The notes beneath the pieces were generated by a model that did not search any database, was not told the DNA's origin, and was given only the letters and a program-made list of their open reading frames with translations. Of a stretch of DNA of 49,329 nt, positions 1 through 49,329 are shown piece by piece. The position numbers and the translations under genes were made by a program. The stretch covers positions 1 to 49,329 of IMG/VR virus record IMGVR_UViG_3300046516_000649. One strand, 5' to 3'. The stretch comes from a virus. Position 1 is the first letter of the stretch. Every line of letters starts with the position of its first letter.

Positions 1-150
1 GCACGCCGGCGGACATCCACCCAGATCCCACAGATCACGACCACACTGCGGGCAATACTCCGGGACCTGGCAGATCGGCAACGCCAAGCGCCCCCACCCA
101 CAACCACAGAGCACCGGGACACGCTCACAAGAGCAATGGGAAGCGCTCAC
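1..150 (-). CDS. Zinc-ribbon protein, N-terminal part, open at left edge
   Basis: Fifty codons read leftward from a GTG at 150 and run off the window without a stop. The GTG overlaps the stop of the 55-residue gene at 147-314 as GTGA. The visible part is rich in cysteine (CSC, CGCGW, then CPQCGRDLW), which suggests one or two zinc knuckles. No catalytic motif is seen. If the two window ends join, this frame continues without a stop into the gene that starts at 49323. It is probably a small metal-binding protein of the early operon; its function is unknown. Confidence 0.55.
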   Translation of the reverse strand, partial: MSASHCSCERVPVLCGCGWGRLALPICQVPEYCPQCGRDLWDLGGCPPAC

Positions 151-314
151 TCCGCACTCTCCCTCGCAAGGCTCACTGCCTCGCCCGGCGTCATCCCCTC
201 ATCGAACCAGTCTCGGAAGCAGCAATCAGGCAGGTCATAGATTGACAGCCCGTAGCGCCTCTGACAGAGACCGTCGACCGTTCCCATCCACTCATCAAAC
301 GTCGGTTGCTTCAC
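147..314 (-). CDS. Small conserved-looking early protein, 55 aa
   Basis: GTG start at 314 with an upstream GAGAGG on the minus strand as ribosome binding site; TGA at 147-149. The product reads MKQPTFDEWMGTVDGLC..., then YGLSIYDLPD, a Trp/Phe-rich turn, and MTPGEAVSLA at the end. This resembles a common class of very small phage proteins with a DLPD motif and a C-terminal P-x-EA helix; the biochemical role of that class is not known to me. It is the first gene downstream of the leftward promoter at 364-392, so it is probably expressed early. It overlaps the next gene by four bases. Confidence 0.7.
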   Translation of the reverse strand: MKQPTFDEWMGTVDGLCQRRYGLSIYDLPDCCFRDWFDEGMTPGEAVSLARESAE

Positions 315-363
315 TCAGATACCCTCTCACTGGTAACGCACGGACTATCCCGCGCATGTCTCG

Positions 364-392
364 AGTCTATCCAGGCATCCGACTCGTGTCTA
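364..392 (-). promoter_or_regulatory. Predicted leftward sigma70-type promoter
   Basis: On the minus strand, TAGACA (387-392) and TAGACT (364-369) are separated by exactly 17 bases. This matches five of six and four of six consensus positions. Transcription would begin near 357, about 43 bases before the GTG of the 55-residue gene. It would serve the leftward early operon, and across a circular junction also the genes from 49323 down to 36741. Prediction only. Confidence 0.4.
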
Positions 393-454
393 TCACCTTA
401 CGCGCTTGTCAGGAAGGTTTTACAATCGTCAGAAAGGGAAGGAGGTGAATTGTC

Positions 455-486
455 TTGACACTCCGAGCGTGGTTTTTGTGTACACT
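455..486 (+). promoter_or_regulatory. Predicted rightward promoter (TTGACA), near-leaderless
   Basis: A perfect TTGACA lies at 455-460. Candidate -10 boxes are TGTACA (479-484, spacer 18) or TACACT (481-486, spacer 20). Transcription would start at about 491, exactly at an ATG, giving a leaderless or nearly leaderless message. A perfect anti-16S match (AAGGAGGTGA, 439-448) sits just upstream and could instead serve a TTG start at 455, so promoter and translation start compete as readings of this stretch. Confidence 0.45.
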
Positions 487-490
487 CGGT

Positions 491-673
491 ATGACACGAA
501 CGGGCCCGCATCGGATCGGAACGAGCTTCCACCCCTCCGGCCCGCCGGACGATGCGCGGACGGACGGACGGGCCGCGATCGATGCGGCTCGAGCGATCGA
601 CCGGGCCGTGGCGGGGGTGGCTGCGGGGGTCCGACGGCCGGGCGCTGAGAGAGATGATCGACCTGCCTTCTGA
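491..673 (+). CDS. Small hypothetical protein, 60 aa (uncertain)
   Basis: ATG at 491 to TGA at 671-673; a longer version begins at TTG 455, which has a perfect Shine-Dalgarno sequence nine bases upstream. The product has an Ala/Arg/Asp-rich helix (GRAAIDAARAIDRAVAG) in its second half and no recognised domain. A +1 overlapping frame (552-713) looks equally coding toward the end and finishes with a natural TGATG junction to the next gene. The true product may therefore switch frame in the G-runs at 613-617 or 625-629. Function unknown. Confidence 0.4.
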   Translation: MTRTGPHRIGTSFHPSGPPDDARTDGRAAIDAARAIDRAVAGVAAGVRRPGAERDDRPAF

Positions 674-713
674 AATCCCTCCTGTCCTGCCCTGGTGGCA
701 GAGGATGTCGTGA
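552..713 (+). CDS. Alternative overlapping frame, 53 aa, possible frameshifted C-terminus
   Basis: This frame runs from ATG 552 (no Shine-Dalgarno sequence) to TGA 711-713. Its last part reads GRALREMIDLPSEIPP followed by VLPWWQRMS, which looks more like real protein than the corresponding end of the frame starting at 491. Its stop overlaps the next ATG as TGATG, the junction type used throughout this genome. Deleting one G from the G5 run at 625-629 would join the 491 frame to this one. It is either a separate gene, the end of a frameshifted gene, or chance. Confidence 0.3.
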   Translation: MRGRTDGPRSMRLERSTGPWRGWLRGSDGRALREMIDLPSEIPPVLPWWQRMS

Positions 714-1081
714 TGGCTGCCCGACCGTTCCTGGAGATGGGTGAGCCGGTGATCATCGGGATCTGGACTGGTCCGCTGTACCGGGTGGTGGGGACGTGCT
801 CGCCGAGTGTGCGGTTGGGTGGTAGTGTCGGGTGGCCGCGCGATGGTGCGCGAGCGAGTTCTGGAGGTGATGAGATGTCGAGCGGGTACGCGGGCAAGGA
901 GTCGAGTGGAGCGAAGGGTACGCAGCAGAAGTCTGGGAGCTACGGGGACAGTCAGACGGGACCGACGAAGACGTCGGTGGCAGCGAATGCGGGTGCAGGG
1001 AGGGTGAAGGGTGGAGCGACGCAGAAGCCGCAGGCTCAGGTGGGGTTGAAGGACCAGAAGAGCGGGAACCGGGGGGGTTGA
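713..1081 (+). CDS. Hypothetical protein with disordered tail, 122 aa
   Basis: ATG at 713 overlaps the preceding stop (TGATG) and has GAGG eight bases upstream. Residues 1-40 contain a short hydrophobic beta-like stretch (GEPVIIGIWTGPLYRVVGTC). From about residue 54 the chain becomes Gly/Ser/Lys/Gln-rich and likely disordered. An internal ATG at 874 is preceded by GGAGGTGA at ideal spacing and would give a separate 68-residue protein, so this may be one gene with two starts or only the short one. Function not recognised. Confidence 0.5.
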   Translation: MAARPFLEMGEPVIIGIWTGPLYRVVGTCSPSVRLGGSVGWPRDGARASSGGDEMSSGYAGKESSGAKGTQQKSGSYGDSQTGPTKTSVAANAGAGRVKGGATQKPQAQVGLKDQKSGNRGG

Positions 1082-1539
1082 CGGTCGGCGTGGACCAGCG
1101 GGTTCGGCAGGAGATGGTCCGGGCGGAGATCGTCCGTGACGCGAATGGCGTGGGGACGATTGTGGGTTACGGCCCGCTCGTCCCTCGTCACTTCTCGGAG
1201 CCGATCATGAATGCTCGCGAGCGTGAGAGGCTCGAGGAGTTGCGGGATGCGTCGCTCGAGGGAGAGCGGGTGGAGTTGGACGAACTCGAGCGGATGGCGA
1301 TCTGTGGAGCTGCGGCGTTGATGCAGAGTCCGCGGCGGCCGGAGATGGGATTTGGGCTGAAGTCGTTGGTGCAGGTGATGGCGCTGCGGGCGCGTCGGGA
1401 CCTGAACACGGTGGCGATGGCGGCGCTGCGGCTGCGCGAGAAGAAGGTCGAGGAGACTCGGCGGAGGATCGAGAGGCAGAGTTCGCTCTTGATGCCTGGG
1501 AAGAACCGTCCCGAGGCGGAGCGGCCGGAATCAGGGTGA
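1078..1539 (+). CDS. Hypothetical charged helical protein, 153 aa
   Basis: TTG at 1078 overlaps the previous stop as TTGA; GTG at 1093 is an alternative start. The product is strongly charged. It has a helical segment of Arg/Glu repeats (NARERERLEELRDASLEGER), a small hydrophobic core around residues 75-90 (ICGAAALM), and a basic C-terminal helix ending in RRRIERQSSLL. This is the last gene of the short rightward operon and its end overlaps the opposing gene at 1531-1938 by nine bases. DNA or RNA binding is possible from the charge, but no family is recognised. Confidence 0.65.
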   Translation: MTVGVDQRVRQEMVRAEIVRDANGVGTIVGYGPLVPRHFSEPIMNARERERLEELRDASLEGERVELDELERMAICGAAALMQSPRRPEMGFGLKSLVQVMALRARRDLNTVAMAALRLREKKVEETRRRIERQSSLLMPGKNRPEAERPESG

Positions 1540-1938
1540 TTCCACGCGGCGGTAGAACTCTCGCTGCTCAGGAGGGTTCTCTCGATCGCGCGGTCGTGGG
1601 TAGATCTCGCTGTAGATCTGCAGGATGCGCAGTCGTTCTGTGTTCCGCACGCAGGTGTCGCGCTCGTTCAGATGCTGAATCCACTGCGGGTCGATGCTGG
1701 CGCGTCCGTAGTCAGCCGGCTCGACCTTCGCCGGCTCCTCGACCCACTTCGCGAGCGCGTCGAACTGCTCCTTGGGCATCTTGCGGACGAAGATGTGACC
1801 GGGCGGTTTCTTGAGCGCGATGTCGAGGCATTCTGGGCAGATCGCCTTGTCGTCGAGCCAGTCGATGTGGCGATGCTCGGTCTCGTTCCAGGCTGGTTTC
1901 ACCATCCCGCACAGACAGCATGTGACGTACGCGCTCAT
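1531..1938 (-). CDS. Zinc-binding hypothetical protein, 135 aa
   Basis: ATG at 1938, overlapping the upstream gene's TGA as ATGA. The N-terminal 45 residues hold two Cys pairs (CCLCGMVK and ICPECLD) spaced as in a treble-clef or ribbon zinc site, with His residues between them. The middle reads HIFVRKMPKEQFDALAKWVE, and the C-terminal half is charged and ends in EFYRRVESP. It is the last gene of the replication operon. A role in binding nucleic acid or a host protein is possible; no specific family is recognised. Confidence 0.8.
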   Translation of the reverse strand: MSAYVTCCLCGMVKPAWNETEHRHIDWLDDKAICPECLDIALKKPPGHIFVRKMPKEQFDALAKWVEEPAKVEPADYGRASIDPQWIQHLNERDTCVRNTERLRILQIYSEIYPRPRDRENPPEQREFYRRVESP

Positions 1939-2144
1939 TTCGGCTCCTGTGGATGCTCGATGGGGATTGCAACCCGATTCCAGTCCCTGATCGCCTCCCA
2001 CTTCGTCAGGCGGACAGGTCCGCTCCAGCACTGACCGATCTTTCCGCTGTGGTTGTTCTCGCACTCGACCCAGGCCCAGTTCGTGGGCGCGGTGCGGAGG
2101 TTGGCCTTGTCGCCGCAAGGGCAGCGCGCGATCGCTTCGTTCAC
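1935..2144 (-). CDS. Lar-like restriction alleviation / zinc protein, 69 aa
   Basis: GTG at 2144 overlaps the stop of the small membrane protein upstream (GTGA). The product starts MNEAIARCPCGDKANL and has the pattern CPCG, then a tryptophan-rich stretch ending in VEC, a later Cys, and WEAIRDWNRV at the C-terminus. This layout (two Cys pairs followed by A-x3-WN) is typical of the small Lar-type proteins often found in phages; Lar of Rac prophage modulates host type I restriction. Assignment rests on the motif pattern only, and many members of this group are uncharacterised. Confidence 0.65.
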   Translation of the reverse strand: MNEAIARCPCGDKANLRTAPTNWAWVECENNHSGKIGQCWSGPVRLTKWEAIRDWNRVAIPIEHPQEPK

Positions 2145-2287
2145 TGCACCCACCCCCGCGAGTTCTGCAGCCGGTACACGAGTTCCTCCAGGCGCCGGAT
2201 GCGCGGCGTGAGCATCGCGCTCGCGGTGAGGTAGCCGCCCGTGTACGCGAGGCAGGCGGCGGCGAGGATGGAGAGGGCGGTGGTCAC
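2141..2287 (-). CDS. Small single-pass membrane protein, 48 aa
   Basis: GTG at 2287 to TGA at 2141, sharing 4-base overlaps with the genes on both sides. Residues 2-20 form a hydrophobic helix (TTALSILAAACLAYTGGYL), followed by an amphipathic stretch (IRRLEELVYRLQ). The product is probably an inner-membrane peptide with its charged tail in the cytoplasm. It sits inside the replication operon right after the helicase-loader-like gene, so membrane attachment of replication is one speculative role. No family recognised. Confidence 0.7.
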   Translation of the reverse strand: MTTALSILAAACLAYTGGYLTASAMLTPRIRRLEELVYRLQNSRGWVQ

Positions 2288-2835
2288 AGCAGCGCCTCCT
2301 TTCCGTCTGGAACTGCGAGTTCTCCATGCGGGCGCCCGTTGATGGTCGACCCGTCGAGGTTCATCCCGAGGTAGCGCAGTTCCTCATTGAACTCCTCGTT
2401 CGTCCAGCCGCGGACGACTCCGCCGACGCAGTTGCCGGGGCGCTTCTCATCGCTCCCGTGGAGCCCTCCGTGCTTGGAGCGCCACTTCGCGGCGTGCCAT
2501 GCTCGGCGCACGCGAATCAGGAAGTCCATCTCTCGGCGATCGTTCCGCTTCTGCGCGGCCTCCTCACGCTTCATGAAGATCAGCGTGTCACGATCCCAGC
2601 CCTGGGTTTCTCGCTTCGCCTTGGCCTTGCCGGGCTCGCGACCGACCGCCCATGCGAGCAGTTCCGCCAGCGACGGCATGAACTTGCTCTTGGCGAGCGC
2701 GGAGTCCAGTGCACGATCGCGTTGCTCGGAAGTCAGCGCGGCGAGCTTCTCCCGGTAGAGGGTGAGCGTCTCCCTCGGCGTCTTCGAGCGCGGGTAGGCG
2801 ATCATGAGCTTGGCGATCAGTTCGTCGGCGGTCAC
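2284..2835 (-). CDS. Helicase-loader-like replication protein, 183 aa
   Basis: GTG at 2835 overlaps the initiator's stop (GTGA). The N-terminal 60 residues (ELIAKLMIAYPRS..., TLYREKLAALT, ALDSALAKSKFMPSLAELL) match the pattern of phage replicative-helicase loaders of the G39P type: a helical domain in which each step reads Tyr-Pro, a regularly spaced Tyr/Leu helix, and a Phe-x-Pro-Ser-x-x-Glu-Leu motif. The C-terminal part is basic and may contact DNA or DnaB. Directly following an initiator gene, it probably recruits host DnaB to the phage origin. The family call is from motif pattern; no alignment was possible. Confidence 0.65.
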   Translation of the reverse strand: MTADELIAKLMIAYPRSKTPRETLTLYREKLAALTSEQRDRALDSALAKSKFMPSLAELLAWAVGREPGKAKAKRETQGWDRDTLIFMKREEAAQKRNDRREMDFLIRVRRAWHAAKWRSKHGGLHGSDEKRPGNCVGGVVRGWTNEEFNEELRYLGMNLDGSTINGRPHGELAVPDGKEALL

Positions 2836-3593
2836 TGGGATGATCCTTCCTCGCGGATGAGCTGTTTCAGGTTCTCGAGGCCCTCGTTCACGAATTCTGT
2901 CTGGCCACCGGCGTGGCCGTTCTCTCCCTTGGGTGCGAAGACGCCCTTCCAGCCCTGGCGGATCGACTGGCGGAACCCGGCAGCCGCTCCATCTGGGCCG
3001 TACTGCCGAAGCTCCCGAAGGGTCGCCTCGACGCTCTCCGGCAGGAGCTTGTCCCAGCGCTTCTTTCGCCTGTAAGAAAAGTACTCCTCCATCGCGACAC
3101 GGACGGAATCAGTGTCCAGTTCTGGGACAGTCAGGAATACTCCTGAGTAGTCTTGAGTACTCCTCCCTCCCGCTTCGGGAGGGTCTCTTCTCTTCTCTTC
3201 TCTTTTCTTCTCTGGAGGAGGTGTGGAGGAGGGATCGGCCTCTTCCTGGGACGGCCAGCGGCTGTACTTGGCTCTCCTGGACGGCGGGATCAGGCGCCCG
3301 GCCTTCTCTTCCCAGTCGGGGATCTGAATCCAGACCGTCTCCGCCTTCGTGAGCCGCAGGAGCAGGCCGGCGGCGATGCACGCCGAGAGAGCCTTCTCAG
3401 TCTGGGCGATCGTCTTCCCGAGGAGCGGCCAGACCTCGGCCGCGAGAACACGTGGCTTGGCCGACATCCGGCCCCAGGCGTCGGCTTGCCCGAGCGCCCA
3501 GGTGTAGAACAGGCGTGACGTGTCGTCGGGGAGGTCGGCGAGCGTCTCGCTGGTGGAGATCGCCGAGAAGAGCGCGACGTACTCGCGCTTCAT
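2832..3593 (-). CDS. Replication initiator / replisome organiser-like protein, 253 aa
   Basis: ATG at 3593; upstream in-frame codons belong to leader sequence. The N-terminal 110 residues (MKREYVALFSAISTSETLAD... to WIQIPDWEEKAG) form a predicted winged-helix type domain like those of phage replisome organisers, with LFYTWALGQADAWG and a KALSACIAAGLLLR helix. A charged, low-complexity linker (PPPEKKREEKRRDPP, about residues 125-145) follows, then a C-terminal helical domain (YFSYRRKKRWDKLLPES). The linker-coding DNA carries repeats and a hairpin (3081-3213), as in lambda O where the origin lies inside the gene. It probably melts the origin together with the loader encoded next. Confidence 0.65.
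   Translation of the reverse strand: MKREYVALFSAISTSETLADLPDDTSRLFYTWALGQADAWGRMSAKPRVLAAEVWPLLGKTIAQTEKALSACIAAGLLLRLTKAETVWIQIPDWEEKAGRLIPPSRRAKYSRWPSQEEADPSSTPPPEKKREEKRRDPPEAGGRSTQDYSGVFLTVPELDTDSVRVAMEEYFSYRRKKRWDKLLPESVEATLRELRQYGPDGAAAGFRQSIRQGWKGVFAPKGENGHAGGQTEFVNEGLENLKQLIREEGSSQ
3081..3213. other. Candidate replication origin: iterons, hairpin, pyrimidine tract
   Basis: GTACTCCTCC occurs at 3081-3090 and 3157-3166, with ATACTCCTGA (3137-3146) and GTAGTCTTGA (3147-3156) directly before the second copy, giving three tandem 10-base units. They are followed by a perfect 8-base hairpin (CCCTCCCG 3165-3172, loop CTT, CGGGAGGG 3176-3183) and an unbroken 30-base pyrimidine run (3184-3213). 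All of this falls in the linker-coding part of the initiator gene. Lambda-like phages place their origin in the same position. The origin role is inferred. Confidence 0.45.
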
Positions 3594-3649
3594 CCCCGCC
3601 CGCCCTTGAGGCGCGCGGCGATCGCAGCTACTGTCTCGTTCGATGTCAC
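3590..3649 (-). CDS. Tiny ORF, 19 aa, overlapping initiator start (possible leader peptide)
   Basis: GTG at 3649 to TGA at 3590-3592; the stop overlaps the initiator's ATG as ATGA, and the GTG overlaps the stop of another tiny frame (3646-3747) as GTGA. It would encode MTSNETVAAIAARLKGGRG. The two nested stop/start junctions suggest translational coupling that feeds ribosomes to the initiator gene, or chance. No Shine-Dalgarno sequence is evident. Confidence 0.3.
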   Translation of the reverse strand: MTSNETVAAIAARLKGGRG

Positions 3650-3747
3650 GGGAGGCCCTTCCTGTTGACTGCCGGCCGCGCCCCTGATTCGGGCGAGGCG
3701 TGGGTTGCCGGTGGATCGCTCCCACCGGCCGCCTCTTTCCTACCCAC
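3646..3747 (-). CDS. Tiny ORF, 33 aa, in leader of replication operon
   Basis: GTG at 3747 to TGA at 3646-3648, encoding a hydrophilic peptide rich in Pro, Ala and Gly that begins MGRKEAAGGSDPP. The frame is open further upstream, back to a stop at about 3838-3840, but without an ATG, GTG or TTG. Its stop overlaps the next tiny frame. It could be a leader peptide or an extension of coding sequence that starts at a rare codon. Low confidence. Confidence 0.2.
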   Translation of the reverse strand: MGRKEAAGGSDPPATHASPESGARPAVNRKGLP

Positions 3748-3863
3748 TTCCCCGTACCCCGCGCAAGCCCCTGTCGCCGACGAGCGGCGCGGGCTACCTT
3801 CCTGGCGCTGCTTTTTCGTCGGCCGGCTGTCCAGGCGTCACTCTCGGGCTTGGCAGCCGGCTC
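3650..3863. other. Leader / intergenic region between divergent operons
   Basis: This stretch separates the leftward replication operon from the rightward late operon. Apart from the 33-codon frame at 3646-3747 I see no convincing gene. A leftward promoter must lie here or overlap the palindrome at 3868-3901, but no good minus-strand -35/-10 pair stands out. Confidence 0.4.
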
Positions 3864-3901
3864 TTGACATGAGTCACTCTTCTGGCAGGATCTGACTCAT
3901 G
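3864..3901 (+). promoter_or_regulatory. Late-operon promoter overlapped by 9-base inverted-repeat operator
   Basis: TTGACA (3864-3869) is followed after 16 bases by CAGGAT (3886-3891) with a TG extension at 3883-3884. Transcription would start near 3898-3899, at the ATG of the regulator gene. A perfect inverted repeat, CATGAGTCA (3868-3876) and TGACTCATG (3893-3901), spans the -35 edge and the start codon with a 16-base gap. A repressor bound there would block the promoter. The first gene encodes a helix-turn-helix protein, so self-regulation is likely, and the same site might control the divergent replication operon. Confidence 0.6.
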
Positions 3902-4177
3902 ACGACCTCCACGATCAGCGGCAACTGCGACTCCAAGACGTGTAGCGAGACGGCGAAGCGGCGCCACGGCAAGAACAAGGTCTGCCTGCGCTGCTACCAG
4001 CGGCTGCAGGACGGTGGCCCGCTCGAGGGTCCCTACCTCGTGAAGCGCAAGCTGAAGGCCGAGCGCACGAAGAAGGCGCTCGCGCTGCAGGCGAAGGGGA
4101 TGTTCCCCGCGGAGATCGCGAAGAAGCTCAAGGTCAACACGCGGACGATCCAGCGGGATCTCGAAGCGGCGAGCTGA
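3899..4177 (+). CDS. Zinc-finger/helix-turn-helix regulator (or small terminase), 92 aa
   Basis: ATG at 3899 has no Shine-Dalgarno sequence and coincides with the predicted transcription start, so the message is probably leaderless. The N-terminal half has Cys/His ligands in zinc-knuckle spacing (CDSKTCSE, HGKNKVCLRCYQR). The C-terminal 35 residues form a clear helix-turn-helix (ALALQAKGMFPAEIAKKLKV followed by NTRTIQRDLE). As first gene of the late operon beneath a palindromic operator it is most likely a DNA-binding regulator of its own operon. A small terminase subunit is the main alternative, because the ATPase gene follows closely. Confidence 0.7.
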   Translation: MTTSTISGNCDSKTCSETAKRRHGKNKVCLRCYQRLQDGGPLEGPYLVKRKLKAERTKKALALQAKGMFPAEIAKKLKVNTRTIQRDLEAAS

Positions 4178-4213
4178 TTTCAATTCCACCATCAACCGAG
4201 AGAGGACTGACCC

Positions 4214-4414
4214 ATGCAGCTTTTCCAAGTAGCCGCGCTCCTGCACCCGACCGACGACGAAGCAGAGACTGGCGCCCAGACGCAGATCGTGATCGAGCCG
4301 AGCTGGATCCTCGCGCCAAGCGAGCGCGTCGCCGGGATGCTCGCCGCGCGCAAGCTCGACGAGAAGTACCTCGCGAAGATCGACCGCATCGAGATCCACG
4401 TCCGCTCTTTCTGA
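4214..4414 (+). CDS. Hypothetical protein, 66 aa
   Basis: ATG at 4214 with GAGAGAGGA seven bases upstream. The sequence starts MQLFQVAALLHPTDDEAETG and contains QIVIEPSWILAPSERVAGML, then ends in a beta-like IEIHVRSF. The fold looks like a small alpha/beta protein. No family recognised. The stop codon is followed after three bases by a perfect hairpin (4418-4434), and the -1 frame beyond it is strongly coding (see gene 4459-4779), so a frameshift extension is conceivable. Confidence 0.8.
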   Translation: MQLFQVAALLHPTDDEAETGAQTQIVIEPSWILAPSERVAGMLAARKLDEKYLAKIDRIEIHVRSF

Positions 4415-4417
4415 GAA

Positions 4418-4434
4418 GCCCTCGGACGGAGGGC
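4418..4434 (+). other. Stem-loop just after a stop codon
   Basis: GCCCTC (4418-4423), loop GGACG, GAGGGC (4429-4434) form a perfect 6-base stem, starting three bases after the TGA of the 66-residue gene. There is no T-tract, so it is not a standard terminator. Its place fits a translational frameshift stimulator or an mRNA processing site. Confidence 0.4.
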
Positions 4435-4458
4435 ACGGGCGGAATCACGCTGTCGCGC

Positions 4459-4779
4459 GTGGGCGTCCCGCTGGAGGAGCACGTTGCGCGGACGAACTTC
4501 ATGGTCGGCCCGGCGAGTTTCACGTGCGGCGTGTACGGCGCGCAGTCTTCGCAGCAGCAGCCGCAGTATCCAGGCCCGAGCCTCTACGCCATGTCGATCT
4601 CGGGCAATCCTGGCGGCTCCGGTCGTCCGCCCGCGTCGGTGTATAACGTCAACGACCTCGCCGGCTCTGGCTTCATCGGCAACGATGGCGACGACGAAGA
4701 CGATGATGACGGCGACGAAGACGACCACGAAGCGGACGATGACAACGCGATATTCGCCGCGTCGCAGATTTACCAGTGA
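4459..4779 (+). CDS. Acidic hypothetical protein, 106 aa (start uncertain)
   Basis: GTG at 4459 is the first usual start, but codon use looks coding from about 4430, so translation may begin earlier or arrive by -1 frameshift from the preceding gene. The chain has a Ser/Gln/Gly/Pro-rich middle (YGAQSSQQQPQYPGPS), then an Asp/Glu block at residues 75-96 (GNDGDDEDDDDGDEDD). Its stop overlaps the terminase ATPase start (GTGA). The position just before the terminase and the acidic tail are compatible with a packaging accessory protein, but no family is recognised. Confidence 0.65.
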   Translation: MGVPLEEHVARTNFMVGPASFTCGVYGAQSSQQQPQYPGPSLYAMSISGNPGGSGRPPASVYNVNDLAGSGFIGNDGDDEDDDDGDEDDHEADDDNAIFAASQIYQ

Positions 4780-6035
4780 AACCCCGCTCCCGCTTCAAGT
4801 ACACCGAGAACGACCTCGCTGCGATCGAGGCCGAAGCTGCCGAGCGCGGCGGGGATGATCTGCGTCTGCGCGACAATTACCTGTTCTCCTCGCTCTTCAA
4901 TCGCGAGAACGGCGTGCAGGACGGACGCGCGCTCTCGCGGCGCGAGTGGATCGAGACGTTCTTCACGATCAAGCCAAAGGCGGCGGGACTCCAGCGCATC
5001 ACGCTGAATCCGGCGCAGCGACGACTGCACTCGACCGTCGAGAAAATGATCCGGCTGAATCTGCCGGTGCGGATCATCTGCCTGAAAGCGCGGCAGCAAG
5101 GCTTCTCGACCGACATCCAGGCGATGATGTTCGAGGACGTGCTGCGTGGTCAGAATAAGCGCGGGCTGATCGTCGCCGACATCGACGACCGCGCGGAGAT
5201 GCTGCTCAAGATCGCGAACACCGCGCGCAAGAACATGCCGAAGTCCGAGCGCGGCGACTCTCGCTGGGACTTCAAAATGGACTCGCGCGCGGCCTACCAA
5301 CTCGCGTGGGGAGATCCGATCACAGGCTCGATCGACATCACCTCCTCGCAGACCTCCGGTGCTGGACGCGGTGGAACGCTCGACTGCCTGCACTTGACCG
5401 AGACCGCGTTCTGGAAAGACGCCGCGTCGCAGGCGGTCGGCATCCTGGAGTCGCTGCCGGACTTGCCCGGCACGATGGCGTTCAACGAGTCCACTGCGAA
5501 CGGAGACTCAGGCTGGTTCCGCGACGAGTTCTGGCGCGCGTGGGAAGAGCGCGACCGACCGCTGTGGGATCGCAAGTCGTCCTGGGTCTCGCTCTTCTTC
5601 GGCTGGTGGGAGCATCCCGACTACCGCTGGACGAAGACCTTTGGCGCGGGCCGCGAGTTCCCCGCGCGACTCTCTGCGCAGATCTTCCACACGGTCGACG
5701 CGGAGGAAGAGTGGCTCCTCCAGCAGCGCTACTTCCAGCGTGGCGCGGGCTGGAAGACCGTCGATTACGACCAGCTCGCGTGGCGTCGCAAGAAGATCGC
5801 CGACTACACCGGCAAGGGCGGCGTCGACAAGTTCAACCAGGAGTACCCAAGTCGTCCCGAGGTCGCGTTCATGTCCAGCGGCTTCAAAGTCTTCGACCAG
5901 GACGTGATCCAGCGGAAACTGCGCGAGGCGAAGAAGCCCGTGTGGACGGGAACGATCGAAGAGCCGTTCGCGCGTGTCGGCGCACCGTCGAGCTACGACG
6001 ACGAGGCGTTCGAGGATCAGATCATCAACCCCTAA
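4776..6035 (+). CDS. Terminase large subunit, ATPase domain only
   Basis: GTG at 4776. This is the motor ATPase of DNA packaging. The Walker A type motif LKARQQGFST is at residues 103-112, the Walker B-like LHLTETAFW at about 205-213 with Thr-Glu in place of the usual Asp-Glu, and the coupling motif FNESTANG at 236-243. The chain stops at residue 419, where a complete large terminase would continue into its nuclease domain. That nuclease is a separate gene at 6819-7550, after three small genes. The missing Walker B aspartate is common in some terminase families. Function should be packaging of phage DNA through the portal. Confidence 0.93.
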   Translation: MKPRSRFKYTENDLAAIEAEAAERGGDDLRLRDNYLFSSLFNRENGVQDGRALSRREWIETFFTIKPKAAGLQRITLNPAQRRLHSTVEKMIRLNLPVRIICLKARQQGFSTDIQAMMFEDVLRGQNKRGLIVADIDDRAEMLLKIANTARKNMPKSERGDSRWDFKMDSRAAYQLAWGDPITGSIDITSSQTSGAGRGGTLDCLHLTETAFWKDAASQAVGILESLPDLPGTMAFNESTANGDSGWFRDEFWRAWEERDRPLWDRKSSWVSLFFGWWEHPDYRWTKTFGAGREFPARLSAQIFHTVDAEEEWLLQQRYFQRGAGWKTVDYDQLAWRRKKIADYTGKGGVDKFNQEYPSRPEVAFMSSGFKVFDQDVIQRKLREAKKPVWTGTIEEPFARVGAPSSYDDEAFEDQIINP

Positions 6036-6048
6036 CCGAGAGACCCAC

Positions 6049-6264
6049 ATGGCAAAGCCCAAGATCGCGAAGACCCCCGAGGACAAGAACAAGGCGATCA
6101 CTCGCGCCGAGGACCGCGTGCGCGCGTGCGAGAATCAGCTCGACGCCGCGAAGGAGGTCGTGAAGGAGAAGAAGGCGGCGCTCGATGTCGCGATGACCGC
6201 GATGCGCGAGACGATCCGCGACGTTCCGCAGGGCGAGATGGCGTTCGACGACAAGAGCGAGTGA
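6049..6264 (+). CDS. Small coiled-coil protein between terminase halves, 71 aa
   Basis: ATG at 6049, with GAGAGA about six bases upstream. The product is almost entirely helical and charged (KNKAITRAEDRVRACENQLD, KEVVKEKKAALDVAM) and should form a coiled coil, followed by an acidic end (MAFDDKSE). It lies directly after the ATPase gene and before the separate nuclease gene. A coiled coil here could bridge the two terminase proteins, but that is inference. No family recognised. Confidence 0.85.
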   Translation: MAKPKIAKTPEDKNKAITRAEDRVRACENQLDAAKEVVKEKKAALDVAMTAMRETIRDVPQGEMAFDDKSE

Positions 6265-6483
6265 GTGCGTTACCCGTTCCTCAAGTCGAATCACATTCCA
6301 GCGCTGCCGTCGCGAGTCATGCGGCTCTGCTACTGGCGCGCGAGGAAGATCGCGAGGGACCCTGAGTCGCACGGGAAGTGGATCATGATTCCGGTGAGGC
6401 TCTACCGCGGCGGAGTCATCACGCTCGTCTACGAACGGCGCGGACGACAGGGACAACAGGCGGTCTTGGTCGGGAGTCGCTGA
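6265..6483 (+). CDS. Small basic hypothetical protein, 72 aa
   Basis: GTG at 6265 directly follows the previous stop; its stop overlaps the next ATG (TGATG). The product is basic (MRLCYWRARKIARDPESHG) with a beta-like C-terminus (PVRLYRGGVITLVYERRG). It lies between the two terminase genes. Nucleic-acid binding is possible from the charge. Not recognised. Confidence 0.75.
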   Translation: MRYPFLKSNHIPALPSRVMRLCYWRARKIARDPESHGKWIMIPVRLYRGGVITLVYERRGRQGQQAVLVGSR

Positions 6484-6773
6484 TGGTCGTCTTCCTGGAC
6501 CCCCGCCGCCCGCAACTCCTCGCGAACGCCTTTCTCGCGCGGCAGCACTTGCTCGAGAAGTGCAAGGCGCTGGACGCGGAGGTGCCCGCAGACTTGCTCG
6601 AGTTCGTCTCCCACGCGCTCGTGTGCGAGGCGTCCGGGCAGCGACTGGGCACGGCTCCAGTGGCCGATCGACAGGCGATGGGGATGATTCTTCAGGCGTT
6701 CGCGGGGAAGTACCGAAACCCCGTGGTTGTGCGGGCGATCGCAGCGTTGATTGCGTCGTCCATCCCGCGCTGA
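6483..6773 (+). CDS. Small helical hypothetical protein between terminase halves, 96 aa
   Basis: ATG at 6483 overlaps the previous stop. Predicted all-helical: LANAFLARQHLLEKCKALDA, LLEFVSHALVCEASGQRLG, and a C-terminal hydrophobic helix VVVRAIAALIASSIPR. There are no catalytic motifs and nothing resembling a homing endonuclease, so it does not explain the terminase split as an endonuclease insertion. A structural or regulatory role in packaging is possible. Confidence 0.8.
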   Translation: MVVFLDPRRPQLLANAFLARQHLLEKCKALDAEVPADLLEFVSHALVCEASGQRLGTAPVADRQAMGMILQAFAGKYRNPVVVRAIAALIASSIPR

Positions 6774-6786
6774 GAACCGGGGGTAC

Positions 6787-6816
6787 TTGACAGGATCGTC
6801 CCGGTCGTCCTAGACC
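6787..6816 (+). promoter_or_regulatory. Possible internal promoter before terminase nuclease gene
   Basis: TTGACA (6787-6792), an 18-base spacer, and TAGACC (6811-6816) lie in the only gap between the small genes and the nuclease gene. Transcription would begin near 6823, close to GTG codons at 6819 and 6825, again leaderless or nearly so. The -10 match is only three of six positions. Confidence 0.35.
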
Positions 6817-6818
6817 TT

Positions 6819-7550
6819 GTGGTCGTGGAGACCGTTGCCCGCTACCGCTTGGCGCCCTCCAACCGGGGCACGCTGAACGTCTGGCAGGTGCCCATCCCCG
6901 GCAGGGACGTGATCATCGGCTCGGATACTGCCGGTGGTGGTGCCTCTGGTGACTACTCCGTCGCGTGCGTCATCGACGCCGAGACCTGTGCGCTGCTGGC
7001 ACTCTGGCGCGACCATCTTTCACCTATGCCGTGGGGGCGGGCCGTCGCCCGCCTGGGCTGGTACTACAACGAGGGCTTCCTCGCCTTCGAGACCGGCGTC
7101 TCCTCGCACGGCCTCGCCGCGTGTCACGCAGCGATCGCAGCCGGCTACCGACGCATCTTCAAGACGCAGAACGTGCGTCGCGCGGACATGCCGCAGTCAG
7201 AGCAGCTCGGCTGGCCGACGAACTCGACCACGAAGCCCTTGATGATCGCGCGCGTGCAGGAAGCGCTGGAGCAGAACCTCGACATCCCAAGCGAAGACCT
7301 CCTGCGCGAACTCTCCGAGCAGCGCTACGCCGACACCGGCACCGTGCGCAAGGTCGTGCCGGAGAAGCACGACGACATGATGATGGCCTACGCCGTCGCG
7401 CTGTGCGTGCGTGATCGCGCGTGGACTGCCGGACTCGTGCACGCCGCCAAGGCGAACGTCGTGATGGATGAGTCCGCGCGGTACTGGGCAGCGGCAGAAG
7501 AAAAGTGGAAGCGTAGGCAGCGGCACGTCCCGCGGAGGCTCGTCTCGTGA
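6819..7550 (+). CDS. Terminase large subunit, nuclease domain as a separate gene
   Basis: The open frame begins at GTG 6819 (GTG 6825 possible) without a Shine-Dalgarno sequence. After a short lead (NRGTLNVWQVPIPGRDVIIG) comes the RNase H-like nuclease core of large terminases: D36 in IIGSDTAGGG, D45 in SGDYSV, E91 in AFETG and D185/D186 in EKHDDMMMAY. These fit the usual acidic metal-binding residues. It would cut concatemeric DNA at the start and end of packaging, working with the ATPase encoded at 4776-6035. The lead corresponds to the hinge between the two domains in intact terminases, so the split falls at the domain boundary. Confidence 0.88.
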   Translation: MVVETVARYRLAPSNRGTLNVWQVPIPGRDVIIGSDTAGGGASGDYSVACVIDAETCALLALWRDHLSPMPWGRAVARLGWYYNEGFLAFETGVSSHGLAACHAAIAAGYRRIFKTQNVRRADMPQSEQLGWPTNSTTKPLMIARVQEALEQNLDIPSEDLLRELSEQRYADTGTVRKVVPEKHDDMMMAYAVALCVRDRAWTAGLVHAAKANVVMDESARYWAAAEEKWKRRQRHVPRRLVS

Positions 7551-7840
7551 GTGAACTCGCCCTGTGGCTCGCCTGCGTGATTCCGGTGCTGTGCATGGGC
7601 GCTGTCGCGCTCGGAGTGACGCTGTTCGCTTGGCGCGTGATCGCTCGCACGGAGAGCGCGCATCGCGACATGTTGAAGGCGGTCCTCGTGGTGTCCGTCG
7701 CTCCCGCAGCTCCGCAACTCGCCGGGATGATGGAGTCCGCCGACGCGGCGGCGGATAAAGCGGCAGCGGAAGCCGCTGCGGGCAGGGCAGCCGCTGAGGC
7801 CATGAATGCGAATCACCGCAGGTTGAGGCCGGCACACTGA
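7547..7840 (+). CDS. Membrane-anchored helical protein, 97 aa
   Basis: GTG at 7547 overlaps the nuclease stop (GTGA). Residues 4-28 form a transmembrane helix (LWLACVIPVLCMGAVALGVT), followed by a helical Ala/Lys/Glu-rich tail (DAAADKAAAEAAAGRAAAEA). The stop overlaps the portal ATG (TGATG). A small membrane protein between terminase and portal is unusual. It may be anchored in the inner membrane with a cytoplasmic coiled tail. Function not recognised. Confidence 0.75.
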   Translation: MSELALWLACVIPVLCMGAVALGVTLFAWRVIARTESAHRDMLKAVLVVSVAPAAPQLAGMMESADAAADKAAAEAAAGRAAAEAMNANHRRLRPAH

Positions 7841-9894
7841 TGGTCACGGCCCCCAACTCGCTCGGCGATCCCGACACGATCCAGATGCTCACGAATCGGA
7901 TCGACGCGCGCGGCATCCGCATGGAGCGCTACGCGATGGAGGAGGTCTGGCTGAAGAACATGGCCTACTACTCGGGCCAGCAGCACTTCTACATCGAGGG
8001 CGGGCGGATCTGGGACGCGACTCCGCAGATGCCCGAGCACAAGGTCTTGTACCGCGTCAACCTCACGCGATCGGCTTGCCTGCGCGCGGCGGCGAAGATC
8101 CTCAACGTCCACCCGAAGTTCCGCGCGATCCCGGCGACCGACTCGATCAAGGATCGCAACATCGCTGAGGTCTCCGAGCGCGTCTTCCGGCACCAGCTCG
8201 ACACGAACGATTGGGACTACCTCGTCAGCCTGCTCGGAACGATGTGGGCGCAGATCGCCGGCAGCGCCTTCTACAAGGTCTGGTTCGACCCGCTGATCGG
8301 GGAAACCGACCGCTTCTACTACGACGACCCCAAGCAGAAGAACGTCATCCCGCAGGCGATGCTCGACGCCGCGGAGATGGCACAGAAGGATCGCGACGGG
8401 CTGTTCGAGGACTTCTCCAAGGGCGACGTACGCATCGAAGTCGCGACACCCTTCGCGGTCTTCCACGACTGGACCTCGCGCGACAAGAGCGTCGCCGGCT
8501 GCCAGTGGATGGGCGAGCGGCACTTCATCGACATCGACCTCGCCGCCGAGCGGTTCAATCGCGATCCATCCGACTTCCAGGCCGAGGAGACGACCACCGG
8601 ACTGATCCAGTACGAAGAGGCGATCGCGTTCATGACCTCGAACATGAACGTCGCGCCGTTCTCCTGGACGACGCCGCAGGACAAGCGCGGCAAGCGCTGC
8701 ATGATGGTCGAGCTCTGGGAGCGTCCGTCGCGCAAGCACAAGAAGGGCCGTCGCGTCGTGATGGTCGGCAAGCGCATCGTGATCGACGGCGACAATCCCT
8801 ACGCAGGCGATCGCACGAAGGTCTCGCACCTGCCCTACGTGAAGCAGGACTGGACGCCGCATCCGGGCCGCTTCTGGGGATCCTCGCTCGTCGAAGACCT
8901 CACCTCGCCACAGCACCACCTGAACGACGCGCGCGGCTGTCTCTTGGAGTTCCTGAGGATCTTCGGGCGCCCTGCGACCTTCGTCGGCACGAACTCCGGT
9001 ATCGACCCGACCACGATGACGATCGAGCCTGGCGGCGTGTACGCGGTGAACGAGATCAGCAAGGGCGTGACGCACGCGCCGACTCCGCAGCTTCCGCCGG
9101 ACGTGACGAACGTCGGCTCGATCTGTCAGTCGGACCTACTCGCGATCGCAAGTCAGTCAGAAGTCGACGGACAGAAGCTCCCCGGACAAATCCGCTCGGG
9201 CGCCGGACTCCAGGCCATGCAGGAGCAGCGCGACATGGCGCTCTCTGTCTCCAGCGCGCAGGCGCTTCGCGCGACGCGCGACGTTGGCCGAATCTCACTC
9301 ACGCTCGGGCAGATGTTCTATGACCAGAAGCGAACGCTGCGCTACCTGGAAGACGAAGATCAGTGGCAGTATCTCGACTATGCCGGAGCCGACCTCACGA
9401 ACGATCTGGTCATCGTCGGCGAAGCGTCGATCCTCGACACAACCGCTTCGCGCAAGGCGCAGATCATGGACGCCGTGCAGGTCGGAGCGCTCCAGCCCGC
9501 ACAGAATCCAGAGGATCGCGAGATCTTCCTCGCCGCGATGAAGTTTGACAGCGCGACGATGCCGATCAACGTGAAGCTCCAGGCGCGCAAGGCGACGGAG
9601 ATGGCGATCAGGAAGATCGTGCGCGACCCGGCGAAGTACGCGGAGAAGGGCTATCCGATCTTGCCCTTCGAGGACCACGCGACGTCGGCGAACGTGCTCG
9701 TGTCGTTCATGTATCGCGCCGAGTTCGACAATCTCGATCCGTTCACGAAGAGCCTGATCACGATGTTGTGGCATCAGCACGACGCCGCGATGAAGCAGGC
9801 GCAGCAAGATCAGATGGCGATGATTCAGGCGGCGAAGGGAGCGCCCGGCGTCACCGGGACTGCTTCTCAGCCCTCACCAGCCCTACCCGGCTAG
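7840..9894 (+). CDS. Portal protein, 684 aa
   Basis: This is the largest gene directly after the terminase. The N-terminal part (WLKNMAYYSGQQHFYIEGGR, then NLTRSACLRAAAKILNVHP) and the later GRFWGSSLVEDLTSPQHHLN match the crown and stem arrangement of podovirus-type portals. The C-terminal 100 residues are helical with a Gln/Ala-rich end (HDAAMKQAQQDQMAMIQAAK). The length is typical of portals of the P22-like class. Twelve copies should form the DNA channel at one capsid vertex and dock both terminase and the adaptor encoded at 14299-15312. The identification rests on sequence pattern and position. Confidence 0.85.
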   Translation: MVTAPNSLGDPDTIQMLTNRIDARGIRMERYAMEEVWLKNMAYYSGQQHFYIEGGRIWDATPQMPEHKVLYRVNLTRSACLRAAAKILNVHPKFRAIPATDSIKDRNIAEVSERVFRHQLDTNDWDYLVSLLGTMWAQIAGSAFYKVWFDPLIGETDRFYYDDPKQKNVIPQAMLDAAEMAQKDRDGLFEDFSKGDVRIEVATPFAVFHDWTSRDKSVAGCQWMGERHFIDIDLAAERFNRDPSDFQAEETTTGLIQYEEAIAFMTSNMNVAPFSWTTPQDKRGKRCMMVELWERPSRKHKKGRRVVMVGKRIVIDGDNPYAGDRTKVSHLPYVKQDWTPHPGRFWGSSLVEDLTSPQHHLNDARGCLLEFLRIFGRPATFVGTNSGIDPTTMTIEPGGVYAVNEISKGVTHAPTPQLPPDVTNVGSICQSDLLAIASQSEVDGQKLPGQIRSGAGLQAMQEQRDMALSVSSAQALRATRDVGRISLTLGQMFYDQKRTLRYLEDEDQWQYLDYAGADLTNDLVIVGEASILDTTASRKAQIMDAVQVGALQPAQNPEDREIFLAAMKFDSATMPINVKLQARKATEMAIRKIVRDPAKYAEKGYPILPFEDHATSANVLVSFMYRAEFDNLDPFTKSLITMLWHQHDAAMKQAQQDQMAMIQAAKGAPGVTGTASQPSPALPG

Positions 9895-9909
9895 AAGGAC
9901 CACCCACCC

Positions 9910-10608
9910 GTGGCCTCCAAAGAAGATCCGAAGAACGCACTCCTCGCGGGCGGACAACTCACAGGCGATGCCGTCGCCGAAGCAGCCGCGCTCACACGCG
10001 AGATGAATGCAAATCGCGAGACGACGCGACGCATCAAGGAACAGGAGCGCCCCGCGCTCCAGTTCATTCCGATCGACGAATCCGAACGCGAGGCTGCGTG
10101 GGACTCCGCCGAGTGGCTCGACAAGCGCAATGAGGACGAGGCGAAAGTTCGCCAAGAACTCCGCGATGCCGAGAACGCGAAGTACCGCTTCTACCTGAAG
10201 TGCCGCCAGGGTGTGCACGTCATCGGCGGACGTCCGGCGCAGCCGCACGGCATCTACTTCAAGCAGAATCCCTCGAGCAACGCCGTCGGCGATCACGACT
10301 GGAAGGCGACCTACAAGCCGACCTTCGAGGAGATCTGGCGACAGCCGATTCTATGCCAGGTCTGCCTGAAGATGGGGCAGGAGAATCCTCTCCCCTACGA
10401 GGTCACGGACTACCGCCGCGGCCTGTGGCGTCCCGACCTGCGCTGGGTCTGGAAGACGCCGCTCGATCGAGATGTGTGGCTCATCGAGGGCGACACGCGC
10501 GGGAACGATCTGCCGACAATGGCATCGAACCTGTGGCGCGAGGATCTCGAAAAGAAGCACGCCGAGCACGCCGCCAAGAAGGCCGCGCTCGTGCAGAAGG
10601 GGGCGTGA
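9910..10608 (+). CDS. Hypothetical virion-region protein, 232 aa
   Basis: GTG at 9910, 16 bases after the portal stop, with AGAAGGA upstream at a long spacing. The N-terminal 100 residues are charged and helical; the middle holds YLKCRQGVHVIGG and later RQPILCQVCLKMGQENPLPY, so two separated Cys clusters could bind zinc. The C-terminus is an Ala/Lys helix. It is placed between portal and scaffold and is probably involved in head assembly or is a minor head protein. No family recognised. Confidence 0.8.
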   Translation: MASKEDPKNALLAGGQLTGDAVAEAAALTREMNANRETTRRIKEQERPALQFIPIDESEREAAWDSAEWLDKRNEDEAKVRQELRDAENAKYRFYLKCRQGVHVIGGRPAQPHGIYFKQNPSSNAVGDHDWKATYKPTFEEIWRQPILCQVCLKMGQENPLPYEVTDYRRGLWRPDLRWVWKTPLDRDVWLIEGDTRGNDLPTMASNLWREDLEKKHAEHAAKKAALVQKGA

Positions 10609-10611
10609 TCC

Positions 10612-11463
10612 ATGAGCGACCAACCCGTCACTCAGAACGCGCCGCCCGCACCCCCGACCGTCATCAACGCCGATGCAAACGTGATGGTCCAGGGTCTGAA
10701 GGTCGATCGAACGGTTTTCTCCGAGCCGCTCTCGAAGGTGGTTGCTCAATACCAGACGCAATCCGCCGCCGAGAAGCGACTCGCCGAGGCGAACGCGCTC
10801 CTGTCGAGCCGCAAAGCTCAGATCGAGTTCGCCACAGACTTCCTCGCGACGGCGGAGAAAGATCCCGTCCGCGCGTTGGAGCAGATCCGTAACCAGCTCC
10901 AGATGCGACTCGGGCGCCCTATCCGGCTCCCGAGCGAAGTGAGCGGCGGATCGGACGGGATCGGCGGCGATCTCGCTGGCGTGGAGCAGGTGCACGATGC
11001 GCAAACCAAGCGCCTCGAGGCACAGCTCGTGGAGCTCACGAATCAGGTGAATCAGATGCGCACCACCACCCAGGTCGCATCCGGTGAAGCCGAGATCGCG
11101 CGTGAACTTGACCAGTACCAAGCCTTCAAGGGACAGGACGAGGCGTCCAAGAGGCTGCGGTCATCCATCGCACTTGCAATCGCAGGGCTGAAGAACGCGA
11201 ACCCTTCAGCGAACACTTCCGACCTCGTGAGCGAGCTTCATGCCGGCCTCGCAGGGCTCGCTTCCACGCAGGCAACCAACGACCGAAACAAACTGGCCGA
11301 ACGTGCGACAACTCTTGCCGGCGTTCCATCTGGCTCTGGCACTCCAGCGCTCACCGATCAGGCTCCTCCGCCCACAATGGCGGACGTGAAGAGCAAGAAG
11401 TTCGGGCCGCGCTTGATGGCCGATTTCACGAGCTGGGCGGCACGACAAGCGTCCGCGCGGTAG
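10612..11463 (+). CDS. Scaffolding-like protein, 283 aa
   Basis: ATG at 10612 with AAGGGGG upstream. The product is highly helical with predicted coiled-coil segments (AAEKRLAEANALLSSRKAQI and KRLEAQLVELTNQVNQM), a Pro-rich N-terminus, and a short basic C-terminal segment (DVKSKKFGPRLMADFTSW) like the coat-binding tail of scaffolds. It lies directly before the major capsid gene, the usual scaffold position. No protease motif is seen, so the scaffold may be released whole. The call is from position and helix pattern. Confidence 0.7.
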   Translation: MSDQPVTQNAPPAPPTVINADANVMVQGLKVDRTVFSEPLSKVVAQYQTQSAAEKRLAEANALLSSRKAQIEFATDFLATAEKDPVRALEQIRNQLQMRLGRPIRLPSEVSGGSDGIGGDLAGVEQVHDAQTKRLEAQLVELTNQVNQMRTTTQVASGEAEIARELDQYQAFKGQDEASKRLRSSIALAIAGLKNANPSANTSDLVSELHAGLAGLASTQATNDRNKLAERATTLAGVPSGSGTPALTDQAPPPTMADVKSKKFGPRLMADFTSWAARQASAR

Positions 11464-11478
11464 GTCTCGACTCTTCAG

Positions 11479-12936
11479 ATGGCATCAGGTATCGACAACG
11501 CAACTGGCGTGAACTTCGCCGTGGGTCAACCCTACGCCGAACACTTCATGACCAACTTCTTCCTGCCCGTGATCGCGGACGCTCGCAACAACTCCAGCGT
11601 GTGGTGGAACATGCTGAAGAAGGTCGCGAAGGAGCCCGTCGCCGGCAGGTTCATCGTCTGGCCCATCCGCACGACCCGTAACAACGGTCGCGGCGCGATG
11701 CGTCCGGGCGGACAACTCTCCGACCCCGGCCAACAGGGCGGAGCGACGGCCTTCCTCGAGACCCGGACATATCAGGGCCGGATCAAGATCGACGGCGAAC
11801 TCTTCCGCCGGGGCAAGACCAACGGTGGCGCTTTCATCGAAGCCCAGACCCTCGAGGTCGAAGGCCAGATGGACGACATCATGGTCGACTGCAACCGGAT
11901 GGCTCATAACGACGGTTCGGGCCGGATCGCGGAAGTCGCCTCGACGACCGCTGGTACGAGTCTCGTTCTGCGCGTGAACCAATCGGTCGAAGGCGCGGCG
12001 GCGTGCCCGACGAAGCCGGTCATCTACCTCGAGGTGGGCGACAGGATCGGCTTCTACGCGGCAGCGACTGACGCTCTCCGCGTGGGCACCGTGCTCACGA
12101 CCCAGCAGGGCTACTACGTGGTTGCGATCGTCGACTTCCAGACGATCCAGATCTCGGCTACGCCCGGCGGTGCTGCTGTCAACATCAACACGATCGCTTC
12201 GCTCACCGTGGGCGATTGGGTCGTGCGCGTGAACGAAGACACGATGACCGTGGCGGCTCCGCAGAAGTCCTGTGGCGGTCGCAACGAACCCGCTGGCCTC
12301 GCCGGCATCTTCTCGGATGCTGGCGTGCTCGACGGGAACGGCATCTTCTCTGCGGGCACGCTGTTCGGCCAGACCGTGTTCGGCCAGCAGTCCGGCGCGA
12401 ACGACTACCAGACCACGAGCAACGCGACGGCCGGGTTCCAAGGGAACTCGACCACCACCTCGTTTCCGTGGAACCGTGCGGTCGTGCTCGACAACGGCGG
12501 CGGTGGATCCCGCCCTCTCAGCGAGGCTCTGCTCCAGCAGTCCTTCTCGGACGCGGAGGAGCAGAACAACGCGAACATCCAGCTCCTGCTCTCAGCCTAC
12601 GGCACCTACAACTCGTACGTGAAGCTGTTGACGCCCGACAAGCGCTACAACGACACGCTCGAGCTGAAGGGCGGGCACAAGATGCTCAGCTTCAACGGCG
12701 TTCCCTGGTACAAGGACCGCTTCTCCTACGGAGGTCGGGTCTACGGCCTCAACCTCGACGCGCTCTGCGTCATGGAGACGGAACCGCTGCAGCCGCTCAC
12801 CCAGGCGGGAATCCACGTCTGGGAACGGCTGAAGGACCAGGACAGCTACTGGATGGGCCACATCACGAGCTACAACGTCGGCGTCACCGACGTCCGTCAG
12901 CGCGTGGGCTTCCTCCTCGACGAACTCGCCGCGTAA
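11479..12936 (+). CDS. Major capsid protein, HK97-like, 485 aa
   Basis: ATG at 11479. The N-terminal part (FFLPVIADARNNSSVWWNML, then FIVWPIRTTRNNGRGAM) and the C-terminal half (HKMLSFNGVPWYKDRFSYGG, VMETEPLQPL) follow the pattern of HK97-fold capsid proteins. Between about residues 150 and 260 there is a beta-rich insert (VGDRIGFYAAATDALRVG, VAIVDFQTIQISATPGG) that is probably an insertion domain on the capsid surface. No strong Shine-Dalgarno sequence precedes the start. The gene ends at a terminator-like hairpin (12940-12967), fitting high expression of this cistron. It forms the shell with scaffold and portal. Confidence 0.9.
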   Translation: MASGIDNATGVNFAVGQPYAEHFMTNFFLPVIADARNNSSVWWNMLKKVAKEPVAGRFIVWPIRTTRNNGRGAMRPGGQLSDPGQQGGATAFLETRTYQGRIKIDGELFRRGKTNGGAFIEAQTLEVEGQMDDIMVDCNRMAHNDGSGRIAEVASTTAGTSLVLRVNQSVEGAAACPTKPVIYLEVGDRIGFYAAATDALRVGTVLTTQQGYYVVAIVDFQTIQISATPGGAAVNINTIASLTVGDWVVRVNEDTMTVAAPQKSCGGRNEPAGLAGIFSDAGVLDGNGIFSAGTLFGQTVFGQQSGANDYQTTSNATAGFQGNSTTTSFPWNRAVVLDNGGGGSRPLSEALLQQSFSDAEEQNNANIQLLLSAYGTYNSYVKLLTPDKRYNDTLELKGGHKMLSFNGVPWYKDRFSYGGRVYGLNLDALCVMETEPLQPLTQAGIHVWERLKDQDSYWMGHITSYNVGVTDVRQRVGFLLDELAA

Positions 12937-12939
12937 GCG

Positions 12940-12967
12940 ACGAGGGCCTCTCGTTCTTTTTCTCTCT
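12940..12967 (+). terminator. Rho-independent-type terminator after major capsid gene
   Basis: ACGAG (12940-12944), a short GC loop, CTCGT (12950-12954) and then a T/C-rich run (TTCTTTTTCTCTCTCT) directly follow the capsid stop. It is probably a partial terminator that sets the ratio of capsid to downstream genes. Confidence 0.55.
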
Positions 12968-12984
12968 CTGTCCATGATGCGAGC

Positions 12985-13016
12985 TGGCCGGCGGGTGTTG
13001 ACGCACTCGCCGGCCA
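12985..13016 (+). other. Long hairpin between capsid gene and next virion gene
   Basis: TGGCCGGCG (12985-12993), one G-U wobble pair, GTG, loop TTGACG, CAC, then CGCCGGCCA (13008-13016) give a 13-pair stem. There is no T-tract after it. It may stabilise the capsid message from the 3' side, or process the transcript ahead of the gene at 13066. Confidence 0.5.
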
Positions 13017-13065
13017 CTTCCCGAACAACCAGTATCCGGCCTGAAAACCGGGGGAAACTATCCAC

Positions 13066-13749
13066 ATGATTCGCGGCAAGAACTTCCAAGGCGTCGCCAA
13101 GACGATCACGAGCAACCTCTGGATCGTGCCCGTCATCAACACGGCCAACGCCTATCACATGGCGGCCGGAACTCTGCAGAACATCGCCGTCGGCGGTACG
13201 CCGACCGGCTTCCTCTCGCAGTACACGAAGAACCCGCAGTCGCTGTTCTTCACTGCGGTCTTCGGCGGCGGCACGCTGACATCGTTCGTCCTCCAGCTCA
13301 CCGGAGAAAACATCTTCGGCGACGTCCAGACCGAACAGCTCACGTTCACGGCCGTCACGGGCCTCACGCTGCAGACGGCTCTCTGCTACCGGCGCGTCAC
13401 GGCGCTCACGGTCGTCAGCTACACCGGCACGCAGACGCCCGCTGCGACCGACACGATCCAGTTCGGCTACAGCCTCGTGAACCCGAAGATCCCGCTGCTC
13501 TGTCGTCTCGACGCGCCGCAGTCGATCCTCACGGTGAACGACATGAACCAGCAGACGAAGGCGAGCCAGCCGACGTTCGCTGTCACGCTCGCCAACCCGG
13601 CCGTGACGGTCGGAGGGAACACGAACCTCCCAACGCTGGCGACTGGCGTGCAGGCGTACCTGATCACGCTCACCGGAACGATCGTGGCTTCCGCCACGGG
13701 CTCCGGCGAGATCATGATCTATCTCAACCCGGACGACAGCCAGCTCTGA
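13066..13749 (+). CDS. Beta-rich virion protein, 227 aa (decoration-type candidate)
   Basis: ATG at 13066, with a G-rich run about ten bases upstream. The chain is rich in Thr, Val, Gly and short beta-like strands (TSFVLQLTGENIFGDVQTEQ, TALTVVSYTGTQTPAATD), with no long helices. It is the first gene after the capsid terminator and separates capsid from neck genes. A capsid decoration or stabilising protein is the likeliest role by place and composition. Not recognised as a family. Confidence 0.65.
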   Translation: MIRGKNFQGVAKTITSNLWIVPVINTANAYHMAAGTLQNIAVGGTPTGFLSQYTKNPQSLFFTAVFGGGTLTSFVLQLTGENIFGDVQTEQLTFTAVTGLTLQTALCYRRVTALTVVSYTGTQTPAATDTIQFGYSLVNPKIPLLCRLDAPQSILTVNDMNQQTKASQPTFAVTLANPAVTVGGNTNLPTLATGVQAYLITLTGTIVASATGSGEIMIYLNPDDSQL

Positions 13750-13750
13750 G

Positions 13751-14302
13751 ATGCGGCTGACGATCAAAGAAGGCACGGCGGCCTGGAGGAGTTTCAACTT
13801 CAGGCCGCCGGATCCGATCTGGGCGCCAGCGGGCGTTCTGGAGCGGACTCGTCGAAAGCTCGCGGAAGAAAACTGGCGGCTCTCGGTGTGGTGGTCGCAT
13901 TGCCGGATGGCCGGCTACGATCACGAAACGCCCGGTCGTTGGCGAATCGTCGAATGGATGCCCGAGCAGATGAACTGGGCGACGATCTTCTACTGGGAGG
14001 GACCCGAGGGACAGTACCGACATCCCGACGACGCGGACGCCATCATCCGCAGGGTCCACCGCGCCGACCGGCCAATCGACGAGATCGACGCCGAGAACGA
14101 TCGCCACAACGCCCAGATCGACCAGAAGAAACGGCGAGAGCACATCAAGGTTCTGCTCGAGCACTATCTCGACCTGAAGGAGCGCGACCAGGGCATCCGG
14201 CAGACATTCGGGCCGGGCCACATCCGTCGCCGGCAGGTCAAGGCGTCCGACCTGGACAACACGAACCACAAGAAGTGGCTCGCGGCGGAGCGAATGACGT
14301 GA
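13751..14302 (+). CDS. Hypothetical neck-region protein, 183 aa
   Basis: ATG at 13751, one base after the previous stop. The N-terminal half is Trp-rich (NWRLSVWWSHCRMAGYDHET, RWRIVEWMPEQMNWATIFYW), and the C-terminal half is a charged helix (IDEIDAENDRHNAQIDQKKR) with HYLDLKERDQGIRQTFGPGH at the end. The stop overlaps the adaptor start. It could be a head-completion or adaptor-associated protein. No family recognised. Confidence 0.75.
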   Translation: MRLTIKEGTAAWRSFNFRPPDPIWAPAGVLERTRRKLAEENWRLSVWWSHCRMAGYDHETPGRWRIVEWMPEQMNWATIFYWEGPEGQYRHPDDADAIIRRVHRADRPIDEIDAENDRHNAQIDQKKRREHIKVLLEHYLDLKERDQGIRQTFGPGHIRRRQVKASDLDNTNHKKWLAAERMT

Positions 14303-15312
14303 ACCTCTCCCAGTTCCTGACCCGCATTCGCGACGAGCTCGACGACAATGCGAAGCTGAAGTACAGCGACGCCGAGCTCGTTCGGCACATCGACGAGCAG
14401 TCGCGCACTCTCTGCCGCCTGCAGATGCGCGCGAACAAGGAGTGGTCGAACTTCGCGGTCGCGCTGCAATCAGAGGACGCGCGCAAACTCTTCAACAACA
14501 CCTACGAGTGGAAGCTGCCGTCCTGGATCGAAGCGGTGAAGCGGGTCTACATCCGCGTGAACTCAGACGGTACGGGCGAGTCGACCTTCAGCCACTACAA
14601 CTGGACGCTCAACACGCAGACGCTCGGGACGATGGTGTCGAAGACCGACGCGACGAGGCGCTCGGGCTGGAGCTGGGAAGGCAACCACACCTTCCGCCTG
14701 TGGAACTTCACGTTCGTCCCCGAACTGACCTTGGAGGTGGTGGCGGACCCCTCGCCGATGTTCAAGGCGGCGATCCTCAACATTCCCGCGGCGCCCGTCG
14801 CAACGTCCTTCTTCCTGCCTCCGGCGCTTGCCGCGAACGACCTCGGCGAACGCGGCTACGTCGAGGAGGGCATCTACGTGAACGGCGAGGTGCAGGTCAC
14901 GGCCACCACGGGCGCTGCTGACCTGAAGCTCGGCCAGACTCGGAGGATCGTCTACTCGAATGCGGCGACGATCGACTCTGGCACGCGCCGTCACCAGCTC
15001 ACCTTCGAGTCTTCGCTCGCGTCCAATGTCGCCGTCGGCGACACGATCGAGACGCTGATCCCGGTCGCAGCCATGCACTCGCGCATCCTCATGCTGAAGG
15101 TGCTGAATGCGGCTGCGGTCAAGAAGTTCAACATCGACCTGCAGCGCTCAATCGGAGCGGAGCTCGGCGAGGAGATGGCCGCCTTCACGGAGTGGGCCAG
15201 CAAGCCGCGCGACTCCAATGGTCCGTTCTACATGCTCTCGTCCCCGCGGATGCGAGCCCCCTACGACCCCGACACTCGACAGATGGGCTACGTGCAAGGA
15301 GCTTGGCAATGA
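14299..15312 (+). CDS. Head-to-tail adaptor protein, 337 aa
   Basis: GTG at 14299 overlaps the previous stop. The N-terminus MNLSQFLTRIRDELDD, followed by YSDAELVRHIDEQSRTL, matches the conserved opening of podovirus head-to-tail adaptors (a loader helix bundle attaching under the portal). It is followed by a large beta-rich insert (residues 110-290) absent from short adaptors, and a helical end (LQRSIGAELGEEMAAFTEWA). The open frame continues upstream in the shifted frame of the neighbour, so the GTG was chosen from the start of homology-like sequence and the GTGA overlap. Confidence 0.7.
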   Translation: MNLSQFLTRIRDELDDNAKLKYSDAELVRHIDEQSRTLCRLQMRANKEWSNFAVALQSEDARKLFNNTYEWKLPSWIEAVKRVYIRVNSDGTGESTFSHYNWTLNTQTLGTMVSKTDATRRSGWSWEGNHTFRLWNFTFVPELTLEVVADPSPMFKAAILNIPAAPVATSFFLPPALAANDLGERGYVEEGIYVNGEVQVTATTGAADLKLGQTRRIVYSNAATIDSGTRRHQLTFESSLASNVAVGDTIETLIPVAAMHSRILMLKVLNAAAVKKFNIDLQRSIGAELGEEMAAFTEWASKPRDSNGPFYMLSSPRMRAPYDPDTRQMGYVQGAWQ

Positions 15313-15908
15313 GTCTGATCGTCGTCACGAACGGTACGAACCTGACCTTCCCCGGCGACGGCACGGGCACTGGCACGGCGATTCGCGGCACAGCCTCTTC
15401 AGCCACGGTCACGTACACGGCTACCACCGCCACCGACACGGCCGCCGGAATTCCCGGCGCGGGCACGCTGCCGGGCGACTTCGTGTTTCTTCCTGGGGGC
15501 ATCTGGGGCGTTGTGCAGAGCTATTCCGGCGCGGCGAACAACACCGTCGTAACAGTCGATCGCTGGAGAAAGGCAAATCTCACGGATCCGCCTCCTCAGC
15601 TCGTCCCTCCGGTCAACAGCGTCTTCACGATCCACTCGCCCTGCGGAGTCGCCGGCTTCGGGCCGTTGACGCTGCAGAAGATCGACATCATCAATCCAGG
15701 CGCTGCCGGAGCAACGCTGCTGATCAAAGACGTGAGCGGAACGACGCTCGTAACCGTCACGACCGGTGCGCAGGCCGTGAACTGGGTCATCGACTTTGGT
15801 GACGATGCCCGCGACGGCGGCTGGGATTGGAAGACGCCCTTCTCGCTGCAGGCGACGGGCGCCCTCGTCGCGATGGCCGTCTACAAGCCCAGCGGACGCG
15901 CGGGATGA
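15309..15908 (+). CDS. Beta-rich tail or neck protein, 199 aa
   Basis: ATG at 15309 overlaps the adaptor stop (ATGA). The product is made of Thr/Ala/Gly-rich beta strands (TNLTFPGDGTGTGTAIRGTA, SATVTYTATTATDTAAGIPG) and ends in SLQATGALVAMAVYKPSGRA. There are no helices or catalytic motifs. Its position between adaptor and the giant nozzle protein suggests a small tail or neck component, possibly surface-exposed. Not recognised. Confidence 0.75.
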   Translation: MSLIVVTNGTNLTFPGDGTGTGTAIRGTASSATVTYTATTATDTAAGIPGAGTLPGDFVFLPGGIWGVVQSYSGAANNTVVTVDRWRKANLTDPPPQLVPPVNSVFTIHSPCGVAGFGPLTLQKIDIINPGAAGATLLIKDVSGTTLVTVTTGAQAVNWVIDFGDDARDGGWDWKTPFSLQATGALVAMAVYKPSGRAG

Positions 15909-18900
15909 GCCTGACGCGCAGGCCCTACCGAGAGACACGGATCCCCGGCCTCGCTGGGGGCCTGAACGACACTCTCAACCAGACGCTCCTCAACCCCGAC
16001 CAGTCGCCCAACGCGCTGAACGTCGAGTTCAACCGCGAGACGGTGCAGTCGGCCAAGGGGGCGATCAAGTTCAACAATCAGGTCGCGCCGAGGTCTGGGT
16101 TCCGCTCGCGCATCGATCAGAGCTTCTCGCCGCTCTATATCGAGAGCGGCAAGGCCGTGCCGCTGCGTGGCTACGGGTACATCCCGTACTCGCCAGACTA
16201 CGACTTCGGGGGAGACTTCGCGTCCGACACGGGCGGCGCAGACTTCGTGCGCCGACGCGGCGTGGACTTCGAACTGAACGTCACCTTCAAGCTGCCGCTG
16301 GAAGAGAAGCTCTACGAGGCGCCGACGCTGGGCGCTGGGGCTCCGGTGACGCCCGACGCCGCCTTCAATCCACCCAACGGGTACGACGAGGCGCTCGACG
16401 AGTGCTTCACGATCATCCAGAAAGGCGGCGATCGAGCGACGCCGATGTCGTGGGCGCTTGCCGTCGTGAACATCGGCAACGGGGCGCTGACCACCGCATC
16501 GCCGCAGCGCGTCAGCAACTACGCGCTCTGCTGGATCTGGTACGACGCGGCCGGGTGGGGCGCAACCGAACCGGCCACGATGAAATACAACCTGACTTCG
16601 GGGCAGAATCCGAAGTCGGGCGGCGCCTCAGCCTTCTGCACCACCGCGCTTCGTTCGATCCTGATCCACAAGTTCATCGAGCCGGGCAAGCGCTATTCGG
16701 TCGTCGTGCAACTCCGGCGCGACAGTGGAACGCCGGGCAGTCCCTCGACGAACACAGCCTGGAATGGAGACGGCTCCTTCCAGGTGTGGGTCAGTGAGGA
16801 TGAAGAGCGGCCGACGCAATACTACGCAGTCGACACGGTTGGAGTTCTGAGCGTCAGCGGCATGGAGGTTCACAAGGGTCCGCAGGACTCGATCGACTAC
16901 CTCGTTCACTACGGCATCCGCTACAGCGGGCGCGACGCGATGTTCTGGGGGCTCGGCTTCCGCCCGCATGTCTGGAGAAATGCGAGCTTCATCCCGTGGG
17001 GGGCGGATGCTGCGCCGATCCAGACGGGAGGTTACCGGATGATCGATCGGTCGAACCAGACCCGCGACAGCATCTTCGGCATCGGGATCTACACGCTCAC
17101 GGCCACTCACACGCTTGGAGACGCCTACGTCACGATAAATCACCGCGGGTTTTCGGGAGGCAACACACATGGCGGCACGGACCCGATGGGGTTCTTCGTT
17201 GGAGGCGCGTACACCGAATGGGACGGCCTGAATGCGTTTGCCAACGTCGGAACTCCGTTCAATCCCGAGGCGCTTCGCGGATACCGACTCGTCACAACCG
17301 CAGACGACACTGACGGAACGCCCGACGCGAAGGGGATGATCATGAACATCCTCTCGTACGCGGAGACGCCTGGCTTCCGCGTGACGGTCTCGAGCGGGGC
17401 TGCGATCGGCACGTTCGGCGCGGCAAGACCCGTGCTCGTGCAGGCGTACCGCTGGCATCAACGCGAGATCGAGACGTGCGAGCTGCGGATCTGGAAGTCA
17501 CCTCGCGCCTACGACGACGCCGATCAGAAGCTCGCGATGCGGAGGAGAAACTCCATCCACGGCTCGATCGAGATCGACGATGCCACAGAGCCGGATCTGG
17601 CCAACCTCCTCGCGCGCTGGCCGGCGGACGATTCGGGTGGGTCCGTGCTGCGCGAGTCCGTCAGCGGAGGCAAGCGGCACGGATTCTTCGCGCCGTTCGG
17701 CCTCGGAGTCTCAGATGGCGGTTCTCGTGGCCCGAACCTGCTCTTCCTCTCCGGCGAAGGCGAAGCGTGCAAGATCGACTTCAGCACGAACCCGATCGCC
17801 AAGAGACTGATCGAGCGCATGCTCGGCGGACACACGCAAGGCTTCGCTGTCGAGATGACGTGCGTCATGCCGGAGGCCAGCTATTCGGTCGCCGGCCCTC
17901 CCGAGACGTTGCCCGATGGTGGAGTCGTTCCGGGCTTCCGGCCACGCTTCGTCTCCGACCTGATCACATGGGACGTGCCGGATCCCGACGCCTCGGGCAT
18001 GAAGTCGGTGCCGCGCACCATCATCAGCCTCACGCACCGCGCGCTTCGCAACAATCAGACGTCCGCGGGCTTTCCGAATCCGGTTGCCTGGTCAGCCGAG
18101 GTCGCCAACCATACCGATCAAGAGAACATCGATCCGGTCGTTCACAGCGACCTTCTGCCTCTGTATCGAGACGGAGGCTTCCAATTCGTCAACAGGTACG
18201 ACACGGGAGCTTCGTGGGTCGGTCGCTCGATCACGATCCAGGTCGGCATCCAGCCTGTCGTCGGCGGAGGCGCGGACCAGTACGACGTGTACATCGCCAT
18301 GCGGCCGAAGTCGGCACTCAACCCGGCTTCTGGCGATCCGGCCGACGCAGAGTTCGCGTACTTCTCCGCTGGCGGCACGACCTACGGAGACAACCCAGGC
18401 TACTTCACCAGCGCACACATCACGATTCGCGCCAAGGATCTCGCGCGGTCGGTCGTGACGATCGGCGGGAGGTGGAGTCCGCGGGCACCGGCTGGCGCCG
18501 GAATCGCGCTCGGCTACTCCGAGCTGAACGCGCGCATCCTGCTTGATGAAGTGCGTGTGTTCGCGACCGCCGGCCCTGGAGCTCTTCCTGTGACAAACGG
18601 CGGCATCCCCACGCGCGACGGCAAGCTCAGCGGATCCAAATGCCTGCCCGCGCGCCTGCTCACGGAGGCCGACATCCTCCAGCCGCTCGGCCGCGGACTG
18701 CGCCAAGTGAATCTGGTCGAGGACTCGGTGACGGTGCTGCCCGCAGGTGGCGGCAAGTTCTTCACGGCCGAGCCTGGCGACACGGTGGACTCGGTAAAGG
18801 ATTCGATGCTCATCGTGCGCGGTGACGAGATCAGCCTGCCCTCCGAGGAAACCGTCGGCGAGCAGCAGGAGGACTTCTACCGCATCGAATCGGTCAACTC

Positions 18901-21900
18901 GGACGGCTCGAGCCTCACGCTCTCCGACCCCTTCCAGAACGCTACGCGCTCCTCGGCCGTGGCTGCGGCGTTCCGCCTGCTCTTCTACACGGCGTTCGAC
19001 GACGACCTCGAGGAGAAGGATCTCTCGCTCGGTGCGGGCAACGCCTACAACCCGGCGACTTCGACCATCACGTCGGCGCTGATCGTGGACGATCTCTGGA
19101 AGAACCTCTCTCCGGTCACGGTCGCGATGGGCCTGCGGATCTATTCGCCGCTGGGACGCGGCACGCTCGCAGATCTTCTTCCTGCGTGGGTGCGAGGACT
19201 TGTCAGCCAGCGCAAGAACCCGATCCTCGGGATCGCGAGCAGGAACGGCGTGGTCTATGCGGGCGCGCGAGGCTCGCTCTTCGTCGGCGACGATCGCTGG
19301 CGCGAGGACGGCCCGACGCAGGCGATCACGACGAGCCTCGCCTTCCGTGGAGCGCCGCTCACGGGAACCGCCATCTCCATTCCGCGCCACGACGACCGAC
19401 TTTTGTTCCAGGGTGCGGCTCAGTTCTTTCTCAATCCCAACGACAACGAGCCGACCTACTACGAAGCGTGGGTCAAGCTCGACGAGATCAGCGAGTCGCA
19501 GACGATCGTGTGGGTTGGCGATCCGACTACCGACCCGTCTCAGGCGGCCGGCTCTACCCTCAATCGCGCGTATCTCATCCTCCGGCTCACCCGGGGCGTA
19601 CCCGAGTTCGTCGTGGGATCGACGGCGACGCCCGCGACGGAGAAGGGCCTCTACGTTGCCACGGCCAACGGCGGAATTCAGCGCGGCGTCTGGACTCACA
19701 TCCGCTGGTCGATTGCGACGCGCGGGAGCGGCACGATCCTCAAGATCCCGGCGCTGCAGATCAACGGACGCAACGTCGGCGTCACGGTGAATGCCGTCGA
19801 CTCGGGCATTGGAGCGCCGACGTCCTCGGACTGGATGCTCGTGTCCAACCTGCTCGCATTGTTCTCGACCGCGCGGTTGCTCATCGGCGTCGCGCACGAT
19901 TCGTACAAGAGCCCTCGCGACGAGACGGCCATTGCTGCGCGTGTCGAACAGATGGCACCGTCACGCATCCAGGGGCTCATTCACAGCCTCAACGGACAGC
20001 TCGCGGAACTCGCCGTCTTGGGTGATTTCGCCTGGTCGGGATCCGGCACCGGCACACCTCCGCCCAATTTCGATCCGTACAACATCGACTACAGCACGCT
20101 CACCGAGTTCTTCCACATCCTCGGCGCCGTAGGGACACGCAACGTGAATGGGGTCTCGACTGCGACCGGACAGGCCGCGATCGGCCACAAGGTCACGGAC
20201 TTCACGGGGTTCACGGCCGATCGAGGTGTCATCCGCTCGAGTCCGTTTGTCAGTGTCTTTCACGAGTTCGGCCGCTCGAATAGTCCCGTGTCGTGGGCGC
20301 AGTTCGGTGAGACGATCTTCGCCGCGAACGGTGGACGACCTGCGGCGATACTCAACGACGTCGGTGCGTTTGCTGGCGAACTACCGCCCGGCCTGAAGCC
20401 CAGCGTCACGATCGAGCGTTTTCCGGTGTGGGTCGAGAACGTGCGCGACAAGCTCACGGCGCCAAATCCGGCAAACGATCCGATCGACGCGGGGGCCTCT
20501 GGCGCGACGCCGATCAACCACTATCGCTCGACGGGCAACGCCTTCTTCACGCAGAGCCTCTCAAGTACCGACGGCCCGCTCATGGCGTGGGCGACCGACA
20601 AGTACATGGCCTTCAAGTGCTACTGGAGGCCGCAGTCAATCGCTGGGCGTATCTCCATCTGGCGCAAGGGCAACAGCGCGCAGTCTGGCGGCCCGTTCGT
20701 GGAGTGTCGTGACGGAAAGTGTGCCGTCGGCTGGTACGACTCGGCGCTGAAGAAAGAGGTCTGGGTAGAGACGAGCAGCCCGGTCTTCACCGTCGGCGCG
20801 GTCCACTACATCTACATCCGCAAGCGGTTTCCGCAGAACGACCGGCTCGAGGGCAACTGGGTCAACGAGTTCTGCGCGAGCGATCTCCTGCTGCGGCGCG
20901 TGACGACGGTGTTCCCGTTCGCCCTGCAATTCACGATTGGCGAGACGGTGAGGAATCTTGCCCACACGATCTCGGGGGTTGTTCGGCGCTACAAGCAGCC
21001 GAGTTCGACTACATCGAACGATGGGTTCCTCGAGTACGTCAGCACTGGCGGAGGAGACTTCCCCCTAAACACCGACCTCTTGGGCGACACGAGCGGAGCC
21101 TCAGCTCGCACATCGGCAACGATCGCCACGGTCGCGCCGATGAATGACGTGATGGTCGTGCGGAAGCTGCGCACGACGGCGCCGAGCAACACAACGGTCA
21201 TGGAGCTGGATGAGGTCGACACGAATCTCTACACCGTGCCGGCGCGCACAGCCCGCAATGCGGTCTCGTTCACGTCGGAGGTGGCGCAGTATCGTCCCGC
21301 CGGAACAACGGCAACTGGCTTCGTCGGACACTCCGAGGCGACCTATTCCGTCGCCGTCGGAAGCCCTGGACAGATCACCGCGAATGCGTTCGTGGCGGCC
21401 TTCCATCCCCAGATGGTCGGGATGTACTTCCAGTTCGGCAGCGGAGCCAACGCCGGCACGCTCTATCGCATTGTGTCGTACACCAATCCGCTGAACATTC
21501 AGGTCGTCGACGCGAGCTTCTCGACGCCAACGTGGGCTACGGCCAGTGGCCTGATCGGCGGCCCGTTCTCAGGCATCACGCTCATCAAGTCTCCAGACTT
21601 CGATCTCTCCAAGTTTCCCGACACCAACGGCGACATCGAGTTCCTCGGGACAAAGCTCCAGGGCGTAGTGCTGTCTGGCTTCTCCCCGCACGAGGGCGAG
21701 ATGTGGACTCCAGGCTGGACCTGTCAGCTAGGGACCGGTGGTCAGAATGCGCAGGTCTTCGAGAACGTCGACTCGTCTGCGGCGGCGGGGACGATTGACC
21801 CGGCCAACGTCGGAGCGGATCGGTTCGGCGATGGCACGGCCACGCATGGGACGCTCTACGACGGGGTGCTCGGAGAGCCGGGCGAGCTTCACTTCAACGG

Positions 21901-23764
21901 CACGGATGCGGTGAACGAGCCGACGACGCCGACGGCGACCTTCTGGACGACCGACAGCCAGACCTACAACTCGCAGGGAGGCAACGCCTCGAGCCAGCCC
22001 AACGGCACGGCGTCCTCGCCGCCGAGCATCGTCAAGATCCCCACGAACCCGCCGAGGATCACGGCGTCGAACCAGGCGGACCCCGTGCTCTCGTTCATTC
22101 AGGATCCGGCAACGTGGGGCGGCCGACGCTTCATCGCGTGCGCGATCTTCGACCCGGTACAGAACATCGTCAGCAACCCCGGCCCGATCCTGGACATCGC
22201 CCCCAGCGCGGAGGATCCGAAGAACCCGTCGGGATCGGTGCGCTTCCTTCTGAGCGGCCTGCCGCAGCGAAAGAATCACGAGCTCTGGATCTACGAGAGC
22301 CTGTCCGACGGCGATCAAGCTACCCAGTTCCGGGTAGCGCGGTTCGATGCGACGTGCAACGAGTTCGCGGTCGAGGCGGCCGAGGCGCAGATCGCGCTGG
22401 GACCGGTGCTGGAGTTCACCAATCTCAACCCGCCCGCCTGCTACGTCGTGGGGGCCACTGGGACGCGCGTGTGGTACGCGGCCTTCCCGAAGCTGAAACA
22501 GCTCGACGGGGTGATGTACTCGAAGATCGGCCAGCCGGCCTCGATTCGCCTCACGCTGGACGCCGGGTTCTTCCGGCTCGCCTCGGGCTTCGGGGACCAG
22601 ATCACGGGCCTGCAGGCGCTGGACGAGGTGATGCTCGTCACGAAGGATCACGCGATTGCCGTCGCGACGATCAACGCTGCGGACCAGCCGCAGGTCGAGC
22701 CCATCTCGAGCGGCGTCGGCAGCCCGTCTGGAGCGACGATCGTGGCGCTGGACGACCGGGTGTACCTGCAGTCAGAGCGCGGCACGCACGAGATCGCGCG
22801 CCAGGGCGTGACGAACCTCGGGAAGCCGACCATCGTCAGCCAGCCACTGGAAAACTACTTCAGCTTCACGGTGGACCGCCGGTACGCGCGCAGCCTCGCT
22901 GCAGCGCTCAACCGCCAGCGCGATCAGTACGTCGTGCTCATCCGCGAAGTCGGCAAGACCCGCATCCAGAATCGGATCAGCGTCGAGGTGTTCGTGCAGC
23001 GCGGGGGCGAAGCGCTCAACTCGCTGGCGCCCTCAAGCCATCGCTTCGGCCGGTACGAGACGCCCAACCTGTCTGCCATCGCTGCGGTGCAGGGCGCGAA
23101 GGCAGGGCAGGAACGCATGGTCGGCGGGACCGATGACGGCTTCCTTGTGTGGCTGGACCGAGACGACACTCAGAACGTGATGCTCGGCTCGACAGCCGCG
23201 ATCTATGGAGACGTGACCCTTGTGGCCGCCGCGGGCTCTACGCAGTACGAGGTAGTCGTAGCGAGCGGCATCGTCGACGTCGACCTGGAGGGTCCGCGCG
23301 GCTGCACAATGCGGTTCCTGGACGCGAACGGCGTGGAGCGATCCGTGAGCCTGCTTGGAGCGGCGAACATCGGGTCGAACATCCTGTTCCTGGACGAGAA
23401 GGCCGCCGCGAGCGTACCGTCAGGCGCGACGCTGTTGCTTGGCTCGCAGCAACACCGCTGGGAAAGCCCGTGGATGGACATGGGCAACTTCGAGAGGTTG
23501 AAGCAGGCCCACTACCTGAACCTCAACTTCCGTGTCGAGGCTTCCGGCACGCTGCTCGTCGAGTGCTTCGCCGATCTCGACGACTCGGCTCCCAGGATCC
23601 CCGGCCAGACGATCACGCTCTCGGAGGCCAAGCACCAGATTGTCCTCGGGCAGATCGAGGGCCGCTGGCTCAAGTTCAAGATCAGCAACCCGTTCCCGGC
23701 GACAGGCACGAAGTTCGAGCTCGTCAGCGCCGTGTGGCGCACCTTCGACGAAGATCAGGACTGA
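15905..23764 (+). CDS. Giant tail nozzle-like protein with lectin-type inserts, 2619 aa
   Basis: ATG at 15905 overlaps the previous stop. The first 60 residues (RIPGLAGGLNDTLNQTLLNP, then PNALNVEFNRETVQSAKGAI) have the opening typical of podovirus tail nozzle proteins (P22 gp10 / T7 gp12 type). Propeller-like blades recur near residues 1105-1135 (NPILGIASRNGVVYAGARGS), 1460 (WAQFGETIFAANGGRPA) and 2200-2420 (ITGLQALDEVMLVTKDHAIA; RYARSLAAALNRQRDQYVVL). Between them lie concanavalin/LamG-like stretches, clearest at about residues 1180-1375 (YYEAWVKLDEIS, WTHIRWSIATRGSG, then LIHSLNGQLAELAVLGD), and another near 690-900. It is three to five times the usual length. It probably forms the lower tail tube and carries glycan-binding or adhesin domains. 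Confidence 0.75.
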   Translation: MSLTRRPYRETRIPGLAGGLNDTLNQTLLNPDQSPNALNVEFNRETVQSAKGAIKFNNQVAPRSGFRSRIDQSFSPLYIESGKAVPLRGYGYIPYSPDYDFGGDFASDTGGADFVRRRGVDFELNVTFKLPLEEKLYEAPTLGAGAPVTPDAAFNPPNGYDEALDECFTIIQKGGDRATPMSWALAVVNIGNGALTTASPQRVSNYALCWIWYDAAGWGATEPATMKYNLTSGQNPKSGGASAFCTTALRSILIHKFIEPGKRYSVVVQLRRDSGTPGSPSTNTAWNGDGSFQVWVSEDEERPTQYYAVDTVGVLSVSGMEVHKGPQDSIDYLVHYGIRYSGRDAMFWGLGFRPHVWRNASFIPWGADAAPIQTGGYRMIDRSNQTRDSIFGIGIYTLTATHTLGDAYVTINHRGFSGGNTHGGTDPMGFFVGGAYTEWDGLNAFANVGTPFNPEALRGYRLVTTADDTDGTPDAKGMIMNILSYAETPGFRVTVSSGAAIGTFGAARPVLVQAYRWHQREIETCELRIWKSPRAYDDADQKLAMRRRNSIHGSIEIDDATEPDLANLLARWPADDSGGSVLRESVSGGKRHGFFAPFGLGVSDGGSRGPNLLFLSGEGEACKIDFSTNPIAKRLIERMLGGHTQGFAVEMTCVMPEASYSVAGPPETLPDGGVVPGFRPRFVSDLITWDVPDPDASGMKSVPRTIISLTHRALRNNQTSAGFPNPVAWSAEVANHTDQENIDPVVHSDLLPLYRDGGFQFVNRYDTGASWVGRSITIQVGIQPVVGGGADQYDVYIAMRPKSALNPASGDPADAEFAYFSAGGTTYGDNPGYFTSAHITIRAKDLARSVVTIGGRWSPRAPAGAGIALGYSELNARILLDEVRVFATAGPGALPVTNGGIPTRDGKLSGSKCLPARLLTEADILQPLGRGLRQVNLVEDSVTVLPAGGGKFFTAEPGDTVDSVKDSMLIVRGDEISLPSEETVGEQQEDFYRIESVNSDGSSLTLSDPFQNATRSSAVAAAFRLLFYTAFDDDLEEKDLSLGAGNAYNPATSTITSALIVDDLWKNLSPVTVAMGLRIYSPLGRGTLADLLPAWVRGLVSQRKNPILGIASRNGVVYAGARGSLFVGDDRWREDGPTQAITTSLAFRGAPLTGTAISIPRHDDRLLFQGAAQFFLNPNDNEPTYYEAWVKLDEISESQTIVWVGDPTTDPSQAAGSTLNRAYLILRLTRGVPEFVVGSTATPATEKGLYVATANGGIQRGVWTHIRWSIATRGSGTILKIPALQINGRNVGVTVNAVDSGIGAPTSSDWMLVSNLLALFSTARLLIGVAHDSYKSPRDETAIAARVEQMAPSRIQGLIHSLNGQLAELAVLGDFAWSGSGTGTPPPNFDPYNIDYSTLTEFFHILGAVGTRNVNGVSTATGQAAIGHKVTDFTGFTADRGVIRSSPFVSVFHEFGRSNSPVSWAQFGETIFAANGGRPAAILNDVGAFAGELPPGLKPSVTIERFPVWVENVRDKLTAPNPANDPIDAGASGATPINHYRSTGNAFFTQSLSSTDGPLMAWATDKYMAFKCYWRPQSIAGRISIWRKGNSAQSGGPFVECRDGKCAVGWYDSALKKEVWVETSSPVFTVGAVHYIYIRKRFPQNDRLEGNWVNEFCASDLLLRRVTTVFPFALQFTIGETVRNLAHTISGVVRRYKQPSSTTSNDGFLEYVSTGGGDFPLNTDLLGDTSGASARTSATIATVAPMNDVMVVRKLRTTAPSNTTVMELDEVDTNLYTVPARTARNAVSFTSEVAQYRPAGTTATGFVGHSEATYSVAVGSPGQITANAFVAAFHPQMVGMYFQFGSGANAGTLYRIVSYTNPLNIQVVDASFSTPTWATASGLIGGPFSGITLIKSPDFDLSKFPDTNGDIEFLGTKLQGVVLSGFSPHEGEMWTPGWTCQLGTGGQNAQVFENVDSSAAAGTIDPANVGADRFGDGTATHGTLYDGVLGEPGELHFNGTDAVNEPTTPTATFWTTDSQTYNSQGGNASSQPNGTASSPPSIVKIPTNPPRITASNQADPVLSFIQDPATWGGRRFIACAIFDPVQNIVSNPGPILDIAPSAEDPKNPSGSVRFLLSGLPQRKNHELWIYESLSDGDQATQFRVARFDATCNEFAVEAAEAQIALGPVLEFTNLNPPACYVVGATGTRVWYAAFPKLKQLDGVMYSKIGQPASIRLTLDAGFFRLASGFGDQITGLQALDEVMLVTKDHAIAVATINAADQPQVEPISSGVGSPSGATIVALDDRVYLQSERGTHEIARQGVTNLGKPTIVSQPLENYFSFTVDRRYARSLAAALNRQRDQYVVLIREVGKTRIQNRISVEVFVQRGGEALNSLAPSSHRFGRYETPNLSAIAAVQGAKAGQERMVGGTDDGFLVWLDRDDTQNVMLGSTAAIYGDVTLVAAAGSTQYEVVVASGIVDVDLEGPRGCTMRFLDANGVERSVSLLGAANIGSNILFLDEKAAASVPSGATLLLGSQQHRWESPWMDMGNFERLKQAHYLNLNFRVEASGTLLVECFADLDDSAPRIPGQTITLSEAKHQIVLGQIEGRWLKFKISNPFPATGTKFELVSAVWRTFDEDQD

Positions 23765-23767
23765 AAC

Positions 23768-24298
23768 ATGACCGCAGACCTCGAATGGGCATCGCGACTG
23801 CTGAAGCCGGCGTACGGTTACGTCAAGGACGCGAGCAAGGGCGCGGGCGAACTCGTGCGCAGCGGGTACGAGGACATGTTCAAGGCTCGCGCGGGCGCAG
23901 CCGTCGGCGGGTTCGATGAGCAGCAATCGCGCCTGATGGCGAACGCGGCGCAGTCTGGTCTGTCGCCGGACGTGCTCCAGCGGATGCTCTACGCGCCTGG
24001 GATGCAGGTGCAGAATCAGATCGGGCAGGCTCGTGCCGAGACGCAGGGCGGCATGAACTTCGACCTCGCGCAGCTCATGAAGGGCACGGGCTCGGAGCTC
24101 GCCGGGCTGTCGGAAGAAGAGGCGAACATGAAGATGAACCTCTACGCGCAGAAGCGTGGAGAGAAGATGGCGGGCTGGGGGATGGCGGGCGGCCTCCTCG
24201 GCACCGCGGCGGGAGCCGCCCTTGGTGGCGGCGGGATGAGCGGCGGCGGCATGGGCGGCATGGGCGGCGGTGGCGGAGGGGGCGGAAGGTACGGATGA
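23768..24298 (+). CDS. Internal virion (ejection-type) protein, 176 aa
   Basis: ATG at 23768, three bases after the nozzle stop. The chain is helical (KDASKGAGELVRSGYEDMFK, DVLQRMLYAPGMQVQNQIGQ) and turns into a hydrophobic Gly/Ala/Met-rich tail (GWGMAGGLLGTAAGAALGGG) ending in a glycine run, a pattern common in small podovirus ejection proteins that insert into membranes. Its stop overlaps the next start. The role is inferred: released with the genome to help form the transit channel. Confidence 0.65.
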   Translation: MTADLEWASRLLKPAYGYVKDASKGAGELVRSGYEDMFKARAGAAVGGFDEQQSRLMANAAQSGLSPDVLQRMLYAPGMQVQNQIGQARAETQGGMNFDLAQLMKGTGSELAGLSEEEANMKMNLYAQKRGEKMAGWGMAGGLLGTAAGAALGGGGMSGGGMGGMGGGGGGGGRYG

Positions 24299-25635
24299 GT
24301 CCGCAGAACTGGGACTTCCTCAAGCCGTCGGTCGGCCGCGCCGATCTCTCGCCGATCATGGAGGGCGCGAAGATCCAGGCCGATGCCGTGGGCCAGATGG
24401 CGCGGAACATCATGGAGGGGATCAACACGGGCCAGAATCGCGCCGAGCGCAAGCGCGAGTTCGACACCGAAGAAGTGCGTAGGAACGCCCTCGCGGATGC
24501 TGCCCAGAAGCACTACGACGCAGAGGAGGCGCACTACAAGGCGACCGAAGCGCTGCAGCAGCGCCAGTCCGAGCACCAATCGGCGATGGATGCCTACCGT
24601 GCTGGTGCACCGGATCGGATGCAGGCGCGCACGAACGCCGTTGCCGGCGCGATGGGAATTCCCGTGGCCGCTCCGGTTGGACCGAATCAGCCGGGCGCGA
24701 TCGACACTGGCGGGATGGCTCCCTCGGACATCTTCGGCCTGCAGCGTGCGATGGACGAGCAGAAGCGCCAGGCGGTGATCACGCAGAAGGCGCAGTACCA
24801 GCAGGCCGAACATCAGTCCGAGGTGCAGGATGCGACGGACACGTTCGGGCGTGGACTCCGCGGCGGGACGCTCACGCCGCAGGAGCACGCCGCCTTCGTG
24901 GGCATGGCCCAGAAGGACCCCAAGGGCGCTCTCAGCAAGTTCATCGACTACTCGGCGAAGAAGGCCGATCAGGAGCACGAGGAGACCTACCGCACGGACG
25001 TGACGTCGCGAGCGCTGAAGACGGCGAACGAGCAGGAGAAGCTCGGGAACCTCGACGCTGGCAAGGATCTGCGCGCGGCGGCTGCGTCGCTCTCGCACTA
25101 CCACGGGAAGGATCTCCAGCAGAAGCTCCTCGGGCTGGATGAGAAGTCCCAGGGCTTCGCGCTGCCGACGGACAAGGCGACCCCGAAGGGCTCGAAGCCC
25201 GCTGCGCCGAAGGTCACGACCACCAGCGGCAACCGCGTGGAGGTGTCTCCTGGTCTCGCCAAGGGCGGCACCTTCGACGAACTGCGTAGTAATCCGAAGT
25301 CGATGCAGGAGCTGACGGCGCTCGCGCGCGGGGAAGCCCAGAAGGACCCCGAGTACAAGATCGCACTGCAGGAGGCGAGTGTCCTGCGCTCCGGCAACGG
25401 CGATCCGGCGAAGATCCAGATGGCCGACAACAAGCTCGACCAGATCGTGGCGAAGCACGGGAACGCGCTGGCGGGTCAGCTTGGGTGGAAGCAGGGCGAA
25501 GCGAAGATCGAATCCCCGGCCGACCTGAAGGCTGCGATCCACGGCGGAGGTATCGATCGGGCGAAGGCGATCGAGCACGCCAAGCGGCTCGGGATCTCAC
25601 CCGCCGACCTGCAGAAGCTCCTCGAGGAGAAGTAG
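24295..25635 (+). CDS. Helical internal virion protein, 446 aa
   Basis: ATG at 24295 overlaps the previous stop. Residues 20-110 form a long coiled coil (MARNIMEGINTGQNRAERKR, AEEAHYKATEALQQRQSEHQ). The central 100 residues are helical with TPQEHAAFVGMAQKDPKGAL, and the C-terminus (AKAIEHAKRLGISPADLQKL) resembles a short SAP-like or helix-hairpin segment. Composition and position between two other internal proteins fit an ejection protein like P22 gp16/gp20 in role, not in recognisable sequence. Function inferred. Confidence 0.65.
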   Translation: MSPQNWDFLKPSVGRADLSPIMEGAKIQADAVGQMARNIMEGINTGQNRAERKREFDTEEVRRNALADAAQKHYDAEEAHYKATEALQQRQSEHQSAMDAYRAGAPDRMQARTNAVAGAMGIPVAAPVGPNQPGAIDTGGMAPSDIFGLQRAMDEQKRQAVITQKAQYQQAEHQSEVQDATDTFGRGLRGGTLTPQEHAAFVGMAQKDPKGALSKFIDYSAKKADQEHEETYRTDVTSRALKTANEQEKLGNLDAGKDLRAAAASLSHYHGKDLQQKLLGLDEKSQGFALPTDKATPKGSKPAAPKVTTTSGNRVEVSPGLAKGGTFDELRSNPKSMQELTALARGEAQKDPEYKIALQEASVLRSGNGDPAKIQMADNKLDQIVAKHGNALAGQLGWKQGEAKIESPADLKAAIHGGGIDRAKAIEHAKRLGISPADLQKLLEEK

Positions 25636-25638
25636 CCG

Positions 25639-28600
25639 ATGGCCCAGGGCGGCACCCTCACGTACGAGGACGTCCTCGACAAGCACCTGCCTGCCCAGGG
25701 CGGGGACGACTACGACGCGGTGCTGTCGAAGTACCTGCCGGAGAAGGCGCCGCAGGGGCCGATGCCGGAGCCGAGTACCGAGAAACACTCAGCGCTCCAG
25801 CGCTTCACCCACGCCTTCGCGGCGGCCAGCGGCAAGCTCTTCGAGGGCGCGAGTCGGCTGACGGGGAACGACCCGTTCGCCGCGTCCCAATCGGGAACGG
25901 CGGTGCTGACGGGCAAGCCGGATGCGCCCCGGGTCCCGATGACCACACCAGGCGCGGCCGAGGCCAACGCCCAGCAGGACTTCCCGATCAGCCCTGGCGA
26001 GGAGAACACGCCCGCGGCCATTGTTGGGGGTCTCGGCGGAGCCATCGCGCAGACGGCCATCGTGGGGCCTGCGGGACTAGTCCCAGCCCTCTCGGTCGAG
26101 TCGGGAATGGACCACTACGACCGCGCCAAGGCAGCAGGATTGCCCGAGGCGAAGGCGTGGGAGGAAGCCGCCGGACACACTCTGATCACCGCCGGGACGC
26201 TCTACGGGGGCGGTAAGGCGGCCGACATCCTCACGGCCAAGGTTGCCGGCCCGATCCTCGCGAAGATCAACACGGCGTCGGGCGGGTTCCTGGCGAATCT
26301 CCTCCAGCGCTTCGGAAAGGGAGTCGCAACCGGAGCTGGGTTCGCTGGCTCCGGCGAGGCGGGTCTGCTTGTCAGCAAGGCCCTCGACAAGCACGCCGAC
26401 AAGGAAGACCTCCAGAAGCTCGCCGGCTCGTCCAGCGACAAGCGAGAGGCCCTGGTGAACGGTGCGACCGGCTTCATCATGGCGATGCTCCACGCGCCCC
26501 AGAGGCCGCCCAGCGAGATCCCGAGCAGCGGGGAGCGTGAGACCCTTCCCGGCGAAGCAAAGCCCGCCGACGTGCCGCAGGAGGTCGCTCTCGGCCAGCC
26601 CGCGAAGGAGCCGCTCGCGCCGGAAGCTCCCAGTCCGGCCGCCGAAGCTCCCAGTCCAGGGGCAGAATCGCCCAGTAGCGCCCCCGTCGCTGCTCCGACG
26701 CCGCCAGAACCTGAACACCCTGCCGTCGCCCAGCTCGCCGAACTGAAGAATCTCGGGGAGAGCATGGATGCCCTGGAGACCCGCTCCAAGTGGCTTCGGC
26801 AGCGCGGACGCGGCGGCGAGGCGGCCCCGCTCGATGCCCAGCGGATCAAACTCCTCATGCGGCAGCAGGAACTCGCGCTCGAGATCCAGACCGGGGTGGC
26901 GACACGCGCCGCAGCGGAGCAGGCAGGCACCCCCGTCCCCGTCGAGCGCCGACTCGATCGCGAGCAGCGCGCAGCCGTCGAGGCGATGACGCCCGACGAA
27001 CAGAAGAAGGCGCTCTTCACGTCCGAGAAGACGGGCCTCGGCAACGAACGGGCCTACAAAGCCGCGCCCAAGGCCGGCGCCGTCGAGACCTCCCTCGACA
27101 TCGACAACCTCAAGCTGCTGAACGACAAGCTCGGCTACGAGGCTGGTGGGGACGTGGCGATCCGAAAGCTCGGGGAGGCGATCAAGGCAGAGGCGCCCGA
27201 TACGTCCTTCCATCTCCACGGGGATGAGTTCCGCCTGCTCCACAACGACCAGGCATCGGCGGAGGCGACAGTCGAACGAATCAGGGCGCGGATTGAGAAA
27301 GAGGGGTTCGGCATCTCCGCTGGGCACGGATCGACAGCCAAGGAAGCCGATACAGCGCTGCACGCCGACAAGGCGGAGCGCCTGCGGACAGGTAAGCGGG
27401 TTGAGCCGCGCCCAACCGAGTCAGCGCCGCCAGCGCCGGAAGCTCCCGCCGGTCCCGACCCCCGCGAGCAGCTCATCCGCAACATCATCGAGCCGCCGCG
27501 TCCGCCCAAGCCGCCGGTCGATGAAGCGGAGATGCCGGAGGGTCCCGACAGGAACTGGCACACGATCTACGAGAAGTGGGTGCAGGACGACGCGACCGAC
27601 AAGTTCATGACGAGGCAGAACGCGGCGAACCTCGAAGAAGAGGTGAAGGCGTCGATGCCGCAGGACTTCCTCTCGAAGCAGCGCGGCAAGATGCTCGCGC
27701 CCGGAGAGCGCCCCGAGGACATGCTCAGGGCCGGCATGGCGCGTTCGATCGACGCGGGCGACAAGCTCGATGACGCCTTCGGTCGCACGCAGGACAAGCT
27801 CTCCCAGCTCACCAAGGCGAAGCTGAAGGCGATGGCGAACGCGACACCAGAGCAGCGCGCGATCGCAGAGAAGATCCGCGCGCGAGGGCTGTGGTTCGGG
27901 CAGAACGTCGCCGTCGAGGCGGGGATCATTCGCGAGGCGCACGACAACTTCCTGCACCGGATGTACGAAGGCGGAGAAGGCGAGCAGCGTCCGCGCGGCA
28001 GCGCGAAGTTCAAGACCTTCACGACGTCCTCGCTGCCCCGGACCTTCGAGACCATTCTCGACGCCGAGGCTGCGGGCAAGAAGCTCCTGATCGACGACGC
28101 GATCAAGATGCAGGCACAGCTCGAGATCGAGATCCTCGACGTGAAGAACAACCGGAATCTGATCAAGGGCGGACGCAAGGCGGGGATCCTCCGCTTCACG
28201 GAGACCGACCCGAAGGAAGTCGAGGCCGCCGCAGAGACCGGAGCCGAGCCCGAGAAGTACAAGCTGATCGAGAACCCGCGCTTCCGTGACTGGAAGACCG
28301 TCGCGAAGGTCGAACTCGCAGAGCCCGATCCCGAGACGCTCCAGAAGAACCTGTCGAACGCGATGGGCGAGGACGTGCCGAAGGACGAGGCGATCAAGAT
28401 CTACGGCTGGAGCAAGGACATGCTCCGCAAGAACCCGGCGAGCGGCGAGACAGAGAGTCTCGGCGTGCTTGGCAAGGACGTGATGATTCGCGCGGACGGC
28501 ACGATTCTCATGAAGAAGCCGCTGTACGCGCCAGCCGAGATGGCGGACAAGATCAACCTGCAGCTGAAATCCCACCAGTACATGCAGGGACCGATGGGGA

Positions 28601-29997
28601 CTCTCGGCCGCAACGTGGATGTCGCGCAGAACGCGGTGAAGAGCGGACTGCTGAAGGCGCCGGTGCTTCACTACGCGAAGGTCACGCTCGATTTCATGCT
28701 CGGAGCGGATCTCGCCGACTGGAAGGATCTCAATCCGAAGACGGCGTACAAGCGCGGCTGGGACGCAATGGCGGCGCAGGAGCCGAACCTGCGGATGCTC
28801 GTGGCGGGCAGTCTGAAGCTCGAGCCCAGCAGTGAGTGGACGGACGCGATTCACCAGCACCAGACCTGGATCGGCAACGGGATCGACAAGCTCGCCGCGC
28901 GCGGGACGATCTCGATGGCCTCGCGCAACTGGTTGAAGAACACGCTGCAGGATCAGGTGGACTTCCTCTTCCACCGCTACATCCCGGCCCTGAAGGCTCG
29001 CTCAGCGCTCACGGGCCTCGACAACGACATGGTGCGGAACGCCGACAAGATTGCGTCGGGACAGATCACGCGGCAGGAAGTAATCGCCGGTCGCGCGCGA
29101 AACGGGAACACTCTGCTTGGTGATCTCAATCTGCAGCGGCTCGGTCGGGATCCCGAGACGCAGAAGTGGCTGAACCGCCTTCTCTTCTCGCCGACGTGGT
29201 TCGAGTCTGGCATTCGCAAGGCAACCGAAGCCTTCGAGTCCGGCGCTGTCGGAGAAGCGAACCGGCAGATGTGGAAGAACGTGATGAAGCGCTACGCGGC
29301 TACGTGGGTCGCTGGGAACATTGCGGCGGCGGTGATGGAGGATCCGCGCCATCCCAAGGACCAGGCGCTGAAGAACCTGCAGGCGCAGTACGGCGCTGGC
29401 CTGCGCGCGATGCTGGGCGTCGACATCACGCCGGAACTCGCACTGCTCGGCAGGAAGAATCCCAACCGCTTCTACATCGGGATCGCCGGCAGCTTCGCGG
29501 ACACAGCCAAGGCTGCATCGGCTGTCGCGAACACGGCTGGGATGCTCGGCGTGCCGATGCCGAAGGGGATGAACAAGGAAGCCCTCCAGCTCCTCGAGGA
29601 CAAGATGAACGTCGTCGGGCGGGCGGCGATCATGGCAATGGCCGGACAGGATCCGCGCGGACAGCCTGTGACGAGCATCTACGAAGCGACCGGGATGGAC
29701 GACAAGGGTCCGTACAAGACGACCCAGATCGGCAAGCACCTCGCCGGGCAGCCGAAGGGCGGTAAGCTCGCCGGTGAATGGACGAGCTACAGAAGCTCCG
29801 AGAAGCCAGGTCCGATCTCGCCAGAGCAGTACGGGCCGTTCGCCGCCTATCAGCTCGAGCACACCCTCCCGATCCACGTCCAGGGTCTGATCGATTCGAT
29901 CACTGGACAGATGGATTGGTGGCACACCGTCCTCGCATCACTCGGCACGCAGCCGGTTGAACAGACCAATGCGCAACGAAAGGCGATCGGCCAGTGA
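25639..29997 (+). CDS. Large internal virion protein with GGDEF domain, 1452 aa
   Basis: ATG at 25639. The N-terminus carries repeated YEDVLDKHLP / YDAVLSKYLP motifs, then an Ala/Gly-rich hydrophobic region (about residues 125-260) and a Pro/Ala-rich linker with APSPAAEAPSPGAE. Residues 455-575 form a complete GGDEF (diguanylate cyclase) domain: TGLGNERAY (465-473), DIDNLKLLND (487-496), GGD ending at D505, HGDEF (527-531) and a final ADTALHADKAERL. His replaces the first Gly of GGDEF, and the inhibitory RxxD site reads EAPD. The remaining 850 residues are helical with no recognised enzyme motif. It follows two ejection-type proteins, so it is probably delivered into the host. Nucleotide signalling activity is inferred. 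Confidence 0.85.
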   Translation: MAQGGTLTYEDVLDKHLPAQGGDDYDAVLSKYLPEKAPQGPMPEPSTEKHSALQRFTHAFAAASGKLFEGASRLTGNDPFAASQSGTAVLTGKPDAPRVPMTTPGAAEANAQQDFPISPGEENTPAAIVGGLGGAIAQTAIVGPAGLVPALSVESGMDHYDRAKAAGLPEAKAWEEAAGHTLITAGTLYGGGKAADILTAKVAGPILAKINTASGGFLANLLQRFGKGVATGAGFAGSGEAGLLVSKALDKHADKEDLQKLAGSSSDKREALVNGATGFIMAMLHAPQRPPSEIPSSGERETLPGEAKPADVPQEVALGQPAKEPLAPEAPSPAAEAPSPGAESPSSAPVAAPTPPEPEHPAVAQLAELKNLGESMDALETRSKWLRQRGRGGEAAPLDAQRIKLLMRQQELALEIQTGVATRAAAEQAGTPVPVERRLDREQRAAVEAMTPDEQKKALFTSEKTGLGNERAYKAAPKAGAVETSLDIDNLKLLNDKLGYEAGGDVAIRKLGEAIKAEAPDTSFHLHGDEFRLLHNDQASAEATVERIRARIEKEGFGISAGHGSTAKEADTALHADKAERLRTGKRVEPRPTESAPPAPEAPAGPDPREQLIRNIIEPPRPPKPPVDEAEMPEGPDRNWHTIYEKWVQDDATDKFMTRQNAANLEEEVKASMPQDFLSKQRGKMLAPGERPEDMLRAGMARSIDAGDKLDDAFGRTQDKLSQLTKAKLKAMANATPEQRAIAEKIRARGLWFGQNVAVEAGIIREAHDNFLHRMYEGGEGEQRPRGSAKFKTFTTSSLPRTFETILDAEAAGKKLLIDDAIKMQAQLEIEILDVKNNRNLIKGGRKAGILRFTETDPKEVEAAAETGAEPEKYKLIENPRFRDWKTVAKVELAEPDPETLQKNLSNAMGEDVPKDEAIKIYGWSKDMLRKNPASGETESLGVLGKDVMIRADGTILMKKPLYAPAEMADKINLQLKSHQYMQGPMGTLGRNVDVAQNAVKSGLLKAPVLHYAKVTLDFMLGADLADWKDLNPKTAYKRGWDAMAAQEPNLRMLVAGSLKLEPSSEWTDAIHQHQTWIGNGIDKLAARGTISMASRNWLKNTLQDQVDFLFHRYIPALKARSALTGLDNDMVRNADKIASGQITRQEVIAGRARNGNTLLGDLNLQRLGRDPETQKWLNRLLFSPTWFESGIRKATEAFESGAVGEANRQMWKNVMKRYAATWVAGNIAAAVMEDPRHPKDQALKNLQAQYGAGLRAMLGVDITPELALLGRKNPNRFYIGIAGSFADTAKAASAVANTAGMLGVPMPKGMNKEALQLLEDKMNVVGRAAIMAMAGQDPRGQPVTSIYEATGMDDKGPYKTTQIGKHLAGQPKGGKLAGEWTSYRSSEKPGPISPEQYGPFAAYQLEHTLPIHVQGLIDSITGQMDWWHTVLASLGTQPVEQTNAQRKAIGQ

Positions 29998-32870
29998 AAG
30001 CTGAAGGGACAGTCAGCGACACCCAGACCGCTCTGTGGACGCCCACGGAGAAGTGCCGCGTCCAGAGCGTCCGCTTCCACTCCAGCGCCAACGGCCAGAC
30101 CGTGCGCGTGTACGTGCGCAAGGAAGGCAAGACCGCCCGCCGCGTGATGACCTACGTCCTGCAGTCGGACGAGGCTGGCATCCCGATCGGTGAGATCGAC
30201 TGGGAGAAGGGCGATTCGATCGAGGCGATCGCAACCACCAACGGCGCGGTCGACTACACCGTCAACTTCGTCCCGCTGAAGGATGCGAACTATCTCGTGC
30301 ACGGCGGCTTCCGGCCGTCGAAGTACAACTCGCAGGGCGCTGAGGTGATCATCGCCTCGAGCAGCATCGGAACGGGCGTCGGCACGACGGGCTACATCGC
30401 GGGCGGAACCTCCACCGCATCTCTCGGAACGGTCTTCTTCGTCGACTCCAACTCCATCAGCTTCGGGCTGTCGAACGGCAGCATGACGGCGAAGTTCTCC
30501 GTCACCAACACGTTCTCGCAGTCGGTCCAGACGCAGCACGTGCACGACGTCACGCTCGCCGGCAACAGCACGAGCGCTGGCGCTGGGTTCATCCTGATCA
30601 GCAGCGGGACGATGACGATGGCCGGCGGCAGCAACATCACGCTCTCGCAGAACGGCAACGCCGTCACGATCTTCGGAGCGGCCGGGGCGAGCGCTGGCAT
30701 CGCTGGCATCGCGAACTCGGAGACGACCTATACCAGCGGAACGGTCCAGCTCTCCGCGGCGGGCATGATCTCGATCCTGAGTTCGTTCGGTCAACAGTTC
30801 CAGATCAGCGCTCCATTCCAGAGCACGGAGACCGCCGCTTACGCTCTCGATGGAACAGCGAACTCGATCATCGGGCTTGGCACGTCCAGCCAGGTCCTCG
30901 TCAATTCGATCAAGTTCCGGCCGGTCGGAAACATCTCGATCGGCTTCGACCTGTTCGACGTGATCGAGTTCTCTGTCGGCACTGCCGGAGGTGGTGGGGG
31001 CGGGTCCGAGAGCATCGGCATCTCGAATCTGGGGAACACCTCCGGCAACTCCTCCCTGATCAGCGCCGATGGATTCCGCTACATCCTCGTCGGCGACAAC
31101 AACATCACCCTGAATCAGTCGGTCGATGGAGGCAGGAAGTCGGGGACGCTCTCGATCTCGGGTCTCTCCTTCGTGAACTCGAACAATGTGACCTTCGGCA
31201 TTAGCGCTGGAAGTCTCACGGCGAGCGTCAGTGCGGCGTCGACAGGCCAGAGCGTCACGCTCGGCATCTCGACGTTCGGAAACACCTCCGGCACAAACGG
31301 CTTCGTCAGCGGCGATGCGATCCGATACATCTTCGTCGGCACCAATGCCGTCGGTCTCAGCCAGTCGATCGACGCCGGCAACAAGAGCGCGACGCTGACG
31401 ATCAACGTCGCCGCTCAGACGAACCAGAATCTCAGCCTCTTTGCCGCTGGCAACACGGCGAGCACCTCGACATCGAGTGTCCTCAACGCGAGCTCGATCA
31501 TCCTGAATGGCGCGGGTGGCAACTCGATCGGCTTCTCGAACGGCTCGATCATCTTCTCGGGGCCAGTCTCTGCGACGACCATCTCCGGCGTCACGAGCGC
31601 AAACGTGATCGGCACGAGAGGCACGCGCTTCGCGCTCGAGGACCACCAGCACGTCGGGGTCTACAGCGTCGGCGTCTCGAACATCGGAGGCACGTCTGGA
31701 AACACTGGACTGCTACCCGGGCAGATGGTGCTCGCTGGCGGAAACAACATCACCCTGTCGGTCGGCACCGCGGCGGGCTCGCTCCAGACAGTGACGATCA
31801 GCGCGGCGAGCCAGACGAACCAGACCGTCGGCATGTACGCTCTTGGCCAGACGACGCAGAACAGCAGCACGACGTTCGACGCGCGCACGCTCGGATCCTT
31901 CAGCGCGGACGGCCTCCTCACGGTCGGATTCAGCAACGGGACGATCCAGCTCTCGGCGGCACACCTGATCGCCGGCACTCAGACTGCAGGCGGTGCGAGC
32001 GCCGTCAGCCTCGTGAACTCGAACGGCGTGTCGTTCGGGATGTCGAACAGCTCCAACATCACGGCGAACGTGGGGTTCCTCTCGTACTGGGCGAATCAGA
32101 TCCAACTCGACAACACGGCGACAACGACGGTGGCGAATTCCACGTCGTACATCGCGCCGTTCTTCCTGCCGCTGCCGCTGTCGGCGAGCTACCTGCGGAT
32201 GCCCGTCATCATGTCGGCGCAGACAACGACGATCGGGACGACGATCAACACGACGATCACGATGTCGTACCTGCAGACCATCTACGCGATGATCTACTCG
32301 CAAGGAACGGGTGGCAGCTCGCGGAGTCTGATGTCGGTGACGTCGAGTTCGATCGGGTGGACGCAGGTCTTCAAGTACCAGCAGGCCGGCGTCACGAACC
32401 AAGCGACGCACAGCTACCAGATCAGCTACGGCATTGAGGGGGGCAGCACGCAGACATTTGCGGCGAGTGCCGGCCAGACCGCATCGACGCAGACACTGCA
32501 GTCGAGCATCGCCTCGGACTTCAGCGGACTCCGATACCTGGACATCCCCTTCGGCAATTCGCTGTCGGCCGGCGCTTACTGGTTCGCCTACGGCCTGAGC
32601 AGCACGACCTCGACGCAGGGAACGAACGCGCTCACGAACCTGGCGTTCACCCATGCCGTGATCGTCAACACGAATCAGCCTCTGACAAACGTCGGCACTG
32701 GAAACTTCGGCAACATGGGCGCGGCGACAGCGACGTCACAGGACATTCTCTTCGGTATCGGCAGCTACACGTCGAACGCGATCGGGCCGGTTGCCGCGCT
32801 CGCCATGTCGAACGTCAGCAGCAATGCCAAGCGCATCAACCCCTACTACCAATTCGTGCGGCAGGCGTAG
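29994..32870 (+). CDS. Tail fibre/spike with repeated beta modules, 958 aa
   Basis: GTG at 29994 overlaps the previous stop (GTGA). The first 100 residues (TQTALWTPTEKCRVQSVRFH) likely form the tail-attachment domain. The rest is built of repeats with the pattern G-x-S-N-x-G-N-T-S-G-N, then G-N-N-I-T-L, then a closing T-x-T-I-S: clear copies start at about 31013, 31258 and 31666, with shorter ones (VNSNNVTFGISAGSLTASV; FSNGSIIFSG) around them. Composition is Ser/Thr/Asn/Gly-rich with few charges. The C-terminal 280 residues, without repeats, probably form the receptor-binding tip. No chaperone or depolymerase motif is visible. Confidence 0.75.
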   Translation: MKAEGTVSDTQTALWTPTEKCRVQSVRFHSSANGQTVRVYVRKEGKTARRVMTYVLQSDEAGIPIGEIDWEKGDSIEAIATTNGAVDYTVNFVPLKDANYLVHGGFRPSKYNSQGAEVIIASSSIGTGVGTTGYIAGGTSTASLGTVFFVDSNSISFGLSNGSMTAKFSVTNTFSQSVQTQHVHDVTLAGNSTSAGAGFILISSGTMTMAGGSNITLSQNGNAVTIFGAAGASAGIAGIANSETTYTSGTVQLSAAGMISILSSFGQQFQISAPFQSTETAAYALDGTANSIIGLGTSSQVLVNSIKFRPVGNISIGFDLFDVIEFSVGTAGGGGGGSESIGISNLGNTSGNSSLISADGFRYILVGDNNITLNQSVDGGRKSGTLSISGLSFVNSNNVTFGISAGSLTASVSAASTGQSVTLGISTFGNTSGTNGFVSGDAIRYIFVGTNAVGLSQSIDAGNKSATLTINVAAQTNQNLSLFAAGNTASTSTSSVLNASSIILNGAGGNSIGFSNGSIIFSGPVSATTISGVTSANVIGTRGTRFALEDHQHVGVYSVGVSNIGGTSGNTGLLPGQMVLAGGNNITLSVGTAAGSLQTVTISAASQTNQTVGMYALGQTTQNSSTTFDARTLGSFSADGLLTVGFSNGTIQLSAAHLIAGTQTAGGASAVSLVNSNGVSFGMSNSSNITANVGFLSYWANQIQLDNTATTTVANSTSYIAPFFLPLPLSASYLRMPVIMSAQTTTIGTTINTTITMSYLQTIYAMIYSQGTGGSSRSLMSVTSSSIGWTQVFKYQQAGVTNQATHSYQISYGIEGGSTQTFAASAGQTASTQTLQSSIASDFSGLRYLDIPFGNSLSAGAYWFAYGLSSTTSTQGTNALTNLAFTHAVIVNTNQPLTNVGTGNFGNMGAATATSQDILFGIGSYTSNAIGPVAALAMSNVSSNAKRINPYYQFVRQA

Positions 32871-32872
32871 CG

Positions 32873-33244
32873 ATGCCCTTCCTCGACCAAGACATCACCG
32901 CGAATAACTCCGTCACCACGGTTGACGCTACGCCCACGACGATCCTCATCGCGCCATTCCCGACCAATACGTCCGGGCTCGTCACGATCTACGCGATCGC
33001 CAGGAACCCAGCGACGGGCGATACCAAGTGCTTCACGCGACTCCTGCCCTTCAAGCGCGCGGGCGCTGGGCTGTCTTTCGTTGGAAGCTCGGCGGATCTC
33101 CTTCCCAGCGCTGGCGACGCGGCTACCTCTGCGTGGGACATCCAGTTCAACCTGTCCGGCAACATCGTGAACATGCAGGTCGTCGGCGTTGCCGCCACCA
33201 CCATCAAGTGGTACGCCTGGGCCATCGGAGGAACCGTCTCGTGA
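32873..33244 (+). CDS. Small beta-rich tail-associated protein, 123 aa
   Basis: ATG at 32873, three bases after the fibre stop. The chain is short beta strands (TVDATPTTILIAPFPTNTSG, IVNMQVVGVAATTIKWYAWA) with no helices, similar in composition to small jelly-roll or head-fibre-like virion proteins. The stop overlaps the next gene. Placed with the tail fibre it may be a fibre accessory or a virion surface protein. Not recognised. Confidence 0.75.
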   Translation: MPFLDQDITANNSVTTVDATPTTILIAPFPTNTSGLVTIYAIARNPATGDTKCFTRLLPFKRAGAGLSFVGSSADLLPSAGDAATSAWDIQFNLSGNIVNMQVVGVAATTIKWYAWAIGGTVS

Positions 33245-33978
33245 CACTCGCACCCATCGCAATCCAGGACTTCCAGGGCGCGCACAACGCAGATCTCGGG
33301 AAGACGCGCGCTCGGCTCTTGCAGGCCGGCTCGTGGCGCAAGCAGCGTGTGATCGTGATCATCCCGGCCGCGTCGATGATCCCGGCGCCTGTCTATCTGT
33401 CGCACATGAACCTCGGCTTCCCGCCGAACAACGGCGTGTACCGACACCTCGCGCTGGGACAGGAAGTCGGCGAGGCGTACTCGATGGCGATCGAGCAGGT
33501 GCTCGCACACCCCGAACTGCGCGACTGGGAGTTCGTGCTCTGCATGGAGCATGACAACTGCCCGCCGAGCGATGGCGTGATCCGGCTCGTGCAGCGAATG
33601 GAAGAACATCCCGAGTTCTCGGCGATCGGCGGGCTCTACTTCACGAAGGGGCCTGGTGGCTGCGCACAGATCTGGGGCGACCCGAAGGATCCGATCACGA
33701 ACTTCCGCCCGCAGCTTCCTGATCCAGCCGGCGGGCTGGTGGAGTGCTGTGGCACGGGACAGGGGTTCACCCTCTTTCGGCTCTCGATGTTCAAGGACCA
33801 GAAGCTGCGCAGGCCGTGGTTCAAGACGACATCCGGGGCCGCGGGCTGGTCTACCCAGGACCTCTACCTGTGGTCGGATGCCCGGAAGTTCGGCTACCGC
33901 TGCGCGATCGATTGCGGCGTGCGCGTCGGGCACTTCGACGCCGAGGGCAAGTTCGGCCCACCGGGGATGATGTGGTGA
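33241..33978 (+). CDS. Glycosyltransferase-like protein, 245 aa
   Basis: GTG at 33241 overlaps the previous stop. The N-terminal part has an alternating beta strand (RVIVIIPAASMIPAPVYLSH) and later WEFVLCMEHDNCPPSDGVI, where EHDN takes the place of a GT-A type DxD metal motif. Further motifs are AIGGLYFTKGPGG, CGTGQGFTLFRLSMF and STQDLYLWSDARKFGYRC, which fit family-2-like glycosyltransferases found in phage genomes. It may modify virion proteins or host surface sugars to alter receptor or superinfection. The call is from motif pattern, and the catalytic residues are not certain. Confidence 0.6.
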   Translation: MTLAPIAIQDFQGAHNADLGKTRARLLQAGSWRKQRVIVIIPAASMIPAPVYLSHMNLGFPPNNGVYRHLALGQEVGEAYSMAIEQVLAHPELRDWEFVLCMEHDNCPPSDGVIRLVQRMEEHPEFSAIGGLYFTKGPGGCAQIWGDPKDPITNFRPQLPDPAGGLVECCGTGQGFTLFRLSMFKDQKLRRPWFKTTSGAAGWSTQDLYLWSDARKFGYRCAIDCGVRVGHFDAEGKFGPPGMMW

Positions 33979-34008
33979 GCGGCGTGGCCGTTTGTTAGGA
34001 CTCGTGTC

Positions 34009-34173
34009 GTGGAAGTCGACGTCCAAGCGTGCCAAGTGATCGCCGAGAAGCGGGTCTATTGTCCTCGCTGCGGTGAGCCCGTGTCGATCGTCGGCTTCGT
34101 CGAGAGCATCACGCATGGCTCCGCGATGGCAATCACGTGCCTTCGCTGCTACCCCGAGGAAGAGAGAGCATGA
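34009..34173 (+). CDS. Zinc-ribbon protein, 54 aa
   Basis: GTG at 34009 to TGA at 34171-34173, overlapping the methyltransferase ATG (ATGA). Two Cys pairs (VYCPRCGEPVS and TCLRCYPEEE) are separated by about 20 residues, a textbook zinc ribbon. It may be an accessory to the methyltransferase that follows, or a separate regulator. No family is recognised beyond the ribbon. Confidence 0.75.
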   Translation: MEVDVQACQVIAEKRVYCPRCGEPVSIVGFVESITHGSAMAITCLRCYPEEERA

Positions 34174-34814
34174 GCAAGAAGACCGCAAAGCGTCGGATGA
34201 GGATCCCGCGTCTGCGTAGCGTGCGTGCGCCGCAGAATGGCCATGCGCAGCCGGCGATCGGCCTTGTGAAGCTCGACCTCGGCTGTGGGAACAATCCGCG
34301 CGAGGGCTTCATCGGTGTGGACGCGATCAAGTTCGAGAAGGTCAGCGTCGTGCACGATCTGCGCCAGCCCTGGCCGTGGACGGACTCGTCGGTGGATGAG
34401 GTGCACTGCTCGCACTTCCTCGAGCATCTCACGCAAGACGAGCGCTGCTTCTTCTTCAACGAACTCTGGCGTGTGCTGAAGCCCGAAGCGAAGGCGCTGA
34501 TCATCACGCCGCACTGGTCGAACAACCGCGCGTACGGAGACCCCACGCATAAGTGGCCTGCGGTGACGGAGATGTCCTACTACTACCTGAGCCGTGACTG
34601 GCGCGCGGGCAACGACAAGGGCGCGGTCGCCCAGGCTCCTCACACCGACATCGCACACAATCCGAACGGTCTCAAGTGCGACCTCCTCTTCTCAGCCGGC
34701 GCGAGCTTCGGCCAGGACGTGTCGGTCAAGGCGCAGGAGGTTCAGATCTTCGAGACCACGCACTACATCAACAAGGCCATCGACCTTCACGCGACGGTCA
34801 CGGCGAAGAAATGA
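34170..34814 (+). CDS. SAM-dependent methyltransferase, 214 aa
   Basis: ATG at 34170 overlaps the upstream stop; AGGAAGAGAGAG just before it acts as ribosome binding site. The class I motif VKLDLGCGNNPREGFIGVDA binds S-adenosylmethionine, followed by the second acidic strand (VSVVHDLRQPWPW) and the post-II motif VDEVHCSHFLEHLTQDERCF with conserved E-H. FFFNELWRVLKPEAKALIIT completes the fold. Relatives act on sugars, lipids or small molecules more than DNA; the target here is unknown. The glycosyltransferase two genes before it suggests a shared surface-glycan modification. Confidence 0.85.
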   Translation: MSKKTAKRRMRIPRLRSVRAPQNGHAQPAIGLVKLDLGCGNNPREGFIGVDAIKFEKVSVVHDLRQPWPWTDSSVDEVHCSHFLEHLTQDERCFFFNELWRVLKPEAKALIITPHWSNNRAYGDPTHKWPAVTEMSYYYLSRDWRAGNDKGAVAQAPHTDIAHNPNGLKCDLLFSAGASFGQDVSVKAQEVQIFETTHYINKAIDLHATVTAKK

Positions 34815-35056
34815 ACGTCGTCGCCACGATCGCGATCCTCTCTCTCTTCCAACTTCTCATCCTACTTCTCATCTGGAGGCAACTCGTGCTCACCGCCCAA
34901 GACATCAAGGACGCCCAGGCCATCCTCACCACAGCCATCGCTGCGTGCGCCCAGCGCGTGTCCGACCAAGGCATGTCGCAGGACAAGATCCAGGAGATCA
35001 TCGACACCACGCACGCCCAGACCGCCTCCGTCGACGCCATTGCGCCGACACCTTGA
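34811..35056 (+). CDS. Small membrane protein, 81 aa (lysis-region candidate)
   Basis: ATG at 34811 overlaps the methyltransferase stop. Residues 3-22 are a transmembrane helix (VVATIAILSLFQLLILLLIW), followed by a cytoplasmic or periplasmic helical tail (AQDIKDAQAILTTAIAACAQ). Single-pass small proteins in this region are often holins, antiholins or inner-membrane spanins. No clear match. Confidence 0.7.
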   Translation: MNVVATIAILSLFQLLILLLIWRQLVLTAQDIKDAQAILTTAIAACAQRVSDQGMSQDKIQEIIDTTHAQTASVDAIAPTP

Positions 35057-35068
35057 ATCGGGAATCCG

Positions 35069-35335
35069 ATGACTTTCTTCACCATCGCGGACCTGCAGGA
35101 CGGAGTTCTCGTGGACATCGTGAAGTCCGCCCCGAGCGCCGTGAGTGCCGTTCTGGTGATTGTGACGGTCTTCGCGTTCCTGAAGTATCTGCGCTCCGTC
35201 ACCAAGGACTTCCTGGAGCGCAGCGCAACGCTCAGTGATCGATTCGCGGACGCGATCGACGCCAATACCAAGGCGCTCGGTGATCTCACCGCCAGCGTCG
35301 CTCGTGTGCTCGAGGCGATCCGGGACCGCAACTAA
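35069..35335 (+). CDS. Small membrane protein, 88 aa (holin candidate)
   Basis: ATG at 35069. A central transmembrane helix (APSAVSAVLVIVTVFAFLKY, about residues 20-42) is preceded by a short amphipathic segment and followed by a charged coiled helix (DRFADAIDANTKALGDLTAS). Size and single helix fit a class III holin or a regulator. Its neighbours are also small membrane proteins, so a lysis cassette is plausible. Not proven by motif. Confidence 0.7.
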   Translation: MTFFTIADLQDGVLVDIVKSAPSAVSAVLVIVTVFAFLKYLRSVTKDFLERSATLSDRFADAIDANTKALGDLTASVARVLEAIRDRN

Positions 35336-35354
35336 ACCCAAGAAGGAGATGATC

Positions 35355-35519
35355 ATGAAGTTCACCGAAGCATTTACCGGCCTCAACGCCCGCAACGTCG
35401 TCGGCCTCTTCATCGTGGTCGCAGGGATCCTGGTCGTCGGACGGCCGATCCTGCACTTTGTCTCGCAGGTCTGTCAGCTCGCGGCCGACGCCTTACCGTC
35501 GGTTCTGGGTGGCAAGTGA
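35355..35519 (+). CDS. Small membrane protein, 54 aa (holin candidate)
   Basis: ATG at 35355 with a strong AAGGAG seven bases upstream, one of the best ribosome sites in this region. The product has one transmembrane helix (VVGLFIVVAGILVVGRPILH) within a very short chain and a slightly charged C-terminus. The stop overlaps the lipoprotein start. It may be a holin or antiholin. Confidence 0.7.
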   Translation: MKFTEAFTGLNARNVVGLFIVVAGILVVGRPILHFVSQVCQLAADALPSVLGGK

Positions 35520-35776
35520 GGCGCCTGCTGCCCCTCATCCTCCTACTCGCTGCGTGCACGACCGAGCGCGAGTGGAAGAATGTCGCCAGCACGATCACGG
35601 TCGGCGCTGGGGCCTACGATGGCGGCATCGACGCCGGCAACAAGCGTGGCCTGGATAGTTACGGCACGCAGGTGTTCGTATCGTTCCGGCCGCTGGCGAA
35701 CTGGGAGCAACCCAAGCAGGTGATCGTGGTCCAACCGTCCGCTCCAGAGCCGACACCGCCATCCATACCGAAGTGA
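35516..35776 (+). CDS. Lipoprotein, 86 aa (outer spanin-like candidate)
   Basis: GTG at 35516 overlaps the previous stop. The N-terminus MRRLLPLILLLAAC is a lipoprotein signal with lipobox LAAC at Cys14, so the mature form should be acylated and sent to the outer membrane of a Gram-negative host. The C-terminus is Pro-rich (PSAPEPTPPSIPK), as in many outer spanins. Next to several small membrane proteins, an outer spanin role is possible. The middle (SYGTQVFVSFRPLANWEQ) does not resemble known families. Confidence 0.65.
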   Translation: MRRLLPLILLLAACTTEREWKNVASTITVGAGAYDGGIDAGNKRGLDSYGTQVFVSFRPLANWEQPKQVIVVQPSAPEPTPPSIPK

Positions 35777-35991
35777 CTCGTCGCCTCGCCCTCGCGCTGC
35801 TGTTGGTCGTCGCTTTTCCACAGAGGATCTCGACGCCGCTTCCGCACTCCTTCATGCGTTCGGGTCTGCCGCTGTCGGTGGACCCGTACTCGTGCTGGTT
35901 CTGCGGAGTGGTAGAGACGAAGGCGACCGAAGACAGGCCCTGCCCGCGATCATTCAAGGAGTGCCCGCTCTGCGGTCAGAAGATTCCGTGA
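35773..35991 (+). CDS. Secreted zinc-binding small protein, 72 aa
   Basis: GTG at 35773 overlaps the previous stop. A hydrophobic N-terminus (ALALLLVVAFP) may be a signal peptide or membrane anchor. The rest has CWFCG, CPRSF and a terminal CPLCGQK, i.e. two or three Cys pairs that could bind zinc. Function not recognised; it is part of the membrane-protein cluster after the methyltransferase. Confidence 0.6.
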   Translation: MTRRLALALLLVVAFPQRISTPLPHSFMRSGLPLSVDPYSCWFCGVVETKATEDRPCPRSFKECPLCGQKIP

Positions 35992-36467
35992 AACTACGCG
36001 GCCATGAGTGGTTGATCCTCGTGATCGCGATCGCGTGCGTCATCTACGTCTTCGCGTGCCTGCCGGGATGCGCGGGCATGGTGCTCGTGTGGAACACGAT
36101 CTCGGGCAACACCCTGCGCATCCTGATCGCAAGTGTCGTGGCCGTGACTGCTGCTCTGTTCGTCGGAGCTCCGCTCGTGCCCGCTGCAATCATCGGGGCT
36201 GCCGCCTCGACAGCGACTCTTCTCTCTGAGCCTCCGCAGGTGATCGAACAGAAAGGTCCGCCGATGGTGTACGGGATGCCGATGTGGTTCTGGTTCGTCG
36301 TCGGATACGTGGCGAGCCTCGCGCTCAGGAATCGCCACTGGCTGCCGTTCTTCTTCTCGAAGCAGGCGAAGGGCTACCGGCTCGCGCTGCTCAAGCACTT
36401 CATCCTTGGTGGGAAGCCGCCGGTCATCCCGCCTCAGTTCCTGCCAGACGCGGCGTCACCGCCGTAG
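35988..36467 (+). CDS. Polytopic membrane protein, 159 aa
   Basis: GTG at 35988 overlaps the previous stop (GTGA). Hydrophobic helices include WLILVIAIACVIYVFACLPG, ILIASVVAVTAALFVGAPLV and MWFWFVVGYVASLALR, so three to four transmembrane segments are likely. The last 45 residues are polar and basic, ending in PQFLPDAASPP. A pore, transporter or superinfection-exclusion protein is possible. No family recognised. Confidence 0.7.
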   Translation: MKLRGHEWLILVIAIACVIYVFACLPGCAGMVLVWNTISGNTLRILIASVVAVTAALFVGAPLVPAAIIGAAASTATLLSEPPQVIEQKGPPMVYGMPMWFWFVVGYVASLALRNRHWLPFFFSKQAKGYRLALLKHFILGGKPPVIPPQFLPDAASPP

Positions 36468-36476
36468 GAGATTCTC

Positions 36477-36611
36477 ATGCCGTTGCAGAAGGGTTCCTCG
36501 AAGAAGGCGATCAGCTCGAACATCAAGACCGAGATGGCTGCGGGCAAGCCGCAGAAGCAGGCCGTGGCGATTGCGATGCACACTGCCGGCAAGGGCAAGT
36601 CGAAGAAGTAG
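36477..36611 (+). CDS. Small basic phage protein, 44 aa
   Basis: ATG at 36477 with TAGGAG upstream. The product [20 protein letters not shown], then [14 protein letters not shown], is a short, Lys/Gln/Ala-rich chain of a type seen in many phages, in which K-P-Q-K-Q-A-x-A-I-A recurs. Its biochemical role is unknown to me. It is the last gene of the late operon. Confidence 0.8.
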
Positions 36612-36719
36612 CTCCGCCCGCCGCTTCAGTTCCCATTCCCTGACACAACAGGGTTTCAGCGGACGGAGCCACAAGAGAGCCGGGGACGAGGCAGTGCGTT
36701 GACTCCCGCTCAGCACTGC
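36611..36719. terminator. Structured convergent region with hairpins
   Basis: GCTCCG (36611-36616) pairs with CGGAGC (36664-36669), with CCGCT/AGCGG inside and an inner hairpin CCCTG-ACACAA-CAGGG. A second stem follows: GCAGTGC (36691-36697) and GCACTGC (36713-36719). The rightward late operon and leftward early operon end here from both sides, so it probably ends transcription in both directions. No strong T-tract is seen. Confidence 0.45.
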
Positions 36720-36740
36720 AGTCGGCGAGTGTAACGAGGC

Positions 36741-37193
36741 TCAAAGGACCCCGGCGGGAACCGACTTCCCCGGCTGATCGAAGTGTTCGAGGGTGAGCTC
36801 CTCCTGGCGGCATTCGTAGCGCTTCACCTTGCCCTTGGTGCCGTCCTTCTTCACGACGGAGAGCTTTCGCCACGAGAGGATCCAAAGGCGTCCACCAGCG
36901 TCGAGCCATTCGCGCATCCGCGGCTCGGCGAGGAGCTTCGCCTTGTGCGCTGCGTGACCTGTCTGACCGCACGCCTGCACGCCGAGGATGCAGCCTGGAG
37001 TGAACGCGGGCTTCCACGTCATCGGTGGCCCGAGCGTTCGCGTGGGTCCACGGATCGCGATCAGGTCGATGCCGCCAAACAGATCCTGCCTGATCCCGTG
37101 CGGGCCGACGTGCGGATTGAAACGCTCGACGATCTGGCAGATCCACCCTGCGTCGCGGAGGTATTTCAGGCTGCGCTGCGTGGGCGAGGTCAT
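36741..37193 (-). CDS. PD-(D/E)xK nuclease-like protein, 150 aa
   Basis: ATG at 37193 overlaps the upstream stop (ATGA). The N-terminus SPTQRSLKYLRDAGWICQIV, then RQDLFGGIDLIAIRG (Asp of the first acidic motif) and GVQACGQTGHAAHKAKLLAE (Q in the strand followed by H and K), fits the pattern of VRR-NUC or archaeal-resolvase-like nucleases in phage genomes. Such enzymes cut branched or replication-associated DNA. It is the last gene of the leftward operon and could act in recombination or concatemer processing. Catalytic assignment is tentative. Confidence 0.6.
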   Translation of the reverse strand: MTSPTQRSLKYLRDAGWICQIVERFNPHVGPHGIRQDLFGGIDLIAIRGPTRTLGPPMTWKPAFTPGCILGVQACGQTGHAAHKAKLLAEPRMREWLDAGGRLWILSWRKLSVVKKDGTKGKVKRYECRQEELTLEHFDQPGKSVPAGVL

Positions 37194-37792
37194 CTGAACT
37201 TCGGCTCTCGCAGCTTGATCGTGTGCGCGTCGATGATCGCCTGCTCTGCGCGATCCTTGTCGGCTTGGATCTCCTCCCGCACGATCATGCGGAACGTGGC
37301 CTCGTGGTCTCTGCACGCGCGCTCGGCGATCTCGCGGATGCGGGCCTCGATCTCGGATCTTGTCCATCCGTCGAACGAGAACGGGCGGATGTATCCCGGT
37401 TTCTCCTCGACCAGCGGCTTGGGCCTCTTCGCGTGCCTATGAAACTCCGCCCACTCTTCCTGCGTTCTCCCGCGCAGGCCCATGCCCTCGGCGGCACGGT
37501 CGGACATCTCCTCCAGCGGTCCAGGCTCTGGCTTCTTCGCGTGCCGCGCGCGGATCTGTCGAGCGATCTCGCCAGCAATCGAGGTCGGGCGCTTCGGGCC
37601 GCGCTCTGTATCGCACCACGACAGCGCGAGTTCAGCGCACGCCTTCGCCTCTTCCTCGCGGGCGGAGCGCTCGGCGGATTCGATCTCGGCGATGAATGGC
37701 GTGTGCCTGATCACATCGTCCATCGGCTGTCCGTTCACGATCGGAATGCTAGATCGTCGCCATCGCTCCTCCGGCGTCGGCGTGGCGCTCAA
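37190..37792 (-). CDS. Charged helical hypothetical protein, 200 aa
   Basis: TTG at 37792 overlaps the upstream stop as TTGA; an internal ATG (MDDVIRHTPF) is an alternative. The product is Arg/Glu-rich and helical (IESAERSAREEEAKACAELA, EIEARIREIAERACRDHEAT) with a Trp-rich segment (FSFDGWTRSE). The N-terminal SATPTPEERWRRS looks coding, which supports the TTG. No catalytic motif. Function unknown. Confidence 0.7.
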   Translation of the reverse strand: MSATPTPEERWRRSSIPIVNGQPMDDVIRHTPFIAEIESAERSAREEEAKACAELALSWCDTERGPKRPTSIAGEIARQIRARHAKKPEPGPLEEMSDRAAEGMGLRGRTQEEWAEFHRHAKRPKPLVEEKPGYIRPFSFDGWTRSEIEARIREIAERACRDHEATFRMIVREEIQADKDRAEQAIIDAHTIKLREPKFR

Positions 37793-39447
37793 GAGGACAC
37801 CGCCTGGGCCGCCGCCATCCACCCGAAGTACCACTCGATGTTGCTCGGCGCCGTCGCGCTCGTGAGATACGCGAGCCGTTGTTGCCAGCTCGGCCAGGTC
37901 CCGTCGTAGATCGCGCCGCGTTGCACCCACGTCAGCGGGTTTGGATCCATCGAGGCCGCAAGGGCGAGGGCCGAAAGCGCGTGCGTCGCGTCGCCCGGTT
38001 CTTCTCCGTTGGGATAACCCTGGTTCAATACTGGCACGGGCACGCCTGCGTCATCGGCGGTCTTGATGAAGTGCGGCGGTCCGGTCGATGAGCCGTAGTA
38101 GGGCAGGATCCCGACGACTTGATTCGGGCCGTAGATCCCTTCGAGGATCCGGTGGACGGCCATCGGGATGGCGACGCCGAGCTGGCGCGCAAGGCCGACG
38201 ATGCCGTAGCAGAGGATCACCTGCTCGAAGGTCTGGCATGTGAAGACGCCCGCGGGGAACGGAGGGCCTTGCGCCTTCTGGAGCGGCCCGGTCGGCATCG
38301 AGGCCGTGTCGATCAGGTGCAGGAACGCCGTGGCCCACGTCCGCGCCTCTCCGACCCAGCCCGAGAGCTTGGCCGACTCTGCGACCTCGAAAGCCGCCCA
38401 GGCGATCTGACGGCCACCCGTCGAGCCCCAGAGGCCTGTATTCGGGGCAAGGTCCGCCTGGGCCTGTAGAGCCCTCAGGTTGACGGGGATGTATCCAGGC
38501 ACCGGAAGTCGTCCACGGTGGCTGAAACGCAGCCTGGCGAGTCCTGCGAGGCCGGCGAGGCTCCGCTTTGCCATCGGTGAATCCGCCTGCTCGGCGACCT
38601 GGATCGTGCGCGAGCATCCACGGATCTCGTGGGCGAAATCGGAGGGCGTCGGCAGGGGGTCCGGCGCTGTCGGGATCATGGCTTCGGGCGGGATCGGGTA
38701 GCCCCAGAGATCGGGCGTCTGACCGGGGTAGTCCTCGGTGGAGATCGGTTCGCCCGTGTCCCTGCGATACCAGCGGCGCATCCGCTCGTGTTCACACTGG
38801 GCGATCAGGAAGGCGCGGCGAAGGTCGGCGATGTTCTGCCGGCCGCCCCGAAGGAAGTAGATCCCCGTTCCCCCGACCTGGCCCGGATCGGACGGACCCC
38901 AGCAGTTCCAGCCGCTAGGGCCAGGATTGACTACGCCGTCCGCCGTGTCGTCAACGTGGAACGGGAATCCGAGCACTCCGTCCAGCGCGTTCAAGACCTG
39001 CCGCGCGCTCGCCGTGTCCGCCGAGAGCATGAGCGCGGCCTGTTGAGTCCCGAGCGTCGGCAGCGGGAGATTGCACGGCCCGTAGGACTTCTGGCGCTGT
39101 CGCCAGCTTGGACAGAAGTTCCCCGCCGAGGCGTTCTTGTTCGGGCTTCCGGGGAGCGCGAAGCGCCGCCACGCGGCCCGCCCCATCGGCCAGATACTTG
39201 GCCAGAACATCCGCACGCCCTCCACGCCTTCCACGGAAACCTCGGCGGAGAGCAGCGGCTTCGACCGGCTCGGCACGCCCGGAACGATCGAGCAGTTGGA
39301 AACCTCGATCTCCGCGACGGTCGATCCGTCCTGTTGCGGCAGGATCGCACACCACACATCGGGGCCCGTCTCGGACGGACTCCAGCGCATCGAGCCGACG
39401 CTGAAGACGTGCGCCTCGGAACCTACGTGAACGACTACCTGGCTCAT
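37789..39447 (-). CDS. Large unknown protein, possibly a helical-toroid enzyme, 552 aa
   Basis: ATG at 39447. This is the largest early-operon gene and has no recognised family. The N-terminal 100 residues are beta-rich (VVVHVGSEAHVFSVGSM). The C-terminal 350 residues carry helical hairpins (AFEVAESAKLSGWVGEARTW, GVFTCQTFEQVILCYGIVGL, DATHALSALALAASMDPNP) that remind me of (alpha/alpha) toroid glycan-active enzymes, with many Trp/Tyr/Pro loops. A virion depolymerase would more likely sit with tail genes; this one is on the opposite strand. Enzyme function is inferred only from hairpin pattern. Confidence 0.55.
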   Translation of the reverse strand: MSQVVVHVGSEAHVFSVGSMRWSPSETGPDVWCAILPQQDGSTVAEIEVSNCSIVPGVPSRSKPLLSAEVSVEGVEGVRMFWPSIWPMGRAAWRRFALPGSPNKNASAGNFCPSWRQRQKSYGPCNLPLPTLGTQQAALMLSADTASARQVLNALDGVLGFPFHVDDTADGVVNPGPSGWNCWGPSDPGQVGGTGIYFLRGGRQNIADLRRAFLIAQCEHERMRRWYRRDTGEPISTEDYPGQTPDLWGYPIPPEAMIPTAPDPLPTPSDFAHEIRGCSRTIQVAEQADSPMAKRSLAGLAGLARLRFSHRGRLPVPGYIPVNLRALQAQADLAPNTGLWGSTGGRQIAWAAFEVAESAKLSGWVGEARTWATAFLHLIDTASMPTGPLQKAQGPPFPAGVFTCQTFEQVILCYGIVGLARQLGVAIPMAVHRILEGIYGPNQVVGILPYYGSSTGPPHFIKTADDAGVPVPVLNQGYPNGEEPGDATHALSALALAASMDPNPLTWVQRGAIYDGTWPSWQQRLAYLTSATAPSNIEWYFGWMAAAQAVSS

Positions 39448-39478
39448 TCTGTCTTCTCTTTCGGGCTGGCGGGGGGCC

Positions 39479-39646
39479 TCATCGAACGTACCGCAGTCGC
39501 ACTACGGGCTGCCAAGTACATGAATCGTTCTCTGTTTCCTTGAGCACGCGCTCGACGCGCACGATCTCGCCGTAGTCATCCGCGACGACGACTTCGAGGT
39601 CTTGCTCCTGCTCCAATAGAGCCGCGATCAACTCGGCTACGCTCAC
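39479..39646 (-). CDS. Small alpha/beta early protein, 55 aa
   Basis: GTG at 39646 overlaps the upstream stop and has a strong AAGGAGG ribosome site. The product starts MSVAELIAALLEQEQDLEVV and continues VADDYGEIVRVERVL, a pattern (helix then V-V-x-D strand) seen in many small phage proteins of unknown role. Likely soluble. Not assigned. Confidence 0.75.
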   Translation of the reverse strand: MSVAELIAALLEQEQDLEVVVADDYGEIVRVERVLKETENDSCTWQPVVRLRYVR

Positions 39647-39915
39647 GTCGCCTCCTTCTCGGGCGGGGAGTCGAGGGAGCGGATGCGGGCTTCGTCGGGA
39701 ATCCGTCCAGGGCCTCCGGGCCTCCACGGACGACAACCCATAGCGGCGCGGGCGCGCAATCGGTTCTTTTTCCGACACCGCGAGCAGTAGTTCTTGGAAC
39801 CGGCTGCGATCGGAACTTGGCCGCACGACACGCAGAGGCCGGCAGCACGCTTCTCCAACTGCCGCCTGCGCGCCTTGCTTACCTCCCCTGCTCTCTCCTG
39901 TGCCGGGCCGGTCAC
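39643..39915 (-). CDS. Zinc-binding basic protein, 90 aa
   Basis: GTG at 39915; the stop overlaps the next start (GTGA). Residues 24-48 contain LCVSCGQVPIAAGSKNYCSR and CRKKNRLRARA, a four-Cys zinc site flanked by Arg/Lys, which suggests nucleic-acid binding. The rest is Arg/Pro-rich. An HNH nuclease is excluded because no His-Asn-His residues are present. Confidence 0.7.
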   Translation of the reverse strand: MTGPAQERAGEVSKARRRQLEKRAAGLCVSCGQVPIAAGSKNYCSRCRKKNRLRARAAMGCRPWRPGGPGRIPDEARIRSLDSPPEKEAT

Positions 39916-40166
39916 GGGCTGGGCTCCTTGAGGGCTTCGAGGCGCTCGGCTTGATGGAGCATCGCTAGCGCCCAGCCCCCACGCTCACGAACATCTAGAC
40001 CACTCGGCGGATATCCAGGCATCTCCTGCCCCATCGCAATTAGGGCGGCGTTCCAGGCGTTCCGTGCGGCTCCCTCCTCGCGCGAGCTTTGAACCCAGTG
40101 CGTTGAATCGCTCCATCGACGATAGGCGCTCTCCATCGCGCGACGGGCGGGGGGAACGTGGGTCAT
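39912..40166 (-). CDS. Hypothetical early protein, 84 aa
   Basis: ATG at 40166 with AAGGAGA upstream. The chain is helical and Ala/Arg-rich (ARRAMESAYRRWSDSTHWVQ, GAARNAWNAALIAMGQEMPG). It overlaps its neighbours by four bases on both sides. No family recognised. Confidence 0.7.
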   Translation of the reverse strand: MTHVPPARRAMESAYRRWSDSTHWVQSSREEGAARNAWNAALIAMGQEMPGYPPSGLDVRERGGWALAMLHQAERLEALKEPSP

Positions 40167-40435
40167 GCTGTCTCCTTCGGTTCGGGCAGCCACCCGGTCA
40201 GGTCGCACTCGCAGTCATTTCCAGGCGATGGAAGGCCGCTCCATTTGCCCTTGTGCTTCGGGCACATCCGCGTCCGCAACGGCTCGCCGCCGTACACGAG
40301 TCGGTCGAGAAGATTGCTCTTGACGATGTAGAGTCGCGCGGTGCGGAGGTCGTCGGCCATGCTGTGCTTCCCCGCCGCGACGAGCGCCGACAGCCACACG
40401 TCGTAGGCCGAACAGAACACCTTGAGATCAGGCAT
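40163..40435 (-). CDS. Hypothetical early protein with Cys residues, 90 aa
   Basis: ATG at 40435. The N-terminal part is helical (LKVFCSAYDVWLSALVAAGK, ADDLRTARLYIVKSNLLDRL). The C-terminal 35 residues contain MCPKHKGKWSG and NDCECDLTGW, so a zinc site is possible. The stop overlaps the next start; the gene's own start overlaps the upstream gene's end by eight bases. Not recognised. Confidence 0.75.
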   Translation of the reverse strand: MPDLKVFCSAYDVWLSALVAAGKHSMADDLRTARLYIVKSNLLDRLVYGGEPLRTRMCPKHKGKWSGLPSPGNDCECDLTGWLPEPKETA

Positions 40436-40721
40436 CGGGACTCCCTTCTCCCGCCGGGGAGGCGGACAGAGCGCGAAGCGAGTCGAGCCGTGCGCGAATC
40501 ACAGCGACCGCGCCGTTCCAGCCCGCGCCGTACTCGCCCCCTCGATCGGTAGTTCCCGGCACGATCGCATCGATGTTCTCCCAGGTCTTCACGGCCTCCT
40601 CCTGGACGAGACGGGCGAGGGCGCGAGCCGACCACACGATCCTGCCGTCCACATCTCGATGGAGTACGTGGTAGCGATCCATGAGCCGTTGCTCCTCCGC
40701 TTCGCGCGCCGCGTCGGTCAT
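40428..40721 (-). CDS. Helical early protein, 97 aa
   Basis: ATG at 40721 overlaps the upstream stop (ATGA). The chain is helical (DAAREAEEQRLMDRYHVLHR, WSARALARLVQEEAVKTWEN) with a Gly-rich middle and a C-terminal AVIRARLDSLRALSASPAGE. No motif points to a function. Its end overlaps the start of the next gene by eight bases. Confidence 0.7.
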   Translation of the reverse strand: MTDAAREAEEQRLMDRYHVLHRDVDGRIVWSARALARLVQEEAVKTWENIDAIVPGTTDRGGEYGAGWNGAVAVIRARLDSLRALSASPAGEGSPDA

Positions 40722-41146
40722 GGGCGGCTCGCTTTCAGTTCGGCCTGTTCTTCTATCCACGTCAAAGTCCGCGCGATCACTCGCGCCGTTTCTTCCAAGT
40801 CCTCGCCGGTCATGCACGCCGAATCGATGCTCTTGATCGCGTCACGGAGAGAGTTTTTCAGACCGTCCATGCGTGCCCGTAGCCTCTCCATCTCCTCCGC
40901 CTGCGCGATCAGGGCGGCGGCAAGCGCGGGGAGCGTCGATCTGGAGAAGGCGATGAACTCAGCGTCGTCGCTTTCGAGGCACCACTGACGGGAGAACTTG
41001 CCGCAGACTCCCGGAGTCTCGTCCTCGTAGCCGTCGCTGACGACCCGGTATTCGGCGTCCGTGCTTTCGTCGATGCTCCACGGGCCAGGCGTGGCAAGCT
41101 CCGCCATCCTCAGCGCCTCGTGAGCCAGGTCGAGCGGGGTGGGCAT
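40718..41146 (-). CDS. Ea22-like early protein, 142 aa
   Basis: ATG at 41146. The signature AELATPGPWSIDESTD near residue 15 and the repeated EE/L helices (LIAQAEEMERLRARMDGLKN) match the ead/Ea22-type early proteins of lambdoid and other phages. Their function is unclear. The match rests on the ATPGPW motif, which is widely shared. Confidence 0.6.
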   Translation of the reverse strand: MPTPLDLAHEALRMAELATPGPWSIDESTDAEYRVVSDGYEDETPGVCGKFSRQWCLESDDAEFIAFSRSTLPALAAALIAQAEEMERLRARMDGLKNSLRDAIKSIDSACMTGEDLEETARVIARTLTWIEEQAELKASRP

Positions 41147-41323
41147 TTAGGCTCCTCGACTTTCTTCTTCGTGATGGATCTGACCCAGGACGATCGTGGC
41201 TACTCCGAGCGCGATCGCCGGCTCCATTGAAGATCCGCGCGCGAACACAGACATCGCGGCCGCCATAAACCATGCGCCGAGAAAGGCCCATCGCATGAGC
41301 GATAGAAACGGAGACGACCTCAT
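41147..41323 (-). CDS. Small membrane protein, 58 aa
   Basis: ATG at 41323 overlaps the upstream stop. Two hydrophobic helices are likely (LMRWAFLGAWFMAAAMSVFA, MEPAIALGVATIVLGQ), with a short polar C-terminus ending EEESRGA. Two-pass small proteins can be inner-membrane inhibitors or exclusion factors. No family recognised. Confidence 0.7.
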   Translation of the reverse strand: MRSSPFLSLMRWAFLGAWFMAAAMSVFARGSSMEPAIALGVATIVLGQIHHEEESRGA

Positions 41324-41748
41324 TTCTTCACCCCCATCGCTTCTCTCGCGGCGGCGTCGAGCGCGGCGCGAGCAATACATACAGCGCAGGGATCCGTCCG
41401 GCACGGCTTGGAATGCTTCGACCACACGGACGGGCCGTGAAGCAGCCCGCTAAGCGCCTTCTCCAGATCGGCGCAGCGCGCGGACAGGGCGGCGTGGGAG
41501 GAGCGGAGAGCCTGGAGTTCGGCGCGCATAAATGGCCCGTCATGGTCCGCGAAGTAGTCCAGCCAATTCGAGTAGCCTTCGGGGGCCTCGACCTTCTGCG
41601 GCTCGGGCGGGGCGAGTTGTCGATGTGCCTCGCCCGGCTGAAACCCGTGGACGTTGACGAGATGCACGTCCAGATCGATGACGCTGGAGAAGTGGCTCGC
41701 CGGGATGCAGATGGCGCAGAGCAGATCGCGCGGCTCGGGCGGGGTCAT
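41320..41748 (-). CDS. Zinc-finger-like early protein, 142 aa
   Basis: ATG at 41748. Residues 11-36 (LCAICIPASHFSSVIDLDVH, then LVNVHG) have the C-x2-C...H-x4-H spacing of a C2H2-type zinc finger. The middle is helical (YSNWLDYFADHDGPFMRAEL), and the C-terminus has a second Cys pair (CRTDPCAVCIARAALD). It is likely a DNA- or protein-binding factor of the early operon. Not assigned to a family. Confidence 0.75.
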   Translation of the reverse strand: MTPPEPRDLLCAICIPASHFSSVIDLDVHLVNVHGFQPGEAHRQLAPPEPQKVEAPEGYSNWLDYFADHDGPFMRAELQALRSSHAALSARCADLEKALSGLLHGPSVWSKHSKPCRTDPCAVCIARAALDAAAREAMGVKK

Positions 41749-41909
41749 CGGGAATCCTCCTCGGCAATCTCTCTCGCTCTCGCCTCGTCCGTCCTGATCT
41801 GATCGCGCGTCTGCTGGCAGTTCAAGCACAGCCGCTCGCGTGACTGCGGGTCGATGGGACGACGCAGGCAGCGAGGGCAGAGGCGTTCGTCTTCGGGGCT
41901 GGCGGTCAT
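41745..41909 (-). CDS. Zinc-ribbon protein, 54 aa
   Basis: ATG at 41909 overlaps the upstream stop. CPRCLRRPIDPQSRERLCLNC places two Cys pairs 17 residues apart, a compact zinc ribbon, followed by a charged helix (QIRTDEARAREIAEEDSR). It resembles short phage ribbon proteins of unknown role. Confidence 0.75.
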   Translation of the reverse strand: MTASPEDERLCPRCLRRPIDPQSRERLCLNCQQTRDQIRTDEARAREIAEEDSR

Positions 41910-42250
41910 GAGAAGCACCCCATGAATCGCGCGAGCCACGGCCAGCGCCAGCGAGCGAGCATCACCGCGCGTTGATGTCCTTCGACTGCGGCAGCGCATG
42001 ACGTGTAGCGCTCCTGGTATTGATCGTGCTTGCCTCCGAAGATCATCGTCTCCCAGAGGACCGGCGGACCTTCGCCCTGATACCGATGGTCGAGCCCGAG
42101 GAACACCGTGCTCACGTCTCCGCGGCCAGTCGCCGTCTTCGCGACAACGCGCTGCGGCGTAGCCTCGAACCACCGAGCCCACGCGAGAATGTCGGGCTCG
42201 AGCTTCGGCTCCCCGTTCTCGTCCAGCACGTACTGACCCATGCTCATCAC
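41906..42250 (-). CDS. Conserved-type phage protein, 114 aa
   Basis: GTG at 42250 overlaps the upstream stop; ATG codons at 42247 and 42241 are alternatives, and the last fits the typical N-terminus MGQYVLDENGEPKLEPD. The chain has DILAWARWFEATPQRVVAKT, STVFLGLDHRYQGEGPPVLW and ETMIFGGKHDQYQERY, a pattern I associate with a common phage protein of unknown function. The ordered alternation suggests a compact enzyme-like or scaffold fold. The role is unknown. Confidence 0.75.
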   Translation of the reverse strand: MMSMGQYVLDENGEPKLEPDILAWARWFEATPQRVVAKTATGRGDVSTVFLGLDHRYQGEGPPVLWETMIFGGKHDQYQERYTSCAAAVEGHQRAVMLARWRWPWLARFMGCFS

Positions 42251-42450
42251 TTCGGCGCCTCAGTCTCGTGCAGCCACGCCTCGAGGAACCCAGCGATCTT
42301 CTCTGCGTCCGCGCGCTCGAGTCGCAGCGCAACGGTCTGGATGGACGAGTTCCCCGCCATGATTTCGAGCGAGGCCCACAGCTCCTCGGTGTTCGCGCCC
42401 TCGTTGTCGAGCACGAGGCGGCGGCGGTTGGAGGTGATGACGAGGTTCAT
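42247..42450 (-). CDS. Small early protein, 67 aa
   Basis: ATG at 42450 overlaps the recT stop by one base. The product MNLVITSNRRRLVLDNEGAN, then ELWASLEIMAGNSSIQTVAL, and a helical end (ADAEKIAGFLEAWLHE), is a compact alpha/beta protein. It is directly downstream of recT and may be a recombination accessory. Not recognised. Confidence 0.75.
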   Translation of the reverse strand: MNLVITSNRRRLVLDNEGANTEELWASLEIMAGNSSIQTVALRLERADAEKIAGFLEAWLHETEAPK

Positions 42451-43508
42451 CAGAACGCGCTCCCCAGCTCCGCCTGCTCCATCGCGAGCGCGAGGATTTC
42501 GTAGTTCTTCGGCGGCGGTTGATCGCCCGCCAGCATCTCGTGCGCCGTCTTCAGCAGGCGAGCGCAGCTCTCCTTCGCGTTCGCGTCGCCAGCAATCAGG
42601 AGGGCGACGAGATCCGCGGGCGTCATCTTGCTCAGGAAGGCGTTGTTGCCGCCGAACGGGACGCTCTTCACCGCGTCCCAGTCCACGGAGATTGGGATGC
42701 CCTTGGCGAACCGCACGCCCTGCTCGATCAGCGCAGGCTCGGGTTCGGACTCGACGGGCGCGAGCGCTTCCTTCAGGTCGTCGGCGGTGCGGAGGGGCTT
42801 CTGGGCGCCCACGGTCTCGCCGGCTACGTCCACCACCAGCTCCTCGCGTTCCGCTTCGGCCAGGATCGCCTGCATGTCCTCGGTCAACGTGAGGCCCTTG
42901 CGGAGCCTGATGATCGGCGACTTGCGCATCATCTCGATCGGATCGGTTGCCCACGGGCCCTTGCCGTTCGTCTTCTTCAGGCAGCGGGTCTGCAGGCTCT
43001 CGAGCTCGTCCTTCCACATCACGACGAACGTCGGTGCTCCCTTGCGCAGATGCGCCACCGCGTAGGCTGCAAGCACCTTGTTCGGATCGGTGTGGTTCCC
43101 CTTCGGGTCGGGCACGTGGACGATCTTGGGCTCGAGGCCCTCCTCCACCTCGAAGCGGTCGCCATCGAACACCACCTTCGCGCGGACGTGCGTGACGCCA
43201 GCGTGGCGGCTGTAGAGCGATACCCAGCCGGGATACCCGATGATGTGGGTGCACTCCTGCCCGAACGGCACGAGCGAGGCGTGCACGCCGTCCAGCGGCA
43301 GCCCGACGCGCGCGTTCTTGTAGACGGCTGCGAGCACACTCTCGGGCGTGCAGCGCGACAGGCCGGGGTTCTTCAGCATCGACAGCGCGACGGTTGCCCA
43401 GCGCTCTCGGTCCATCGCTCCGGGGAGCGACTCCATCAGCGCGGCCTTCTCGCGATCGAACGCGACGGTCAGCGCGGTTTGCTTCTGGTCATTCGATTGG
43501 ATTTGCAT
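42450..43508 (-). CDS. recT: RecT-type single-strand annealing protein, 352 aa
   Basis: ATG at 43508. This is a RecT/Red-beta class annealase, which pairs complementary single strands produced by the phage exonuclease. Seen here: LSMLKNPGLSRCTPESVLAA (helical N-terminus), GLPLDGVHASLVPFG, CTHIIGYPGWVSLYSRH and VRAKVVFDGDRFEVEEGLEP, which form the RecT core, plus the conserved KSPIIRLRKGL segment. The C-terminal 130 residues are less conserved and acidic, as usual. The exonuclease gene lies immediately upstream, forming a recombination pair that can make concatemers for packaging. Start chosen because the upstream extension lacks RecT pattern. Confidence 0.92.
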   Translation of the reverse strand: MQIQSNDQKQTALTVAFDREKAALMESLPGAMDRERWATVALSMLKNPGLSRCTPESVLAAVYKNARVGLPLDGVHASLVPFGQECTHIIGYPGWVSLYSRHAGVTHVRAKVVFDGDRFEVEEGLEPKIVHVPDPKGNHTDPNKVLAAYAVAHLRKGAPTFVVMWKDELESLQTRCLKKTNGKGPWATDPIEMMRKSPIIRLRKGLTLTEDMQAILAEAEREELVVDVAGETVGAQKPLRTADDLKEALAPVESEPEPALIEQGVRFAKGIPISVDWDAVKSVPFGGNNAFLSKMTPADLVALLIAGDANAKESCARLLKTAHEMLAGDQPPPKNYEILALAMEQAELGSAF

Positions 43509-43510
43509 GA

Positions 43511-44476
43511 TCACTTCACACCTTTCACGGATCTCAGCACTCGGGGCGAACTCGCAGGCACCCAATACTCACCTCGCGGCTCTGCTCTGAGGCGAAGCAG
43601 GAGATGCTCGCCCTGTGCGTACTCCGCGTCGCCCAGCGCCTGGACGATCTCGGCCTTGTAGGGATCGTCCTCGAAGCCCTTGATCTTGAACCCGCGCTTC
43701 GTGGCCTCTTCCTTGATCTCGTCGGTGAGTCGCTCGCGCGTGCGCCAGGCTGTTTCGATCTGCTCCGTCATCGGGATGACCTTGCCGGGAGCGTGAGCGG
43801 GGAACATCTTGCGGATGACGCCGAGGTCGCGCTCGGTCGCCTGCGGTGGGATGTCGGTCACCCAGAACTTGACCCGGAAGTCCGTCAGCTTGTCCAGGAT
43901 GCGATCCACGAGCACGGCGTCGAACGGGAGGTCAGCCCACAGCACGTCGGGCGCGTCGTCGTCAGCGTCGACAGGGAGGCAGGCGGCAGAGCCCATCGAC
44001 ATCTCGCAGCAGGCGAGCTGCATCTGGAGCTGGACCTGCACCATGAGCGGGATGCCGGCGAGCCATTCCTTCGAGTGACCGAAGCCGGCGGTCTTGCACT
44101 CGAGCAGGCCCGACTGCACGACACATCCACTGAGCGGCGCGCGGTTCTCGCTGCCGAACTCGACAACGCGATCGGGCGTCGTTGCGATCCAGTCCAGCGT
44201 CGGATGCTGAATCAGCCCCGGAGAATCCCTCACGATGCGCCGAGACTCCTTGCGGTACAACTCGGCCACCACGGGCTCGAGCGCGATCCCGCGGCGGATG
44301 TAGCTCTTGCCTGACAGGTCTTCCTTCGGGATGTGGTTCGTGACTTTCGCCCACACCTGAAGCGCGGTCTGTCGACCCACGCCGACGATTGACGCGATGT
44401 CGTGCGCGCCGAGCTTGCCCTCGTGCGCAGCTTCCCACGGCGGAGTACCGGGTAGTTCAGTGGTCAGAACCTTCAT
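43511..44476 (-). CDS. YqaJ-type viral exonuclease, 321 aa
   Basis: ATG at 44476 with GAAAGAG upstream. The enzyme degrades one strand of double-stranded DNA ends to make 3' overhangs for RecT. Its PD-(D/E)xK core is visible: GxxxE at residues 63-67 (RRGIALEPVV), D102 in ATTPDRVV, E126-x-K128 in GLLECKTAG, and the QVQLQMQL strand (about 147-154). The N-terminal HDIASIVGVGRQTALQVWAK is the typical substrate-entry segment of this family. It stops two bases before the recT start, so both should be translated together. Confidence 0.9.
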   Translation of the reverse strand: MKVLTTELPGTPPWEAAHEGKLGAHDIASIVGVGRQTALQVWAKVTNHIPKEDLSGKSYIRRGIALEPVVAELYRKESRRIVRDSPGLIQHPTLDWIATTPDRVVEFGSENRAPLSGCVVQSGLLECKTAGFGHSKEWLAGIPLMVQVQLQMQLACCEMSMGSAACLPVDADDDAPDVLWADLPFDAVLVDRILDKLTDFRVKFWVTDIPPQATERDLGVIRKMFPAHAPGKVIPMTEQIETAWRTRERLTDEIKEEATKRGFKIKGFEDDPYKAEIVQALGDAEYAQGEHLLLRLRAEPRGEYWVPASSPRVLRSVKGVK

Positions 44477-44479
44477 GCT

Positions 44480-44548
44480 TCACTCTTTCAGGTAGCGGTC
44501 AGCGAGGAAGATCAGAAGTAGGGCGAGGGCGATGAGGAGGGCCTTCAC
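44480..44548 (-). CDS. Tiny membrane peptide, 22 aa
   Basis: GTG at 44548 overlaps the lipoprotein stop (GTGA); TGA at 44480-44482, three bases before the exonuclease ATG. The product MKALLIALALLLIFLADRYL ends KE and is essentially one transmembrane helix with a charged end. It lies in the tight spacing of an otherwise gapless operon and would be missed by usual length cut-offs. Phage peptides of this size can act on membranes or as leader peptides. Confidence 0.45.
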   Translation of the reverse strand: MKALLIALALLLIFLADRYLKE

Positions 44549-44904
44549 TTCTTCGCAGGTTCGATGCTGACGAGGAAGTGTCCGCGGCTCTCGGTTCGAC
44601 AGGCTGAATAGACGCCCTCGGAACGGTAGTGAATCGTCACCTCGGTCTGGTTGTCCATGAACCCACGGACAGCGGTCGCGAGCTCCTCGTTCTCGATTGT
44701 GAAATCGAACGGCGTCATTCCGATCACGCCGCTGCCGCCGCTCATCCCGCCTCGGATGATCTCGCCCTCCCACGTCTTGCTCGCCATCCCGACGCGCTGT
44801 AGGCGCACGATCTGACCCACCTTGTCGCCTTCGCCTGGCGACGTGTTGACGCCGCAGCCGAAGACAACGAACAACGCAAGCGCACACAGATTCGATCTCT
44901 TCAT
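44545..44904 (-). CDS. Lipoprotein, 119 aa
   Basis: ATG at 44904. A lipoprotein signal (MKRSNLCALALFVVFGC, lipobox VFGC at Cys17) is followed by KVGQIVRLQRVGMASKTWEG, GGSGVIGMTPFDFTIENEEL and VTIHYRSEGVYSACRTESRG, a pattern I recognise from small phage/prophage lipoproteins of unknown role. It is probably acylated and placed in the cell envelope early in infection. It lies among recombination genes, so superinfection exclusion is one possible role. Confidence 0.7.
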   Translation of the reverse strand: MKRSNLCALALFVVFGCGVNTSPGEGDKVGQIVRLQRVGMASKTWEGEIIRGGMSGGSGVIGMTPFDFTIENEELATAVRGFMDNQTEVTIHYRSEGVYSACRTESRGHFLVSIEPAKK

Positions 44905-44915
44905 GTGATTACTCC

Positions 44916-45683
44916 TCACGATCTGGAACTCATGGTCTCGCCCTTGGTGATGCGCACGCCAGGTATCGGCACCGTGCCCTTGGTCGCGTTCACGACGGCG
45001 CGAATCTTCACGAGGTCAGCCACCACGTACTCGCGCGGTAGCAGCGTCACATCGAATACCTCGAAGCTCCACGACTCGCGTACGCTCTGCCCCGCGGACT
45101 TCACGACAGGCGTTGCGACGGTGGGCGCTTTCACCTGTGCGGCCTGCTCGCGCAGTGCCTCGGCCTTGATGCGCGCGTCGTCTTCGCGCTTAGCGGCAGC
45201 CTTCTCTGCAGCGAGCTTCTCCTGCGCATTGGTCGCAGCCGCGCGCATGGCGTCGGCCTTCTCCTTGGCCTTGCGTTCGACCTCGGCAGCCCTCGCAGCC
45301 ATCGCCTCGCGCTCCTTGCGTGCGAGCTCGTCCAGCCGCGCTTGCTCTGCTCGAGCGATCTTCGCGAGCTGCTCGCGCCACCCGAGCATGTGCTTCTTCT
45401 GGATCTCCTCGGCCTGCTCGAGCGCTTCGCGCGGCTGGCGAAAGAAGTCATTGACCCGCTTCAGCGCCTCGTTCAGCGGCTTGGTGATCGACGTCCGCTT
45501 CTCCTCGAGCTGCTTCTGCAGCCCCTTGATCACGCTCAAGGACTTGCCGGCCGCGTCGTAGTCGTCCGCCTTGGTGATCCCCCAGGAACCTCTCGCTTCC
45601 ATCAGCCGCGTGTCGGCCTGGTCGAACAGCTCCCGGTCGGGGGCGGAGATCGAAAGCTCCACAATCTTCTCTGATTCACTCAT
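44916..45683 (-). CDS. Coiled-coil early protein of recombination operon, 255 aa
   Basis: ATG at 45683 (GTG at 45689 possible). After a 50-residue lead the chain becomes a long coiled coil (about residues 55-190; EQARLDELARKEREAMAARA, EVERKAKEKADAMRAAATNA). The C-terminal 65 residues (VRESWSFEVFDVTLLPREYV, VADLVKIRAVV, ending in TVPIPGVRITK) match a domain common in phage coiled-coil proteins near exonuclease/recT pairs. It may hold recombination complexes together, but the activity is unknown. A 10-base palindrome covers the region just before the start. Confidence 0.75.
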   Translation of the reverse strand: MSESEKIVELSISAPDRELFDQADTRLMEARGSWGITKADDYDAAGKSLSVIKGLQKQLEEKRTSITKPLNEALKRVNDFFRQPREALEQAEEIQKKHMLGWREQLAKIARAEQARLDELARKEREAMAARAAEVERKAKEKADAMRAAATNAQEKLAAEKAAAKREDDARIKAEALREQAAQVKAPTVATPVVKSAGQSVRESWSFEVFDVTLLPREYVVADLVKIRAVVNATKGTVPIPGVRITKGETMSSRS

Positions 45684-45684
45684 G

Positions 45685-45694
45685 GACACGTGTC
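45685..45694. promoter_or_regulatory. 10-base palindrome before coiled-coil gene
   Basis: GACACGTGTC is a perfect palindrome beginning two bases upstream of the ATG at 45683. It lies between the likely ribosome site (GAGGTAG) and the start, so a bound protein or RNA structure would affect translation of the whole recombination operon. Confidence 0.35.
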
Positions 45695-45738
45695 TACCTC
45701 ACTCGCAGGAATCGCGCAAGACTCAAGTCGGGAAGAAA

Positions 45739-45813
45739 CAGCCAGCCCCGTTCTCGGTGTCCCAAACTGTGAGAGCGCGGGAGCACCACAAGTTGAGAGA
45801 ACGGAGCCGGCTG
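45739..45813. repeat. Large inverted repeat in early intergenic region
   Basis: The 17-base arm at 45739-45755 and the arm at 45797-45813 are complementary except for two positions that can form wobble pairs in RNA. Inner pairs GGTG/CACC and CCC/GGG lengthen the structure. It occupies the only sizeable gap (45684-45856) in the leftward operon. It may be a terminator or attenuator, a processing site or a structured RNA. There is no T-tract. Confidence 0.55.
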
Positions 45814-45856
45814 AGGCTAGGTGGACCCCCCAGGAGTCACTAGCCACTCACCTCTA

Positions 45857-46366
45857 CTAGACGGGAGACATCTCGAGTTCGCAGATTCGTGCGCTTGTGA
45901 TGTGGCGCAGTCTCCACGCTGGGACGCTCTCTCCGTTCGCAATGTCGCGCGTCGTGCTCATGACCGTGGGCAGCACGAGTCCGTCCTCGTGGTCTTGCCA
46001 ATCCCAGGCGGTGTAGAGGACTTCCCCGTCCTTCCACGTTCCAGCGTACAGGGAATCCTGATGCTGCGGCGCGTCGGGAGGGAAGTAGGAAACCGCAGTC
46101 TTGACGGCTTCCTTGTGGCGCTTGGCCCACGTGTCGGTGGGCTCGTTGTCGTGGCGGTCAGTGATGACGCGCTGTTGCAGGCCGCCCGACGTCCAGGTGG
46201 TCTCGAGGCGCTGAGGGATGGCCGCTGCGAAGTTGTCGCAGCCTCGCACGTCGAGCCATCCGACGAGAGGCAGAGCTCGGACGCTCGCGCGGTGCGCAGT
46301 AGGGCTCGCGAACGCGGACGCACAGAACGCCACGAACGCGAGCAGGACAAGGGAAAGGGATTTCAT
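45857..46366 (-). CDS. Secreted/periplasmic unknown protein, 169 aa
   Basis: ATG at 46366 overlaps the DUF3560 gene's stop. A signal peptide (MKSLSLVLLAFVAFCASAFA, likely cut before SPT) exports it. The mature part has LPLVGWLDVRGCDNFAAAIP, an acidic Trp-rich stretch (WKDGEVLYTAWDWQDHEDGL), and a helical C-terminus (TRDIANGESVPAWRLRHI). The first of two Cys residues lies near residue 43 and the other close to the end, allowing a disulfide. An envelope-acting protein made early could block superinfection. No family recognised. Confidence 0.7.
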   Translation of the reverse strand: MKSLSLVLLAFVAFCASAFASPTAHRASVRALPLVGWLDVRGCDNFAAAIPQRLETTWTSGGLQQRVITDRHDNEPTDTWAKRHKEAVKTAVSYFPPDAPQHQDSLYAGTWKDGEVLYTAWDWQDHEDGLVLPTVMSTTRDIANGESVPAWRLRHITSARICELEMSPV

Positions 46367-47145
46367 GTCGGGTTGCTTTCTGCCTCCGGTGAGGCTGCTT
46401 CAGGGATGACGGGGAGAGCGTCGCGCCTTCCCGTCCACGAGCCAGCCCCCCAGCGGAAGCCAGCCTGTTTCAGCGCGTCGATGGTACTGCGGGAGGGTTT
46501 GTCCGCGAAGGTGACGCGCACGTACTCGCCCGTGCCTTGCACGAGAACGCCGCTCGGCGCGGCTTCCGCGGCTTCGGTGATCGCCTGGCGGCGTTTCACC
46601 TCGACGATGCGCTTGCGCAGCCGCGTGATGTTCCCGCCGAGGTTCTGCAGTTCGTAGGCGGGGAACGGCGTTCGACACCAGGACATGACTCCCGGCGCGT
46701 TTAGCGATTCGCGCAGCTTCTCGAGGTCGATCCCGAGCGCCTTCAATCCGTCGGCGTTTCCCTTGCGATACAGTGCGTTGATCTTCTTCTTCCGCTCGCG
46801 TCTCTCTTCGAGCTCCTTGATGCGAGCCTCGAGCGACTCTAGCGCGTCGGGATCGTCGGAGAAGATCGAGCGCTCTAGCTGGCGCTCGAGCCCGTCGGCC
46901 TTCCCCTCGTGGTGCTTCGCCATGTCGGCGGACTCGCAGCCCTTGCGCATGGCGTTGTCCGCCTTCTCGAGCGTGCGTCGGTGACGCTTCTCGGAGTGAT
47001 GCCCGACCAGGATCGGCTGCCCGAAGGGAATCCCCTCGGTGAGCTTGTGCGCAGTGTTGAACCTGCGCGCCGTGTCCGCGTGTCTCGACAGCGCCCACGC
47101 GCGGCGCTTCTCGAGCTTCGCCTCCAATCGTTCGCGGCGCGTCAC
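46363..47145 (-). CDS. DUF3560-type protein, 260 aa
   Basis: GTG at 47145 overlaps the upstream stop (GTGA). The motif THRR-like start RRERLEAKLEKRRAWALSRH, followed by LTEGIPFGQPILVGHHSEKR, then HRRTLEKADNAMRKG and a long coiled coil (ESLEARIKELEERRERKKKI), matches the DUF3560 family (known from plasmids, phages and integrative elements, role unclear). The C-terminal 60 residues (YVRVTFADKPSRSTIDALKQ, then FRWGAGSW) resemble a second small domain common in such proteins. The call rests on motif memory. Confidence 0.8.
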   Translation of the reverse strand: MTRRERLEAKLEKRRAWALSRHADTARRFNTAHKLTEGIPFGQPILVGHHSEKRHRRTLEKADNAMRKGCESADMAKHHEGKADGLERQLERSIFSDDPDALESLEARIKELEERRERKKKINALYRKGNADGLKALGIDLEKLRESLNAPGVMSWCRTPFPAYELQNLGGNITRLRKRIVEVKRRQAITEAAEAAPSGVLVQGTGEYVRVTFADKPSRSTIDALKQAGFRWGAGSWTGRRDALPVIPEAASPEAESNPT

Positions 47146-47444
47146 GCTGCCACCGCCGCGCGCAGTCTCGGCGCTTCGATGTTCGCCTCGCGGAGTGTGA
47201 GCTCCCGCGCGTAGTGTCGGCCTTTCACCGTCGCCACGCACAAGTACGTAGGCTCGCCTCGGTCGTTGTGCGTGCACGCCTCGGACACTGCGAACCCGCC
47301 ATCGAAGTAGTAGGGCGGGAGCACCTCGAGGCAATACCAATAGTCCTCTTCGGTGATCTCGCACCACGCGCCGGGATCAGCGGCGCACGCTACCCACGGT
47401 TTCACACCTTCGGCGATCGGGTTCGTTCTGACTTTCTCGTCCAT
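47142..47444 (-). CDS. DUF1419-like protein, 100 aa
   Basis: ATG at 47444. The segment WCEITEEDYWYCLEVLPPYY, then FDGGFAVSEACTHNDRG, and YLCVATVKGRHYARELTL fits the DUF1419 pattern, proteins found next to plasmid and phage DUF3560-type genes. The stop overlaps the start of the DUF3560 gene. Role unknown. Confidence 0.7.
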   Translation of the reverse strand: MDEKVRTNPIAEGVKPWVACAADPGAWCEITEEDYWYCLEVLPPYYFDGGFAVSEACTHNDRGEPTYLCVATVKGRHYARELTLREANIEAPRLRAAVAA

Positions 47445-47448
47445 GATT

Positions 47449-47892
47449 TCACTCTCTCTTTTCTGCCGGTCGGGCCGGCCGTGTCCGAACCATTGAAGCC
47501 GCGATCCGCCAAACCGTGCGGGTCGCTTCGTCGATCATCTCGTCACGGCGGTCAGCCCAGCTCGCCCAATCGCGCGAGTCGTCGAGAAGGGCTGTCGAGA
47601 GGGCGATTGCGTAGGGGCGCAGGTCCTCAAGGTCCGCGCGCTGTCCGATCACCATACCGGCGAGGTGCTGAGCCTCGCTCTCGTAATGCTCGAGCGCGTC
47701 CGCAGCCTGGCGCAGCACTTCGCGCGGACCCCAGCCGCCTTCCTCGCCGTGCGGCGGGTGGATCGGTTGACGCTCTGCGATTGCGCGGACTTGATCGGCC
47801 AGCGTCCCGCGGTTGTGCGCCGGGTCGGTGTTGTGTTGCCACGCGCGCGTTGCCTTGCGGGCAGGATCTTCGGGAGGGGGAACCATCGTCAC
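47449..47892 (-). CDS. Hypothetical early protein, 147 aa
   Basis: GTG at 47892, two bases after the upstream stop; ATG at 47886 is an alternative. The N-terminus is Pro-rich (MVPPPEDPARKATRAWQHNT), the rest helical (LRQAADALEHYESEAQHLAG, LSTALLDDSRDWASWADRRD). No motif suggests a function. Confidence 0.7.
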   Translation of the reverse strand: MTMVPPPEDPARKATRAWQHNTDPAHNRGTLADQVRAIAERQPIHPPHGEEGGWGPREVLRQAADALEHYESEAQHLAGMVIGQRADLEDLRPYAIALSTALLDDSRDWASWADRRDEMIDEATRTVWRIAASMVRTRPARPAEKRE

Positions 47893-47894
47893 GG

Positions 47895-48194
47895 CTACTT
47901 GCCCTCCAGGGCGGCGCGGACGTTCTTGGCGACGAGGAAAGGGTCCATGACGGCATAGTGCCCCGTTTCTGGATTGTGAATCTGCGCGAGCCGAAGTAGA
48001 TCTCTCAGCGCCCCGTCCTTCCGCTCCAGCGCGTCGGCGGCCTGTTGGCGCACGCCGAAGCACCCCTGGCAGTCACAATCGCGCAGCTCGTCCGCCAGCG
48101 TGCGGGGGGCGGTCATACGTGCCACCGTGTCCGCGCGCTCACCGCACGTGCACTCCCCGCCCTCGAGCGCGTCGCAGGGGTCGGTATGGCTCAT
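47895..48194 (-). CDS. Cysteine-rich hypothetical protein, 99 aa
   Basis: ATG at 48194 overlaps the upstream stop. Cys residues group at the N-terminus (CDALEGGECTCGER) and around residue 40 (CDCQGCFGVRQQAADALERK), with a helical tail (DGALRDLLRLAQIHNP). A zinc or iron site is possible. Not recognised. Confidence 0.7.
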   Translation of the reverse strand: MSHTDPCDALEGGECTCGERADTVARMTAPRTLADELRDCDCQGCFGVRQQAADALERKDGALRDLLRLAQIHNPETGHYAVMDPFLVAKNVRAALEGK

Positions 48195-48394
48195 GACCAG
48201 TTCTCCCGGTAGCTATCGAGGTCGTGAATCACGAGCCCCTCATCGGCCAGCGTGCACGCGCACGCGCGGCAGACTGGAGTCCGGGTGCGCTCCGGGTTCG
48301 AGCCCTTGGCAACGACCGCGGCGTACTCGAGGCATCGCTCGCCCTCATGATGCGGGCATCCCCGATCCGGGCAGGCGCAGAGAATGACGCTCAC
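48191..48394 (-). CDS. Cysteine/histidine-rich protein, 67 aa
   Basis: GTG at 48394 overlaps the upstream stop. CACPDRGCPHHEGERCLEYA and VCRACACTLADEG give seven Cys and two adjacent His residues in 45 positions, enough for two zinc sites. Function unknown. Confidence 0.7.
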   Translation of the reverse strand: MSVILCACPDRGCPHHEGERCLEYAAVVAKGSNPERTRTPVCRACACTLADEGLVIHDLDSYRENWS

Positions 48395-48645
48395 GCCGGC
48401 CTCCGATCCTGCGTGATGAGGTCAGGCAGGCACGTCGCGCACACCGACACGTGATACTGCGTCCCGGCGCATCCTAAGGGTACCCACCTGCGCGTTGCCA
48501 TCCGCACGCGGCAGTAGGGACAGAACCGAGCTCGACACTCCGGGCAGCGCATGGTGTCGCGCGCGTTCTGGGTACACACGTCCACCTCGGCGCATCCGCA
48601 CTCCAGGCACGTCCGCGACACGTAATCGGGGAGGGGCGGAATCAT
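48391..48645 (-). CDS. Multi-zinc-ribbon protein, 84 aa
   Basis: ATG at 48645 overlaps the upstream stop. Cys pairs occur as CLECGC, CTQNARDTMRCPEC, FCPYC and CATC, i.e. at least two overlapping zinc ribbons in a very short chain. It ends in PDLITQDRRPA. It may sequester or bind a host factor or nucleic acid. Confidence 0.7.
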   Translation of the reverse strand: MIPPLPDYVSRTCLECGCAEVDVCTQNARDTMRCPECRARFCPYCRVRMATRRWVPLGCAGTQYHVSVCATCLPDLITQDRRPA

Positions 48646-49082
48646 GACCCCACCTCTCGCCCAGTCCCGCGGACGATATCCCGCAGGGCGAGGAGTAGAT
48701 CCTCCGACGCGCCCAACCGTCCGCCAGGCTGGCCCCGCTCGCGCTCCGCGCACGGCCAGGCGATGCGGGAGATCCGCAGGCACTCCGCGATCCTGTCGAG
48801 CGTGGACGAGTCCGCAGAGCTCGGAGGTAGGGCGGACGCCATCCTCACCCATTCCGACGGCGCGACCGTCTGTACGCTCGCAGGAGCGATCCTCGGCGCC
48901 CTTGCCTTCCGGGTCGGCCTGGACGTGTCCCGCTCGCCTCGCGCAAGCGTGCGAAGCCCGCAAGCCCGACACGGCGTTGAGAGTCCAGCCCGAACGACCA
49001 GCACCCCGACACCCCATGAATGACCGCAACCCCGACAGGTGAGGACACGGATGCAATTCCCGAACGTGATCCTTTCACTCAT
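48642..49082 (-). CDS. Zinc-ribbon plus helical protein, 146 aa
   Basis: ATG at 49082. Residues 10-45 carry a ribbon (CRGCGHSWGVGVLVVRAG, then CRACGLRTLARG) like those that recognise nucleic acids. The C-terminal part is Ser/Ala/Arg-rich with a helical end (SEDLLLALRDIVRGT). Its start overlaps the end of the upstream gene by eight bases, and its stop overlaps the next start. No family recognised. Confidence 0.7.
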   Translation of the reverse strand: MSERITFGNCIRVLTCRGCGHSWGVGVLVVRAGLSTPCRACGLRTLARGERDTSRPTRKARAPRIAPASVQTVAPSEWVRMASALPPSSADSSTLDRIAECLRISRIAWPCAERERGQPGGRLGASEDLLLALRDIVRGTGREVGS

Positions 49083-49323
49083 GAGAGGCCTCCGGCTCTG
49101 CATCCTCGACATCGCAGCAGTCCGCGCAGTACTCCTCGCCCCCATCCAGGAGTAGATACCCCTGCTCGGATTCCCTCCCGCACTCCACGCACTCCAGCGG
49201 AGTCTGTTCGGCTAGGTAGTCGATGCCGTCAATCTCGACCCATGCGAGCTCCGGGTCTTCCCGATCCGTGATGGTCGGTCGCATCGGGCCGTTGTCCTGG
49301 CGACGTAGCTGCGGACGGCTCAT
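49075..49323 (-). CDS. Zinc-ribbon protein at right edge, 82 aa
   Basis: ATG at 49323, six bases from the window end. ECVECGRESEQGYLLLDGGE and YCADCCDVEDAEPEASHE give two Cys pairs 20 residues apart and an acidic tail. If the ends join, the frame extends upstream without a stop through the cysteine-rich codons at 150-1, so the real gene may be longer. Function unknown. Confidence 0.65.
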   Translation of the reverse strand: MSRPQLRRQDNGPMRPTITDREDPELAWVEIDGIDYLAEQTPLECVECGRESEQGYLLLDGGEEYCADCCDVEDAEPEASHE

Positions 49324-49329
49324 GACCCA

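Follow-up and report, generated by a model that had tools for sequence, protein, structure and literature searches.

A GGDEF (diguanylate cyclase) domain of a phage-specific lineage is encoded within a 1452-residue protein specified by the ORF at 25639-29997 (+) of the 49,329-base viral contig IMGVR_UViG_3300046516_000649, the whole of which was analysed and is hereafter referred to as the window. The gene is located among virion structural genes, and its product is predicted to be ejected into the host with the genome and to synthesise c-di-GMP at genome entry, a mechanism to which, taken as a whole, a probability of roughly 45% is assigned.

The assignment of residues 446-590 to the GGDEF family is practically certain. 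The full-length protein was matched to the Pfam GGDEF model PF00990 with 25.9 bits (E-value 9.3e-6, residues 486-554), above the curated cut-off of 23.8 bits, and a 170-residue piece of it with 30.5 bits (E-value 3.6e-7); all 51 related modules match the same model, and diguanylate cyclases were also returned for the 1452-residue protein by NCBIfam and PDB sequence searches. To keep this test from being circular, a profile was constructed from 49 related phage modules leaving out the window protein and its nearest sister; this leave-out profile scored 121.4 bits against residues 436-588, while the best of 2000 shuffles of the window protein reached 8.1 bits. The AlphaFold2 model of the module (mean pLDDT 94.6, pTM 0.84) has the palm-type nucleotide cyclase fold, and a Foldseek search of the PDB with this model retrieved SiaD first (E-value 5.7e-8), followed by DgcB, with DgcR and SadC also among the matches (E-values for these and others of about 6e-8 to 1e-6). 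The top 38 fold matches are diguanylate cyclases or related GGDEF-containing proteins, and the remaining ones include GTP cyclohydrolase III and adenylyl cyclases, which belong to the same fold class. The preliminary description, made from the sequence alone, had claimed a GGDEF domain with all its landmarks in order and had proposed a profile search and structure prediction as checks, a fold without the palm-type cyclase core counting against it; the motifs were found at the residues it gave, and Pfam, the leave-out profile and the predicted fold agree with it. The module and its motifs are as follows.

25639-29997 (+): P0001, ORF for the 1452-residue putative ejection protein, in the position of T7 gp16 and P22 gp16
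26974-27408 (+): GGDEF module, residues 446-590, taken together with the two helices that typically precede the domain in the phage lineage (Pfam, leave-out profile, AlphaFold2 with Foldseek)
27031-27057 (+): TGLGNERAY, residues 465-473, domain entry motif (T465 in 48/51, N469 in 45/51 and A472 in 49/51 modules)
27097-27126 (+): DIDNLKLLND, residues 487-496, with the metal-binding Asp D487, D489, K492 and the guanine-binding N495
27151-27153 (+): D505, the expected guanine-specificity Asp (Asp in 45/51)
27190-27201 (+): EAPD, residues 518-521, at the place of the RxxD product-inhibition site; RxxD absent
27217-27231 (+): HGDEF, residues 527-531, active-site hairpin (G528, D529 and E530 in 51/51, F531 in 50/51)
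27346-27384 (+): ADTALHADKAERL, residues 570-582, C-terminal helix with the expected phosphate contacts K578 and R581

The conservation of these residues was examined in a census of the 51 related modules, using the residue numbering of the window protein; the roles of the residues (metal ligands, acidic pair, Lys, guanine-contacting Asn and Asp) are those we presume by comparison with PleD. D487, D489 and N495 are present in all 51 modules and K492 in 49, while A570 and K578 are invariant and R581 is found in 45. The window module thus carries the complete set expected for catalysis (D487, D529, E530, K492, N495, D505 and K578). It is nevertheless among the more divergent members, having a one-residue Gly insertion before D505, in a column that is a gap in 48 of the 51 modules, and L493 in place of a near-invariant Trp. 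The two-glycine GG(D/E)EF signature is not present in the window protein, its HGDEF departing from it at the first position only. Across the census this position is occupied by Ser in 40 modules, Gly in seven, His in three and Ala in one, a distribution in which the share of Ser is biased upward by scan patterns that favoured Ala, Ser or His there, although GGDEF forms were still found. RxxD, which is common in active diguanylate cyclases and is not required by them, occurs in one of the 51. The His replacing the first Gly and the EAPD at the inhibitory site, both pointed out in the preliminary description, are real; the altered Gly and the lost inhibitory site are, however, traits of the phage lineage as a whole rather than of this protein.

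The extent of this lineage was examined in annotated phage genomes, viral contigs, bacterial genomes and plasmids. The closest proteins in annotated phage genomes are solo proteins from Yuavirus and Vojvodinavirus. Several are labelled as diguanylate-cyclase GGDEF proteins, and YuA gp44 is annotated with a 'putative role in host cell conversion'. A scan of IMG/VR with an alignment of solo proteins of this type identified 60 loci encoding a relative of the module; 51 of these lie in ORFs of more than 950 residues (up to about 4450) and six are solo genes. In a maximum-likelihood tree of the phage modules and of bacterial cyclases from genome contigs, the phage modules constitute one side of a branch with 98/98 support, the bacterial side of which also includes two divergent viral-contig sequences (L063 and L066); the window module forms a sister pair (100/91) with that of the viral contig L018, likewise an HGDEF form. 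Phage and cellular types also differ in the C-terminal signature, which is AD..L...K..RE..G.R in the former and AD..MY..K in the latter, and in bacterial genomes the profile E-values part the phage type (about 3e-31 or better) from the cellular type (3e-21 or weaker). Only five phage-type matches were found in bacterial genomes, all of them on MAG contigs, and a plasmid search for the module returned mostly apparent ordinary cellular cyclases. A solo GGDEF gene of the YuA/FP1 type was observed at 6235-6705 of an 8.6-kb contig binned in a Microbacteriaceae MAG (L069); the gene is very close in the tree to the copies of Pseudomonas and Bordetella phages, and the contig is probably a phage contig inside a bacterial bin.

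The solo proteins YuA gp44, MP1412 and Bordetella FP1 gp39 belong to the same lineage as the window module, with 33-36% identity in the alignment, and share its C-terminal signature and the altered first Gly; they differ in being 156-residue products of stand-alone genes outside the structural block of siphoviruses, the YuA copy adjoining an antirestriction gene. GGDEF domains in phage polyvalent proteins were reported by Iyer et al. 2017, together with the prediction that these proteins are injected with the DNA (PMC5512222). The statement in the preliminary description that no well-described system of this kind exists therefore overlooks both that study and the annotated solo proteins of YuA (gp44), MP1412 and the Bordetella phages. 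As in the polyvalent proteins, the GGDEF domain of the window lies in a very large phage protein whose gene stands among virion genes and for which injection is predicted; unlike them, the window protein has no other recognised polyvalent domain, and its motif is HGDEF. Pfam searches of eighteen related giant proteins together with the window protein detected GGDEF in all, and the other families found among the related giants include RadC, a helicase pair, InPase, LPD1, LPD22, LPD23, LPD38, ART-PolyVal, Kinase-PolyVal and PBECR5, many of which are polyvalent-protein domains described in that study. InPase domains occur in about 15 GGDEF giants, and a coupling of the two activities through pyrophosphate removal was considered. 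A control scan of IMG/VR for InPase, fetched independently of GGDEF, gave at least 523 confirmed stretches, and among the best 80 of these (L091-L170) a single protein has a GGDEF module; the association is thus unspecific, InPase being simply common in giant proteins, and this weakened candidate was not used as evidence.

Diguanylate cyclases work as dimers, which weighs against synthesis by ejected subunits unless these can pair. The alteration of the first motif residue has been studied in bacterial enzymes: VCA0965 (natural motif AGDEF) and ECA3270 (SGDEF) are active, an engineered HGDEF form of VCA0965 raised c-di-GMP significantly, about three-fold, whereas its Ser form lost activity, and Ala, Ser, His or Met is tolerated at this position in some enzymes (PMC3974145). 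The VCA0965 mutants lend no support to the idea that His abolishes the active site; with the first position permissive in published enzymes, His at position 527 is compatible with activity without being proof of it. Those two proteins resemble the phage modules in having a GGDEF fold with a non-Gly first motif residue, and differ from them as bacterial signalling proteins, with RxxD retained in VCA0965 and lost in the phage lineage. The near-invariance of the metal-, base- and phosphate-contacting residues across modules carried by otherwise unrelated proteins is as expected under selection on catalysis. The module is judged somewhat more probably active than inactive. Retention of D505, which we take from PleD to be a guanine-favouring residue, would favour guanine as the substrate.

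A module that binds GTP or c-di-GMP with no synthesis, acting as a sensor, as a sponge for host nucleotides or as a regulatory or dimerising part of the ejectosome, is a rather unlikely alternative. The replacement of the first motif Gly in 44 of the 51 modules would suit it, as would the existence of natural altered-motif GGDEF domains that are receptors and not enzymes (PMC3974145); against it stand the presence in 51 of 51 modules of D487, D529, E530 and K578, which catalysis requires and mere binding does not, and the absence of RxxD, which is the c-di-GMP-binding site of many GGDEF receptors. It is also conceivable, if unlikely, that an active enzyme makes another cyclic or linear dinucleotide, or serves to confuse nucleotide-based anti-phage signalling and not to influence motility or biofilm. 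Iyer et al. 2017 suggested that host responses based on similar nucleotides are interfered with (PMC5512222), and the related giants bear conflict domains (ADP-ribosyltransferase, kinase, nuclease); the expected guanine contacts D505 and N495 are however retained, and no defence-linked gene was seen adjoining the GGDEF gene. Synthesis of c-di-GMP is preferred as the working interpretation. The virion genes around the GGDEF gene are listed below.

7840-9894 (+): portal protein, P22-like (PF16510, E-value 7e-14; phrog_156, E-value 1.4e-29)
11479-12936 (+): major capsid protein (phrog_14242, E-value 2.1e-38)
15827-23764 (+): 2645-residue putative tail protein (local match of residues ~2248-2323 to Jasmine gp24, E-value 4e-5)
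23768-24298 (+): ORF of 176 residues in the position of T7 gp14 and P22 gp7, with an ATGA overlap with the next gene
24295-25635 (+): ORF of 446 residues in the position of T7 gp15 and P22 gp20
29994-32870 (+): 958-residue Gly/Ser/Thr/Asn-rich, repetitive, fibre-like protein; its gene starts within the last 4 nt of the GGDEF gene

The GGDEF gene is the third of a tightly packed set, its ATG lying 3 nt past the preceding stop, with the portal and capsid genes upstream and the tail and fibre-like genes adjoining. No PHROG match was found for the 176-residue, 446-residue or 958-residue products; the last is likely to be a fibre, in the T7 gp17 position. Apart from its match to Jasmine gp24 the 2645-residue ORF matches no family; it apparently encodes a tail protein grown to about four times the usual size. 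Among the closest named relatives of the portal and capsid proteins (23-26% identity) are those of Arthrobacter phage Jasmine, which electron microscopy shows to be a podovirus (PMC5513430). The gene order of Jasmine is similar, the gp24 gene being followed by two small genes, a middle-sized gene and a gene for 1803 residues; BLASTP detected no similarity between the window protein and Jasmine gp28. No large terminase was found in the whole window by tblastn with Jasmine TerL, so that the contig may be incomplete or its terminase very divergent. Elsewhere in the window, a methyltransferase-like domain lies shortly after the fibre-like gene (34137-34814, +; PF08241, E-value 1.7e-6) and a YqaJ-like viral recombinase domain in the right part (43511-44476, -; PF09588, E-value 4.5e-18).

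In short-tailed phages the products of the ejection operon have sizes of 181-240 (gp14-like), 431-982 (gp15-like) and 609-1337 (gp16-like) residues (PMC8954989). The window set of 176, 446 and 1452 residues, followed by the fibre-like gene, matches the order of the gp14-gp15-gp16 cluster, which bears out the internal-protein gene context noticed in the preliminary description. Many other GGDEF giants likewise have a small and a middle-sized gene in front of them, and among the families matched by neighbours of the related giants are those of internal virion proteins, DNA ejection proteins, tails and tail fibres. The protein resembles T7 gp16 and P22 gp16 in that its gene comes third, and is the largest, in a cluster of small, medium and large genes, in its comparable size and in having weakly hydrophobic regions on either side of a soluble middle; it differs from them in lacking detectable sequence similarity, as it does to known ejection-protein families in general, and no transglycosylase domain was found in it. 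To our knowledge, T7 gp16 has no GGDEF domain. The argument from position, together with the P22-type portal, makes it likely that the 1452-residue protein is ejected with the genome.

It is quite unlikely that the protein, being made late, acts in the virion-producing cell, or in the lysogen of temperate relatives, and not in the next host. In favour of such a role, short stand-alone members of the lineage are encoded away from the structural genes (YuA gp44 and other solos), and lysogens of the Bordetella phage LK3, which has such a gene, show increased biofilm, but also increased motility (PMC8471281). The module lies, however, inside a giant protein both in the window and in some 50 contigs related to it, and many of the giants examined follow small and middle-sized genes, some belonging to internal-virion or ejection families; such a placement would be useless if the activity were needed only in the producing cell and therefore counts against this role.

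In the rest of the protein, the module is bracketed by linkers and more distantly by weakly hydrophobic regions.

26026-26508 (+): weakly hydrophobic Gly/Ala-rich region, residues 130-290 (Kyte-Doolittle peaks up to 1.54)
26539-26688 (+): Pro- and Ala-rich linker preceding the module, residues 301-350 (24% Pro)
27439-27588 (+): Pro-rich linker following the module, residues 601-650 (22% Pro)
29281-29658 (+): second weakly hydrophobic region, residues 1215-1340 (Kyte-Doolittle peaks up to 1.05)

Judged by its hydrophobicity, the region of residues 130-290 is a possible membrane-inserting segment. GGDEF is the sole domain recognised in the window protein by Pfam, PHROG and NCBIfam, with no convincing family match outside the module. 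Its flanks showed no resemblance to the other GGDEF giants by phmmer or hhalign, the probabilities of single-sequence hhalign comparisons with all the giants being at most 2%, and no close relatives of the whole protein or of its C-terminal third were found in viral contigs. LPD38 and other polyvalent domains were considered for the C-terminal half; there was no Pfam match, and a small LPD38 profile built from the giant of contig L008 missed the protein. A longer match to the giant of contig L045 (residues 396-765) was rejected as whole-protein homology, as it consists of the module and a weak alignment in charged regions. The Pro-rich brackets and the unmatched flanks fit a shuffled domain set into a protein of other origin. 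That the protein is simply a tail or other structural protein, and its GGDEF fold a functionless relic, is very improbable: the unmatched flanks would allow it, whereas the catalytic residues are strongly conserved across very divergent modules and the module has been kept repeatedly in unrelated giant proteins.

The preferred mechanism, synthesis of c-di-GMP by an ejected enzyme, can be outlined as follows. The 1452-residue product would serve a podovirus-like phage as its third and large ejection protein, in the place of gp16 in T7 and P22, and would carry the compact GGDEF module of the phage lineage between its Pro-rich linkers. During genome delivery, the protein would exit the virion and thread into the envelope of the cell, bringing its central part into the host cytoplasm, where the middle part of T7 gp16 is located (PMC8954989) and where a module using GTP would have to be. 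N495 and D505 would bind GTP, D487 and D529 would hold the metal, and two GTP molecules would be condensed into c-di-GMP. Since there is no RxxD site, the module would not be restrained by its own product, and a few ejected copies could raise the local c-di-GMP ahead of any phage gene expression. The signalling state of the host would thereby shift to one that is non-motile, resembles a biofilm or is altered in some other way; alternatively, nucleotide-based defence may be disturbed. The more general proposal that such uninhibited, phage-specific diguanylate cyclases are widespread, are delivered as proteins by ejection proteins and switch the second-messenger state of the host before phage gene expression is put forward tentatively.

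The concept of injected GGDEF domains has been in print as a general prediction since 2017; added here are the window member and the definition of the subfamily by its lineage, its signature and a census of the catalytic residues. The published HGDEF mutant of VCA0965 is linked here to the odd His of the window protein. If the modules are active, many phages would inject at infection an enzyme making the main lifestyle signal of bacteria. This would represent a protein-level step in host takeover before transcription, with a possible bearing on motility, entry into biofilms, superinfection and nucleotide-based defence.
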